Positions 1 through 64,000 of a stretch of 64,000 bases of DNA are shown here, piece after piece. A program made the position numbers and the translations under genes. The notes under the pieces are model-generated. The model was not told the DNA's origin and ran no database searches. It saw only the letters and a list, made by a program, of their open reading frames with translations. Origin of the DNA: Tribonema minus (lineage: Eukaryota; Sar; Xanthophyceae; Tribonematales; Tribonemataceae); the NCBI GenBank assembly GCA_017506865.1, contig JAFCMP010000026.1, positions 62,001 through 126,000 on the forward strand, written 5' to 3'. How positions within the stretch are numbered: position 1 is the stretch's first letter; every line of letters begins with the position of its first letter.

Positions 1-233
1 TAGGTACATACTCGTCAACACATGTACTCGTACTGATGCTCCGTATAGAAGTATACATCTCATTTCAATCAATGCTTAGGTATAGGAGTACTATTCTAGG
101 TCTAGTGTTACACCCACGTATACTCATCAACGTGTATACCTGACAGGGTAGTGCTGAGTGTACTGATGTGTACTGATGCTGCACACAGCGACCTTGTGCA
201 CACCTGACCTCATAGTGATGACATGGTTATCAA

Positions 234-1208
234 TGACACTGCGCAGATGTGCGTACTAGACCCCGACGGAGGCGTCGCGCAGGCCACGGTCACGGCCTTC
301 AAAATCCCGCAACAATGTGTGTTCACTTGGCGACACTCCACGCATGTGCATGCTGGACGCTTGCATGTGGTGCTGCTGTTCGCTTTCTATCCGTTATATC
401 TCCTAATGGTGTTACTCCATGTACCTGTCCTAATAGTGTTACTGCGTGTACACTGCAAAGTGACCCTTACGCACACCTGTCTCCATTGTCAATTACACCG
501 CGCAGATGTGCGTCCTGGACCCGGACGGCGGCGTCGCGCAGGGCACCGTCACGGCGCAGACGCGCGCGACAGCGCTCCGCGTCCACAAGTGCGCGCTGCA
601 GACGTTCGCCGTGCCGGACGCGTTTCTCGACGGCGTGCGCGCCAAGGCAACGCGCTTCCCCGAGGACATGCGGCTCGGCAGCCTTGTTGCTGCGACGCGC
701 ACGTGGGCGGCGGCGCGCAGAGTCATCGCGACGCAGGTGAGAGTGTACAGTTGAAGTTGACTGTAGGGTCAGGGTTGTGGTTAGGTTGAAGTAAATTTAG
801 GGTTAGAGTTAGGGTCAGGACATGCGGCTCGGCAGCCTCGTCGCGGCGACGCGCACGTGGGCGGCGGTGCGCAGGGTCATCGCGACGCAGGTGAGGGTTT
901 GGGTGAGGGGTAGGGCCTTGTTTGAAATCGGGGCTGGGGGGGGTGAAAATGGGGGGTGCGGTGAGGGTTAGGGTCAGGGTGGGGTGGACATGCAGCTCGG
1001 CAGCCTTGTTGCGGCGACGCGCACGTGGGCCGCCATGCGCAGGGTCATCGCAACGCAGGTGGGGGTTGAGGGCAAGGGCTTGATTTAAAAAGATGGCATT
1101 GGGGTTAGGGGTGCGGTGAGGTTCAGGGCTGTGGGGTCTGAACATGCGGCTCGGCAGCCATGTTGCCGCGACACGTGAGCCGTTGCGCGCAGGGTGATCG
1201 CGACGCAG
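234..1208 (+). repeat. junction-derived tandem copies around the 506-736 exon
   Basis: An upstream copy at about 234-300 repeats the acceptor and exon start (GCGCAGATGTGCGTACT, as in GCGCAGATGTGCGTCCT at 501). Three downstream copies (about 821-890, 988-1058, 1144-1208) repeat the exon 3' end from ATGCGGCTCGGCAGCC to the donor ACGCAG|GT. Spacing is 150-168 bp. Between copies lie GGGTTAGGG-like intronic sequences that also repeat. Confidence 0.85.
506..736 (+). CDS. internal exon of an unidentified gene
   Basis: The open frame runs from a clear acceptor (CGCGCAG, ending at 505) to a donor (GACGCAG|GTGAGA at 737). It is 77 codons, phase 0 at both ends. It begins MCVLDPDGGVAQGTV and ends TWAAARRVIATQ. 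I recognise no domain. The reality of the exon is supported by conservation of its protein sequence in the partial copies around it: an acceptor-side copy near 240-300 and donor-side copies ending at 890, 1058 and 1208. The rest of the gene must lie outside the window or in exons I could not identify. The first Met need not be a translation start, because it sits directly on the acceptor. Confidence 0.5.
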
Positions 1209-4200
1209 GTGGAGGCTTAAGGTTAGAATGCTCTCGACACTTTGGATTTGAATCAGGTTACGACGAGAGGAGCGACCCGCTTGTACCGTGCGTTGCGGCA
1301 GTTGTCGACGCAGTTACGTGAGTCTCGGCACCTGTGCAACAGCGTTGTACAGGCACCCATATGTTGTGCAGGTGTCAAGAGGTCGTGCAGACACATTGCG
1401 GGAATTGAGCGTCGCGCATGGCCGCATTTGTCACAGTGCTCAACGCGGCCCGTAATACCTTGGCGACGCTTGGCCAGGAAAGGCAACCTGTCATGGTATG
1501 CCCAGCTCAGAAACATCACAACAGCACATTGCGCCCACACAACGCACAAGGCCTTGAAAACGCCGAAGAAGTTGCACTTGAAGTTTATTCAAGGGACTGC
1601 GTCCTGCTTTCTATGTTTACATTGCTCAGGCCCTCAGCGATCCAAGACCAGGGCTCTCACGTCGCCTGAGAGTGCTGGTGCCGGAGACAGTCGATGACAG
1701 CGGCGGCGGCAATTGCGGCAGCAGTGGCGGTGGCGGTGGTGGCGGCCCTGAGCATTCCACGCTCGAGAGCAGTGCGTATGAAAGGGCAGGACCCGTGCCG
1801 GGGCTGGGCGTGCAGCGCGGATTCAACATGCGCCGTGGTTGACAAGTAGTGTCGGTTTAAGGAACATTGAAGCACTTCAAGATGGAAGGGCGCTTTACTA
1901 AGTATAGCAGATGCCATGTGGCGTTGCTGGTGTGGGCTCTGACGGCGGCTGCGCACACCGGCACGTGCCACAAGCAGTGGCTGTGCGTGCTGATGCATTT
2001 GGTTCGAATGAAAGTTTTCTGAAGCTTTTTTTCTGCCATGATGTGTTTGACTGCTGTGAGGGGCCTTACAGATCGAACCACCCTGCGCAGATGCAGCCCA
2101 ATGCACACGGTGCAGAGCTCACGCCTTGGTGCACCCGCTGGAGCCTGTGGCAATGATGCGGCGTGATGTCAAATGAACGCACACAGCAGATGCAGCATTG
2201 CTTATATATGTACTAATTATTGTAGACCATATGATGTCATGCCTGCACTCACAGACCTGCCAGTAACTGACATGCGTACTTGCAGGCGCCAAGCGATCGC
2301 TCGAGACTAGCTGCATGGCAAACGCCTGCAGCACGTGCGTACGCTTAGCCTAGTAGTACAGCCAGAGCGTAAATTATGCATTCACTCAGGCCGTCTTGCA
2401 GTCACAGCGGTTTATTTGCATGTACAGCATGCAGGCATGTGACAGTGCTTCACCGCTCAGATGATGTTGCCAATTTTGGCACCGTGCCGTGACGGCCTTA
2501 CATGGCACACTATTGGCAGGATTACTACGGTAGGTCACCGACAGGGTTCAAGTTGGTTGAGATCAGGGCTTCAAGTTGGGCTAGGATCAGGGTTAGATGT
2601 AACTTAAAGGTTAGGGAGTTTGAAACTACATTGGATCACACCCTGAGCCTAGGCTGACAGTGCCATGGCAGTGGGGGTCTGGATATATATACTATACTAC
2701 AGGTGGTCAGCAGCAGAATCTGATGCTGCACCTGCTAAACTTTGCATTCAAGTTGAATGGTACTACTAGTACTTCGAAGTACACCGATTTGCAGCAACTG
2801 TTGCTGTGGTCCAGTAGCCAGATGACATTGTGCCTGACCCATAGTGGGTTTGCAGCCACTGACTTTTCCAATACATTGCACAAGGCCCTGTCACTATGAC
2901 AGCCTGACAGCATGCACACACACAAAGCGAAAGCGAAGCGAGCGGTGGCCAGATTCCAAGCCCTGCGTCTGCAGACAATGTCATGTCGCAGCGCCACACC
3001 GATTGGGATCATTGTGACAATGACGTTTCTCGTCCACCTCCTGTAATCTGCAGGCTGTACTTATTGAAATGTCTGGCAGCTGGGCCAGCACATGAGCAAG
3101 TCACTGGAGCGGAGCGGGACACGGCACACTGCAGCCCGGTGCAGTCTCTGAGGCGGAGAGCTGCTCGGCTGCAGCTTGTGTTTTCGCCGGGTGGCAGTTT
3201 GCACGCGCGGCTCTGTGAAGCACCACCTCAACGCACATGACACCTTTGAGCACAACATCGTCAAGCGGGCTACGCGGCGCGCATGCTGCGCCGATACAGC
3301 AGGGGACTTGACGAGGTCTACACGCCATGCCTGTCGTCACTGGACACAATCGCAGGATGTACACAATGTCATGCTGCCGGCCGACGGACTGCGTTGCGTT
3401 TGAGGCCTCAAGCCAATCTTGGCCGGACTGCCTATGCCCCGAAGAACGCTTTTATCACCAGCCCGCCGTTGGGGAGTCACCGATTGCATTGCCGTTCGCC
3501 TGAACCTCGGTGTAACAATGATCTCTCCATTACACTACACACATTTGCGTACACTGTGACAGCGAGAGGAAGAGAGGCTGTTCCGCTGCTGCTGGGACGC
3601 TACTGCTGACGGTGGAGGTGCTGCGGAAGGCGACGTGAGTGGAAGAAAGCAATGCTGAGGACTGCGCACGCTTGCACAAGCGCGCAGACCAAGCATGGTG
3701 TGAATGCATGCTGTGCGTGTAGTCAATGCGTGCTGTATGCGCACGATACAATGATCAAGTAGAAGACGAACGCGGTAATGTATAGACGCAGAGGTTACCA
3801 GCACACAACCGCACTCCTAGTTGGCACGACGACGGGCTGATTTGTCCACTTCTTCAGCGATGCAAGGCGCGTTTGATAACACCAGCATCAGGGAAAGTGG
3901 TGATCACATCGTATTTACGCAGCGCATACTGCTACATTAATCAGCACGGCTGGGGCGTGCTGCTGCCTGTCCACGCCCGGAACGTGCCTCAACCGCTGCG
4001 GTGTTGTTCTCAGCGTCACTGGCCTGCACCTCTGTGCTCTCCGCAGCAGGCGGCGCAAGACCAAAGTAGGGCCTGGGTGAGGACTTCCTGGGGTGTGGGA
4101 GAGCCTGCTGCAGCTGTTATGACTCATGCATGTAGCAGCAGCAGTACCGGCTCGGCATGCTGTAGAAACCGCAGCAGCACTAACCCATGTAGCAGTGGAG

Positions 4201-4244
4201 GGAACAGCATCGGATTCAGACGCCGAAGACATCCGCTAAGCATC
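1209..4244. other. no recognisable gene
   Basis: Several short open frames occur on both strands, but none has convincing composition, homology or splice-phase support. The region has lower GC than the coding blocks and includes small GGGTTAG-like tracts near 2540-2620. It presumably holds the rest of the upstream locus plus the 5' flank of the protease gene. Confidence 0.5.
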
Positions 4245-7200
4245 ATGCCGGCGAGAGCGGGTGCAGCTCTGCTTCTAGTGCTCTGCAGCTCCAGAGCCCC
4301 GGGCGCGGCCGCGCAGCTGCAGCGAGTGCGCTGCCAGATCATGTTCGACGAGCCCGCCGGCGACGACCCGAGCCAGATCACCGCACAATCGGTACCGATG
4401 CAGACCATGGGCGCGGTGGCCAACACAATAATGGTCGACGACAACCACGAAGAATTCACCGTCCTGCCGGAACTGGGCGTTGCCTTCGCAAGCCTGACTC
4501 CAGAGGCCGCCGTCCTGATCTCCAAGATGCCGGGAGTCGCCTCCGTGACCGCTGCCGCCTCCGAGCGGGTCTACATCCCCCTGCCTCCTCCCGGCTTTTC
4601 TGAGCCCCCCCCTGTGCCTGTGAAGCAGGCGGATCCGGGGGGGGTGGTGGTGGCGGGGGCGGGGAGGAAGCAGATCTGGCAGTTCCCAGGCGTGACGAAG
4701 CTGCAGTGGGGGCTCCAGGCGATCAATGTGGCGAAAGCTTGGAAGAGGGGCGTGAAGGGGGGCGGGCGGCGGAGGGCGACAGTGGCAGTGCTCGACACAG
4801 GTGAGCGCGCAGAATATTGCATGCCTCGAACGCAAAAAAAACAGCTTGCACACAGAAGTCTTTTTGGCTAGTGTGGGTATGGTGGTACTGTTTGACTCGT
4901 GGCCAATTGCTGCAGCAGCGGCGAGCACGGTTATTGGTGGAAGGCACTTGCGGCTAACCACACCTTGTCACCAGAGCTCTACGATCTTTTGATTCGTTTC
5001 CATTGTACTTTATGTACTTCCGCTTGAGTGGCGGAAATCCTATTCTGCACCGCGTCGTGTACCACGCGTATGCTCCTAACAAGCTTGTTCACGCTTTCCT
5101 CGCTGGGAACCTACACACACAGGCACTACATCATGAAGCTATCTACAGATGGGGCTCAGATGAACACTGTATACATGAGTTTGGCACACAGCATAACCAT
5201 GACGAGCCTCGGTGCACCTTTCGAGGCATACACGAATCAAAGGTCGTACAGCTCTAGGTGACAAGGGATGCATATCATACCATGCATATACATGCGTATA
5301 TCCTACACCACACCATACTTAGAAAAGAGATAAGCTTGGAAGAGCTCTTGGGTGGCGATGGCGGCAGTGCTCGTCACCGGTGAGCACAGGAAACAGTGCA
5401 TGCCATCAGCGAGAGCATGGTACGCGCTCTTGGAACTGAGGCATATGCCGCCACTGATGCACTTTTTGAAGCATTTGAAGCAAGTGTTTATCAGTTGTGA
5501 AGAAGACGCCTATCGTCGCACATGAGACATCAGGATGAGGTTCGCCATCACTGGCAGGAACGTGCCCTCGCACGCACCACGTCCAAGCGATGTATAAACG
5601 TGGCATGCCTCAGTGCAGCGCCAAGCCAAACATACACTATTGATAACGCTAAAAAGGCTGCACACAGAAGTCCTTTGGCGCCTCTGGATGTGGTGGCGCT
5701 GTTTGACTCGTGGCCAAATGCTGCAGCAGCGGCGACCACGGCCATTGGTGGAAGGCATATGCGGCTAACCACACCTTGTCACCTGAATCTCTACGATTCT
5801 CTTGATCGTTTCCATTCAGACGTGCCTTACCATACTTGAAGATTGACATACTGCGATCGCCTACTTGGTAGTTGACTGTTGTCTTCAAGCAAGTCGGTGT
5901 AGGTGCCTCTGCCCTAGACACAGGCAGCACGACAACTGCAATGGGCACCAGATTCAATCTACTGATTCCTGTAGAAGATCCTGCACTATGCAATACCTAT
6001 TGTCATCATGCAATAACTATTTCTCAGTAAGCGCTCCTGGGCAGCAAAGGAACAGTCTGCACATTACTGTTCTGCGGCAGTTACACTTTTGTTTGTGCGC
6101 AACAAACAAGTTTGATGCCGTGCTCGTGGTACCGCGCCACAGTGCTCCGCAAAAATGCACTGTACAGTACAGTAGAGTACAAGCAGCGGTATTTTCAAAA
6201 CAATGGCTACATTGGGACACTAAGAAAAGCTGAGGGCTGTATGACATATAAACAAAGGACAAGGCACTCTTTTTGTGCCGCAGTGCCTCTTTGCTGAAGG
6301 AGTACGTGTTTGAGCGAACGCAAGTATTCTGACAAGGCCCGCAGCAGCCGAGTGCGGCAGTGCGGCACTGATGAACTGCCCAGATGGTCGCTGCTGCATG
6401 GCTCAGCACGGTACACCTAAGTCCAGCGCAGTTCAGCTCCATACGCTCCAGCTGCAGCATTCGTTGGCGCTCGTCAGAGTACGCTCCTGTCCACAATATC
6501 ACTACACATCTGTGGTGAGGGGCGGGGCCGGCGACAATGACTGAAGTCTTAGGGGAGCACAGTGGCGGCAGCGGCACTGCTCAGCAGCAGCCTTGCTCAG
6601 TACAGCACACCTCAGTGCAGCGCAGGTCAGCGTCATACAGCGCAGTCTCGGCTATTCCAGCCACTGCGGCGTGGCTGAGCTGGCAGCAACGGGGAAGGGG
6701 GCAGGGGGGGGGAGTCACCAATTTGAACTTCACACGCAGAACGTCTTTCGTGGTGTACTTCGACAAAGTGCCTGCCTTAGTAAACACACACGAGACTGAT
6801 GGTGCCTGAAATTGTGCTTGGGTTTAGGATTAGGGTTAGGGTTAGGTGTAGGCCCTCACCACTGACAGGCCCCGTCCGGTACAGAGAACACTGCGCTGTA
6901 CTGCAGTCTGTGGCCTATCTCTACGGATGGGCACCATTTGGTGCACCTCGCGTATCATTGAATACGTTCCGCAACGCGCATGGGCTGATGCGCATGGCTT
7001 CGGTCGGTGGGCGCACGTATGACGAGGCCTGTGCGTGGGCGGGGCCTCCCGCGCGCAACTAGGGTTAGGGTTAGCACGTCACCTGCGGATCACTGCCGCA
7101 CCTGAACTGATGAATGCTACCACGGGCACTTGAGTGCCCTTTGTTAGGCCTGTGTGAGAGGAGCCACGTATTGAGTTGACGACATTTGCCAGGAGCCAAG

Positions 7201-10200
7201 CCAAATCAACATGCATAATGTTTCTGAAAAGATTTCAAGCAAGTGCTTTCCTTCCCCCAAAACTGGCAACAGTAAAAAAGCTGTTTCAACGCTGCTATAT
7301 GCACCCGTTCATGATATTTTAAGCGCAGCTCATTGCCACTCTTCAACTGCAGCAGCTCGACAGCGCAAATAACTGGTTTCAAAGCTCCGAGAACGAGTAT
7401 TTGTGAATGCGCTGCAGTGAACGGCCTGACGGCGCGCCACGCTGCTGCATCAAACTTTAGTAGCAGACAGCACCCTCAGCACCTGGATATGGTCGAGATT
7501 GAGATGCAAGCAAGGCCTTGCTGAACGCTCAGCGCCATTTGTGATGGCGGCCTTTCCATGTTCACTTCAGCGCAGTGAAAAGGTTATCCTGTCGCGGGGG
7601 GCTTGGGGGGGAAGCGCGCGAGCACTCTCGCAGTGGCGGCGAGAAGTGCACTAACAACATCGTTGATGAGGCGGCAGCCACGCAATGCATGAATTGACGA
7701 CCACGTATGGCACGTCATTATTCAATTCTATTAAATGCACAAAAGTCCATACGGCAATGGTTGTTGCCACGTGCTCGAAGGCGGTTTTGGGTCGCGACTA
7801 CCGTTGCTGGGGTTAGGGTTAGCATCAACGGTAGAGCAGCGAGCAAGCGCGAGGGCAGCGTATGATGTAAACGCCTACATGCCTGAATCTCAGTTGATCC
7901 CCCCATCGCAGCCGCCAATTCTATCTACATCTGGCTCTCAAGGCAACTAAACCCGCCAAGCTTTTGTTTCTTCCGCCCCCCCCCCCCCCCCCCCGCAATT
8001 TAGCGCAGCATCGTCGTCAACGGCAGCACGCTGCGGCTTGCAGATCCGGCACACCTTCGTGTCTAACGTAGCTGCCAGCCCCCTCGCCTGCCACTCAACC
8101 CTTCAAGTTACAACACCAATCGCACATGTGCTAACAGACCCGCCCCCCCCCCCCCCCCCGCCGCCCTAGGGTTCTGGCTTGAGCACCCTGCCATCAAGCG
8201 CAACATCGACTTTCAGAACAGCAAGTCGTTTGTGAGCGACGAGGGCCTGCAGTTCCGCACGGGGCGCTCGGAGAACTCGTCGGGCTTCAGCCACGGCACT
8301 TGGGTCGCGGGCATTATCGCGGGGGCAGATCGCGCAGGCGCCACCCCCATCGGCGTCGCCCCGGAGTGCAAGCTGATCCTGATCAAGGTATTGCACAGCG
8401 TATGGTGTGTCATGCTTGAGCAGAGAGGGGCCTTGATGGACAGTCGAAGGTGCCATGACCAAGTGTTGACAGTGCTGATAGCGTACTTCTTGAACCTATG
8501 ATATGGATCGCGGGGGCGGACAGCGCAGGCGCCACCCCCATTGGCGTTGCCCCTGAGTGCAAGCTGATACTGATCAAGGTACTGCAATGCGTCTCATAGC
8601 ATGGGGGGGGCATGATACTCAGATCGAGGTACTATGATGTAGTATTGGAACTTCAAAGTGCTGACTCCATACCACTTGAAGTGTACATCGTGGATTGCGG
8701 GGGCGGGCCAGGCGGATGTCACCCCCATCAGCGTCGCCCTGGAGTGCAAGCTGATACCGATAAAGGTATTGCAAAGCGCGTCACACAGCAGCAGACAGGG
8801 CTGTCGATAGTGAGGTGAAGGTACCATGACACAGCATTGAAAGTGGGAACAGCATTTTTTGGTATACGCCCCCCCTTTGGCGTCGTGACGGAGTGCTAAC
8901 TGACATTGATGAGGGTATCCCACAGTGCGTCACATGTAGGACGCTAAAAAGTTTGAACCAAGAAGTCTTTTGGCTCTTGTAGATATGGTGGCACTGTTTG
9001 ACTCGTGGCCAGTTGCCACAGCAGCGGCGACCACGGTCATTGGTGGAAGGCATTTACAAGTCACCACACCTTGGCACCTAGAGCTCTACGATCTTTTGAT
9101 TTGTTTCCATGTAGCATGGGAGGTGCCTTGAAAGACATAACAAGGTGCCATGAAGTGCATGGACTGTAGCGGATATAAAAATGGAGGCGTAATAGCGTAA
9201 TAGCCTAGCCTACTAATAGGTCGCTTCGCGAGCAAGTGCTTTGAAGTACATGGCCATTGACATTATCGCGGGAGCAAATTGGCATGGACATTCAAAAACC
9301 TCAACTTGAGAGACTCGTGCTCACCAGCGATAGTACCAACTGCAACTGGAGGACCCCGAAATGCATGGTCAGCGTGCAGAACTCTCCCAGCGGTCCGTAC
9401 CTTTTTTTTTGGGGCAGAATTGCGAGGGCACCGAAGCGCGGGCGCTGTTGTTGTCTTGGCAGTTTGCGCACGACAACAGTTTTGCGCCAGTGGAGTACCT
9501 TCCATACAAGGCGTGATGTCCAAATCAGCACTGAGGCATTCGTCACAGGTGTAGATGTGGACTCCGGTAGTGAGCTTGACGACAGCCATCAGGGCTCTGT
9601 CGTGCCATCAGGCGAGAACTGGTAAAAGCACGCGTGGCCTGTGCAGAGTTCACAGCGGTACACGTGGTACACAGCAGTACGCGCGGCCTCGGCGTGCCCG
9701 CGCCCCGCTCGCAGCCTCGCTCGCGCGTCTGCCTGTCCTCAATCGTCTGGGCTTTTTGTGCCCTCGTCGAGCATCAGCACGGAGAGTGCCTCTTGTCGTG
9801 GCAGTACAAATGGCGGGTTGTCTCAGTGAGTGATGGCGCCTGATGCAGCTCACCACTTCAACAACAATGCTTCCCGTGCATGCTCCCATTCCTTGCCGAC
9901 GCCTTTCATGGCGAGGGACTGAATACAACGCGTCAGTTCTTGGACAGAATACGATGCGTCGATTCTTGGGGAGAGAGGGAGGGAGAGGCGACTTGTACAT
10001 TCAAGTACTTGTCTGGCGGCGCCAAACCGTACGGGCAGTAGCGGGGGTTAGGGGTAGGGTTAGTGGGGGTTCTGAGGCGGACGAAGCCCTCCTGGAAGCC
10101 CATCTGTAGCTGGTTTGGCGGTCAGTGACCGTCTGGAAGTGTAGGTGGCGCATGTGCTACACCGTTGTGATACAGCAGTTGTGACACAGCACATGTGTAC

Positions 10201-13191
10201 TTGAGTGGGATATTATGTATTTCATAGAGTTTTTGCCCCTCAAGCGGAAGTAAATAAAGAACATTACCAGCATGCGGCTGCTCACACACCCCTGCGGCAC
10301 AGGCGCTCAAGGACAACGGGAATCTGGTAGTACGCTTGCCCGCAATCACATGATTTTTCTTTGCGGCCTAAGCGATCATCAGCACAGAGTACTTGCGTAG
10401 TTGAAGTACATCACTGAGCGAGAATTATTGAAAAGTGCATGAGTAGCATGCAGCCGCTCACACAGACCCCCTGCCGCACCCCCCGCGCCACAGGTACTCA
10501 AGGACAACGGGCACGGGCGCACGGAGGATGTTATTAAGGGCATTGTGCACGCCGTCAAGAGCGGCGCGGACATCATCAACATGTCGCTCTCCGCGGTGCG
10601 TACGCATTTGCTGACTGACGCAGAAAAAAAGAACAAGTAAAAAAAACAACAAGAAAATGTGCTTTTCGCCGAGCTGCTGCATGGGAGTGCTGAGCTTCTA
10701 TCTGTCGCTGACTGCAGATATTAAGGGCATTGTGCACGCCGTCAAGAGCGGCGCCGACATCATCAACATGTCGCTCTGTGCAGTGCATACATGCGCGTCC
10801 TGAAAGCCCGTCCGTCTAACCCTCACCCTCGTTGCGCACGCTATTGTCCTAGACTAGTCCTAACCCTAACCCTTAAAGCCGATACTCTCGCATAATAGGT
10901 CTACGAGGTACATGCACTCCTGAGAGCCCACCTCTAGTTGGCTTGGCGGTCAGTTCGACCGTTCGATAGTGTGGATAGCGCATGTGCTACACGCTTGATG
11001 CAGCACATGTGTACGGCTGCATTTTTTTTTTTCCTTTTCCTTTTTCATAGGGTTTCCACCCCTCGAGCGGAAGTAAATACACTACAAACGCGGCCGCTGA
11101 TGCGCATGGCACAAACGCAACGCGTTGCGGCACAAACGCAATGCGTTGTGCATGCTGCTAGCAGGGACAGCGTGCACGAGATCAGTAGGGGATGCACGAT
11201 GTATAAGCGCGCTCACGCACTTGTAGGCTGAACAGAACAAAAGCCATTGTTTTCAACTGTTGTTTGATAAATGAACCCGCGAACTTTTAAACTTCAACTT
11301 CAATGCTGACGCTCCCCTGTGTCGCTCGCCGCGCAGGGGCCCGCGCTGTCGACGAACGCGCCTGTCGCGAAGGAGTTTGCCATGGTTGCACGCACGGTCG
11401 CGTGGGCACTGTCTCAGGGTGTGACCGTCGTCGCCAGCGCCGGCAACGCCTCGCTCGGGCAGCCGCCTTTCAACTTTGACGACCCGAAGGACCGGGTCGT
11501 GTGGCCCGCGGGGCTGCCAGGTATGTTTTTCGAAGTATGATACTGCTTCTTATACCTACCCTGATGCGGCACCTACTGCCCGGGCAACGCCTCGCTCGGG
11601 CAGCCGCCTTTCAACTTCGATGACCCGAAGGACCGGGTCGTCGTGTGGCCCGCAGGGCTGCCAGGTATGTACGCCGTTGCCCCGATACCTACCCTGATGG
11701 CAACGCCTCGCTTGGGCAACCACCCTCGGATCTCGATGACCCAAACACGCAGGTTGTGTGGCCCGCAGGGCTGCCAGGTATGTACCCCATTGCTCCTGAT
11801 ACCTACCCTTAAACGTCGCCTGCTGCCCGAGCAACGCCTCGCTCGGGCAACTGCTCTTTGATCTCTATGACTCAAAGACACGAGTCGCGTGGCCCGCAGG
11901 GCTGCCAGGCATGTATGCTCTTGCTCCTGATACCTACCCTGATGCAGCGCGTGCCGCCAGAGTCACGCCTCGCTCCGGGCAAGTGCTGATTGATCTCGAA
12001 GAGGCGAGGGACCGAGTCGTGATCTCGAGGAGGCGAGGGACAGAGTCGTGTGGCCCCCAGGGTATGTACGCCATTGCTCGTTATACCTACCCTACTAGTT
12101 GATATCGACGCCCGCGATGAGGACTGAGCACGGGGCGGCAGTGAGGGACGCACAATGCCCGTTGCTTTATTTACGTTTACCAATCTACAAGCTGAAGATA
12201 CAGGGTAAAGTGATTGAGATCGCTTCGCGCTGAGAGCACCTTCTTTCGTCTTGCCGGTCCGCCGTCGAGCACAGCGGACGCTGTACGACAATGAGCGTGG
12301 CTGAGCACTGTGTCATTTCGCGACGCGATATCAGTCCCTCTTGTAGCGTGCGCCATGAAATTTTGCTCGTGGGCTTAGGGTTAGGATTAGGGTTAGGGTT
12401 AGAGTTAGGCTGTCTCACGCCCTCGTCTAACATTTCCTCGAGTTGTCACCTCTCAACGTTGCGGGGCTAGGGTTAGGGTTAGGGTTAGGGTTAGGACTAG
12501 GGTTAGGGTTGCTGAGGGAAGCAGACCACGAGAAATTGTTATCCTGTCTTACGACGGGGCTTGACCAATTTTTTCAGCGGTTATCACTCCTCAACATGAA
12601 GGGTAGAGAGCAGCTGAGGAAGGTATGCCAAATGATTGTGCCCTTGTGTGGTGCTGCTGCTACTGCATGCGTGCGGTGATCGCCCCAACTGCGAATGGTG
12701 CTTCAAGGCTGCTGTCAGGCTTTTTTTTTTTCGAGATGCCATTTTTACGTGCCTGTCAAGCACCATACCTCTCGTTCTGCCCCCCCTCTCCCCCTTATCC
12801 CCTTCCCTTCCCCCCTCTCCACAGGCGTCGTCGCGGTCTTTGCAACGGGCCCTAACAACTGGTACAAGCAGCGCGCTCAGGATGTCAAATCATTCTGCCC
12901 CCCCCCCCCCCCCCCCCACCCCCACCCCCCCCGCCCCAGCAACCAGTTTAACATTCTGCCCCCCCCCCCCTTCCCCTTCTCCACCAGGCGTCATCACAGT
13001 CTCCGCGACGGGCCCCAACAAGTGGTACAAGCAGCGCGCTCAGGACGCCAATCATTCTGCCCCCCCCCCCCCACCCGCCCCCCCCCCCCCCCCGAAGCAA
13101 CCAATCTGCCTTCAAGAGGAGAGATATGAAATCATGTGCCGGACATGCCATGAACAGCAAATAACACAATTACGCCACGATTTACATCCCG

Positions 13192-13225
<34 letters not shown>

Positions 13226-16200
13226 TCTCACACAGGCGTCATCACCGTCTCCGCGACGGGCCCCAACAACTGGTACAAGCAGCGCGCTCAGGGCGACGTG
13301 AATTTCGACGCGTACGCTCCCTACTCCAACTACGGGCTCTCCGTCATTGACATGGCTGCGCCGGGCGGCAACGCGGGCCTGATTCTCAACAGCAACAACT
13401 CTAAGTGCCGCGTGAAGGAGCTCAAGGGCGCGAAAGTCGGGTGCGTGCTTCAATTTTTTTGTGTGCCACAGACGGGACACTCATCGCTGTTTGGGAACCA
13501 GGTCTTGAAAGTCGCTGAAATCACGGGCATTGGGGTGGTGCGGACAAAGACACTTCAAATAATGAACGCCCTGAAGGCAAATACTCCCAGGGCCGCATGA
13601 AGGACCTCAAGGGCGCAAAAGTCGGGTGCGTTCTTTGTTCCTTCTGCCATAGGGGGGGGGAACTCATCACCACTTTCAGAACTAGTTCTTTGGGAGTCTC
13701 TGAAATCACGGGCCTTCGGGTGGTGCGGACAAAAATCTCAGAGACCCTGTATGGCCTGATGCTGGACAGCAACTCCTCCAAGTGCCGCGTGAGAGAGCTC
13801 AAGGGCGCAAAAGTCGGGTGCGTGCTTCTTTTGTTTCCTGCCATAGGGGGGGGCGGGCTCATCATCTCTTATGCCATAGGGAGGGAACCACTGTTAGAGA
13901 ACGAGACATCGGAAGTCGCTGAAATCACGGGCATTGGGGTGGTGCAGACAAAGATACTTCAAATCATGAACGCCCCAAAAGCGAATGCTCCCAGTGCCGC
14001 ATGAAGGAGCTCAAGGGGTGCAAAAGTCGTGTGCGTTCTTAGTTCCCGCTGCCACAGGGGGGGGACTCGTCATTGTTTCTGCCATAGGGGGGGAACTCAT
14101 CACTGTGGATTAGAGTACTTTTGAAGTTGGTTAGAGTACTCTTGAAGTTGCTGCAAATCAGGGGCATCTGTCAGCAGGGCCGCGCAGACAAAGATGCTTC
14201 ACAAGATGCTTCAAATGATGGAGCGGCCTGACAGCAGATACACCAACCTACCGTGTGAGAAAGCTCTAGGGCGCAAAAGTCGGGTGCGTCCCGCACAAAT
14301 ACAGTTTTGGACTGTCCTCTTGTCACCGAGATTGATTACCGAAAGCTTCAGCATGGCCCTACAGATGAAGATGCTCTAAACAATGAATGTTCTGATGCTG
14401 TCAGCAACTATGTACATCGAGTACCATGTGAAGGAGCTCAAGGGCGCAGACGTTGGGTGCGGTTCAAAAACAGGGGGGGGGGTTCATTGTTCACCTGTCG
14501 CCATAACTGGTACCATGAAGTCACTGAATTTATGGGCATCTCTCAGCATGGTGCTACAGACAATGACGCCTCCCATGATTAAAATGGTATGGCGCTGGTC
14601 AGAGCTTACGCAAGGCAAGGTGCCTCACGAAAGAGCCCAAGGGCGTTCAAGTCGAGTGCGCGCAAAAAATAGAGGAGTTGTAAGCTTTCTTGTCACCAAG
14701 ATTGATTACTGAAAGCACCGTTGCCCATCAGCGTGGACCTACAGACGATGATGCGCCAATTAACGAATGGCCTGACGCTTGCCAGCAAATACGCCAGCTG
14801 CCGCGTGAGGGAGTTTGAGAGCGCAAAAAGCGGGTGCGTTGAGCGGGAGGAACTCATCACTTGTCCCGGTTGTTGCCAGTTCCAGCATCTGTGGTTACTT
14901 CGACGTATCACAGACTGTTGTTTTACCTTGGCTCCAAACTTAACGCAAAGTACAGCACGAATAGCGTGCAGGATAGACAGCGTCACCGAAGCGACACGCG
15001 TTGCACGCCACGTTCCTACGACAGGCCTTTGCAGCATGGGGTCACTTCTGGCACTGGCGCACACAATATCCGTGGTTCTCTCGGAAGGCCTTCGCAATGT
15101 TCAAGGCGCAGTCTCTCTCAACAGGTCGCGCCAAGACACAACCTGCTTCACACGCCGCTTCCATGTGATAAATGCGTATGCCAGGACCCAACCCAGGCAC
15201 AACACGACTCGCAGCTGGTGCATCGTAGAAGTGATCATTGAGAACCGAGGCGCAAAAGACGAGCCGCGACGTCAGTGTCCACCAGCCTGAGGACTCAACC
15301 TCAACATGAGCTGAGCTGAGCGCTGTCACGCGCTGCCACACCGCTCCGCAGGTGCTCCGCGCTCGACTGGATCTACGCGGCGTGCTGCTACAACAAGAAG
15401 TCTGGGTTCTACAGCAGCTGGCTGCTGGGGACGTCCGCGAGCGCGCCGTTCGTGTCCGGCGTGGCAGCGCTCATCACATCGCAGGCGGAGCGGCGGCTGA
15501 AGCCCACACAGATGGCGCGCCGCCTGCGCATGGTGAGTATTCTACTTCAACTTTGAAGTATTAACTTTTGAAGTATTTTGGCTTGTTGAAAAGTCGTATC
15601 TGGCGTAGCAGCGCTCAGAACATCGCAGGCAGAGCGGCGGCTCAAGCCCAAGCGGAACTGTTTTGTGCGGGGTGGCAGCGACCTTCAAATCGCAGGTGGA
15701 ACGGCGCCTGACGCCCGTGCAGATGGCGCTTCGGCTTCTGACCGGCTCACTTCAACCTTGAAGTACTACAGTGCTGAAAGTTTAGTGTGTGGGGCGGAAG
15801 CAATCTCCACGTCGCAGGCGCCAATCGACAAGGTACAAACGGCACGCATACATACCCCTTGCGCTTCACCAACCAATGACGCCACTGCTGCGTTTCCCGG
15901 GCTTCTCGCTTCGTGGCACGCGTACTGGTTAGGGTTTGGGGGAAGCCGCCAACCACCGAGCAGTGCCATCTGCCAAGTCCAGCCTGTCCCCCGCTGGCTG
16001 TTCACGCCAATGGCAGTGCGCCTGATGCGCATACATTCAAGTTAAATCAAGTACTCAAACATGGACGTATACATGCAGGTGCTCCCCTGTTTGCGCAATA
16101 AGATGCACATACATCGCAGTACCCAGACATATAGAAGTACATATACATGCACATGCTCCTGTTTGAGTCATAAGAGCTGTTCATACCCCCCTACAACACC

Positions 16201-16606
16201 TCGTCCTGCACTGCGCCCAGGAGACCCCCGTTGCACAGTGCTGCGGAATCAGGCTTTCGACGCTGGCCTACCAGCTAGTACTCTGCTACAGCCGTGTGCC
16301 TAGCAAGGAGTGCTGCCGCACACGCTGTTGCCCCTCCCACACCCCTTGCAATAACTCCACACTCTTCACGGCCTGTTCCCCTTGTGGCGCGAAATCAGGC
16401 TCTGAACCCCCCGCTGCCTCTCCCGGACTCTTCGCGACAGCATCACTCTCCATGAGGCTTGTCCCCCTTCTGCAAAATCAGGCTCTGAACCCCCTGCTGA
16501 TGACTGCCCGCTGCCCCCCCAGGCCACGGACGACGTTGGCCAGGAGGGCCCGGACCCCCTTTTTGGCTACGGCGTCATCGACGCGAGCAAGATACTGCGG
16601 AAGTGA
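4245..16606 (+). CDS. secreted subtilisin-like serine protease (peptidase S8), seven exons
   Basis: This encodes a predicted endopeptidase of 509 aa. Exons: 4245-4800, 8170-8387, 10494-10595, 11337-11520, 13236-13440, 15352-15532, 16523-16606. Every junction is GT-AG and the phases (1,0,0,1,2,0) join without a frameshift, ending in TGA. Residues 1-24 form a signal peptide (Arg, then a Leu-rich core, then GAAA). Residues about 30-125 resemble an I9-type inhibitory propeptide. The catalytic set is complete: Asp184 in VAVLDTG, His227 in HGTWVAGIIAG, oxyanion Asn329 in ASAGN, Ser450 in GTSASAPFVSG. The substrate is unknown; the signal peptide suggests secretion or vacuolar delivery. The start at 4245 was chosen because it heads the signal peptide; the frame is open upstream to 3873, so a longer N-terminus cannot be excluded. 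The introns hold many partial copies of the adjoining exon ends. Confidence 0.93.
4820..5003 (+). repeat. dispersed ~180-bp intronic repeat, copy 1
   Basis: Runs from ATGCCTCGAACGC to TTTGATTCGTTTCCATT. Its conserved core includes GACTCGTGGCCAATTGC, GGTTATTGGTGGAAGGCA and TAACCACACCTTGTCACC. It lies in intron 1 of the protease gene, 20 bp after the donor. It has no ORF of its own and its origin is unknown (SINE- or MITE-like in size). Confidence 0.85.
5330..5379 (+). repeat. donor-side copy of protease exon 1 end
   Basis: Repeats the last ~45 bp of exon 1 (AGCTTGGAAGAG, then GGCAGTGCTCG, then a CACCG|GTGAGCAC donor in place of CACAG|GTGAGCGC), followed by a similar intron start. Several in-frame codons are lost, so it is not a usable exon. 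Confidence 0.75.
5643..5818 (+). repeat. dispersed ~180-bp intronic repeat, copy 2
   Basis: Same element and orientation as at 4820. It follows the exon-1 junction copy at 5330-5379, so this copy probably arose by tandem duplication of exon end plus intron start rather than by independent insertion. Confidence 0.85.
8500..8920 (+). repeat. donor-side copies of protease exon 2 end
   Basis: Three decaying copies of the exon 2 tail (IAGADSAGATPIGVAP, ECKLILIK) each end at AAG|GTA or a derivative, near 8578, 8765 and 8914. Exon 2 itself ends at 8387, giving intervals of about 191, 187 and 149 bp. Identity falls with distance: the first copy keeps the frame, and the last has stops and indels. A further trace (ATTATCGCGGGAGCAAAT) is at about 9260. 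Confidence 0.85.
8938..9112 (+). repeat. dispersed ~180-bp intronic repeat, copy 3
   Basis: Same element as at 4820, sense orientation, inside protease intron 2. It retains GACTCGTGGCCAGTTGCC, GGTCATTGGTGGAAGGCAT and CTACGATCTTTTGATTTG. Confidence 0.85.
10071..10256 (-). pseudogene. antisense fragment of the F-box-like family (exon 4 plus intron 3 part) in protease intron 2
   Basis: Read on the minus strand, this matches the exon 4 region of the triplicated gene at 30139-30325 and 36070-36260. After an acceptor-like CCAAACCAG the frame gives QLQMGFQEGFVRL, comparable to QLYVGLQQDFVRL (copies A and B) and QLLIGPQEDFVRL (copy C). The protein similarity despite DNA divergence suggests the exon was once under coding constraint. 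The 5' part ends in the GCGGAAGT hairpin repeat. Confidence 0.65.
10713..10784 (+). repeat. donor-side copy of protease exon 3 end
   Basis: Repeats GGGCATTGTGCACGCCGTC, GCGGCGC and CATCATCAACATGTCGCTC from exon 3, with the donor degraded (GCAGTGCATA in place of GCGGTGCGTA). It encodes IKGIVHAVKSGADIINMSL in frame. Confidence 0.85.
10908..11080 (-). pseudogene. second, more decayed antisense F-box-family fragment, in protease intron 3
   Basis: Resembles 10071-10256 (TTGGCTTGGCGGTCAG, GCGCATGTGCTACAC, then the hairpin repeat GAGCGGAAGTAAAT). The exon-derived part is largely eroded. The two fragments flank protease exon 3 in the same orientation, so they may reflect one insertion later duplicated locally. 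Confidence 0.55.
11560..12061 (+). repeat. donor-side copies of protease exon 4 end
   Basis: Four tandem copies of the exon 4 tail (GCAACGCCTCGCTCGGGCAG to GGGCTGCCAG|GTATGT) end at 11664, 11777, 11908 and 12060. The true exon ends at 11520, so units are about 113-152 bp. The first copy is nearly identical (an added GTC codon). The third has changed its donor to GC (CCAG|GCATGT). The intron part TACCTACCCTGATGC repeats with each unit. Confidence 0.9.
12370..12515 (+). repeat. interstitial telomere-like GGGTTA tract
   Basis: Two clusters of (GGGTTA)n with variants (GGATTAGGG, AGAGTTAGG, GGACTAGGG) at about 12375-12410 and 12466-12510, inside protease intron 4. Similar short tracts occur at 785-1130, 6824-6850, 7061, 7810, 10040 and 16930. 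Confidence 0.85.
12829..13056 (+). repeat. acceptor-side copies of protease exon 5 start
   Basis: Two copies (from about 12825 and 12988) repeat the C-rich tract, the CAG acceptor and the first ~57 bp of exon 5 (GCGTC..GTC through TGGTACAAGCAGCGCGCTCAG) before running into another poly-C tract. They precede the full exon 5 at 13236. Both keep an open frame and a consensus acceptor, so they are plausible decoy 3' splice sites. Confidence 0.9.
13590..14840 (+). repeat. seven donor-side copies of protease exon 5 end
   Basis: Copies of the tail (TGCCGCGTGA, AGGAGCTCAAGGGCGC, AAAGTCGG|GTGCGT) reach their donor-like points at 13626, 13818, 14031, 14284, 14457, 14656 and 14834. The real donor is 13441, so spacing is 173-253 bp. 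The intronic part (GAAATCACGGGCATTGGGG, ACAAAGATACTTCAAAT) is repeated too, which shows that whole exon-end plus intron-start units were duplicated. The copy ending at 13817 keeps the longest coding stretch (LDSNSSKCRVRELKGAKVG). Confidence 0.93.
15590..15835 (+). repeat. donor-side copies of protease exon 6 end
   Basis: Three decaying copies of the exon 6 tail (GGCGTRGCAGCGCTCA, TCGCAGGCRGAGCGGCGG, CAGATGGCGC) at about 15597-15655, 15668-15740 and 15785-15831. They follow the true donor at 15533. The catalytic Ser segment is not included in any copy. Confidence 0.75.
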
Positions 16607-18120
16607 GAAGGCGCTTATTAACCACTCTGCGAGAGGCAGGCGCGCAAGCGCTCGTGCGCGCTCGCATGTACCGCGTGCAGCGGCACACGCGCAGCCGGCA
16701 GCAGAACCGCCGCTGCGCTGGCGCGTACTTCAATGTTGAAGCATGAGGGAGCGAACGCGGCGTCGGGCGTACCGTGTGCGTGCCAAGGGCAGGGGGAGCG
16801 TCTTGTGCGAGTGTGCCGCGCCTCGCGGCCGGCAGCTGATCGCTGCTGCTCGCGTGCGCTTGAAGAGCGCTGCGGCGGCCGCATGCGCACGAGCTCGCTC
16901 GCACTCAGCGCAAGTCCTCGGTGACCTAGCGTTAGGGCTAGCGCTGCGGCCCCCCAAGGATCCGTCTCGCACCGCGATTGCGTCTGTCATGTGATTTTAG
17001 TTTTGGCGGCGGCAGTGGCAAGTTCCACCTGCAGCGTGCTAGCCTCGGAGGCTGAGATGCCTGAGGAGGGAAGAGGGCTCATCACATCGTGCAGCACGTC
17101 AGCAAGCGTGCTGGTAGTGCTGGGTTTTATCCGCGGAACCCCCAGCTCAGCTGGCACCATAGGGGGTGAGAGTGACCCCCAACCTGTGCAGTACTTCGTC
17201 AGTACGTACCCCCCCCCCCCCCCCCCCCCCCATGTGCGCCTACTGTGTTCCCCACTGTTGTGAACAGACGTGGTATCAGGGTGCTTTTGGCGACGAGTAT
17301 TCGTACCCCCTGCCCCCTCTGCTTTTGAGCAGGCATGCACCCGAGGCAACCCGAGCCCTGAGTGACCATGGTGCTAGGCATAAGGCCGGGGGCAGGGGGG
17401 CGCTTTGCTAGATTCCTGTAGTCTACTCTTACTCCCACCTTTTTTTTCACCCCCTTCCTTCCCCTGTATTACCCATCGACGCAGAGCACGCGCGGTGTCA
17501 CTACGGTGGCAGACGGCGCATCGTACCTTGTAGTGACGTCCTTAAGTGATATAGCACACGCGCCTCTGTCGGTTTGTGTGTCTTGCTTGCTGCTGTCGTG
17601 CCTGTCGTTTCCCGTCGGTGGTTTTCCGGAGCTGTCAATCATCCAAGTGCAGCATGCACGAGTCTTGCGATGAAGTCTTGAATTGAGAATCAGGAGTGGT
17701 ACTGCGCAACGTTTGTCTGGGTGTGCAGATGCTCTTGCAGCCATCAATTCTCAGGATCAGATGAATTATTTCACATCGACCATTGCACGCTCATCACAGA
17801 CAGCTGATGTGTCACCGTAACGCGCTCCGCCCCCGACTTTACAACCGGGCACCCTGGAGATCAGGGCTTCTGCAAGTGGTTTCATGCCCTGTTTGAATTG
17901 CTGGATGGTTCAAAAAGCTTCTGTACTTTGTATTAATTCTCGCTTAAAGCTAGATTGGGAATGTCCATCTTGCCACCGGAACCTACATGTGTCTTGTGGA
18001 CACTTTGAAAGTGTCCCAATGCGCATTGCCGATCGCTTGGCATCACCAAATGGCACCTCCCCTCCTCGAAGTCCTCGCCCCCCCTTTCACTCCGCCATGT
18101 GCGTCTGCACTTGAGGACTT
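16607..18120. other. intergenic: protease 3' flank, no recognised gene
   Basis: Contains the 3' flank of the protease, a C18-type run near 17210, and short unremarkable frames. The stretch 17880-18110 holds an open frame with paired Cys (CLNCW, CPSC) that I cannot assign. I see nothing else to annotate. Confidence 0.5.
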
Positions 18121-18374
18121 GAATTCAGAAAGGCCTCAAGGGAGGCTAAGTCGCCTATGCGATCAAAAAGGTTGTTTCAACGCAGCAGTCTGCACTGTGC
18201 CCTAGGAACGTGGACATCGGCGGTGCAACACAGCCCAGCATTTGCGCTCCGTGTATGTACGCCATGATGCGCTCGGCCAGCTCCCGTGCCACCATCATAC
18301 TCAGCTCAATGAGAATCTGACGCTTACCAAGCCCGGCCTCGCGCAACACATCTGCCTCGCCCCCCCTGAGCACA
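18121..18374 (-). mobile_element. 3'-end relic of the OTU/RT retrotransposon, inverted
   Basis: The minus-strand frame here (ADVLREAGLGKRQILIELS, ending GHSAD) matches the last ~75 residues of the retrotransposon protein encoded at 24700-24926, followed by its 3' untranslated end (AAAGGCCTCAAGGGAGGC in plus orientation). It is 5' truncated at CTGAGCACAGTGCG and abuts the full-length ORF in opposite orientation. Divergence shows it is older than the 25007-26497 copy. Confidence 0.85.
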
Positions 18375-21300
18375 GTGCGTCTGTACGTATGGACAATGGG
18401 TGTGCTGCCTGGCGAAAGTCGTGCTAGCGATAGCGGCGCAACGATGTCAAGCAACGATCGTGTGCCCAGCACACCTGGCAGTGCCGCAGCTGCTGTCGCA
18501 GCGGGCGCTCAGTCTAGCGAATGCCCCAGGGACCCGACGGGATCACACTGGCAAGGCCTGCTGGGGGCGGCTGGCGCACTCGCGCGCAGGGTACGTGCAC
18601 TGGCCCTTGCCCCCAATCGGGCACGCGTCACGGTGCTTTGCGCTTGGCCGACGGGTACCAAGCTTGGACCCTGCCGCACGTCACGCCGACTGCATATGCG
18701 GCCGGCGCCCAGCGACGCGCCAGCAACACAGACCCTGCTGGGCCGGACTTCCTGCGCACCGCTGGTGAGTCAGATGCATGACCTGACGGTCACGTTCAGC
18801 TTGCTCTCCCTCCGAGAAGAAGGTAATGACCTGGCAACGGTGTTTGACCAACTCTCCCTTAGGGAACCGGTCGTTGCCAGGTCGCCTCGCCAGCCAGCCG
18901 GGAAACGTGGTGAGTCAGACGTAACGCAGGCTGGTGATAACAGCACCCACGCAACAATGACCGAGACAGCACCTGTCACGGCTATGGTTGCCAGTGGAAA
19001 GCGCAGTCGACGCAGAGGTAAACACAGACGGCGGACGCAGGAGCGACAGGCCCAGTGCGACAATTCTCGTGCACCCCTGGCACCAGCCACCACACCGCCG
19101 AGGGGCGGTGCCTCTGCCCCCTCAGCACCAATATCCGGGCCGGCGAAGGTCACCACCGTGACGGTGGCGACCCGGATACCCTCAACCGTGTGCCATACAG
19201 TCACCGTGGAGGAGCAGCAAGACGCGCTGGCAAAAGCCACCAACTATGGTTTTTCCACTTGGCACACGGGCCTGCAGGCACTCCACAAACAGGCGCTTGG
19301 GGAAAACACAGCGACGCTAGCACGTGGTGGGGAGCTTCGCCCCGTGAGCAACGTGGGCAACGGCAACTGCCTGATTCATACAGCTCTACACGGCATAGAC
19401 AGCGTCGCAGTTGAGCACGGACTGCCGGCCCCAGCACTGGTGATTGCCATGCGAGAGGCACTGCTGGACGGGATGGTGGCATACGTCACGCAGGGGGCGG
19501 GCAAACAAGGGGCCAGCATGTCATCGATGCGTCAACTGACCGCGCATGCAGCAGCCCAACCTGCGTGTACACGTGAACAATTCGACACGTACGGGACACG
19601 CGCTCGCTGCCTCGCAATCGAGTACGGCACAAATGAAACGGACAGCGCGGACAGCGGGCACACGCTCCTGCTGCAACGCCTACAGGAAGAGGGCGTGTGG
19701 GGACGGCCCCTCGGTTTGTCTGTGTGGGCCATTGTTGCAGCGGTCTACGCGGTCTCGGTGACGGTGTGGCAGGCCGAGCCTCAGGCCACTGGCAGCACGC
19801 AAAAATCAACAGGGCTGGTGCTGGCACAACTGATGGGGCTGCCAGCGGTATTCGCACCGGCAACTCCAGCTCAGCCTGACTGCCATCTGGATGTGCTGTG
19901 GACGCCGCCTGGGCTATATACAAATGTGGGACACTTTGAACTGCTTGTCGCCCCTGCGGCAGCTCCGCCCTTGCCAACCACTATGACAGCGTCGGCGACC
20001 ACTCAAGCTAACAGCACCCACATCACGGCTCCGAGTCGGACACAGCCCCGTACTGCGCTGCAGTTGCCACAGCAGCCTGAGCCACTGAGGTGTCCTTTAT
20101 GCACACTGGCATTTTGGCAGCTTGGTCAGAAAGAGGACAGCAAACAGCGAGGCAAACTGTCAGCTGCGAGCCGCATGGCACCGGTAGTGGCCCACTTCAA
20201 CGGTGGTAGCTGCACGAGGTCGATGCTGAACCCTGAGGCGAGCACATCACACTGTCAGCAAAATCTGGCGGCAGCATACGCCAAGGGCATCCGGCAGCAG
20301 GTTGATCACGACCCATCCGGTGACCGTGCCCCTTCAGGCAGCAGTACCTGCAACACTGGGGCACACCATGCCAAGCGTGTGCAGGAGATGAGCACCATGT
20401 ATGGTTGCACGGCAGAAGACTTCCTACGGGCGGTAAGGAAGCTGAGTGCATGCACAGGTGCCTGCGGTCTGGTCCATATGTCAGCCAGCGCGGGGCAGAG
20501 GCAATGCGCGCTGACCTCGCCATGCCACACGTGTCGACGGAATGGAAGCGCCCCCACGCGCGCACGCCCGGCAGTACCCCCGGGCCAGTCCGAGGGCGGG
20601 GGTGCGGGTAGCGACGGCGCGGCCGCGGCGGCGGGGGCTGCCGCAGCGACACCTCCAAAGCCACCGGCGGTGCCGGCTAGTGGCGCTGCCAACTCAAAGT
20701 CCAGCAAGAAACGCCCGGCGGCCACGGCAACCGGCGCGCAACGCCGGCGCCGAACGGCAGCTGCTGCAGCACCGCCTGGCAGCGCCGGCAGCCGCACTCA
20801 GTCTAACAGCCTAAGGCTGCAGGACAGCAGCCCCCCCCACGGGACGGCCGTGGGATGGGCGGACATGGACTTGGACCCGCCGGACGATGCCGCGTCACCG
20901 CCCCCCCCGACCACCACCACCAGTGGCAGGCCCTCAAAGCCCCAGTCACGAGCATCCCTGGCTTGGGACCTCTCGACGCCCTCGGTCGTCCACGCACTTG
21001 ACCAGACCAATGAGGCGGATCTACTGCTGCTACGGTTCACCACGACTGCCAACCCCTTCCGCACTCAGCTGCAGTGCACCCAGTGGGCACGGCTAGTGGA
21101 GCACGCCACACGACTACTGGCGGACGCCACAGACAGTGCACGTGAGGCGGCACGGGTGCGCCTCCACCATGGTGCCGGGGCGTTTGCTCATCAGGTTTCT
21201 CAGACTCTAGTGCAGCGCGGCTACAGGCTGCTGCACCTGCTAGCAGCAATGGCCTTTGGTAGGCAACCGGAGGGAACCGGTATGCCGCCTGCGGCCCGGC

Positions 21301-24300
21301 TGGCAGCGTTGCTGTCTGGCGACTTTGCGGAGCTACTGAGAAAGACGCTGTCAGCAGCAGCGGCGCTGCGGGCCCCCAAACCAAACAACGCAGCTACGGC
21401 GTCGGCACAAACGAACTTCGATGCCGACTGGACGGAGGCTGACTCCAGGCAGCAAACAGCATGCGCTGCCCTCTCAGGCAAGCGACGGGGGGTAGGCCTG
21501 GCTGCCGCACGACTAGAGGCGCGTGAAGCATGCGCCCCAGCAGACGAGGTCACGGCACAGGTGCTGGCAGCAAAGCACCCTGAAACTGGCACCCGGCCCG
21601 GGGTAGTCGATACGCCAATGGAGCAAGTGCGCGGCCTGGTACGCGACGCCCGGCGGCACTGCTTGCACGGCGCAGGGGTGGCAACGACCGCCGGGCCCGC
21701 TGGCAGCGGCAGTCCCGTCTTCGAATCGGGTCAGGCGCATGATCGCAGCGATAGGCCTGAGGATGCTGCCAGCGCAGCCGGACGGCGCCTCGAGGTGGAG
21801 GCGACAGACATACTGTCGACCTTGTCCGCAGCAGGGGCGGGGAAGGCAGGAGGGCTGGACGGCCTACGCTATGAACACCTCTTGATGGCCGCTGGGCCTG
21901 GTGCACCAGTGAAAGCAGCCACCCGCCCCGTGGGCAGTGCCTCGCCAGGACTAGCTGGTGATTCAGAATCGGATGTGATGGAACCGGCATTCGCCCATCA
22001 CCTGGCCAAGGTGTTCACGACGCTGCTTGTTGAGCCCGAACTGCTGCCGGAGCAATCGCAACGGCTTCTCCGCGCCGCGGCCCTCTCAGGCATAGGACAG
22101 AAGCGGCGTCCGATCGCCTGCTCCAGTGTCTGGCGCAGACTCCTCGGGTCCACAGCGGCACGGGGTGTCAAGGGCAAAATATCGGGGCTGCTGGCCTCCA
22201 TGTCGCAGTTTGGCGTAGGATACCGGTCTGGCGTCGAGCATGTGGCAGCGCGCGCGCGCGTGTGGCACGAGCTGTATGGCACCACAATCCAGCTGGACTG
22301 TGAGAACGCATTTAACAGTGTGGATCGCGCCGCCATTGTGCGGGGACTTATGCTCTTCTGTCCGGAGCTGCTCCCGCACTTTGAGTCCGTATACTGTGGT
22401 GACACTGCCCCAGAGATGCGAGTGGAGGTGAACGGTGAAGCTCGCATTATCTGCTCCCACCTAGGGTGCCAGCAAGGGGACCCTCTAGGGCCGCTGTACT
22501 TTGCAGTGGCAGCGGCATTCCTACTCTTCTACCCTGATGGAGTGAGTGCGACGCCCGGCAGTATGCCGGCCTACGGCCACAGCACAGCGGAACCGCCAGC
22601 CCCGCACTGCGCTTTCCTGGATGACCTCAACGTGCTGCAAGCTGCCTACTTCGACGATGCAGCGGCCGCTGGGGTGGCAGAGGTGATCCGTCGGCTTGCG
22701 GCAGGGGGCCTACGCGTTCGACCAGACAAGTCGCTGGCCATTGCCATGCGCGGCACAGTGTTTGATGAAGCGGCCAGAGCACGCCTGCGCGCCCTTGACA
22801 TACCGTTTGTGGACGCCACCATGCCAGAATCCAGTCAGGGCTTTACGTCGGTCGGGGTACCGGTAGGGCACCCAGCCTATGTGCATGCTGCCATGAGCAA
22901 GCATCTTGTTGACGCAGGGACATGGCGATTGTCGTGGCAGCTAGCTGGGATGGCGCGGCATCACCTACAGGCAGCACAATTCATTCTGCGCAGGTCACTG
23001 ACAAAGCGCATGGGCTTCTTAGCTCGGGTCGTTGACACGGCTTTGAGTGAGACATGGCTGCACGCATTTGACGGGTTCTGTGCATGGACGCTTGAACGCA
23101 TGCTGCACCTGCACGGCTGCGCTACCGCGGCAGTCATGAAGTCACACCTGCTGGCCGCCTGCACTGCTGGTGACAATGAGGTAGCCAGCAGTGGCAGCGT
23201 GCTGGTATTGCCGCGCTTGGGCCCGCCAGAACTCACGGACATCGCAGTGCCACTGCGGGCGTCACGGTTGCCGGAGCGACGAGGCGGTCTGGGCATGCCG
23301 CTTTTGGGGCTACTGGCACCAGCCGCATACACGGCCCAGGCATGCACAACACTGCGGCCTGCAATAATTCATGCCACTGTGGCAGCAGGGGCCCTGAGGC
23401 TCGGCACTGACGAACACGGCGCAGTCACCTGGTTCGCGCAGCACTCATGCGCAATACGCGAGGACCAGGGACTGCCGCCAATCATCGAGGCCGTGCGACG
23501 CTCTACGCGAGCGCTGACAGCTGATGGCGGCGAAAAATCACGCACAGCTGTGGCCGAGCAGCTCCCAGCATCGTTGCTACGGTGGGCAGCGGATACAACG
23601 GCCGCAGCGTCGACGCTCCCCACTGCGGTGCAAGCGATCTACGCCGCAACTGCCGTCACGGAGACGGGGACCACTGAGCCAGCCCCACACACCCACGGCA
23701 TTGTGCCTGGCGCCGAGGCGGCCGCTGCGGCGGCGACCGTACCTGGCCCTCAAGCCGCTGCCGCGGCTGCCTCTTCCACGCCCGCTAAAACACAAACTAG
23801 CGCGGAAGAAAGCAGCTGCAGCGGCGGGCAGGAGGACGACGACGACGACTGGGAGGCCTATGCTGACGAGATCTGCAGAAAGGTAGTGCCCCGCCGCCGG
23901 CGCGGTCACTTCACGCACGGACTACAAGCCGGCCTTTCAAATGTTCTTCGACGTCAATACGAGGACTGCCTGGTGGAGGACCTAGAGGCTGCCTCGGCTG
24001 GTGCCGTGGGCAAGCCGACGCAGGCTACACTTATTGGTGACTTGCGTGACACCAGCCGCCGCCGCCAACAGGCTAGCGCGCGGGTCCTGGCGCAGCTGCG
24101 CAGCCAGCGTGCGTCCGGGGCAATGGCGTGGATGAGCGTGCCACCCGCTGCCAATGACCGCCCGGGTGCGGCGCCCATGTCCAGTATGGCAGCAGCCACG
24201 ATGATTATGGTTGCGATCTTTATAGACGGGTGGGGCATACAGGGCGAGGTGTGCCCATGGCGGTGCAGTGACGTGAGCCCCACCTCCACGCATGCGATCA

Positions 24301-24926
24301 GCTGCCCCAGCCAGCACATACGGGGGCACAACGCGACACACACTGCCCAAAAGCGGTGCCTACAGCGCATCTTGAGACAGCACCATGTCTCTATTGTCCG
24401 CAATGAGGACGCTAGCGTCTTCAAGGTACCGGGGTATCGGGCGGACACAGTCATTGACCCAGGGTGTCTGCACTTTAGCAGTGCATACCGTAACAAGGGA
24501 ATAGTGCTAGACACAAGTGTGCGCGCACCCACAGCGAGCTCGTACCTGACAGGCAAAACAAATGCCTCGAACACGGACGGCTATGCTGCTGGGGTGGGGG
24601 AGGACGCGAAGGTCAAGCACCACACCGGCACCTTGACGTCATCTTGGGCTTTTGTGCCATTCGTGCAGGAGTCGTACGGACGGCTGGGCAAGCAGACAAG
24701 CCTTTTTGTTAAGGAGTTGGCAATGCACTCAGCACTGTGCTCAGGGGGGGGGAAGGCAGATGTGTTACGCAAGGCCGGGTTAGCTAAGCGTCAGATCCAC
24801 ATTGAGCTGAGCATATCGCTGGCGCGGGAGTTGGCGGAGCGCGTCATGGCATACACACGTGGAGCGCGAATGCTGGGCTGTGTTGCGGCGCCGGTATCCA
24901 AACTCCTAGGGCACAGCGCAGACTAG
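18375..24926 (+). CDS. non-LTR retrotransposon polyprotein: OTU-like protease, reverse transcriptase, restriction-like endonuclease
   Basis: A 2183-codon uninterrupted ORF; Met24 (18444) is an alternative start. In order: a basic low-complexity N-terminus; an OTU-like cysteine protease at about 325-525, with the nucleophile motif GNGNC (Cys332) and its His partner in VGHFELL (His520); a Cys-rich segment starting CPLC at 573; an Ala/Pro-rich linker; a reverse transcriptase at about 1220-1480 with LDCENAFN (Asp1308), CQQGDPLGP (1365 onward) and FLDD (Asp1416-Asp1417); a CPWRC..H..C zinc-binding motif from 1960; and an R2-type restriction-like endonuclease with YRADTV (Asp2024), VLDTSV (Asp2046) and an AKVKHH segment. 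The protein would reverse transcribe its RNA at a nicked genomic target. The intact frame suggests a recent insertion. The family resembles RLE-bearing elements of the R2/NeSL/CRE type; the clade cannot be fixed by eye. Confidence 0.92.
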   Translation: MRLYVWTMGVLPGESRASDSGATMSSNDRVPSTPGSAAAAVAAGAQSSECPRDPTGSHWQGLLGAAGALARRVRALALAPNRARVTVLCAWPTGTKLGPCRTSRRLHMRPAPSDAPATQTLLGRTSCAPLVSQMHDLTVTFSLLSLREEGNDLATVFDQLSLREPVVARSPRQPAGKRGESDVTQAGDNSTHATMTETAPVTAMVASGKRSRRRGKHRRRTQERQAQCDNSRAPLAPATTPPRGGASAPSAPISGPAKVTTVTVATRIPSTVCHTVTVEEQQDALAKATNYGFSTWHTGLQALHKQALGENTATLARGGELRPVSNVGNGNCLIHTALHGIDSVAVEHGLPAPALVIAMREALLDGMVAYVTQGAGKQGASMSSMRQLTAHAAAQPACTREQFDTYGTRARCLAIEYGTNETDSADSGHTLLLQRLQEEGVWGRPLGLSVWAIVAAVYAVSVTVWQAEPQATGSTQKSTGLVLAQLMGLPAVFAPATPAQPDCHLDVLWTPPGLYTNVGHFELLVAPAAAPPLPTTMTASATTQANSTHITAPSRTQPRTALQLPQQPEPLRCPLCTLAFWQLGQKEDSKQRGKLSAASRMAPVVAHFNGGSCTRSMLNPEASTSHCQQNLAAAYAKGIRQQVDHDPSGDRAPSGSSTCNTGAHHAKRVQEMSTMYGCTAEDFLRAVRKLSACTGACGLVHMSASAGQRQCALTSPCHTCRRNGSAPTRARPAVPPGQSEGGGAGSDGAAAAAGAAAATPPKPPAVPASGAANSKSSKKRPAATATGAQRRRRTAAAAAPPGSAGSRTQSNSLRLQDSSPPHGTAVGWADMDLDPPDDAASPPPPTTTTSGRPSKPQSRASLAWDLSTPSVVHALDQTNEADLLLLRFTTTANPFRTQLQCTQWARLVEHATRLLADATDSAREAARVRLHHGAGAFAHQVSQTLVQRGYRLLHLLAAMAFGRQPEGTGMPPAARLAALLSGDFAELLRKTLSAAAALRAPKPNNAATASAQTNFDADWTEADSRQQTACAALSGKRRGVGLAAARLEAREACAPADEVTAQVLAAKHPETGTRPGVVDTPMEQVRGLVRDARRHCLHGAGVATTAGPAGSGSPVFESGQAHDRSDRPEDAASAAGRRLEVEATDILSTLSAAGAGKAGGLDGLRYEHLLMAAGPGAPVKAATRPVGSASPGLAGDSESDVMEPAFAHHLAKVFTTLLVEPELLPEQSQRLLRAAALSGIGQKRRPIACSSVWRRLLGSTAARGVKGKISGLLASMSQFGVGYRSGVEHVAARARVWHELYGTTIQLDCENAFNSVDRAAIVRGLMLFCPELLPHFESVYCGDTAPEMRVEVNGEARIICSHLGCQQGDPLGPLYFAVAAAFLLFYPDGVSATPGSMPAYGHSTAEPPAPHCAFLDDLNVLQAAYFDDAAAAGVAEVIRRLAAGGLRVRPDKSLAIAMRGTVFDEAARARLRALDIPFVDATMPESSQGFTSVGVPVGHPAYVHAAMSKHLVDAGTWRLSWQLAGMARHHLQAAQFILRRSLTKRMGFLARVVDTALSETWLHAFDGFCAWTLERMLHLHGCATAAVMKSHLLAACTAGDNEVASSGSVLVLPRLGPPELTDIAVPLRASRLPERRGGLGMPLLGLLAPAAYTAQACTTLRPAIIHATVAAGALRLGTDEHGAVTWFAQHSCAIREDQGLPPIIEAVRRSTRALTADGGEKSRTAVAEQLPASLLRWAADTTAAASTLPTAVQAIYAATAVTETGTTEPAPHTHGIVPGAEAAAAAATVPGPQAAAAAASSTPAKTQTSAEESSCSGGQEDDDDDWEAYADEICRKVVPRRRRGHFTHGLQAGLSNVLRRQYEDCLVEDLEAASAGAVGKPTQATLIGDLRDTSRRRQQASARVLAQLRSQRASGAMAWMSVPPAANDRPGAAPMSSMAAATMIMVAIFIDGWGIQGEVCPWRCSDVSPTSTHAISCPSQHIRGHNATHTAQKRCLQRILRQHHVSIVRNEDASVFKVPGYRADTVIDPGCLHFSSAYRNKGIVLDTSVRAPTASSYLTGKTNASNTDGYAAGVGEDAKVKHHTGTLTSSWAFVPFVQESYGRLGKQTSLFVKELAMHSALCSGGGKADVLRKAGLAKRQIHIELSISLARELAERVMAYTRGARMLGCVAAPVSKLLGHSAD

Positions 24927-24990
24927 GCTGCTGCGTTGACGCAAGCTTTTCGATTGCATAGGCAACCCGGCCTCCCTTGGGCCTTTATAA
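18375..24990 (+). mobile_element. full-length or near full-length RLE-type non-LTR retrotransposon
   Basis: It comprises the long ORF plus a short 3' untranslated end, TTGGGCCTTTA, at about 24987. The 3' end is defined by comparison with truncated copies at 18121, 25020 and 37419, all of which stop near GGGCCTTT. There is no poly-A tail, as is common in RLE elements. The 5' boundary is uncertain (18375-18444). I found no target-site duplication. Confidence 0.8.
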
Positions 24991-25090
24991 ATACAAGTCC
25001 ATACGTACGTATGGACTTGTATTTATAAAGGCCCAAGGGAGGCCGGGTTGCCTATGCAATCGAAAAGCTTGCGTCAACGCAGCAGCCTAG
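24923..25090. repeat. perfect 168-bp palindrome joining two tail-to-tail element copies
   Basis: The symmetry axis lies between 25006 and 25007 (TCCATACGT|ACGTATGGA). Identity is perfect outward to 24923/25090, where a 3-bp indel starts; the arms then continue as diverged inverted copies. The innermost ~40 bp (ATAAATACAAGTCC and its mirror) lie outside the element 3' end. Confidence 0.93.
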
Positions 25091-26497
25091 TAGTCTGCGC
25101 TGTGCCCTAGGAGCTTGGATACCGGCGCCGCAACACAGCCCAGCATTCGCGCTCCATGTGTGTACGCCATGACGCGCTCCGCCAACTCCCGCGCCAGCGA
25201 TATGCTCAGCTCAATGAGGATCTGACGCTTAGCTAACCCGGCCTTGCGTAACACATCTGCCTTCCCCCCCCCTGAGCACAGTGCTGAGTGCATTGCCAAC
25301 TCCTTAACAAAAAGGCTTGTCTGCTTGCCCAGCCGTCCGTACGACTCCTGCACGAATGGCACAAAAGCCCAAGATGACGTCAAGGTGCCGGTGTGGGGCT
25401 TGACCTTCGCGTCCTCCCCCACCCCAGCAGCATAGCCGTCCGTGTTCGAGGCATTTGTTTTGCCTGTCAGGTACGAGCTCGCTGTGGGCGCGCGCGCACA
25501 CTTGTGTCTAGCACTATTCCCTTGTTACGGTAATGCACTACTAAAGTGCAGACACCCTGGGTCAATTGACTGTATCCGCCCGATACCCTGGTACCTTGAA
25601 GACGCTAGCGTCCTCATTGCGGACAATAGAGACATGGTGCTGTCTCAAGATGCGCTGCAGGCACCGCTTTTGGGCAGTGTGTGTCGCGTTGTGCCCCCGT
25701 ATGTGCTGGCTGGGGCAGCTGATTGCATGCGTGGAGGTGGGCCTCACGTCACTGCACCGCCATGGGCACACCTCGCCCTGTATGCCCCACCCGTCTATGA
25801 AGATCGCAACCAAAATCATCGTGGCTGCTGCCATACTGGACATGGGCGCCGCACCCGGGCGGTCATTGGCAGCGGGTGGCACGCTCATCCACGCCATTGC
25901 CCCGGAAGCACGCTGGCTGCGCAGCTGCGCCAGGACCCGCGCGCTAGCCTGTTGGCGGCGGCGGCTGGTGTCGCGCGAGTCACCAATAAGTGCAGCCTGC
26001 GTCGGCTTGCCCACGGCACCAGCCAGGGCAGCCTCTAGGTCCTCCACCAGGCAATCCTCGTATTGACGTCGAAGAACATTTGAAAGGCCGGCTTGTAGTC
26101 CGTGCGTGAAGTGACCGCGCCGGCGGCGGGGCACTACCTTCCTGCAGATCTCGTCAGCATAGGCCTCCCAGTCGTCGTCGTCGTCCTGCTGCCCGCCGCT
26201 GCAGCTGCTTTCTTCCGCGCTAGTTTGTGTTTTAGCGGGCGTGGAAGAGGCAGCCGCGGCAGCGGCTTGAGGGCCAAGTACGGTCGCCGCCGCAGCGGCC
26301 GCCTCGGCGCCAGGCACAATGCCGTGGGTGTGTGGGGCTGGCTCAGTGGTCACCGTCTCCGTGACGGCAGTTGCGGCGTAGATCGCTTGCACCGCAGTGG
26401 GGAGCGTCGACGCTGCGGCCGTCGTATCTGCTGCCCACCGTAGCAACGATGCTGAGAGCTGCTCGGCCACAGCTGTGCGTGATTTTTCGCCGCCATC
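25007..26497 (-). mobile_element. 5'-truncated inverted copy of the retrotransposon
   Basis: Minus-strand copy of roughly the last 1.5 kb of the element, truncated at the equivalent of 23523 (GATGGCGGCGAAAAATCACG). Scattered substitutions and small indels separate it from the full-length copy. A two-base expansion in the GCGCGCGC stretch near 25490 breaks the frame, leaving open blocks at 25087-25422 and 25562-26498. It keeps the zinc motif and part of the endonuclease but no reverse transcriptase, so it is a dead copy. Confidence 0.9.
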
Positions 26498-27079
26498 GGT
26501 GCATCTGTACTTGCCATGATCATGTCCAGAGGTTTGCTTTCTGGAGCTTGTCGACGTAGAGGTGAATACATGACCGTATTTTCGAGGGCTGGGGAGGCTC
26601 TGCACACCACTCAAAGCGATACAACTTTCACATAGAAGCTATTTGTTGATATTTTTTTAAAAGACAAAATGAATGCAACGTCTTCAAAAGAAGTGGGAGA
26701 TCCGGCACACGCATACAGCTTGTGATGTTGACGCTGTATCATTGATATTGATCAACGCAACGCGCTTGGAAACTGGCAGACCTGGCGCGCGCATGTCATG
26801 CACGCTCGTGATGTGAACAGGTCAACCAGTGCGAGTGTGCGCGCGCTGGTGGTCACTCCACACTCTTAAATTGACCTTTCTTGCTTCTTGACTCCCCGAG
26901 AGAGTTCCTGATCCCCGAGAAACATTTATTCGCGGGCTGAATGAGATTTATTCGAATTCACGTGGCGAACGATAACAACAGAGAGGTTGGACACACCTTG
27001 AAGGATAGAAGCCCCGTGTGTGATTGCTCAGTAAGTTCTTTGAATTCAGCTCTTGACACTAGTCGTCGACGTCCGAGCG

Positions 27080-30000
27080 ATGGAGAAGCTGGAGACTGTG
27101 TTGGGTGCTTGCGGCATTGCAGATGAGCAGCCTCATGGTCACCTAGGCTCTGATGTCAACTCATCGGAGCTAGCTGCAGTGGGCCCCCACCTTTGACTGG
27201 TGCAGGAAACAACGCAGGACCTGACGGCGCTGCTGGCGCCCTATCTCTCACCGTGTCACCTGGTGCAATTAGAGCGCACATGCCGCTTCTTCAATGACAC
27301 TCACTCTAGCAAGGCGGCGCAGCGCAGAGCGGCAAGGGCTCGCAGAATCGCTCGCTGCCAGTCGCTGCTGCGGGTATATCGGATGCGATGCGTGTCCAAG
27401 AGCTCGTACACCGCACTTTGTGCTGCTGTGAAAGCGTTCTGCGCCGCTGAACCCAAGATGGCTCGTCCTACTCGCGTGCAACATGAAATGCCTCCGCAAC
27501 CTGCCAGCCGCGCTCATGCCAGCAATGCCACTGCGACCTTCGGCGGGACCAATTGCAGCAGCAGCAGCAGCAGCAGCAGCAACTTGAATAGCGACAGCAC
27601 CCACGATCTATGGGTGCATACCGCCCTGGTAGCATTAGCGGACATCATAGCCCAGGTGTCAGAGCTGGCCCTCAAGCAGTGCCCATACTCTTCTGCGATT
27701 GGGGGCGTCTCGGCCGCCATTTGAAAGCTTTTGGAGTGCTGGGTGGGCCCAGCGCCCCCCTCAACGAGAGGGACATATTTTACGCAGCGCTCGCACAGCA
27801 CACGGAGCTGCACCTACCGCTGGCGGAGCTGGTGGACGACAGGTACGCCACTGAGAATGTGACTGCAAGTTCACACATTGACTCACATCGGATGTGCTGC
27901 AGCAGATGCAGCAACTTGAATATTGTTAAACACTGGTACACTGCCTTCAGCGCGCTGCCGGCCGAAAATTAACAATGTGCCGGGGTGGAGATTGCGCGTT
28001 TGGGCGAGGCGGCACCTCGTACATGTACCACCCATACCTGACTCGGAGCCTTGCAGACAACTTGAATGAGGTTATTTATAAGCGCACATGTACTACTAGT
28101 TGCTGAACCCAACGTGCTGCTCATTTATCCACGTGCCGTCACGAATGCATCCCTTGATGAAACAGGGCACCACGGCCGCTGCCCGAGCGATTTGCAGATG
28201 AATTCGCGATGCGCCCAAGCGAGGCCAGCTTTCCGCGCGGGCCAACCGCCGCAGATTGCGCTCGCCGCACACGATCAGAGCGCAGATGACAGGTGTTGCA
28301 TGCCAGGCACAAGGTACGCAGTTACATACATGCAGCTGACTAAAGTGTCCAGTCTTGAACCGTTGACTTTAAGTCATGCAGGCACGCTCAGGTGCAGCTG
28401 CTGTGCGCCACAGCGGACGCCGCTTTCCACAAGACGCTGGCACTGGAGGAGCTCGACGCGGCGCTGAAGCGCGTCTGGCCGAGCCCGCCGCGGAAGCGCC
28501 GCTCCGCAGCTGAACTTCAACTTCAAGAAGCTGAGCGCGAGCGCCTGCAGCGCGTCCTGGAGGGCTTCTTTTGCTTCGACATCCTCGCGGAGACCGGCGC
28601 CGCGCTGCTGAGCGCTGTGCTTGCCACCGACGCCGACAAGGCGGCGCTTGCGCGTGCAGCAGCAGCGGCGGCGCAGCCCTCGGCTTCCGAAGCACGAGAA
28701 TCTGCGTCGGCAGAGCAGGACCGGGCCGACTTCGCGAGCGCTTGCTGCGTGCTGGCTAGCAACGTGCTTAAGGCCAGCCAGCAGGTGCTGCGGGGTCGGG
28801 AGGCCTCCATGCTTGACATCACTGCCCATGCGTGCAAAGCGGTGCTGGCGTTCAAGGCCGCGGCGCTGCCGGCGCGGCTGCCGGCGCAGCTCATGCCGCT
28901 GTACGTCCCGGGGCCGCAAGCTGTGCCGAGCAATGCCACGCCAGAGGCTGCAACAGCGCTCAGGTGATTTACCAGCTCACCCACAATTCACTCCTGCTCC
29001 TGCAGTTTCAAGTTGGTTCAAGTGTGTGGGGACAGCGCCTATTTTTTGACAGTGCTGCAAGCTTGCGAATTTGCTGCAGGCTGTATGTATGCACGTCAAC
29101 ACTGGCACCCTTCTCCCTGACTTCAGCTTCAGCGGTCAGGCCTGCCAGTGCATGCATCAGTGCTCAGGCACATCTTATCGTATGGCGCGGCACTGCTCCG
29201 CATCAGCCACACCACTGCAACCAGCGCGCTTGTTCTGCTGTCACGCTGTCATGCAAAAAATAATAAAAGCCCGCCCGCTTCAGGGCCCGGAAGGAGTGCA
29301 ATCAGATGGTGCCATCGCTAAGGGATGGAAGTACTAGTACGCTCATTGGCGGCCGTGCCCTCACTCTGGAACTTGCATGTGGCCCACATGCGCTTGAATC
29401 ATGCGCTGTTGCCACACCCGCCCTGCACGTGTGCAACTCATAGTGGTCTGCCAATACGCCAGGTGGCGTTATTTGGTGGCCCGTAATAACAGCAGTGTGA
29501 CAGCACGCCGTGCCACTTCAAGTAGGCCCATCCGTTGCTGACCTGGCTGAGCGCAGGTAGTGCTTGCTGTCAATTGAATTCAGTTACCTTGCGGGCACGC
29601 TGTGAGCACACGCATTTTGCACAAGTGGGAGAGCTGCACATCTTGCATATTTCACAGAGTTTACGCCCTGCATCCAAAGTAAACAGTACTTCGAAAATAC
29701 ATAGGTCACTCATAGTAAGTCTAGCACATGATGTTGACCTCTGCCCCGTCAGCACATGATCACGGTCGTGCCGTACACGATGCTTTGCCACAGGGTATGG
29801 TCAGCGGACGCCGTGGCCATACATACCTACTTAGCCGCCCACCCCGACGAAGAGCAGCAGTGGCGCGCAGCGCTGCTCCGCGCGTGCAGCTGGCTGGACG
29901 CCAACGAGTTCGGCATTCTGCCCACCGCCTTTTTGCTGGCCTTTAACTACAGCCTCACTCAACACATGCTCAGCGAGTTACCCAGGCGTTTCACGATGCT

Positions 30001-31393
30001 GGCGATGTCTCTGCTCGTGCGCGGTCACGGGTGGGGCGGCGCAGGGCGCGCCGGTGAGTCCCACCCTTGAACCTGAAGATGCAGTCACCCACTTCTTCAA
30101 AGCAATTCAAGTACTTTGAGGTAGATGAGGTACTCCATTTACTTCCGCTCGAGGGGCAGAAACCCTATGAGAAGGGCAGAACACACAGCTCTTATGCTTG
30201 CGTGAAGCGTGTGCTCGCACCACATATATAAACGCAGCTGAAAGCAAGCGCTGCCCAGGACTACGCTCGTTGACCGCCAGGCCAACTATATGTGGGTCTC
30301 CAACAGGACTTCGTCCGCCTAAAAAACAACTAGTTTGTTACCGTACGAGTCTGCGGCGCCGCCATATACACCATCACTCGCTGTGACGATCCCGTTTGCA
30401 GCGCAGTGGAACGCTCAGCCCTGATTTTATAGCATGTGCGATTCCCTTGAGCGCTGCGTCCGCCGGGCCAAACTTCTTGAAGTCGCTCCGCTCTCGCGCC
30501 ATATAGAGTACTCCTCAGCCGTTGACGCTGGCTTTGCCGCTAACCACATCAAAGAAACCAAATGCCGCTGCGGCCAGTGTGTAGCAGTTGGCGTCCAAAA
30601 GATGCAAACAGTGGTTCTTGTTGGCGTGGTGGCGTGCTGAGCACTACTTCTTGCGTCGAAGCCCCAGGGGACTCCGTGTTGCCTGGATTGCAATGTGCGA
30701 GTAGCAAAGAAACTTCAGCATGCAGCTCGGCTAACATGATACTGAGCATCCCCGCTTGCCACTCTTCTGGCATCAAATCTGCTGCGCGGCACCACATCAC
30801 GGTGTCAATGCCGCGGCTGGAGTCACTGTGTCACCTACAGAGCGCCTGCCTGATCACTAAGTTGGATATAGCTCACGATTCAACCTTCATCAAGATTGTT
30901 GTGTCGCATCCTCCTGATATCATTAATGCTGTCAGTGTTCTCACGCGCGCCGTCTCAACATTGCCCACCACTGTGCACCCGTGCGCGCACACAGCTGCAG
31001 CTGCCGCACCCGTACGCTACATTTCAGTCGAGATTGATTGTCATTTGAGCCAGTGCGCATGCATGGCATGCATGAGTGGCAATGGCAGACCACCAAGCCC
31101 TATCGACTGCGTCAATCTTGGTGTGACAGGCAAGAATTTTAATAAGGCTGAAGGGTTGACCTTGAGCAGGAATTTCATTGTGTCGCATCCTCCTGATGTG
31201 ACTATTTTTGTCAGTATTTCTACGCACGCCTTCTTAACATTGCCCACCATTGTGCACGACAGGCAAGGAGCTGGCGCGCGCTGTTTCAACACGTGCGGCC
31301 CTCGCTGAGCTGTTCGCTGACCACTACGCGAGGATCCGCGCCTTGGAGTACATTGAGTTGTTGGCGGCGGCATATGGATCACAGCAGCACTAG
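27080..31393 (+). pseudogene. F-box-like gene, copy A (disabled)
   Basis: Same exon layout as copy B: 27080-27842, 28382-28963, 29794-30053, 30281-30333 and a last exon at 31263-31393. Exon 1 carries an in-frame TGA at 27194-27196, where copies B and C have CAG, and a one-base loss near 27690 (CAGTGCCCATACTC against CAGTGTCCCATACTC) that shifts the frame. Exon 2 is open (192 codons from 28392) and near-identical to copy B. The leading CAG repeat (AGCAGCAGC near 27555) is longer than in B. It could yield a truncated product from an internal Met but is most simply a pseudogene. Confidence 0.8.
30896..31262 (+). repeat. repeated intron 3' end before the last exon of copy A
   Basis: The segment TTGTGTCGCATCCTCCTGAT through CATTGCCCACCAYTGTGCA occurs at about 30898-30980 and again at 31180-31258, immediately before the ACAG acceptor at 31262. 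The same pair is present in copy B (about 36832 and 37112). Only a single form is obvious in copy C. Confidence 0.8.
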
Positions 31394-32420
31394 GGCGCGG
31401 GCTATTAGACCAAGTAGATTGGTGCGATGACCAGCTGCAGCCAAAGCAGATCGGCTGCAGCTGAGGCGAAGTACGTGCTGAAGTACTATTGTCCACGCGG
31501 ACAGCTTGTGTGGGTATGCCGGGCAGAGACTCTGATTTGGAATTCATGAGCGCAGCAGCAGCTTGAGGACTGCAGTGGCGGCAGCTGCATGCCTTGCCTT
31601 CACATGTCAACAGGGTCTCAGACAGTGTGTGACAATACCGGACGGAGTAAAGGGAGTTTGGTCTCTGACAAAGATGGTCCCTGGGGCAGCCCAGGCATTG
31701 TGTCACATGGTTGAGTTGGCGATTGGTATGCGCGCATGGTCTTGGTCAAGCAACGATATAAAAAAAGTTGAGCACACAAATTGCACAGGCATCGGAGCTT
31801 CACATCTTGCATATTACATAGACTAGGTACCGGTATTCCGCCCCTCAAGCGGAAGTAAATCAGCGCAACGTTCAGGTTGTCAGCAACTTGAATGTGAACC
31901 TGTCAATCAATACGGTCTGCTGCTGGCGTCTTCATCTCCCTCTTGTTTATAGGCACTGGTTGCATGCAGCACAACGAGCATGCATTACCATAATGATGAT
32001 CTCCCGCTTGTATGTATCTCATGCATTTTGACCACAAGTGCATGATAAATTGTAAAATGCTTTTTAAAATTTCGCCTACATTTTCGCCAACACGTGGTAC
32101 CACTTTGCCTCCAAACGTCTCAGATCCTAGATGTTGCAGCTGCGTTACGAATCGTCGCCGTGACGTGGCAGCGTTTACCGTGTGTCTAAAGGTACGCTGT
32201 GACTTGGCAGCGTTTACCGTTTTGTCTAAAGGTAATGGTCCTCGTTTGTAAGCTGGCAGGGCATGTAATCTAGAAGGGAAAAAATAGTCCGGGATTCATC
32301 ATTTAAAAAATATTTCAGATGGGGGGAACTTAACACCCCAGGGGGAACTTTGGACAGAAAGTTGAAGTCACAGTGGAAGTTGAAGTTGAGGAGAAAAAAA
32401 TCTCTCTCTTCAACAAAATA

Positions 32421-32500
32421 CTCAGCTCAATGAGGATCTGACGCTGAGCAAGCCCGGCCTTGCGTAACACATCTGCCTCCCCCCTCCTGAGCGCTGCGTC
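32421..32500 (-). mobile_element. short retrotransposon relic upstream of copy B
   Basis: CTCAGCTCAATGAGGATCTG through CCTGAGCGCTGCG matches 25207-25285, the region coding for the ADVLRKAGLAKRQILIELS segment of the element. It is truncated on both sides, with the left edge inside the coding region. Confidence 0.8.
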
Positions 32501-33005
32501 TGCTTGCTATGATCCGGGAGTTTGCTCTTTGGAGCTGTTATTCTTTAATCATTGTGTGGAATGCATGACCGTGTTCTCAAGGGCTGGGAAGGTTCAGGAC
32601 GTCGCACACCACTCAAAGCGATACATCTTCTTCCGTTGACGTTATTTTTTTGAATGCGACGCCTTCAAAAGTGGAAGATCTGGCCCGCGCATGTCACACA
32701 CCACGAAGCAATGCAGCTTGTGACATTGACGCTGTATCATTGATGTTGATGAACGCAACGCGTTTAAACCTGGCAGACCTGGTCCGTGCATATCATGCAC
32801 GCTCGTGATGTGATCGACGCAACTCCACTCTTAAGACCTTTTGTTCTTCCAGACTCCCAGAGACAGTTCCTGATCCCCGAGAAACATTTATTCGCGTGGC
32901 GAACAACAACAGACAGGACCTTGGAGGATAGAAGCCCCGTGTGTGAGTGCTGAGTGAGTTCAGCTTTGAATTTAGCTCTTGACAACAGTCTTCGACGTCC
33001 GAGCG

Positions 33006-36000
33006 ATGGAGAAGCTGGAGACTATGCTGGGTGATTGCGGCATTGCAGATGAGCAGCCAGCTGCAGGCTCTGATGTCAACTCATCGGAGCTAGCCGCACT
33101 GGGGCCCCACCTTCAGCTGGTGCAGCAGACAACGCATGACCTGACGGCGCTGCTGGCACCCCATCTCTCACCGTGTCACCTGGTGCAACTAGAGCGTACA
33201 TGCCGCTTCTTCAATGACACTCACTGTAGCAAGGCGGCGCAGCGCAGAGCGGCAAGAGCTCGCAGAATCGCTCGCTGCCAGCCGCTGCTGCAGGTGTATC
33301 GGATGCGCTGCGTGTCTAAGAGCTCGTACGCCGCACTGCGTGACGCAGTGCAAGCATTCTGCGACGCTGAACCCGAGATGGCTCGTCCTACTCGCGTGCA
33401 ACATGAAATGCCTCCGCAACCTGCCAGCCGCGCTCATGCCAGCAATGCCACTGCGACCTTCGGCGGGAGCAATTGCAGCAGTAGCAACAGCAGCAACAGC
33501 AGCCACGATGTATGGGTGCATGCCGCCCTGGTAGCATTAGCGGATGTCATAGCAGAGGTGTCAAAACTGGCCCTTAAGCAGTGTCCCATACTCTTCTGCG
33601 CTTTTGGGCGTCTTGGCCGCCATATGAAAGCAGTCGGGGTGCTGGGTGGGCCAAGCGCCCCCCCCAAGGAGAGGGACATATTTTATGCAGCGCTCGCACA
33701 GCACACGGAGCTGCACCTTCCGCTGGCGGAGCTGGTGGACGACAGGTACGTCGCCGAGAGTGTGACTTCAAGTTCACACATTGACTCACACATCGGATGT
33801 GCTGCAGCAGTTGCAGCAAGCTGCATGTTGTCAAACACTGTGACACTGCCTCCTCCGCACTATGGTACATTATACTGGCTGAAATTTAGCAATCTGTACA
33901 GAGGTTAGGATCGAGCGACTGCGGACGAGATGGCACCGGTACACATTATGTACAACCCTTAACCGAGGCCTGCAGACAATGAGGTCACAACTATAGTTGC
34001 GGAGACCCAACACGTACGCTGTTCATCTGTCAACTGCCGTCACAAATGCATCCCTTGATGAAACAAGGCACCACGACCGCTGCCCGAGCGATTTGCAGGT
34101 GAATTCGCGAAGCGCCCAAGCTGGCCCCGCTTGAAGGGCCTCGCTTGGAGCGAGGCCAGCTTTCAGCGCGGGCCGACCGCCGCAGATCGCGCTCGCCACG
34201 CACGATCTGCAGAGCGCAGATGACAGGTGTTGCATGCCAGGCACAAGGTACGCAGATACATACATGCAGCTGACTAAAGTGTCCAGTCTTGAACCGTTGA
34301 CTTTAAGTCATGCAGGCACGCTCAGGTGCAGCTGCTGCGCGCCGCGACACGCGCCGTTTTCCACAAGACGCTGGCTCTGGAGGAGCTCGACGCGGCGCTG
34401 AAGCGCGTCTGGCCGAGCCCGCTGCAGGAGCGATGCTCCACAGAACTTCAACTTCAACTTCAAGAAGCTGAGCGCGAGCGCCTGCAGAGCGTCCTGGAGG
34501 GCTTCTACCGCTTCGACATCCTCGCGGAGACCGGCGCCGCGCTGCTGAGCGCTGTGCTTGCCACCGACGCCGACAAGGCGGCGCTTGCGCGTGCAGCAGC
34601 AGCGGCGGCGCAGCCCTCGGCTTCCGAAGCACGAGAATCTGCGTCGGCAGAGCAGGACCGGGCCGACTTCGCGAGCGCTTGCTGCGTGCTGGCTAGCAAC
34701 GTGCTTAAGGCCAGCCAGCAGGTGCTGCGGGGTCGGGAGGCCTCCATGCTCGACATCACTGCCCATGCGTGCAAAGCGGTGCTGGCGTTCAAGGCCGCGG
34801 CGCTGCCGGCGCGGCTGCCGGCGCAGCTCATGCCGCTGTACGTCCCGGGGCCGCAAGCTGTGCCGAGCAATGCCACGCCAGAGGCTGCAACAGCGCTCAG
34901 GTGATTTACCAGCTCACCCACAATTCACTCCTGCTCCTGCAGTTTCAAGTTGGTTCAAATGTGTGGGGACAGCGCCTGTTTTTTGACAGTGCTGCAAGCT
35001 TGCGAATTTGCTGCAGGCTGTATGTATGCACGTCAACACTGGCACCCTTCTCTCTGACTTCAGCTTCAGCGGTCAGGCGTGCCAGTGCATGCATCAGTGC
35101 TCAGGCACATCTTATCGTATGGCGCGGCACTGCTCCGCATCAGCCACACCACTGCAACCAGCGCGCTTGTTCTGCTGTCACGCTGTCATGCAAAAAATAA
35201 TAAAAGCCCGCCCGCTTCAGGGCCCGGAAGGAGTGCAATCAGATGGTGCCATCGCTAAGGGATGGAAGTACTAGTACGCTCAGTGGCGGCCGTGCCCTCA
35301 CTCTGGAACTTGCATGTGGCCCACATGCGCTTGAATCATGCGCTGTTGCCACACCCGCCCTGCACGTGTGCAACTCATAGTGGTCTGCCAATACGCCAGG
35401 TGGCGTTATTTGGTGGCCCGTAATAACAGCAGTTTGACAGCACGTCGTGCCACTTCAAGTAGGCCCATCCGTTGCTGACCTGGCTGAGCGCAGGTAGCGC
35501 TTGCTGTCAATTGCATTCAGCTACCTTGCGGGCACGCTGTGACCACATTCATCGCACAAGTGGAGAGCTGCACATCTTGCATATTTCACAGAGTTTACGC
35601 CCTGCATCCAAAGTAAACATTACTTCAAAATACATAGGTCACTCATAGTAAGTCTAGCACATGATGTTGACCTCTGCCCCGTCAGCACATGATCACGGTC
35701 GTGCCGTACACGATGCTTTGCCACAGGGTATGGTCAGCGGACGCCGCGGCCATACATACCTACCTAGCCGCCCACCCCGACGAAGAGCAGCAGTGGCGCG
35801 CAGCGCTGCTCCGCGCGTGCAGCTGGCTGGACGCCAACGAGTTCGGCATTCTGCCCACCGCCTTCTTGCTGGCCTTTAACTACAGCCTCACTCAACACAT
35901 GCTCAGCGAGTTACCCAGGCGTTTCACGATGCTGGCGATGTCTCTGCTCGTGCGCGGTCACGGGTGGGGCGGCGCAGGGCGCGCCGGTGAGTCCCACCCT

Positions 36001-37341
36001 TGAACCTGAAGATGCAGTCACCCACTTCTTCAAAGCAATTCAAGTACTTTGAGGTAGATGAGGTACTCCATTTACTTCCGCTCGAGGGGCAGAAACCCTA
36101 TGAGAAGGGCAGAACACACAGCTCTTATGCTTGCGTGAAACGTGTGCTCGCACCACATATGTAAACGCAGCTGAAAGCAAGCGCTGCCCAGGAGTACGCT
36201 CGTTGACCGCCAGGCCAACTATATGTGGGTCTCCAACAGGACTTCGTCCGCCTAAAAAACAACTAGTTTGTTACCGTACGAGTCTGCGGCGCCGCCATAT
36301 ACACCATCACTCGCTGTGACGATCCCGTTTGCAGCGCAGTGGAACGCTCAGCCCTGATTTTATAGCATGTGCGATTCCCTTGAGCGCTGCGTCCGCCGGG
36401 CCAAACTTCTTGAAGTCGCTCCGCTCTCGCGCCATATAGAGTACTCCTCAGCCATAGACGCTGGCTTCGCCGCTAACCACATCAAAGAAACCAAATGCCG
36501 CTGCGGCCAGTGTGTAGCAGTTGGCGTCCAAAAGATGCAAACAGTGGTTCTTGTTGGCGTGGTGGCGTGCTGAGCACTACTTCTTGCGTCGAAGCCCCAG
36601 GGGATTCCGTGCTGCCTGGATTGCAACGTGCGAGTAGCAAAGAAACTTCAACATGCAGCTCGGCTAACACGATACTGAGCATCCCCGCTTGCCACTCTTC
36701 TGGCATCAAATCTGGTGCGCGGCACCACATCACGGTGTCAACGCCGCGGCTGGAGTCACTGTGTCACCTACAGAGCGCCTGCCTGATCACTAAGTTGGAT
36801 ATAGCTCACGATTCAACCTTCATCAAGGTTGTTGTGTCGCATCCTCCTGATATCATTAATGCTGTCAGTGTTCTCACGCGCGCCGTCTCAACATTGCCCA
36901 CCACTGTGCACCCGTGCGCGCACACAGCTGCAGCTGCCGCACCCGTACGCTACATTTCAGCCGAGATTGATTGTCATTTGAGCCAGAACGCATGCATGGC
37001 ATGTATGAGCGGCAATGGCAGACCATCAAGCCGTATCGACTGCGTCAATCTTGGTGTGACAGGCAAGGATTTAAATAAGGCTGAAGGTTTGACCTTGAGC
37101 AGGAATTTCATTGTGTCGCATCCTCCTGTGGCGATTATTTTTGTCAGTATTTTCACGCACACCTTCTCAACATTGCCCACCATTGTGCACGACAGGCAAG
37201 GAGCTAGAACGCGCCATTTCAACACGTGCGGGCCTCGCTGAGCTGTTCGCTGACCACTACGCGAGAATCCGCGCCTTGGAGTACATTGAGCCATTGGCGG
37301 CCGCGTATCCATCACAGCAGGACGAGGGCGCGGACCTTTAG
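33006..37341 (+). CDS. F-box-like protein, copy B (the intact family member)
   Basis: Exons 33006-33745, 34316-34900, 35727-35986 and 36214-36266 (ending TAG) join as phases 2,2,1 to give 545 aa. A further open exon, 37196-37341, has the same entry phase as exon 4, so skipping exon 4 would give a different C-terminus (GKELERAISTRAG to DEGADL). Residues about 40-75 (LLAPHLSPCHLVQLERTCRF) resemble an F-box, the helical motif that binds Skp1 in SCF ubiquitin ligases; this is a weak match by eye. No WD, LRR or Kelch repeats are visible. The rest is Ala/Leu/Arg-rich helical sequence. The start MEKLETMLG is chosen because it is shared by all three copies; an upstream in-frame Met exists at 32979 in B. 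The intron between 36267 and 37195 repeats its own 3' end (about 36830 and 37115). Confidence 0.7.
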
Positions 37342-37418
37342 ACCAAGTGGATTGGTGCAATGACCAGCAGCCAAAGCAAATCAGATTGCAGCCGCGGCAA
37401 AGTCCTTGCTGAAGTACT

Positions 37419-37542
37419 TGTAAAGGCCCAAGGGCAGCCGGATTGCCTATGCAATAAAAAGTTTGCTTCAGCGCAGTAGCCTAGTCTGCACTGCGCCCTA
37501 GGAGCTAGGAGCTTGGAGACCGGCCCAGCCCAGCATCCGAGT
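37419..37542 (-). mobile_element. 124-bp 5'-truncated retrotransposon insertion with 9-bp target duplication
   Basis: Plus-strand AAAGGCCCAAGGGCAGCCGG to CCCAGCATCCG matches the 3' end of the element at 25020-25145. It is flanked by TGAAGTACT at 37410-37418 and 37543-37551. Units A (GTGCTGAAGTACTATTG, 31468) and C (43639) lack the insert and show a single TGAAGTACT, giving natural empty sites. Confidence 0.9.
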
Positions 37543-38859
37543 TGAAGTACTACTGTCTCCGCACGGACAGCTTGTGCCGGTATACGGGGCACAGAATGAT
37601 GAGCGCAGCAGCAGATAAGCACTGCAGTAGCTGCAGCTGCATGCCTTGCCTTCGCATGCCAACAGGGTCACAGACGGCTGTGTGTGACAATTGTCATTAA
37701 TAACGCACAAACTAATAAGAGTTTGCTCTCTGACAAAGATGGCCCCCTGAGACAGCCAGGCATTGTGTTACATGGTTGACTTGACAATTGGTATGCGCAC
37801 ATGGTCTTGGTCAAGCAACGATATAAAAAAAGTTGAGCACACAAATTGCACAGGCATGAAAGCTTCACATCTTGCATATTACATAGACTAGGTACCGGTA
37901 TTCCGCCCCTCAAGCGGAAGTAAATCAGCGCAACGTTCAGGTTGTCAGCAACTTGAATGTGAACCTGTCAATCAACACGGTCTGCTGCTGGCGTCTTCAT
38001 CTCCCACTTGTATATAGGCACTGGTTGCAAGCAACACAACGAGCATGCATTATCATAATGATGATCTCCCGCTTGTACGTATGGCTTTGATTGCAGTCGG
38101 CACAAGGCATGGTACTGTGATGCATGTAGGGCAACAGTGACTGACCCTCGCTGTAAGCTGAATAATCGTGATGAGCCTGACCAGAAGTTGACACCTGGGG
38201 TCAGATTGTCCTGAAACACTGGAAGACGGTGTGTGTAGCTGGTATTCTACTGGAAGATCAAACCCATGCGGCTTGCCGTGACGCAATCAATGACCATGGA
38301 CTCGTCTAGGTAGGTCAGCAAATGAAGTTGAGAACTTTGGTGCTATATTTTTGGTCTATAACTTTGGGAATGCAGTTGGCAAGAGGCAGATGCATTCACT
38401 GTGCATTTAGTTCTGATCCATTTTGCTGTATTTTGTCATGTTCTCCGATACATCTCGCATGCATTCCCACCACAAGTGCATGATACATTGTAAAATGCTT
38501 TTTGAAATTTCGCCTACTTTTTTGCCAACACGTGGTACCACTTTGCCTCCAAACGTCTCAGATCCTAGATGTTGCAGCTGCGTCGCGAATCGTCGCCGTG
38601 ACGTGGCAGCATTTACCGTCTTGTCTAAAGGTACGCTGTGACTTGGCAGCGTTTATCGTTTTGTCTAAAGGTAATGGTCCTTGTTTGTAAGCTGGCAGGG
38701 CATGTAATCTAGAAGGGAAAAAATAGTCCGGGATTCATCATTTAAAAAATATTTCAGATGGGGGGAACTTAACACCCCAGGGGGAACTTTGGACAGAAAG
38801 TTGAAGTCACAGTGGAAGTTGAAGTTGAGGAGAAAGAATCTCTCTCTTCAAACAAAATA

Positions 38860-38940
38860 CTCAGCTCAATGAGGATCTGACGCTGTGCAAGCCCGGCCTT
38901 GCGTAACACATCTGCCTCCCCCCTCCTGAGCGCTGCGTCT
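38860..38940 (-). mobile_element. short retrotransposon relic upstream of copy C
   Basis: Same relic and same breakpoints as at 32421, carried along by the segmental duplication. In unit A the corresponding place is occupied by the 1.5-kb inverted copy (to 26497). Confidence 0.8.
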
Positions 38941-39443
38941 GCTTGCTATGATCCGGGAGTTTGCTCGTTGGAGCTGTTATTCTTTAATCATTGTGTGGAA
39001 TGCATGACCGTGTTCTCAAGGGCTGGGAAGGTTCAGGACGTCGCACACCACTCAAAGCGATACATCTTCTTCCGTTGACGTTATTTTTTGAATGCGACGC
39101 CTTCAAAAGTGGAAGATCTGGCATGCGCATGTCACACACCACGAAGCAATGCAGCTTGTGACATTGACGCTGTATCATTGATGTTGATGAACGCAACGCG
39201 TTTAAACCTGGCAGACCTGGTCCGTGCATATCATGCACGCTCGTGATGTGATCGACGCAACTCCACTCTTAAGACCTTTTGTTCTTCCAGACTCCCCGAG
39301 ACAGTTCCTGATCCCCGAGAAACATTTATTCGCGTGGCGAACGACAACAGACAGGACCTTGAAGGATAGAAGCCCCGTGTGTGAGTGCTGAGTGAGTTCA
39401 GCTTTGAATTTAGCTCTTGACAACAGTCTTCGACGTCCGAGCG

Positions 39444-42400
39444 ATGGAGAAGCTGGAGACTATGCTGGGTGATTGCGGCATTGCAGATGAGCAGCCAGCT
39501 GCAGGCTCTGATGTCAACTCATCGGAGCTAGCAGCACTGGGGCCCCACCTTCAGCTGGTGCAGCAGACAACGCATGACCTGACGGCGCTGCTGGCACCCC
39601 ATCTCTCACCGTGTCACCTGGTGCAACTAGAGCGTACATGCCGCTTCTTCAATGACACTCACTGTAGCAAGGCGGCGCAGCGCAGAGCGGCAAGGGCTCG
39701 CAGAATCGCTCGCTGCCAGCCGCTGCTGCAGGTGTATCGGATGCGCTGCGTGTCTAAGAGCTCGTACGCCGCACTGCGTGACGCAGTGCAAGCATTCTGC
39801 GACGCTGAACCCGAGATGGCTCGTCCTACTCGCGTGCAACATGAAATGCCTCCGCAACCTGCCAGCCGCGCTCATGCCAGCAATGCCACTGCGACCTTCG
39901 GCGGGAGCAATTGCAGCAGCAGCAGCAGCAGCAACAGCAGCCACGATGTATGGGTGCATGCCGCCCTGGTAGCATTAGCGGATGTCATAGCCCAGGTGTC
40001 AAAACTGGCCCTTAAGGAGTGTCCAATACTCTTCTGCGCTTTTGGGCGTCTCGGCCGCCATATGAAAGCGTTCGGGGTGCTGGGTGGGCCCAGCGCCCCC
40101 CCCAAGGAGAGGGACATATTTTATGCAGCGCTCGCACAGCACTCGGAGTTGCACCTTCCGCTGGCGGAGCTGGTGGACGACAGGTACGTCACTGAGAATG
40201 TGACTGCAAGTTCACACATTGACTCACGTCGGATGTGCTGCAGCAGATGCAGCAACTTGAATGTTGTCAAACACTGGGACACTGCCTCCTCCGCGCTACT
40301 GGCTGAAGTTCGGCAATCTGCAGAGAGGTTAGGATCGCGCTACTTCCGACGAGATGGCGCTGGTACATATGTATGACCCATACCCGAGACCTGCAGACAA
40401 TGAGGTTGAAACTATAGTTGCGGAGACCCAACATGTACGCTGTTCATTTGTCAACGTGCCGTCACGAATGCATCCCTTGATGACACAGGGCACCACGACC
40501 GCTGCCCGAGCGATTTGCAGGTGAATTCGCGAAGCGCCCAAGCGAGGCCAGCTTTCAGCGCGGGCCGACCGCCGCAGATTGCGCTCGCCGCGCACGATCT
40601 GCAGAGCGCAGATGACAGGTGTTGCATGCCAGGCACAAGGTACGCAGATACATACATGCAGCTGACTAAAGTGTCCAGTCTTGAACCGATGACGTTAAGT
40701 CACGCAGGCACGCTCAGGTGCAGCTGCTGCGCGCCGCGACGCACGCCGTTTTTCACAAGACGCTGGCACTGGAGGAGCTCGACGCGGCGCTGAAGCGCGT
40801 CTGGCCGAGCCCGCCGCGGGAGCGACGCTCCGCCGCTGAACTTCAACTTCAAGAAGCTTAGCGCGAGCGCCTGCAGCGCGTCCTGGAGGGCTTCTACCGC
40901 TTTGACATCCTCGCGGAGACCGGCGCCGCGCTGCTGAGCGCTGTGCTCGCCGCCGACGCCGACAAGGCGGCGCTTGCGCGTGCAGCAGCAGCGGCTACCA
41001 GTACGCAGCCCTCGGCTTCCGAAGCGCGAGCGTCGGAGACGGCGGAGCGGGACCGGGCCGACTTCGCGAGCGCTTGCTGCGTGCTGGCTAGTAACGTGCT
41101 TGAGGCCAGTCAGCTGGTGCTGCGGGGTCGGAAGGCCTCTATCCTCGACATCAATGCCTACGCGTGCAAAGCGGTGCGGGCGTTCAAGGCCGCGGTGCTG
41201 CCGGCGCGGCTGCCGGCGCAGCTCATGCCGCTGTACGTCCCGGGCCCGCAAGCTGTGCCGAGCAATGCCATGCCAGAGGCTGCGACAGCGCTCAGGTAAA
41301 CCTCACCCGCAATTCACCCTTGCTCCTGCAGTTTCAAGTTGGTGCAGGTGTGTGGGGACAGCGCCTGTTCTATGACAGTGCTGCACACTTGCGAGTTTGC
41401 TGCAGGCTGTATGTATGCACGCCAACACTGGCACCCTGCTCCCTGACTTCAGCTCCGGTGGCCAGGCCTGCATGCGTCAGCATTCAGGCACGCCGTGTAG
41501 TCTGGCGTGACACTGCTCCGCATCAGCCACAGCAGTGCGACCAGCCTGAGTGCGCTTGCCAACAGTTCTGCTGCCACTCCATCATGCGCCGATGAAAGCC
41601 TGCCTGCTTCACAACCTGACAGGAGTGCAATAAGATGGTGCAGACGTTGAAGCTGTCGGCTACTGTGCAGACTGCCATGTAGGCTGGTGAGTCTTCAATG
41701 CCGTAACGCTCTACTAGGCATTTGCGGGGGGCGGTAATGAGCAGCCACTTTGCGGAGTTTGAATTGTCATACTATCAAAAATGATGGTCAATCTAGTATG
41801 CTCAGAGGCGGCCGTGCCGTCGCTCTGCACGTGATGTGGCCCGCATGAAGTATGCGCTGCTGCCGTTCCGGCCCTGCACATTATGGCATGTGCAACCAAC
41901 CCACAGTGTTCTGCACTCCAGTGCGCCAGGTGGCGTTCTTTGGTGGCCCATAGTCACAACACATCGCGCCACTTCAAGTAGGCCCACATGTAGCTGACCT
42001 GGCTGGGCGCAGGTAGCGCTTGTTGTCAACTGAATTCAGTCAACTTGCGGGCATGCTGTGAGTACACACATCGCACAAGTAGGAGAGCTGCACATCTTGC
42101 GTATTTCACAGGACTCCCGCCCCTCAACCAAAGGATGCAGTACTTCGAAAAACATAGGTCACTCATAGTAAGTCTAGCACATGATGTTGACCTCTGCCCC
42201 GCCGGCACACGACCACGGTCCCTCCGTACATGATGCTTTGCCACAGGGTATGGTCAGCGGACGCCGCGGCCATACATACCTACCTAGCCGCCCACCCCGA
42301 CGAAGAGCAGCAGTGGCGCACAGCGCTGCTCCGCGTGTGCAGCTGGCTGGACGCCAACAAGTGGGGCATTCTGCCCACCGCCCTACTGCTGGGCTTCAAC

Positions 42401-43580
42401 TACAACCTCCCTCATCTCATCCGCTGCGAGTTGCCTAGGCGTTTCACGATGCTGGCGATGTCTCTGCTCGTGCGCAGTCACGGGTGGGGCGGCGCAGGGC
42501 GCGCCGGTCAGTCCCGCCCTTGAACTTGAAGATGCGGTCACCCACCATTTTTCAAACACTTCAAGTGCTTCAACGTAGATGCAGTACTCTACGTTACTTC
42601 CACTTGAGAGGCAGAACTCGTACGCAATCTGCAAGGTATGCAGCTCTTATGCGTGCGTGAAGCATGCCCTCACAGCACGTGCACATTTGTACACGCAGCT
42701 GAAAGCAACCGCTACCCTGAAGTACGCTCACTTACCTCCAGGCCAACTACTGATCGGCCCCCAGGAGGACTTCGTCCGCCTCAAGAAACGCCTTCAAAAC
42801 AAAATACAGGCCCTACGAGGAGTTTGCGGCGCCGCCATCACTCGCTGTGACAGCTGTATTTGCAGCGCAGTGGAGCGCGAGGCCTGATCCTAACCAATGT
42901 GTGCAATTCCCTTTAACGCTGCCTCCGCCGGGCCGACTCGAAGTTGCTCCGTTCTCGTGCCTCAGCCATGGCGCCAAATTGATGGAGGGCGCTGGCTTGA
43001 CTGCCAAATTGAACAATACCGAAGGAACCAAATGCCGCTGTGGTCAGTGTGCAGCAGTTGGCGTTCAAAAGATGCAACCAGTGGTTCTTGTTGGCGTTAT
43101 GGCGCGCTGAGCACTGCTGCTTCTTGCATCAAAGCCCCACTCCGTGCTGCATAGGTTTGAATGTTCAAGTAGCAGCGAACCCTCAAAATGCAGTCTGGCG
43201 AGCACCATACCGAGCATCCCCACTTGCCACTCTTCTGGCATCATATCTGCTGCCCGGCAGCGCTGTAGTGTCACCTGAGCGCCTGCATGAACTTCAGGTT
43301 AAGTACGGCTCAAAACTTCAACCTCCATCAAGGTCGTTCCGTCGCACCCTTCTTTACATCAGAGTATTGTTGACTCAAGTTGTCAACGTTTTCACGCGCT
43401 CCTTTTCAACCTTGCCCACCGTTTTCCTCGACAGGCGAGGAGCTGGCACGTGCCATTTCAACACGTGCGGACCTCGCTGAGGTGTTCGCTGACCACTTCG
43501 CGAGGGTCCGCGCCTTGGAGTACATTGAGCCGTTGGCGGCGGCATATGGAGCACAGCAGCACAAGGGCGCGGATCACTAG
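39444..43580 (+). pseudogene. F-box-like gene, copy C (nonsense in exon 2)
   Basis: Exons 39444-40183, 40708-41288 (approximately), 42247-42506, 42742-42855 and 43435-43580. Exon 1 is intact and very close to copy B. Exon 2 has an in-frame TAG at 40859-40861 (GAAGCTTAGCGC against GAAGCTGAGCGC in A and B), which stops the protein after about 297 residues. Exon 4 is the longest and best preserved of the family (LLIGPQEDFVRLKKRLQ, continuing to CDS). With a weak GTATTT donor at 42856 it would join the last exon in frame, giving a C-terminus (ELARAISTRADLAEVF) lost by termination in A and B. The exon 3 donor is GTCAGT rather than GTGAGT. C may preserve the ancestral gene end although its own reading is broken. 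Confidence 0.75.
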
Positions 43581-43964
43581 ACCAAGTAGATTGACCAGCA
43601 GCCAAAGCAGATCAGATTGCAGCTGAGGCAAAAGTTCGTGCTGAAGTACTGCTTTCTGCAAGGATGGCTTGTGTCGGTATGCCGGGTACAGAATGATGAG
43701 TGCAACAGCAGCTTGAGCATGCAGTAGCTGCAGCTGCTAGCCTTGCCTTTACATGTCGACAGGGTCACAAACAGCTGTGTGTTACAATACTGCACAGACT
43801 AAAAACAGTTTGGTCTTTCACAGAGATGGCCCCCGGAGCAGCCCAGGAATTATGTCACATGGTTGACTTGACAGGGGGTATGAACGCGTGGTCTTGGTCA
43901 AGCAACGACACAAAAAAAAGTCAGCACACGAATTGCACAGGCATCAGAGCTGCATGTCTTGCAC

Positions 43965-44001
43965 ATTTCATAGGGTTTCCGCCCCTCAAGCGGAAGTAAA
44001 T
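43965..44001 (+). repeat. dispersed GCGGAAGT hairpin repeat (representative copy)
   Basis: TTTCATAGGGTTTCCGCCCC then TCAAGCGGAAGTAAAT; TTCCGC and GCGGAA form a 6-bp stem. Other copies: 10221-10256, 11044-11079, 31815-31861, 37885-37927 (+); 5010-5040, 30139-30172, 36070-36105, 42590-42615 (-); weaker at 29652, 35583, 42110 and 60890. All are intronic or intergenic. Confidence 0.8.
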
Positions 44002-44977
44002 AAGCACAACGTTCAGGTTAACAATTGTCAACAACTTGAATGCGAACCTGTCAATCAACACGGTCTGCTGTGGCGTCTTCATCACCCACTTGTTGATAGT
44101 CCCACTTGTTGATAGGCACTGGTTGCAAGCAGCACAATGAGCATGCATTATCATAGTGATGATCTCCCGCTTGTATGTATGGCTTTGATTGCAGTCGGCA
44201 CAAGGCATGGTACTGTGATGCATGTAGGGCAACAGTGACTGACCCTCGCTGAAAGCTGAATAATCGTGATGAGCCTGACCAGAAGTTGACGCCTGGGTCA
44301 GATTCGCCTTGAAGTACTGAAAGACGGTGTGTGTAGACTATGGTATTCTACAGTAAGATCTAACCCATGCGGCTTGCCATGACGCAATCAATGACCATGG
44401 ACTCGTCTAGGTAGGTCAGCAAATGAAGTTGAGAAATTTGGTGCTATGACTTTGGTGCTACAACTTTGGAAATGCAGTTGGCAAGAGGCAAGTGCATTCA
44501 CTGTGCAGTGAAATTCTGATCCATTTTGCTGCATTTTGTCATGTTCTCCGATACATCTCGCATGCATTTCCACCACAAGTGCATGATAAATTGTAAAAAT
44601 GCACTTTGAAATTTCCCCAACATTTTTTCCAACATCATCTTTGCCTCCAAACGTCTCAAATCCTAGACGTTGAAGCTGCGTCAATATCGTCGCTGTGACT
44701 CGGCAGCGTTTACCGTTTTGTCTAAAGGTTATGGTCCTTTCTTGTGAATAAGCTGGCAGGGCATCTAATCTGAAGAGAAAAGAAGAAAATGTCCGATCCG
44801 ATGGATTTGGGATTTTTTACATTTCGTTTATTTAGGTCAGGGAACTTCCCCAACTGGAACTTTCAGTTGAAGTCTCAGTGGAAGTTGAAGACTGCCTGAC
44901 TGCAAGTTGAAGTTGTATATTATGTCCTGGACCGCATGGGCTGCGCGCACGATAAATCGGGCTTGCAATAACTAAAT

Positions 44978-47900
44978 CTACGGAGGAGCCGGCGGTTCGG
45001 CGCTGGCCGGCGAGGGCCGCGGCACTTGCAACAGTGCGATGCGGCGGTAAGCGCTGACGTCGCCATCAGGGGCAATGACTGCGTTCCAGTTGTCGATCAC
45101 GACACGTGTGAGCGCGCGCTGTAGCGCGAGGGAGGTGCGGCGGCGCCAGAAGGCAACGCGCTGCGCGAGATTGTAGCTGCCCTGCGAGCTCTGCTCGGCG
45201 AGTGCGTGTAGCAGCGCTTGGGTGTCGCGTGACATAGCGCCGAAGTGGTCAAAGGCTGCGGAAAATAGGGTGTGTGTAGTGGGGTCCAGGGCCCCTGAGA
45301 CTACGTATGTGTCTATCTTTTCCTGCGAAGCCGATTCAAGCACGCGCTGCACATCGCGCGCGCCCCCCTGAGCCTGACGGAGGCGGGAGGGGCATGAGCT
45401 GTCACGTATGGTGACGTCTATGCAACAAGCTACTTCAAAGCCGCCGCGCAGTTTAGTGCACCGGCCTGCTGCTACCGCGTCGGCGCTCGGCTGCACTTTA
45501 GGGACTGGAAGGCAGACCTGGTTGCTGCCAAAGACGATGTCCATGAACTTGTTGAACCCGTGGCGCGCCGCGTAGCGGCGGAAGGGGGCAAGGGTGTCCC
45601 GGTCGAGACCGCGGAGGTGGGCCACCTGCTTGAGCAGCTGAAAGAGCGCGTCTGCGAGCAAGTTGTGTCGCGTGACGTTAAGCCCTTGTGTGCAGCGGCG
45701 CAGGTGGGCACCCGAGTCCACTGGTCTATGGCACTTGGGGCACCGCGCCGCAGCGGGGGCGGGGCGCTCCACGCCCAGGTGGCGCCGCAGCGTCTCGCGG
45801 AATTCCGGCGGGGACATGGTCTCCGCTGGGTCAGTGCTCGGCAATTGCGCCAAGAAACCCATGGCCCCCTTAGAGGCGCCGCTGCGCCACGCCGCGACTG
45901 CTTCCAACGCATTTGCTGCTTCAAGCCGACGCAGCTGCGTGGCGGCGAGCGCTGCGTCTAGCACCCGTGATAGCGCCGCTTGACGCCGCGGCAGCACGGC
46001 GGCCGGCGGGGCCTGGGCAGAGCCTGGCTCGCGCGCCACCGCTGGCGCAGCAGCGCGGCGCGCGCCGGCGCGAGTCCGCATGCCCGGCCCCGCAGCTCCG
46101 CCTGCCCGTTGCAGCAGATCGCGCAGCGCCCGCCATGCGCCGTCGTCCTGGCGCCAGTCCTGGTACCAGACCGTGGGCAGGAGCAGTGCGAGGGCCGCTG
46201 CAGCCTCATCGCTGCCGCTGCGCAGCTGCTGCAGGCAGGTAGCTATCTGGGTGAAGGTGAAGCCATAGCGGGCATGCTCTAGGACGCGGCTGCGTGCCGC
46301 GACTGGAAATGCCGCCAGTGCCGGCCCCATGCACTCGAGGGAACGTGCAGCAAATGCGGCACATGCACGGGGCGCCGCGCCCAGCACGCCAAAGCCACCA
46401 CTCCCCAGCCGCAGATGCACGCGTACCTGCTGATGTGCTGGTAGCGTCACTGGGGCCTCGCCACCCCAGTCGGCGCCGCGTACCCATGCCACTGCCGCCG
46501 CCCACAGAGAGGGCGGCGCCGCCGCCGCCGAAACCGCCGGCGGGCCGCGGCAATCGTCACCCGCCGCCGGCGCGCGCTGGTGGGCCGGCGGCGTAAGACC
46601 CGCCGATGGCTCCTGCGCCAGCGCGGCCACGGCCGCTAGCGTGATGGCGTCGAAGCGCCGTAGCTCCTCGTGCGTGAGGGATGGCGCTGTATTGCGCGAG
46701 ACATGCCCTGCGCGGGCGGGGACGGCAAGACGCAGAATGGAGAAGGCAGCCTGCACATCCTCCATCTGCACAAGCTCCGCAACCAGGCGGTCGGTGCCGG
46801 GGGCACGAAGGGTCGCCGCCACTTGCGCGCGCACGAAGCCCTCGGTGCCGACCGGCACCCCCATCAGCGTGATGCCGTCGTCACATACTGGTACGGGGAC
46901 ATTGGCGGCGGCAAAGACGGCGGCGGCGCGCTCGCGGGCGCCGCCTGAGGCCGGCACCACCGCCGCGCATTTCGTGACGTTGACCTGAATGTTGAGCTCG
47001 CTCAGCGCCTGTTGTATGAAGCAGAACGCGCGGCCAACGTGGTCGAGCACCGGCGCGTCACAGCTGGGCGTCATGATGGTGAGGTCATCGAGGTAGCCCG
47101 GAAGCGCCAGTTGCGGGAACTTGGCGCGGGCAGCCACCATGGTGCCGCGCAGTGCCAGCGCGAACAGCAGCGGCCCCAATGGGTCGCCCTGCTGCACGCC
47201 CTGTTGGGAGAGGATGATGGCGGCGTCGGCGTGCCCATCTAGGCCAAATTGTAGCCAAGGGGCCCGGCCGGGGCCGTAGATGTGCTCGACGTAGCCGTAC
47301 AGGCCAGGCAGATGCTCGGCCACCGCGGTGAGGACTGCCGAGCGCGACAGCGCGTTGAAGGCATTACTGCCGTCAATGGCAAGGAGCACGCCGCCGCACT
47401 CATGCGTGAGCTGCGCCATGAGCGCCACTCTCTCTGCGCCCCCCCGCGCGCCGACCCCAAACTGGCCAATTGGTTCCAGCAGCGCGGAGACGCGGTCCCG
47501 GGTGTCCGTGCAGAAGGTGCGGGCGAACAGGCGGCGGATGGTGTCGCCGCACGCGATGGGGCGCGCCTTCTCGCCCACAGCGCTGAGGCGCGCGGCCGCG
47601 TGAAGGCGCCAAAAGGGGGCGGGCAGCGCGGCGGGGGTGGAGTACACCGCGGTACCCAGCCACGCCAGCAGCTCAAGGAGCCAGTCAACCGTGCGCCCCG
47701 ACGTGTGCGCCGTGTGCCGGACGCACTGCTGGAGGTGGGAGTTGCGCAGCCCAGAGGGACCGGCGGCCGAGCCAGGGTTGGCGGCGAGGATGGCCTCGCG
47801 TAGCCCGTCCGCCGTGAATGAAGCGCAGTTGAGTGGTGCCGGCGCCGCCAGCGCCGCCGCCGCCACCAAGCTGCGCGCCCGCGATGCCGCGGCATCCAGC

Positions 47901-49144
47901 TTCGCAGACGCATCGCCAGCTGGGTGTTTAGCCTGCAGTTTATGCAAGGTAGCAGAGTCGCGGGGGGCAGATGTGTCAGCACCCTCCGCCAGCAGCCGCG
48001 CGGCGCGCCCGACGCCGCCCGGCTGCCGCGCCGTCGCCGCCGCGCGTTCCCGCACTGCCGCCGCCGCCTCCGTCATAGACCTAGCGCGGCGCGTGCACGC
48101 ACGGGCGGCGCCGCGGCGGCAGAAGGCCAGCGCTGTGCGCGTGAGCAGGTCCAGGTCGCCTGCCACGAAGGCCGCAAAACGGTGCGCCCGCGGCAGGGAG
48201 CCGTCGGGTACAAGCAGCAGGCACGGCAGCAGATGCAGCAGCTTGCACCATGCACCGGCTGTGGCGGACGCCTGTGCCGCTGCCTCAACCCCGTGTGCCT
48301 GCGCTACCGCCGTCTGCGCTTCCCGGAGGCCCGCCAGCGTGGCCGTCAAGGCGGCTGTGAAGTCCGAGCGGTGCTCCAGGCGAATGCGGCGGCCGACCAC
48401 CAGTTGCTGCTGCAGAACATAGTCAAAGGAGAGGTCGTCAAGCGCTGCGCGCGCGGGCGAGAGCGGCGCCAGCGTCCAGAGCGGAAGCGCGCTGCGCCAT
48501 GTTGGCCCTGCCGCAGCCACAGCGGCAGCTGCGCGGGCGCCGGGGCCGCGCGCGCCGCCGCTGGCTGTAGAGAGGGGGAGGATGGGGGGCAGAGGCGCGA
48601 CGCGGGGCCCGTGTGGCCGCTGCGTTGCGGCCGCCCCCCGGGACTTGTACAGGTGGTCGCGCTGGTGCAATTTCGTGCGCACGCACCCTGGCTCGCCGCA
48701 CGAGGCGCATGCGCAGAGTAGCAGCTCGGGTTCCACGGCGTAGTAGGTGCCCGCGCCGGCTCGGTGGAGAGTCAAACACTCATCGTCGACCGCCTGCATA
48801 CGCGCGAGAAAGTCGGCAGGCACATTCGGATGCTCGCGGCGCTGGTGATCCGCCAGCGTCGTGGCGATGCGGCGCGCCAGCGCCAGCGACGCCGACGTCT
48901 GCGCCGTGAGCGTGTTCGCCTCCCCGTTCCGGCGGAGGCGCGGTTTGGGCACTGGCACCCGAAAGAGGCAGCCAGTGTCATATAAAGGGCAGCGCGGATA
49001 GATGGCAGCTGTTGCAGGCTGAGCGGGCGCCTGCACTGCCTCAGGCTGCGCAGGGTCTATGCCCGCCGCGGCAGCCGCTGCTGCAGCAGCAGCTGCCGCA
49101 ATGGCCGCCGGTGCGGCTCCCCCTGAAGTAGAGTCAGACATCAT
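44978..49144 (-). CDS. retrotransposon ORF2: reverse transcriptase with C-terminal restriction-like endonuclease
   Basis: A 1388-codon intact ORF. Poly-Ala N-terminus; putative zinc ligands Cys52, Cys59, His100 and His105, then a CACASCGEPGC cluster. Reverse transcriptase motifs: GPSGLRNSHLQQ, RPIACGDTIRRL, AIDGSNAFN (Asp591), QQGDPLGPLLFAL and YLDD (Asp686-Asp687). A C-terminal zinc motif (Cys1135, Cys1138, His1147, Cys1151) is followed by an endonuclease with MDIVFG (Asp1202), CIDVTIRD (Asp1243) and QEKIDTY (Lys1276, Tyr1280), the PD-(D/E)XK-like pattern of R2-type elements. No apurinic-type endonuclease was seen. The start ATG ATG lies 33 nt after the ORF1 stop, suggesting reinitiation or a bicistronic RNA. 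It is distinct from the 18375 element: no OTU domain and only family-level RT similarity. Confidence 0.92.
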   Translation of the reverse strand: MMSDSTSGGAAPAAIAAAAAAAAAAAAGIDPAQPEAVQAPAQPATAAIYPRCPLYDTGCLFRVPVPKPRLRRNGEANTLTAQTSASLALARRIATTLADHQRREHPNVPADFLARMQAVDDECLTLHRAGAGTYYAVEPELLLCACASCGEPGCVRTKLHQRDHLYKSRGAAATQRPHGPRVAPLPPILPLSTASGGARGPGARAAAAVAAAGPTWRSALPLWTLAPLSPARAALDDLSFDYVLQQQLVVGRRIRLEHRSDFTAALTATLAGLREAQTAVAQAHGVEAAAQASATAGAWCKLLHLLPCLLLVPDGSLPRAHRFAAFVAGDLDLLTRTALAFCRRGAARACTRRARSMTEAAAAVRERAAATARQPGGVGRAARLLAEGADTSAPRDSATLHKLQAKHPAGDASAKLDAAASRARSLVAAAALAAPAPLNCASFTADGLREAILAANPGSAAGPSGLRNSHLQQCVRHTAHTSGRTVDWLLELLAWLGTAVYSTPAALPAPFWRLHAAARLSAVGEKARPIACGDTIRRLFARTFCTDTRDRVSALLEPIGQFGVGARGGAERVALMAQLTHECGGVLLAIDGSNAFNALSRSAVLTAVAEHLPGLYGYVEHIYGPGRAPWLQFGLDGHADAAIILSQQGVQQGDPLGPLLFALALRGTMVAARAKFPQLALPGYLDDLTIMTPSCDAPVLDHVGRAFCFIQQALSELNIQVNVTKCAAVVPASGGARERAAAVFAAANVPVPVCDDGITLMGVPVGTEGFVRAQVAATLRAPGTDRLVAELVQMEDVQAAFSILRLAVPARAGHVSRNTAPSLTHEELRRFDAITLAAVAALAQEPSAGLTPPAHQRAPAAGDDCRGPPAVSAAAAPPSLWAAAVAWVRGADWGGEAPVTLPAHQQVRVHLRLGSGGFGVLGAAPRACAAFAARSLECMGPALAAFPVAARSRVLEHARYGFTFTQIATCLQQLRSGSDEAAAALALLLPTVWYQDWRQDDGAWRALRDLLQRAGGAAGPGMRTRAGARRAAAPAVAREPGSAQAPPAAVLPRRQAALSRVLDAALAATQLRRLEAANALEAVAAWRSGASKGAMGFLAQLPSTDPAETMSPPEFRETLRRHLGVERPAPAAARCPKCHRPVDSGAHLRRCTQGLNVTRHNLLADALFQLLKQVAHLRGLDRDTLAPFRRYAARHGFNKFMDIVFGSNQVCLPVPKVQPSADAVAAGRCTKLRGGFEVACCIDVTIRDSSCPSRLRQAQGGARDVQRVLESASQEKIDTYVVSGALDPTTHTLFSAAFDHFGAMSRDTQALLHALAEQSSQGSYNLAQRVAFWRRRTSLALQRALTRVVIDNWNAVIAPDGDVSAYRRIALLQVPRPSPASAEPPAPP

Positions 49145-49177
49145 TACGGTGGATGAGGGGAGCGCCGCACCGGCGGC

Positions 49178-51814
49178 TTACAGGCCCGAGGCGCCGCCGC
49201 CTCCCTCCGATGCCGGCGGCTGGGCCGTCGAGGTGGAGAGGAAGCGGTCGGCGGCGGACTGACCTTGGGGCAGCCCGCGCGCGGGGCGTGCAGCGGGGGG
49301 TTCCGCCGCCGAGCCCGGCGTGCGCTCAGCAGCCGTGCGCTTGCGGCTGGCGCGGGGTGTGCCACTGTCGGACATAAGCGCGCTGCTGTCACTGGCAGGC
49401 ATGGGGGGCTGCCTACTGCGCGAGGGGGAGGCGCTGCAGTCGCTGCCGTGCCGAGCCGCTGGCGACGATGCGCGCCGACACCGCGAGCGCCCGCGTGAGC
49501 AAGAGCGCGGCGGCTGCCGCGGCGCCGCCGCTGCCTCCAGTGCCACCGCGGGGTCCGCTGCCGCGCTTGCGGCCGCTGCCGCTGCCGCGCTGGCAGCGCC
49601 TACAGCAGGCGGCGGCGCGCCCGCCGCCGCCGCGCCTGCCGCCGCCGCGCCCGCCGCCGTTGCCCCGTCCGCCGCCACCGCCGCCGCAGCGCCAGCCGCT
49701 GCAGAGCTAGCCTCAAGGTCTCCCGCCACGGGCGTGGTGGCCACCGCGCCGGCGGCGTCCGCCGCCGGCACCGCCACGCTCGCAGCGCGCGCCGCTTCTG
49801 CTGTCAGCTGCGCCTCGAGTCGAGCGGTCGCCGCAGCGTTGCGCACCTGCTCTCCTTCGCGCAGGCTCCGTTGCTGCGCCGCCAGCCGCTCCGCACGAAC
49901 TTGCTCTGCCAGAGACCGGTCGCGATCGGCCTCAGCAGCCCGCTTTCCCGCCTCGGAGGCTGCCAGCAGCTTTGTCAGTGCCTTGACCTGCTGCTGCAGC
50001 CCCTTCCGCGCGGTCCTCCCCTCCAGGATGCCCCCCTGCAGCTGCTGAATGCGCTGCTCCTGGCCCAGCTGCGCAGGGTCCGCGTCGGCCGCCGGCGGCG
50101 GCGGCGAGGCGCCCGGCGACGCGCTCGCCAGCGCGGGCGTCGAGGCGGCGGCAGCGTCCGTCGCGGCGGCGCCGGTCGCCGCCGGCGCTGGGGGGTGCGA
50201 GGCGGCGGCGCCGGTGGGCGCACGCTGCGTCGCGGCGGCTGCCGCCGCGGCGGCTGCAGCCGTGGCTACCGCAGGGGCACCGGCGGCTGTGCCAGTGGCG
50301 GCGGCTGGCGTGGTGCAGGCCGCGGGGAGCGTGGTGTGCGCGCAGCGCGTTGCCCGGCACTGCTGACCCGGGCGCGTGAAGTGCCGTCGCAAGCAGGACG
50401 GGCACGCTGTCAGATTGTCAGGGCCCAGCAGCCGCAGCGCTACTTCCGTGCCGTCCACCGCGCATAGGACCGAGTGCGCGAGTCGCCGCGCAACGCCGCG
50501 GACCACTGTTAGCTCCCAAACACCCGCGGCGCCTGGCGATGCCGCCGACGCCGGCGCCGCGGATGAGGCCGCACCGTTAATGCCTACGCCGCAGGTCTTC
50601 AGAGCGCTGGCCAGCAGCAGAAAGGCGGCGGAAGTGCCGCCGCCGCCCGCCCGCAAGCGCACCGGCGCGATGGGCATGCCAGGAGCTGCGAGTGCGGGCG
50701 CAAGCAGCATTGCAAGCTGCGCTGCAGACCACGCCGCCGGCGCGCCGCGCACGGTGACCGTGACCGGGGCGCTCATGTCACCAGCGCGGGTGATGCGCAG
50801 GCGGAAGCCGCTGAAGCTGAAGTCAGCGGAGTCGCCGACCGTTCCGAGCGCCGCGTCAACGAGCGCGGCCGGCGCCCGCAAGCATAGCGTGCGGAAGTCA
50901 TCGCGAGGCGACAGAGGCCCCAGCGTCTCTGCACCCTTGAATAGGGACGCAAGTGAGGCAGCGTCTCCAGCGCCGGCCCTCGCCGCGTCGTGCATGTGCG
51001 TGAGCGCCGCCGCTAGCAGCTGCTGGCGCCCCCGCGTGAGTCGGGCGCGGCGCTGTGCAGCCGCCGCAGGGGTGCTGCGCTCGCGCTCGTGAGGCTGACG
51101 GGCCGGCGCGAGCTCTGCTAACAGTGCGCGGACGCTGGCCGGCAAGGCAGCCAAGTGCTCCTGGGTGTAGCAGGTGACTGGATCCACCGTAAACGAGACT
51201 AGGTCTGTGCCGGCTGCCGCCGCCGGCGGCACAAATGGCTGTCCCTCCGCTGTCGGACGGCCCTGCACGCGCGCCGCCATCGCCATGAGGCGGCCCGCAG
51301 CGGCTCCACCCTGGCGCCCCACCGCCGCGACAGCGGGGGGCACGAAGAAGTACTGCTCCTGTTCCGCGGCGTGGAACATCTCGCTCGCCTGTTGGTATAG
51401 CTGCCCTGGAGTGAGGGCGGATGGGGCTGGGGTTGGCGTGTAGCTGCCTCGGGGAGTGAAGTAGGCTCCATCGTGGCCGTGCAGCAGCCGTGCCTCCTCC
51501 CGAAGCAGGTTGCTCTTCGCTGTAAGCGACGGGGGTGTTGTCGCAGTTTTGGCGGCTTTGGCCGCCCACGAGGCAGCAGCAGCAGGAGGGGTGGCCGCGC
51601 GACCATTTGGGCCAGCTGGCGTGTCGCCAGTCGCCGCTGGCAGCACCACCTCCATCGCTTCGGATGGCATGAAACGACTTGAAGTTGAAATGGGGCGGGC
51701 CCTGCCCCGCCCCTGGGACACGGTGGCGGCTGCCCCTCGTGGAGGGTGCCGAGCGTTGGCTGAACAGCAGGCACACAGGGTGGGAGTCACCAACGTGGCG
51801 CCAGCAAAATCCAC
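49178..51814 (-). CDS. retrotransposon ORF1: coiled-coil, zinc-knuckle protein
   Basis: An 878-codon intact ORF directly upstream of ORF2 on the same strand. It is rich in Ala/Pro/Arg. A single zinc-knuckle-like motif (CPSC, H, C spacing: CPSCLRRHFTRPGQQC) lies in its middle. A long heptad-like Glu/Gln/Arg/Leu segment follows (EQRIQQLQGGILEG to RLAAQQRSLREGEQ), predicted as coiled coil. The C-terminal part is Ala-rich, then SR-like (RSCSRGRSRCRRASS). This is the layout of ORF1 RNA-binding chaperones of non-LTR elements: trimerising coiled coil plus nucleic-acid contacts. The start could be a downstream Met (MPSEAMEVVLP), since the first ~48 residues look poorly conserved in style. Function inferred from position and composition only. 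Confidence 0.8.
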   Translation of the reverse strand: MDFAGATLVTPTLCACCSANARHPPRGAAATVSQGRGRARPISTSSRFMPSEAMEVVLPAATGDTPAGPNGRAATPPAAAASWAAKAAKTATTPPSLTAKSNLLREEARLLHGHDGAYFTPRGSYTPTPAPSALTPGQLYQQASEMFHAAEQEQYFFVPPAVAAVGRQGGAAAGRLMAMAARVQGRPTAEGQPFVPPAAAAGTDLVSFTVDPVTCYTQEHLAALPASVRALLAELAPARQPHERERSTPAAAAQRRARLTRGRQQLLAAALTHMHDAARAGAGDAASLASLFKGAETLGPLSPRDDFRTLCLRAPAALVDAALGTVGDSADFSFSGFRLRITRAGDMSAPVTVTVRGAPAAWSAAQLAMLLAPALAAPGMPIAPVRLRAGGGGTSAAFLLLASALKTCGVGINGAASSAAPASAASPGAAGVWELTVVRGVARRLAHSVLCAVDGTEVALRLLGPDNLTACPSCLRRHFTRPGQQCRATRCAHTTLPAACTTPAAATGTAAGAPAVATAAAAAAAAAATQRAPTGAAASHPPAPAATGAAATDAAAASTPALASASPGASPPPPAADADPAQLGQEQRIQQLQGGILEGRTARKGLQQQVKALTKLLAASEAGKRAAEADRDRSLAEQVRAERLAAQQRSLREGEQVRNAAATARLEAQLTAEAARAASVAVPAADAAGAVATTPVAGDLEASSAAAGAAAAVAADGATAAGAAAAGAAAAGAPPPAVGAASAAAAAAASAAADPAVALEAAAAPRQPPRSCSRGRSRCRRASSPAARHGSDCSASPSRSRQPPMPASDSSALMSDSGTPRASRKRTAAERTPGSAAEPPAARPARGLPQGQSAADRFLSTSTAQPPASEGGGGASGL

Positions 51815-51839
51815 CCAGAAACGTTTTGTTTTTTGAGTT

Positions 51840-52231
51840 GAGAAAAATCATCCTCTTCAGCTCTGTCCTCCTCACTCCCGCGTAGTTCTTCGTCACCTTA
51901 GAGTGCAGCTGCTGCATCTGCACAAGCTTTCCAAGCACTTGCAGGCAGCAGTCAGCTCTGCAAGATGCATGATAGAGCGGGTCTAAGGCATACCCGCTGT
52001 GCCCTGCTGCGTTGCTGTCGCCTGTAGCGCCGCAGAGTTGCAGCAGCTCTGATCTCTCATCGCTCGCAGCTCCTCGATAGTGGTGGCAACGGGCAGCACC
52101 AGGCCGCTGCTGTGATACCTTGGCGGAATCCTTGCGAGAGCGGAGACAAAGTACGGGTGATTAGCCAATCGGCTCCCAGCGTTCCCGCGCAGGGACCTCT
52201 AGTTCTATCTCAGATCTACTCGACTACAGTC
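51840..52231. other. intergenic between element 2 and the low-complexity gene
   Basis: No supported feature. It presumably includes the promoter and 5' leader of the gene starting at 52232. Confidence 0.4.
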
Positions 52232-55200
52232 ATGGCGGAGGAGCAGCAGATGCTGAGCATATCGCCGCAGCCACCAAGACATGAGGTGAGTGCAGTCATC
52301 ACGCCATCGTATTCGACTGCTGACACAAGCTGGATCGCAACATCTGCATGCCGTGTTGCCTGCTGGTACTGACAATGCGTGCATTCTGCCTGTTTTGCGC
52401 CTCTGTCGTTGATTGGCGGCGGTGTCCGCTACGGCCCCGCGACGCAGTCTCGTGGTCAGCTGCCGAAGCTGAGGGCGAGGGCAGCTGTGCCAGCACCCGC
52501 GCACACCAGCATCGATGCAGGTACACGCAGCGCTTGCAGACCTCGTTCCGCAACAGCGTGGCTATGTGCTGCTCAGTGCTGACGACGTTGTGTTGTGTTG
52601 TGAAGCTGATGCGAGCAGCCTATTATCATCAAACGCTGGCAGAGCCTGACTGTGTCGCGCCCTGTGCAGATGCTTTAGAATCGTAACATCTCGTGCCCTG
52701 CTGTGAACCACCTGACCTGCGTAGGTAGCCAAAGCGCAACAGGATGAAGTCCTTCTCAAGACTTGCAATGCTCGCATGCCAGCAAGCGGAACACAGACCC
52801 CGGCATGTGAAACTGAGACCATGCATACATACCCTGCGTGACAACAGGTGCAGCGGAAGCTCAGCAAGCCGCGTACGGCAGGCCCGCCGCCACGCGCTCA
52901 CGCTCCAACTCCAAGGACCTCCAGCCGGTGGCCTCCGACACCCTCTCCGCTGCCGCCGCCGCCGCTGCCGCCGCCGCCGTCGGCGACGACGCCAGCGGCA
53001 GCAGCAGCACCGCTCCTCCACCGCACCTGAAAGCTGTATCGCCGGAGGCGCCCGGCGGCAGCAGCGGCAGCAGCGGCAGCGGCGGCGTGCACGCGGCGGC
53101 GGCGGCGGCGGCCGCGGCGGCGGGCGCGGACGCATACAGCGGCGCATTTCTCCTGGGGACGCCCACTAACAGCGGCTCTTTTATGCTGGCGACACCTACT
53201 AATAGCGGCTTTTTTATCCTGGCGACGCCGACCAACAGCGGCTGCGGCGGCGGCGGCGGGAGCGGCTACGCCGGGGACAGCGGGGGGTGGTGGCACGGGA
53301 GCCCGGCCGGCAGCACCGGCGGCGGCGGCGGCGGTGGCCTATCGTAAGAGTGCTGCGCTGTTGTGTGTATGATTCGCAGAGGATGTGCATTTGGTAGGGT
53401 ATGACGGCGAGGTGGGGCTGAGGGGTAGCAGGGGGGCGACGCGCAGGAGAGCCCCGCCGGCATGAATGGCGGCGGCGGCGGCGGTGGCGGCGGGCGGCGG
53501 TGGCGGCGGGCGGCGGCGGCTGCGCTGCAGAGCGCGCGCGTGCGCCGCTCACAGCGGTTGCGGAGCGCGTGCAGTAGTTCGTGCTGCGTGATGAGCATTG
53601 TGTACACTGGAAACATCAGAGATAGGAGTGAGAGCGACGCTGGCGGGTTGCGTCTGCAATGGCAGCGGCGGCGGCAGCGGCAGTGACGGCGGCGGCGGCG
53701 GCGACGGCGGCGGCGGCAGCGACGGCGGCGGCGGTGAGCTCAGGTGGCCGCCGCGCCGTCTGGTGAAGCGCTGCGTACCTGCCAGCTGTGACGCGCGCGC
53801 AAATGAGTGTAGCGGTGTTGGTTACCTGTCCGCATGTCCGCTGCGCAAGGAGCGTGAGGGTGGCGGCGTTGAGATCCATCAGCTGCAGCGGCGGTGTCAG
53901 CGCCGGCCTGTCCGTCTTGAGCGTCACCGCATGGCGATGCCTTTGACGTTCAGAACCTATACTCGCATGTCGCCGCTTTACTAGCAGCGGCAGCGCCTGT
54001 TGGCGGCATGAGGCCGCCTTGAGTATACAGGGACCAGGCGTAAAATGGGTACTTTCTGCAAGCCCCCGGGGAAGCCAGCAGTGTGCCAAATCACACACAC
54101 ATTCGTGCTGACAGGCAGCCGGCTAGTGTCAGGCACAGCTGCATTAGACGCGATGGCAGCGTTCGGCGCGCAGCTCGCTCGCACGCTCAGCAGCCCCTCT
54201 CACGCACTGGCGCGTTTCCCGCTCGCTGCTCGCCAGCAGCAGCGGCAGCGGCTGGCTGCACGGAAGCCCCGCCGGCAGTGGCGGCGGCGGCGGCAGCGGC
54301 GGCGGCGGCGGCGGCATTCTCGCGCCCGCGATCCGCCCGCTGCTGGCGAAATCGCACAGCAGCGACGGCGGCAGCACCAGCGGCGGAGGAGGCGTGCTGC
54401 ACAGTCTCTCTGGCGGCGACGGCGGCGGCGGCAGCGGCGCTGCGGTGGTAGCGACGCGGCCGCAGTCGCTGCCCGGGCACGGTGACAGCGGCGGCAGCGG
54501 CGGCGGCGGTGGCGGCTGGCCGCACGGCAGCCCCGCCGGCAGCGCCGCCGCCGCTGCCGCCGCGGCGCCGCGCCACGCGCGCACGCGGCCGCGGCCGCTG
54601 AACGTGGTGCTGGCGTCTTCAACGGGCAGCTCGGGGGCGGGGGGGAGCTTTGCGTCATCGGGGGGTCCCCCCTCAAGCAGCTTCCGGTCAAAGCTGCACG
54701 GGCACCTTAATAAGGCGAGGCAGGCTTCCGAATATGCATTGGTCGCGTGACGCAGTGTTAAGCGCTGAAGTCCGTATGTATTGGCCCCTGGTGGAAGCTG
54801 CATGCCTTAAAAAGGCGCACCGGTCGCGGGATGCGACGCAGCGTCGACTCGACTGCTGCACTCTGCATGTATTGGCCCAGCAAGGCCGCTGCCTCCATGA
54901 CGATCCGTTGACTCGCATCGGTTACATGAAGTGGCACTTGTTTTTGTCGAAGTATGCGCTGCGTAGCGGTGTGGCATATAACGGTGCAGACCAACAGACG
55001 CGCCGCAGCATCTGAAGCCCTTGTTAGCAGCGGATGGAGTGCTACAAAGGCCGCGGCACGACAAGACGCCGCTTTGGTGAGCATTTTAGCTGTGTACCGC
55101 GGTGCAGCTTTGAGTGCCGCACTCTGTCTTATTAACCCAGCGCTGCAGCCTGCCGCCATGTTCAACAGCTGATGCTGATGGCGAACTGCTGCTCTGCCGT

Positions 55201-55939
55201 GCCGCGAGGCTGCCATCGTGCGGTATTTCGTGGCTGCTCTCCATGTCCTGTACCAGCGCGGCGCCTGGAGCCATGTTCTGCAGCACATGACCTTCGCGCT
55301 TTTCACATGCTATTGCACAAAGGCGACGCTTCACTTCAAGGGGGCAAATGCCCCTATACTTCAAGTATATTACACATACATACCCTCTGGCAAGCACCAT
55401 GCGCTGCCGCTGCGATGCCACACCCGCGCGCATCATCCGCCGCTGAATTTCCAAAAGATGGCCACCTCGGCTGACACTCAGACTCTGACTGTCTGACTTG
55501 CACGGGCCCTCCAGCAGCCTCTCGCCGCCGCCTGGTCTCCTGTGTAGCTTCACATGCGCGCCTGTCAGCAGCGACTACTGCTGACACAACCAGCGGCAAG
55601 CGCATCACCACCCATCTGGGAGCACCTTCGACGCTCACAACTGCCACAGCCACGCAGCTGGCACTCTGACTCTGACTCTCTGACTCGCCGCGCAGGCGGA
55701 CAACTCCGAGGGCCCCAGCGCCCCCTCCAGCAGCCTCTCGGACCTGTCGCCGCCGCCGCGCTGCAGCAGCCACGCAGCTGACACTCTGACTCTCTGACTC
55801 GCCGCGCAGGCGGACGACTTTGAGGGCCCCAGCGCGCCCTGCAGCAGCCTCTCGGACCTGTCGCCGCCGCTGCGCCGCCGCAGCCGCTCCCTCGCCGCCA
55901 GCGTGCACTGCTGCTCGCCGCGCGTCGCCAGCGGCGGCA

Positions 55940-55979
<40 letters not shown>

Positions 55980-58900
55980 CGGTGGCTGGCCGCACGGCAG
56001 CCCCGTCAAGGGCGGCAGCACTGCTCAGCAGCAGCAGCGGCACGCAGCGGCGGCGGCGGCGGTGGCGGCGGCGGCGCTGAGCCCGCCTGGCGGCGCGGCG
56101 GCGGCGGCGGGGGAGATTTTTCACCTGTCGGACGCGGACAGTGGTGTGGAGGGGGAGGAGGGGGGGTGGCAGAGAGGCGCGGAGTGGGGGTGAGCTGAGC
56201 GCTGCTGCTGCTGTGAATGACTAGGGTTAGGTTAGGGCTCATCTAGTGGACGCGGACAGTGGGAGGGTAGGTGAGCTGAGCGCTGCTGCTGTAGTTAATT
56301 ACTAGGGCCAGGTTAGGGCTCATCCAGTGGACGTGGATAGTGGGGGGGTGGGTGAAGAGGAGGGGAGGTGGCAGGGGTGCGTGGAATGGGGGTGAGCTGA
56401 GCGCTGCTGCTGCTGCTGTGAAGTACGGCTACATTAGGGTTAGGCTACGGTTAAGGGTGTGGATTGGGAACAAAGTTAGGAGTGGGGGTGAGCGCTGCTG
56501 CTGGTGTGCACAAGCGTATTACGGACAAAGGTCAGCTTAGGGTTGTGGTTAGGATTGAGAACAAGGATTCGGGTCAGGGGGAGGCTCATATAGGATATTG
56601 GGCTACGGGTCAGTTGTTGAGCGCTGGGCTCACCGCAGGCGCGTGCTGTTCGCCAAGTGTACAGAAATCGTCATACGGATTGTGGACGCGTAGCCGCTGC
56701 TGCAGTGCGCGCGGCAGCGCTCGGCCGCAGCGCGTCGCACCAGCGATGCTGCATTTACTTGTTGAGTCATTGAGGTATGCGCAGGCTTGCTGATTAGGGT
56801 TGGGTTTAGGATTAGAGTAAGCCACGCCAGGCGCCCAGGGTCCAGCAAGGCCGGCGGCAGCGCTCACCGCAGCGCCGGCGCTTGTGTGGCGGCATTGCCT
56901 TAAAGCGTCGGCTCTGTTTATTCCGGAGTATGAGACCATTTACCTGGTGACGATAGCATCCAGAGTACAGGTACCGCTGCCTGTTGTCGCGTGTACTGAC
57001 CTGTTGGCCCATACCTGAAGTACGAGCGTACATCGACGTGTGCCATTATCGACGTGGACTGTCGAGTGCATGCTGAGTCGGGCAGGCGTGTGCACTGTGA
57101 AGTATCGTACATCAGAAGTCAGAGGAACCAAGGCAGACAGATATCACTGTGAGGATAATTTGGGTGCTGAGACATGTGCACGCTTCATGATCGCGCCAGG
57201 CGCCCCAAATCCAGCAAGGCTGGTGGCAGCGCTCACCGCAGGCGCTTGCTTGTGTGGTGGCAACGCCTTCAAGCGCCGACCACGTATTTTTCTAGTTTAA
57301 GTGTTTTATTCTTCAAGACGGATATCAATTGAGTATGATGCAGGTGCTGAGTCGCTGAGACATGTGCATGCCTTGCTTCATCGCACCATGCGCCCGAATC
57401 CAGCAAGGCTGGCGGCAGCGCTCACCGCAGGCGCTTGTGTGGCGGCAACGCCTTCAAGGGCCGACCTCGCATTTACAAGTTGAAGCATCTATAATTGTCA
57501 CGTATGAGGACGATTGGTAAAGAGACATTTAGTTCGCTGCTGAAGTGTGTACAAGTATGCATCAAGTTCACAAGTATTGACCAAGAGTATAATGCGTCTG
57601 CTGACTTGGTAACGCATGCGCACGCTTGCTGATCACACCAGACGCCCCGAGTCCAGCAAGGCCGAGGGCAGCGCTCACCGCAGGCGCGTGCGCAGCTGGG
57701 AGGGCAGCATTGGGTCCAACAGTCAGAGCACCGAGTCACTTGACTCGGCCACTCAGGTGAGTGTGAGTCGCTCCTGCACCCTCAGCTCATGTGATGAAAG
57801 TGCTCTCCAGTGTCAACACCATGTTCTACATGAGTCTCACATGCATGCGCGCCATGGGGAGGTGGCTTGCATGCAAACTTCAAGTTTGAATTTGCCGGCG
57901 CCTCCGCCGACCATTACGCCACTTGTACCACCATATCGACATCGAGCACTTGCCATGAGCACTGGCCATGAGCACTCGCCATGTCTTGCGCGGCTGCATG
58001 AACTTCAAGTTTGCATTTGCCAGCGCCTCGGCCGACCACTGCACCACTGCATCACTTGAAGGTTGAAGTCGGCGGTGCCTCCGCCGACCAAAAATGCCGC
58101 TGGTCAACCGCACGCACACGTACTTTTTTGGCGGGCGCTCCGAGGCGCTGTACTCGGCGCCGGTTTACGTGTTTTCAGCAGTGCTACCGCACGATCCTTG
58201 CCACGCTAACTTCAAGTTTCACCTCGGCGGCGCCTCCGCCGACCGTTGCGCCACTTGCGTCACCCTTGAACGACTGCTTTACAACCTCTGGGGGGATAGC
58301 AGGCAGGGCACAAACAACAGAGCAAATGTCTAACTATAACACTCATACTTCGAAGCATATTGTACAGCTAGTTGTCGTCTTGCTGGCTGCGGGGGGGGGC
58401 GCTTGTGTCACCCTTCAACGACTGTTTTGTCTCCCGCGCTCCGCTCTGCAGGCGGCGGAAACGCCGCTGGTGAACCGCACGCACACGTACTTTGGCGGGC
58501 GCTCTGAGGCGCGGTACGCGGCGGCGGCGGCAGCGGCGCCGCCGCCGCCCGCGCGGCGCCACGCGCCGCCGAGGGGCAGGGACACGGAGCTTCAGGTGCC
58601 TAGAAACTGTCGCACTTCAAAAACATACATGTGCATACACAGTCTCAGCAACAATGCAGTACTGTAGCGTGCCCCCTTGACCAATCATCAGCGCCGCTTT
58701 TGCACCAGTATTACTTCAAGAGACAATACGTGCGCGCGGCGCCGCGCGCCCCTGGGGCCCGGGACACAGAGGTTCAGGTGCGTAGTTACTGTTCATTGCC
58801 GCGCTTCGAAACCATACGTCATGCATACACAGTCTTTTTAGCTACACAGGCTGCGTGCAAACGCCCCGACTCTCGCATTCCAACGCTGGGTCGCGCCACT

Positions 58901-61900
58901 GACGATGCAGCAGCGTGCCCACTTTTGTGTATATGCGTAATGACCGCCAGTGCATCTCCACATTTTAGACGAGTCACCTCAAGTGATAGTACATGCGTAC
59001 CCCCCTCTTCTGTATGAAGGTGCATGCCCACCCCTCAGTTCTTGATTCAGAGCTTGTCTCCACCGTCGACGTGACACATAGTATCATCCCTGGCCCTGCT
59101 GCTGCTGTGCTTCGCAGGTGCCGAGCTCTGACTCGGAGGTGGGGGAAGACAACGACAGGAAGCTCGATGTCTGTAGCGCAGCTGTAAACTGATGATGCAA
59201 AGACAGCAAACCTATGCTAAGCATAGCATCCAGCGTCAGTGACCTGCCACACATAGTCTCATCCCTGCCCCTGCTGCTGCTTTACTTCGCAGGTGCTGAG
59301 CTCGAACTCGGAGGCGTGCGACGACAACAACATCGGGGGCTCAACATCTGGAGAGCAACCAAAAATTGATGATGCAACGTCATCAAGTACTCACACGCTC
59401 CGCTGCACGTGGAACCCCCCCCGTCAGTGACAGGCCCTGACGAAGACGAAGTACTTTTTCTTCTTCAGGTAGCTTGTCGCTGCCCCTGCATCAAACACAT
59501 CGCAGGTGCTGAGCTCTGACTCTGAGGGGGGCGACGACGACGATGGGGGGCTCGATGTCTAGAGCGCGACTGAAAACTGATGATGCAACATCAGCCAGTA
59601 CCTGCAACCTATGCTTAGCGCGGAATCCAGCGTCAAGTGGCCCGCCACACATAGTATCATCTCTGCCCCTGCTCCTGCTGCAACGTCTAGGTGCTGAGCT
59701 CTGACTCGGAGGCAGGCGACGGCAACGATGGGGGCTCTATGTCCGGCGTGCAACTGCAACTGAAATCAGCAAGTAGCTGCCACCTATGACTGAGCATAGC
59801 ATCCAGCGTAGCACCAGTGGCGTGCCGCATAGTCTCATCCCTGCCCCTGCTGCTGCTGCTGCACGTGTCGCAGGTGCTGAGCTCTGACTCGGAGGCGGGC
59901 GACGACGACGACGGCGGGCTCGGCATCAGCGCCGCCAGCAGCGCGTGCGACGCGGAGGATGCCGTGGCAGCGCTCAGCGGCAGCCACAGGTCCGTACCTA
60001 TCCACGTGTTCAGTTCCCTTGCGCGTCTCTTTGTGCTTGAACTTGAAGTACTTTGTGAGAGTTCGCCAGCAAGGGTGTGTGATGCGGAGGACTTGGTGGC
60101 AGTGCTCGGCGGCAGCCACGGGTCCGTACCTACCTACACGTCCAGTTCACTTTGCGCTTGAAGTTGGCTGAAACAATGGAGTACTTTATGTGTGATGAGG
60201 AGGACCCCGTGGCAGCGCTCAGCGGAAGCCATCCGTACCGACCTACGCGTTCAGTCCCTGTGTGCTTGAAGTTGGCTGAAACAACCATGAAGTACTTTGT
60301 GCGTGATGAGGAGGACCCCGTGGCAGCGCTCAGCGGAAGCCACAGGTCCGTACCTACCTACGCGTTCAGTCCCTGTGTGCTTGAAGTTGGCTGGAAGGAC
60401 TTGTAGTACTTTGTGTGTGATGAGGCGGACCCCGTAGCAGCGCTCAGCGGCAGCCACAGGTCCGTACCTACCTATCTACGCGTTTAGTTCCCTTTGCGCT
60501 TGAACCTGGACAACTTGAAGTGGTTTGTGAGGGTCCGCCAGCAAAGGCGTGTTATGCGGAGGTCCTCATGGCAGCGCTCAGCGGCAGCCACAGGTCCGCA
60601 CCTACATACCTACGCGTTCAGTCCCTTTGCGCTTGAACTTGAATGGAAGAACTTGAAGTGGTTTGTGAGGGTCCGCCAGTGAAGGCACGCAATGCGGAGG
60701 AGCCTTGCGGCAGTGTTCAGCATGGGTCTATAAGTGTTCTGTTTTAGCAATTCTTGCGGAGGGCACGAGTAAGCCCAGATAGTCAGCGTCCAGCTTGCAG
60801 CCAGAGTCTACATACATTTGCCTTGCAAAAAGTGGTTTCATGCTCATTGCTCATCACAGTAGATGACATTGCCGCAGGTGCACTTTGTTCGCTTCCGCTC
60901 GGGGCGGCGGAATGCTGTCCCAACAGTGGTTTATGCATTGTATACAGCGCAGCTGCTGTGCGCGCTTAGGGTTAGGGTCAGGGTTAGGGTTAGGGTAAGG
61001 TTTAGGGTTAGAACCTGACCCTAACCCTAACCCCAACTCTCAGAGAGCTGCCTGCCGTAACACTACCGCACTCGCGGCATCGTCCGTGCCACGCGCGCTT
61101 CCATCTAGCCAAAGAACAGTCCGACTACATACACTTTCAAATACGCGGACCGTAATTATTGCTGCAACATGACGTCTGTGATGCTTTGCGCGTTCCGCAG
61201 ATGCACGACTCTGGAAATGGTTACCGCAGTACAAGCCCTCGCACATCTATACACAAGCGCTCACGACTTTGAGCTCGCTGTATACACTCCGATGAGCACT
61301 TAGACCATGCACACTCTAAAGTATGTGAGCCCATACTCATTGCCGCAACATAACATGAGAGCTTTCCATACTGAACACCCATGCCTCGAACGCTAAAAAG
61401 CTTGCACACAGGAGTCTTTTAGCTTCTGTGGATATAAAGGCACCGCCTGACTCATGGCCAATTGCCGCAGCAGTGGCGACCGCGGTTATTGGTGGAAGGC
61501 ATTTGCGGCTAACCACACCTTGTCACCTAGACCTCAATTATCTCTTGATTCGTATTCATGACATCTGTCATGCTTTTGCACGTTTTGCAGGCGCGCGAGC
61601 GCCGCCGGCCGCGCAGACAGCGCAGCGGCGGCAGCAGACGCAGCAGCGGCAGCAGCAGCAGCAGCGCCTCAGCACCACCCCCCCGATTCGTGGTCCCCCC
61701 ACGCGCTCTCCCCTCCAAGGGGGCGCAGGGGGTCCGCCCCCCCGCTAGACTACTCGCTCCCGGAGGCCGTGACCCCCAAGGTCAATGTGCTGGGGGGGCG
61801 CAGCGGGGGGAGGGGGGTGGTGGAGAGGGGGGGCGGCGGGGGGGTGCTGTTTGGCGCCTCCAGCTGCCGCGAAGACAGCAGGTGAGGGCTGTGATGGCTA

Positions 61901-62653
61901 CTTCAATTGTTGAAGTAGCGTTTCTGGGGAAGTCGAGGTGGCGGCATCTGAGGCTGAGGTGACGCGGGTGGTGGTGGGGGGGGAGGGGCACCAGAGAGAA
62001 GCCGGTGGTATGTAGAAGTAGCATGATGGGGGTGAGGGTATGGTAGGGGTATGTATGGTCTAGGGGCAGTGTTCGACTCGTGGCCAGTTGCTGCAGCAGC
62101 GGCGACCACGGTTATTGGTGGAAGGCATTTGCGGCTAGCCACACCTTGTAACCTATAGCTCTAAGATTCATTTCCATACCTATCGCCTGAAGTATTTTGT
62201 TCAGAAAAGCAAAAAAATCATTATGACCCAATGAAGATGTCAAAAAAGCACATTGATAATTCAAACACACGGAAATATCATCATAGCCCTGCTCATTGTT
62301 TCCCCTTCTGCCTCATTGCTCAGCGGCGTGATGGGTGGCGCGGCGTTCGTGCGTTTGTGGTAAGAAATACTTGAACGTATTCGTTCACAAGAGCGAAAAA
62401 CGGTAATTATATATTACAATCACAACTAAAGGTGTCTGCCTGTTCTTTTCTTTCTTCATTTGCATCACTGCTCAGCGGCGTGATGGGTGGCGCGGCGTTT
62501 GTGGTCAACGACCCCGTCGCCGCCAAGCGCAACGACATCATCCTGCGCAGCATGATCACGGGCGGCCGCAGCGGCGGCGGCGGCGGCAGCTTCAACGCAC
62601 CGTCAAGCGCCGCCACCGTATCGCGCGTCGTGCCGGAGTTCAACTTGTGGAAG
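52232..62653 (+). CDS. large low-complexity protein, nine exons seen, 3' end beyond window or not found
   Basis: Exons: 52232-52285, 52865-53343, 54237-54714, 55810-56189, 57657-57756, 58452-58595, 59874-59989, 61591-61881, 62476-62653. Joined, they give 740 codons with no frameshift (phases 0,2,0,2,0,0,2,2,0). The consistent phases are the main evidence for one gene. All donors are GT except 54715, which appears to be GC (AATAAG|GCGAGG). The protein starts MAEEQQMLSISPQPPRHE and is dominated by Ala, Gly and Ser runs. It has a triple octapeptide repeat (L-A-T-P-T-N-S-G), four GWxHGSP motifs (in exons 2, 3 twice, and 4), an acidic patch (SSDSEAGDDDD), a conserved-looking NRTHTYFGGRSEARY and a final NDPVAAKRNDIILRSM. 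I recognise no enzyme domain. It may be a disordered scaffold or regulator. The start of exon 5 is ambiguous (57657, 57672 or 57684, all in phase). Confidence 0.72.
54790..54900 (+). repeat. donor-side copy of exon 3 end, low-complexity gene
   Basis: GCATGCCTTAAAAAGGCGCA, GGTCGCG, GCGACGCAG and GCATGTATTGGCCC repeat GCACCTTAATAAGGCGAG and what follows at 54703-54785. The duplicated unit is centred on AAG|GCG, which supports the GC donor at 54715. Confidence 0.7.
55460..55809 (+). repeat. acceptor-side copies of exon 4 start, low-complexity gene
   Basis: Two copies of GACTCTCTGACTCGCCGCGCAG|GCGGAC (split here: CTCTGACTCGCCGCGCAG), followed by GAGGGCCCCAGCGC and CAGCAGCCTCTCGGACCTG, lie at about 55660-55765 and at the true exon (55810). 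A shorter trace is at 55478-55535. The first copy keeps an intact acceptor and a 25-codon open frame. Confidence 0.85.
56225..56500 (+). repeat. donor-side copies of exon 4 end, low-complexity gene
   Basis: Three copies of the tail (GGACGCGGACAGTGG, GGTGGCAGRG, GGAGTGGGG|GTGAGC, then TGAGCGCTGCTGCTGC) end near 56270, 56395 and 56490. The true donor is 56190. GGTTAGGG-like intron sequence repeats between them. Confidence 0.8.
56620..57480 (+). repeat. acceptor-side copies of exon 5 start, low-complexity gene
   Basis: Copies of TCCAGCAAGGCYGG, GGCAGCGCTCACCGCAGG and CGCTTGTGTGGCGGCAACG lie at about 56630, 56835, 57205 and 57395, preceding the exon proper at 57657. Each carries several AG acceptors in the same phase. 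Confidence 0.85.
57890..58451 (+). repeat. acceptor-side copies of exon 6 start and upstream intron, low-complexity gene
   Basis: The intron segment GCGCCTCCGCCGACC with ACTTCAAGTTT occurs at about 57880, 58005, 58070 and 58205. One unit (58092-58160) also includes the exon start: PLVNRTHTYFFGGRSEALY against PLVNRTHTYFGGRSEARY in the true exon. Confidence 0.8.
58725..58780 (+). repeat. donor-side copy of exon 6 end, low-complexity gene
   Basis: GCGCGCGGCGCCGCGCGCCC, GGGACACAGAGGTTCAG|GTGCGTAG repeats the exon end GGGACACGGAGCTTCAG|GTGCCTAG at 58595, including the following intron (ACTGT, CGCTTC, AAACATAC). Confidence 0.8.
59100..59750 (+). repeat. four acceptor-side copies of exon 7 start, low-complexity gene
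   Basis: Copies at about 59118, 59292, 59507 and 59691 each carry TCCCTGCCCCTGCTGCTGC, a (C/T)GCAG-type acceptor and GTGCTGAGCTC through the acidic GACGACGACGA stretch. They precede the full exon at 59874. Spacing is 170-215 bp. Three of the four keep a usable CAG acceptor. Confidence 0.9.
60070..60730 (+). repeat. six donor-side copies of exon 7 end, low-complexity gene
   Basis: Copies of TGCGAYGCGGAGGA, GTGGCAGCGCTCAGCGG and AGCCACAG|GTCCGTACCTA recur near 60120, 60235, 60348, 60460, 60595 and 60720. The true donor is 59990; units are about 110-135 bp. The intronic part GTGCTTGAAGTTGGCTG repeats too. Confidence 0.92.
60965..61034. repeat. inverted interstitial telomere-like repeat
   Basis: GGGTTAGGGTCAGGGTTAGG and related units run into GAACCTGACCCTAACCCTAA on the opposite strand, a head-to-head arrangement within an intron. 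Confidence 0.85.
61379..61562 (+). repeat. dispersed ~180-bp intronic repeat, copy 4
   Basis: Same element as at 4820 (ATGCCTCGAACGCTAAAAAG to CTTGATTCGTATTCATGACA), 28 bp before the exon at 61591, sense orientation. Confidence 0.85.
62062..62180 (+). repeat. dispersed ~180-bp intronic repeat, copy 5 (5' shortened)
   Basis: Retains GTTCGACTCGTGGCCAGTTG to AAGATTCATTTCCATACC and lacks the first third of the element. Intronic, sense orientation. Confidence 0.8.
62310..62360 (+). repeat. acceptor-side copy of exon 9 start, low-complexity gene
   Basis: TTGCTCAGCGGCGTGATGGG, TGGCGCGGCGTTCGTG repeats the acceptor and start of the exon at 62476, 155 bp upstream of it. Confidence 0.85.
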
Positions 62654-62834
62654 GTGAAGTTTGTTTCTGGAAGCATGCGGACCATGCAGCAGTGCTCGTA
62701 CATCATATACTTCAAGTATGAACTATGAGAGCGACGAACCCATACCATGAAGGGCTCGGGAGTGCCAGCGGGTGCATGGACAATGCTTGAGGTTGTCTGG
62801 TTTTGAACTTTAAAAAGCATTACTTCATTTTTTC

Positions 62835-63810
62835 AGTTCTTGTTGCGGCGGCGGCGGGGGGAGCTTCAATGCGCCATCGTGGTGGCGGCGGCGCCAGCTT
62901 CAACGCGCCGTGTGGCGCCGTCACCGTTTCACGCATCGTTCCGAAGTTCAACTTGTGGAAGGTGAAGTTTGCTTCGAAAGCATGCGGACCACGCAGCAGT
63001 GCTCAGACATCTGACTGCAATGATGAAAAACGACAGCGCAGAAACTGACACCATGAAGGGCTCGGAAGTGCCAGTGGGTGGAAGGGTCAGAGCACATAAG
63101 GTTGTCGGGTTGTACACTTCAAGTTTTACTTCATTGTTGAAGTTCTTGTGCAGCGGCGGCAGCTTCAACGCACCATCAAGCGCCGCCACTGTATCGCGCG
63201 TCGTGCCGGAGCTCAACTTGTGAATGGTGCGCTTGGTGTGTGAAGTGCTCTGCCGGTGTATGCAAAACTTTTGAAGGAAATGCACAAAGTCACACCAATG
63301 ATTGTTTGAAAGTGCCAGTGTGCGCAAGGGTTAGAGCGCGCGCGTGAGGCTGTTGGGTTTTGCACTTCAAGTTTTACTTCAGCTGAGGTTCTTGTGGCGC
63401 CTGCAGCGGCAGCTTCATTGCGTTGTACACTTCAAGTGTGCTAAAGGTATTGTAGCGGCGGCGGCGGCAGCTGCCATGCTCTGTCGAGCGCTGCCACCGT
63501 GTCGCGCGTCGTGCCGGAGCTCAACTTGTGGAAGGTGAAGTTTGTTTCTGGAAGCACGCGGATCATGCAGGAGTGCCCCAGACATGATAAACTTCAAGTA
63601 CAAAAAAATGAAACACACCGGTGATTATTTGGAAGTGCCAGTGTGCGCAAGATTCAGAGTGCGCGAGGTCATCAGGTTGTACGCTTCAAGTCTTACTTCA
63701 TTGTTGAAGTTTTTGTGGGCGGCAGCGGCGGCTGCTTCAACGCACCGTCTAGCGCTGCGACGGTTCTGGCATCGTGCCGGAGTTCAACTTGTGGAAGGTG
63801 CGCTTCGTCA
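62835..63810 (+). repeat. four donor-side copies of exon 9 end, low-complexity gene
   Basis: Copies of GGCAGCTTCAACGCACCGTC, GCCACCGTATCGCGCGTCGT and CAACTTGTGGAAG|GTGAAG end near 62962, 63221, 63534 and 63799. The true donor is 62654. Intron sequence containing AGTGCCAGTGKGYGCAAG is duplicated with them. Whether a further exon follows lies beyond this window. Confidence 0.9.
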
Positions 63811-64000
63811 CCAGCCTTCGTGTCTGAAAGCATGCTGACCATGCAGCAGTGCTCGGCCTCTGCATGTACATGCGATGACGGAGAGTGTATTGTATGTATG
63901 CCACTAAGTGGTCGGCAGTGCGCGCACAAAGTTGTCAGGTTTGTGTACTTCAACTCTCACTTCTTCATGTTTTGGCGGTTATCGCAGCAGCTTTAAGGCG

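Follow-up and report, generated by a model that had tools for sequence, protein, structure and literature searches.

The window, a 64,000-nucleotide stretch of Tribonema minus contig JAFCMP010000026.1 (positions 62,001 to 126,000), contains an S8 protease gene of seven exons, joined by GT-AG introns into a single open frame whose product matches Pfam family PF00082 (E 2.3e-45). Its exons, the copies of its own splice junctions within the introns, and the junction copies of a second, putative gene proposed from sequence are as follows.

4245..4800, + strand: protease exon 1 (open frame, GT-AG joins, PF00082; donor at 4801)
8170..8387, + strand: protease exon 2 (open frame, GT-AG joins)
10494..10595, + strand: protease exon 3 (open frame, GT-AG joins)
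11337..11520, + strand: protease exon 4 (open frame, GT-AG joins)
13236..13440, + strand: protease exon 5 (open frame, GT-AG joins)
15352..15532, + strand: protease exon 6 (open frame, GT-AG joins)
16523..16606, + strand: last protease exon (four candidate starts; 16523 adopted)
5354..5404, + strand: one copy of exon 1 end and donor (local alignment, profile; weak)
8507-8636, 8694-8828, 8870-8937, + strand: three copies of exon 2 end and donor (self-BLAST, local alignment, profile)
10719..10790, + strand: one copy of exon 3 end and donor (same three methods)
11573-11676, 11698-11785, 11818-11918, 11954-12076, + strand: four copies of exon 4 end and donor (same methods)
12781-12883, 12958-13047, + strand: two acceptor-side copies of exon 5 start (same methods)
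13576-13705, 13753-13871, 13978-14105, 14227-14293, 14392-14516, 14616-14663, 14769-14840, + strand: seven copies of exon 5 end and donor (same methods)
15598-15655, 15664-15768, 15786-15820, + strand: three copies of exon 6 end (same methods)
59070..59922, + strand: putative second gene, repeated acceptor/exon-start copies 5' of an inferred exon at 59874-59989
59932..60721, + strand: putative second gene, repeated exon-end/donor copies 3' of the same inferred exon
62588..63855, + strand: putative second gene, recurring copies of a likely exon end and donor (~62653)

The window also includes a reverse-transcriptase-like frame (PF00078, 28.4 bits, under the cut-off of 29.6), and protease introns 1 and 2 carry a 166-bp dispersed repeat, an element distinct from the arrays and lying outside them.

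Downstream of exons 1 to 6, strict local alignment finds 1, 2, 1, 3, 6, and 2 copies on the donor side, together with two acceptor-side copies upstream of exon 5 that the profile search also recovers. Profiles built from these strict copies add 8870-8937 (E 2.5e-10), 11954-12076 (5.7e-8 and 3.2e-6), 14616-14663 (4.9e-7), and 15786-15820 (3.4e-4), and only these weaker additions are therefore independent finds. Counted without the working intron start, and with adjoining profile pieces merged as one copy (11954-12021 with 12021-12076; 13978-14073 with 14072-14105), the totals of 1, 3, 1, 4, 7, and 3 given by the sequence-only reading are reproduced, as are its two acceptor-side copies; shuffled introns (10 per profile) give 0–2 matches at E<0.05. 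The exon 1 copy is weak, its score equalling the threshold of 44, and was left out of the array test. Self-BLAST shows the copies on the same strand, and the donor-side copies correspond to the last 26–92 bp of the exon, in keeping with tandem units that are centred on junctions and omit the exon middle. The proposed unit length of 110–250 bp holds roughly, with primary offsets of 141–248 bp, but the second exon 6 copy lies only ~67 bp past the first. In the four proteases discussed below, each copy aligns to a single exon side and one junction, unlike whole-exon duplication or mutually exclusive exons with both splice sites. Two arrays in the window protease, at 6390-6638 and 16360-16499, are clear of any junction.

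Junction arrays are also present in three paralogous proteases and in 9 of the 10 kinesin loci examined, so that the array tests cover two gene families in one genome. We compared array placement with a null model that bars duplications inside exons or over two junctions and that expects 12–19% of arrays at junctions. In the four proteases 23 of 29 local tandem arrays lie at a splice junction (18.7% expected, p 2.7e-12); exon 6 of the window protease is scored here via local alignment, its BLAST match ending short. Judged by BLAST crossing alone, 22 of 29 span a junction with a margin of 1 bp, 19 with 8 bp, and 18 with 10 bp (p from 3.8e-11 to 3.2e-7). Six kinesin loci picked blind to arrays have 13 of 17 at junctions (16.7% expected, p 9e-8), where the junctions are approximate, some introns having no acceptable splice pair, and either the hit end or a refined site was leniently accepted; taking the raw hit end as the junction gives 10/17 (p 1e-4), and refined splice sites only give 9/12 and 3/3. 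With every exon masked, 20 of 50 intron arrays begin no more than 15 bp from a junction, where 3.3% would be expected (p 3.9e-17), or 16 of 36 when the pre-selected kinesins are dropped (p 3e-14), which rules out a detection bias towards conserved exons as the cause of the excess. The random-placement comparison that the sequence-only reading had called for thus shows an excess at junctions, and its proposal of local duplication anchored at junctions and lengthening introns holds in proteases, kinesins, and exon-masked data. Junction-seeded intron growth is supported.

It could be argued that tandem duplications strike genes at random positions, with exon-internal events purged and the surviving junction-crossing ones catching the eye. 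Exon interiors do contain few duplications (3 of 276 positions in an initial rough scan covering 30 kinesin pieces), certain arrays are purely intronic (those away from junctions number 6/29 in the four proteases, 5/19, and 4/17 in the six blind-picked kinesin loci), and the copies behave largely as unselected relics. The null, however, already excludes exon-internal and two-junction duplications, and the excess persists in proteases, in blind-picked kinesins, and with exons masked, indicating more than selection sparing exons; we regard this explanation as improbable. In the same rough scan, arrays covered 6 of 43 junctions (14%) and 184 of 1830 flank positions (10%), the flanks including further unannotated junctions, and the effect is not evident from that scan alone. 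An intron-poor control (one array in eight kinesin pieces) was set aside, as its pieces were picked after the near-absence of arrays had been seen.

Both sides of exons are affected, with 14 donor and 8 acceptor arrays, and the exon-side breakpoint is more tightly placed than random positions would be (34 arrays; SD smaller than in any of 5000 simulations; KS p 0.007). Both observations would fit a DNA or chromatin trait of exon edges, such as a step in base composition or a positioned nucleosome, that eases duplication with splicing uninvolved. Against such a trait, copies with nearly identical DNA seem to be duplicated less often than the working junction is, and none of seven protease gene ends (start or stop codons) carries an array, as compared with 22 of 42 junctions (or 23 of 43, adding the acceptor of the first-found exon of L043), a weak comparison in that a start or stop codon does not mark the end of an exon and the counts are hand-read. 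An exon-edge trait is accordingly rather unlikely, if still worth serious consideration.

The relationships among copies bear on which sequence duplicates. In 12 of 15 arrays the copy closest to the junction has diverged less than the most distant one (Wilcoxon p 0.0017); taken over every copy, the gradient is less pronounced (permutation p 0.034). At codon positions 1–2, at most 15 of 92 changes are shared between copies (9 of them to an identical base), where 30% would be expected if all copies were able to duplicate (P 0.012). The copies thus stem largely separately from the working junction, with divergence usually lowest in the nearest one, but exon-to-copy gene conversion might produce the same pattern of descent and the same divergence gradient. 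Copies themselves sometimes duplicate, and L042 shows a copied two-unit block. In junction pairs at least 93% identical the intron parts have already diverged and breakpoints are unreadable.

For the most part, the copies look like relics without a function. Their codon positions 1–2 are changed at 77 of 1760 sites and aligned intron at 69 of 1387 (p 0.44), frame-breaking gaps occur in 20 of 55 copies, and aligned copies keep the donor GT in 31/34 and the acceptor AG in 17/19 cases, which we estimate is about the rate expected without selection given ~8% change per site per copy. The suggestion that they form a store of decoy sites is not borne out, as the copies change like intron, are often frame-broken, and do not keep GT/AG unusually well. 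Retention of copies for some benefit, either as spare splice sites or as translated alternative exon ends, nevertheless draws on the mostly silent differences between copy and exon (pN 0.064, pS 0.25; two stop codons in 1022 codons), on an excess of position 3 over positions 1–2 changes even among copy singletons (p 0.005), and on two public protein models that take copies as exons. Most silent differences are accounted for by the working exon, and together with the gaps, the intron-like change at positions 1–2 of the copies, and the unremarkable splice dinucleotides this makes a benefit quite improbable. The working copy itself hardly changes at positions 1–2 (4/599 sites), though it does at position 3 (15/297) and in its intron part (22/497). 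CpG and base composition are insufficient to explain the silent bias, as outside CpG position 3 still exceeds positions 1–2. Exon parts of the copies diverge by 10.7% and untruncated intron flanks by ~20–27%, and this gap and the silent bias would be compatible with some weak constraint, or with gene conversion, acting on the copies.

We favor the interpretation, to which we give a probability of roughly 0.55, that working splice junctions of multi-exon genes in T. minus are recurrent sources of short tandem duplications, arising in rounds that start mostly from the working copy and presumably favored through transcription or splicing and fill-in end joining. The duplicated unit would comprise approximately the outer 65 bp of the exon and some 45–200 bp of intron. 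Following duplication over a donor the first copy would stay in use, and over an acceptor the last, such that the spare copy falls inside the intron and the mRNA can stay the same. Later rounds would restart mostly at the working copy, displacing older copies outward and lengthening the intron, and the displaced copies would then decay. The working junction may be favored by being transcribed and spliced, e.g. through R-loop or paired-nick damage nearby, and breaks with complementary overhangs may be filled in and end-joined to give tandem duplications. Breaks of this kind, tied to transcription or splicing and mended by fill-in end joining, are our favored, though unproven, trigger. Filled-in complementary overhangs do yield small tandem duplications (PMC8355091), and in human cells promoter R-loops terminate at the first exon-intron junction (PMC5705216). 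A stronger and more tentative version, which we consider possible yet would not bet on, is that in T. minus the very use of a splice junction causes mutation, with transcription- or splicing-coupled tandem copying of working boundaries such that intron growth proceeds inward from the edges and leaves a layered record of past junctions.

The copying could alternatively pass through RNA, if pre-mRNA pieces on the splicing machinery were reverse-transcribed and patched into breaks of their own gene. Units centred on junctions and retaining the gene strand are compatible with this, as is the sub-cut-off reverse-transcriptase-like frame of the window; the copies are, however, local and head to tail, and constant landing beside the source is easier by DNA-level duplication, leaving an RNA template a poor candidate. 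The head-to-tail, same-strand arrangement is that required for small tandem duplication by end joining, and T. minus shares short direct copies with the duplications in PMC8355091; units there are mostly <100 bp and form where breaks are induced or occur naturally, and the sections consulted do not connect them with splice junctions.

The claim that no known process predicts junction copies is too strong, as tandem duplication across a junction is already known, and what is unusual in T. minus is the concentration and repetition of such events. Cases of intron gain by tandem duplication (ATP2A1, Hellsten et al. 2011; potato RdRp, PMC4974935; review PMC3443670) share local direct duplication within a gene, splice sites inside the duplicated segment, and an unaltered protein. 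In those accounts the duplication makes a new intron out of exon sequence, whereas T. minus has existing introns with repeated, apparently unused copies of their own junctions. Were the T. minus introns themselves born by tandem duplication of exon segments (the Rogers model), the copies would be remnants of birth. Intron positions do vary among the protease paralogs, and the intron end is slightly closer to the previous exon's end than expected (14.1 vs 12.9, p 0.036), but the intron start is unlike the next exon's start (own pairs 12.9, others 12.7, p 0.20) and the copies carry intron sequence beside exon sequence, so that this origin is very improbable indeed. A published case with a short exonic unit in two genes shares several tandem copies per intron, the T. 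minus units being longer, composed of exon plus intron, and present at many junctions. Introners (PMC9860276) likewise have a large genome-wide effect on introns but are dispersed, intron-creating elements, whereas the T. minus units are private to each junction. Exon 4, the unit searched genome-wide, gives seven matches, four being the local copies and three paralogous, and by this query there is no introner-type family common to many introns. An open-access literature search found no description of introns with arrays of their own junction copies.

Intron lengthening is usually put down to transposons and random insertions. In T. minus, local tandem arrays make up 37% of the bases in the 40.7 kb of introns examined, which include four loci chosen for having arrays, and it is at working splice junctions that these arrays are concentrated. 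Should the proposed tie to splice-site use prove true, this would be a mutation process that tracks gene function, and every array would preserve a datable history of change at silent sites and in introns. Junction copies also matter for gene annotation in T. minus: compared with homology-based models, the two public protein models have 62 and 108 surplus residues, spread over five inserts, and junction copies overlap four of these.

The Tribonema minus window protease has seven exons separated by GT-AG introns, which when joined form a single open frame whose product contains a subtilase domain (PF00082, E 2.3e-45). Among the 120 matches listed in a protein search none is near-identical to this product, the best being only 37%, and we therefore found no public model of the gene. 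Self-BLAST places decaying tandem copies of splice junctions on the same strand in the introns after exons 2–6 and before exon 5, and the exon 1 copy, absent from self-BLAST, is detected only by more sensitive alignment. The sequence-only reading had counted 1, 3, 1, 4, 7, and 3 donor-side copies after exons 1–6 and two acceptor-side copies before exon 5, and the same numbers were recovered by a profile search, in which the E-values are not independent for those copies that went into building the profile. Runs of poly-C (12898–13223) lie 5′ of the acceptors of exon 5 and of its copies.

The assembly searched contains 554 contigs (158,181,000 bases), and gene models for three paralogous protease loci, L042 (reverse strand), L043, and L044, were built by homology and splice sites. 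Intron positions vary across the four paralogs, with the window gene having an intron after LPG and L042 and L043 having theirs approximately five codons later; L044 has no intron corresponding to that between exons 3 and 4 of the window gene. Together the four genes contain 29 local tandem arrays, 23 of which were scored as junction-spanning compared with 18.7% in a simulation that discards duplications within exons or spanning two junctions (p 2.7e-12). BLAST crossing alone gives 22/29, 19/29, and 18/29 at margins of 1, 8, and 10 bp (p 3.8e-11 to 3.2e-7).

Kinesin genes were located via PF00225 (132 matches), and arrays were counted between adjacent motor-domain exons in two groups. Four loci picked because arrays were visible in their short pieces have 14 of 19 arrays at junctions (12.2% expected), and six picked by exon number only have 13 of 17 (16.7% expected); if the raw hit end is taken as the junction these become 13/19 and 10/17. 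At least one junction array is present in nine of the ten loci within the introns tested, the sole exception being the kinesin locus L050. An earlier and cruder scan of 30 short kinesin pieces found just 6 of 43 junctions covered, compared with 1% of exon-middle positions and 10% of positions in flanks that contain exons of unplaced position. The proposal that tandem units span exon boundaries more often than under random placement is supported in the proteases and in the kinesins selected by exon number, the scope being two gene families in one genome with junctions set by homology, and approximately so for the kinesins.

As a control for exon conservation, every exon base was removed, leaving 50 arrays in 48 introns. 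Twenty of these start within 15 bp of a junction (3.3% under random placement) and 30 within 50 bp (10.6%), and exclusion of the pre-selected kinesins leaves 36 arrays in 36 introns, with 16 and 23 at these distances, respectively. Array coverage is 23–38% over the first 500 bp from the junction and ~10–18% at 650–1150 bp. Unit shape was compared with uniform breakpoints in the 34 arrays whose junctions were placed: the exon stretch has a mean length of 68 bp on the donor side and 55 bp on the acceptor side, and its spread is smaller than in all 5000 simulations. The median offset is 150 bp. The proteases alone give a weaker shape test (KS p 0.023 for length, 0.079 for relative position).

At most 15 of 92 changes at codon positions 1–2 are common to more than one copy, compared with ~30% if any copy could be duplicated (P 0.012), and 6 of these 15 involve different bases. 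In 12 of 15 arrays divergence is lower in the copy closest to the junction than in the most distant one (Wilcoxon p 0.0017), a trend that is weaker across all copies (permutation p 0.034). We read these patterns as the working junction seeding copies repeatedly, with older copies displaced away from it; exceptions occur, among them the L042 exon-4 acceptor array, in which a two-unit block was copied. The main alternative is a hotspot set by DNA or chromatin alone, and the rarity with which copies duplicate from one another counts against this, although not decisively. For seeding by the working junction, damage tied to transcription or splicing might arise close to working junctions, and repair by fill-in and joining acting on it would then generate the junction copies. 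Fill-in and joining of complementary 3′ overhangs at breaks has been shown to give small tandem duplications (PMC8355091), and promoter R-loops in human cells have been shown to stop at the first exon-intron junction (PMC5705216).

Strict alignment of 55 copies from 22 arrays shows that working exons differ from copies by 5.8%, 6.5%, and 20.0% at codon positions 1–3 and by 14.8% in aligned intron, and that copies differ from one another by 10.9%, 10.4%, and 22.6%, and 15.8%, respectively. When the direction of change is assigned by comparison inside arrays that have at least two copies, the working copy shows 4/599 changes at positions 1–2, 15/297 at position 3, and 22/497 in the intron, and single copies have 77/1760, 61/871, and 69/1387. 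These rates are consistent with constraint on the working copy and little constraint on the other copies. Counter to full neutrality of the copies, however, pN/pS is 0.25, 1022 codons include just two stops, and position-3 singletons are in excess (p 0.005), an excess that older working-copy changes can produce. Intron flanks uncut by local alignment also differ by ~20–27%, over double the figure for the exon part; detection of copies via that part is a bias acting in the same direction, and the other probable cause is conversion of copies by the exon. CpG sites do not account for the divergence pattern.

Two public T. minus S8 peptidase models match loci on contigs C312 and C544 with 98–100% identity over their best exons. 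Relative to the homology-based models, P0001 has a single 62-residue insert and P0002 has four (22, 53, 15, and 18 residues), and four of these five overlap junction copies. The consequence for annotation is that both models contain junction copies as translated segments.

Elsewhere in the window, BLAST identifies more tandem arrays at 55–64 kb whose edges carry signals resembling acceptors or donors, including those around one candidate feature, whose gene model is without homology support:
59874–59989, putative 116 bp exon of a second gene, with arrays on both flanks

In a 4-kb tiling there are 7 local arrays at 4001–16000, 10 at 56001–64000, and 2 in the transposon-rich 20–52 kb. In or overlapping this last region are a 2201-codon open frame (18321–24926) that weakly matches reverse transcriptases (PF00078, E 1.6e-6, 28.4 bits against a cut-off of 29.6), a long palindrome (23523–26497) with a 97.7% match to its own reverse complement over 2982 bases, and three related direct repeats of ~6 kb each (26564–44729; 76–92% identity between pieces). 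Telomere-like TTAGGG tracts lie within genes at 12375–12510 and 60966–61011, and similar motifs occur elsewhere in introns. A dispersed repeat of ~166 bp, whose copies in the window all have plus orientation and seem to lie in introns, is present at 4839–5004, 5651–5816, 8946–9110, 61380–61559, and 62057–62167; genome-wide it has at least 41 matches on both strands, with 40 of 2735 first-look candidates scored.
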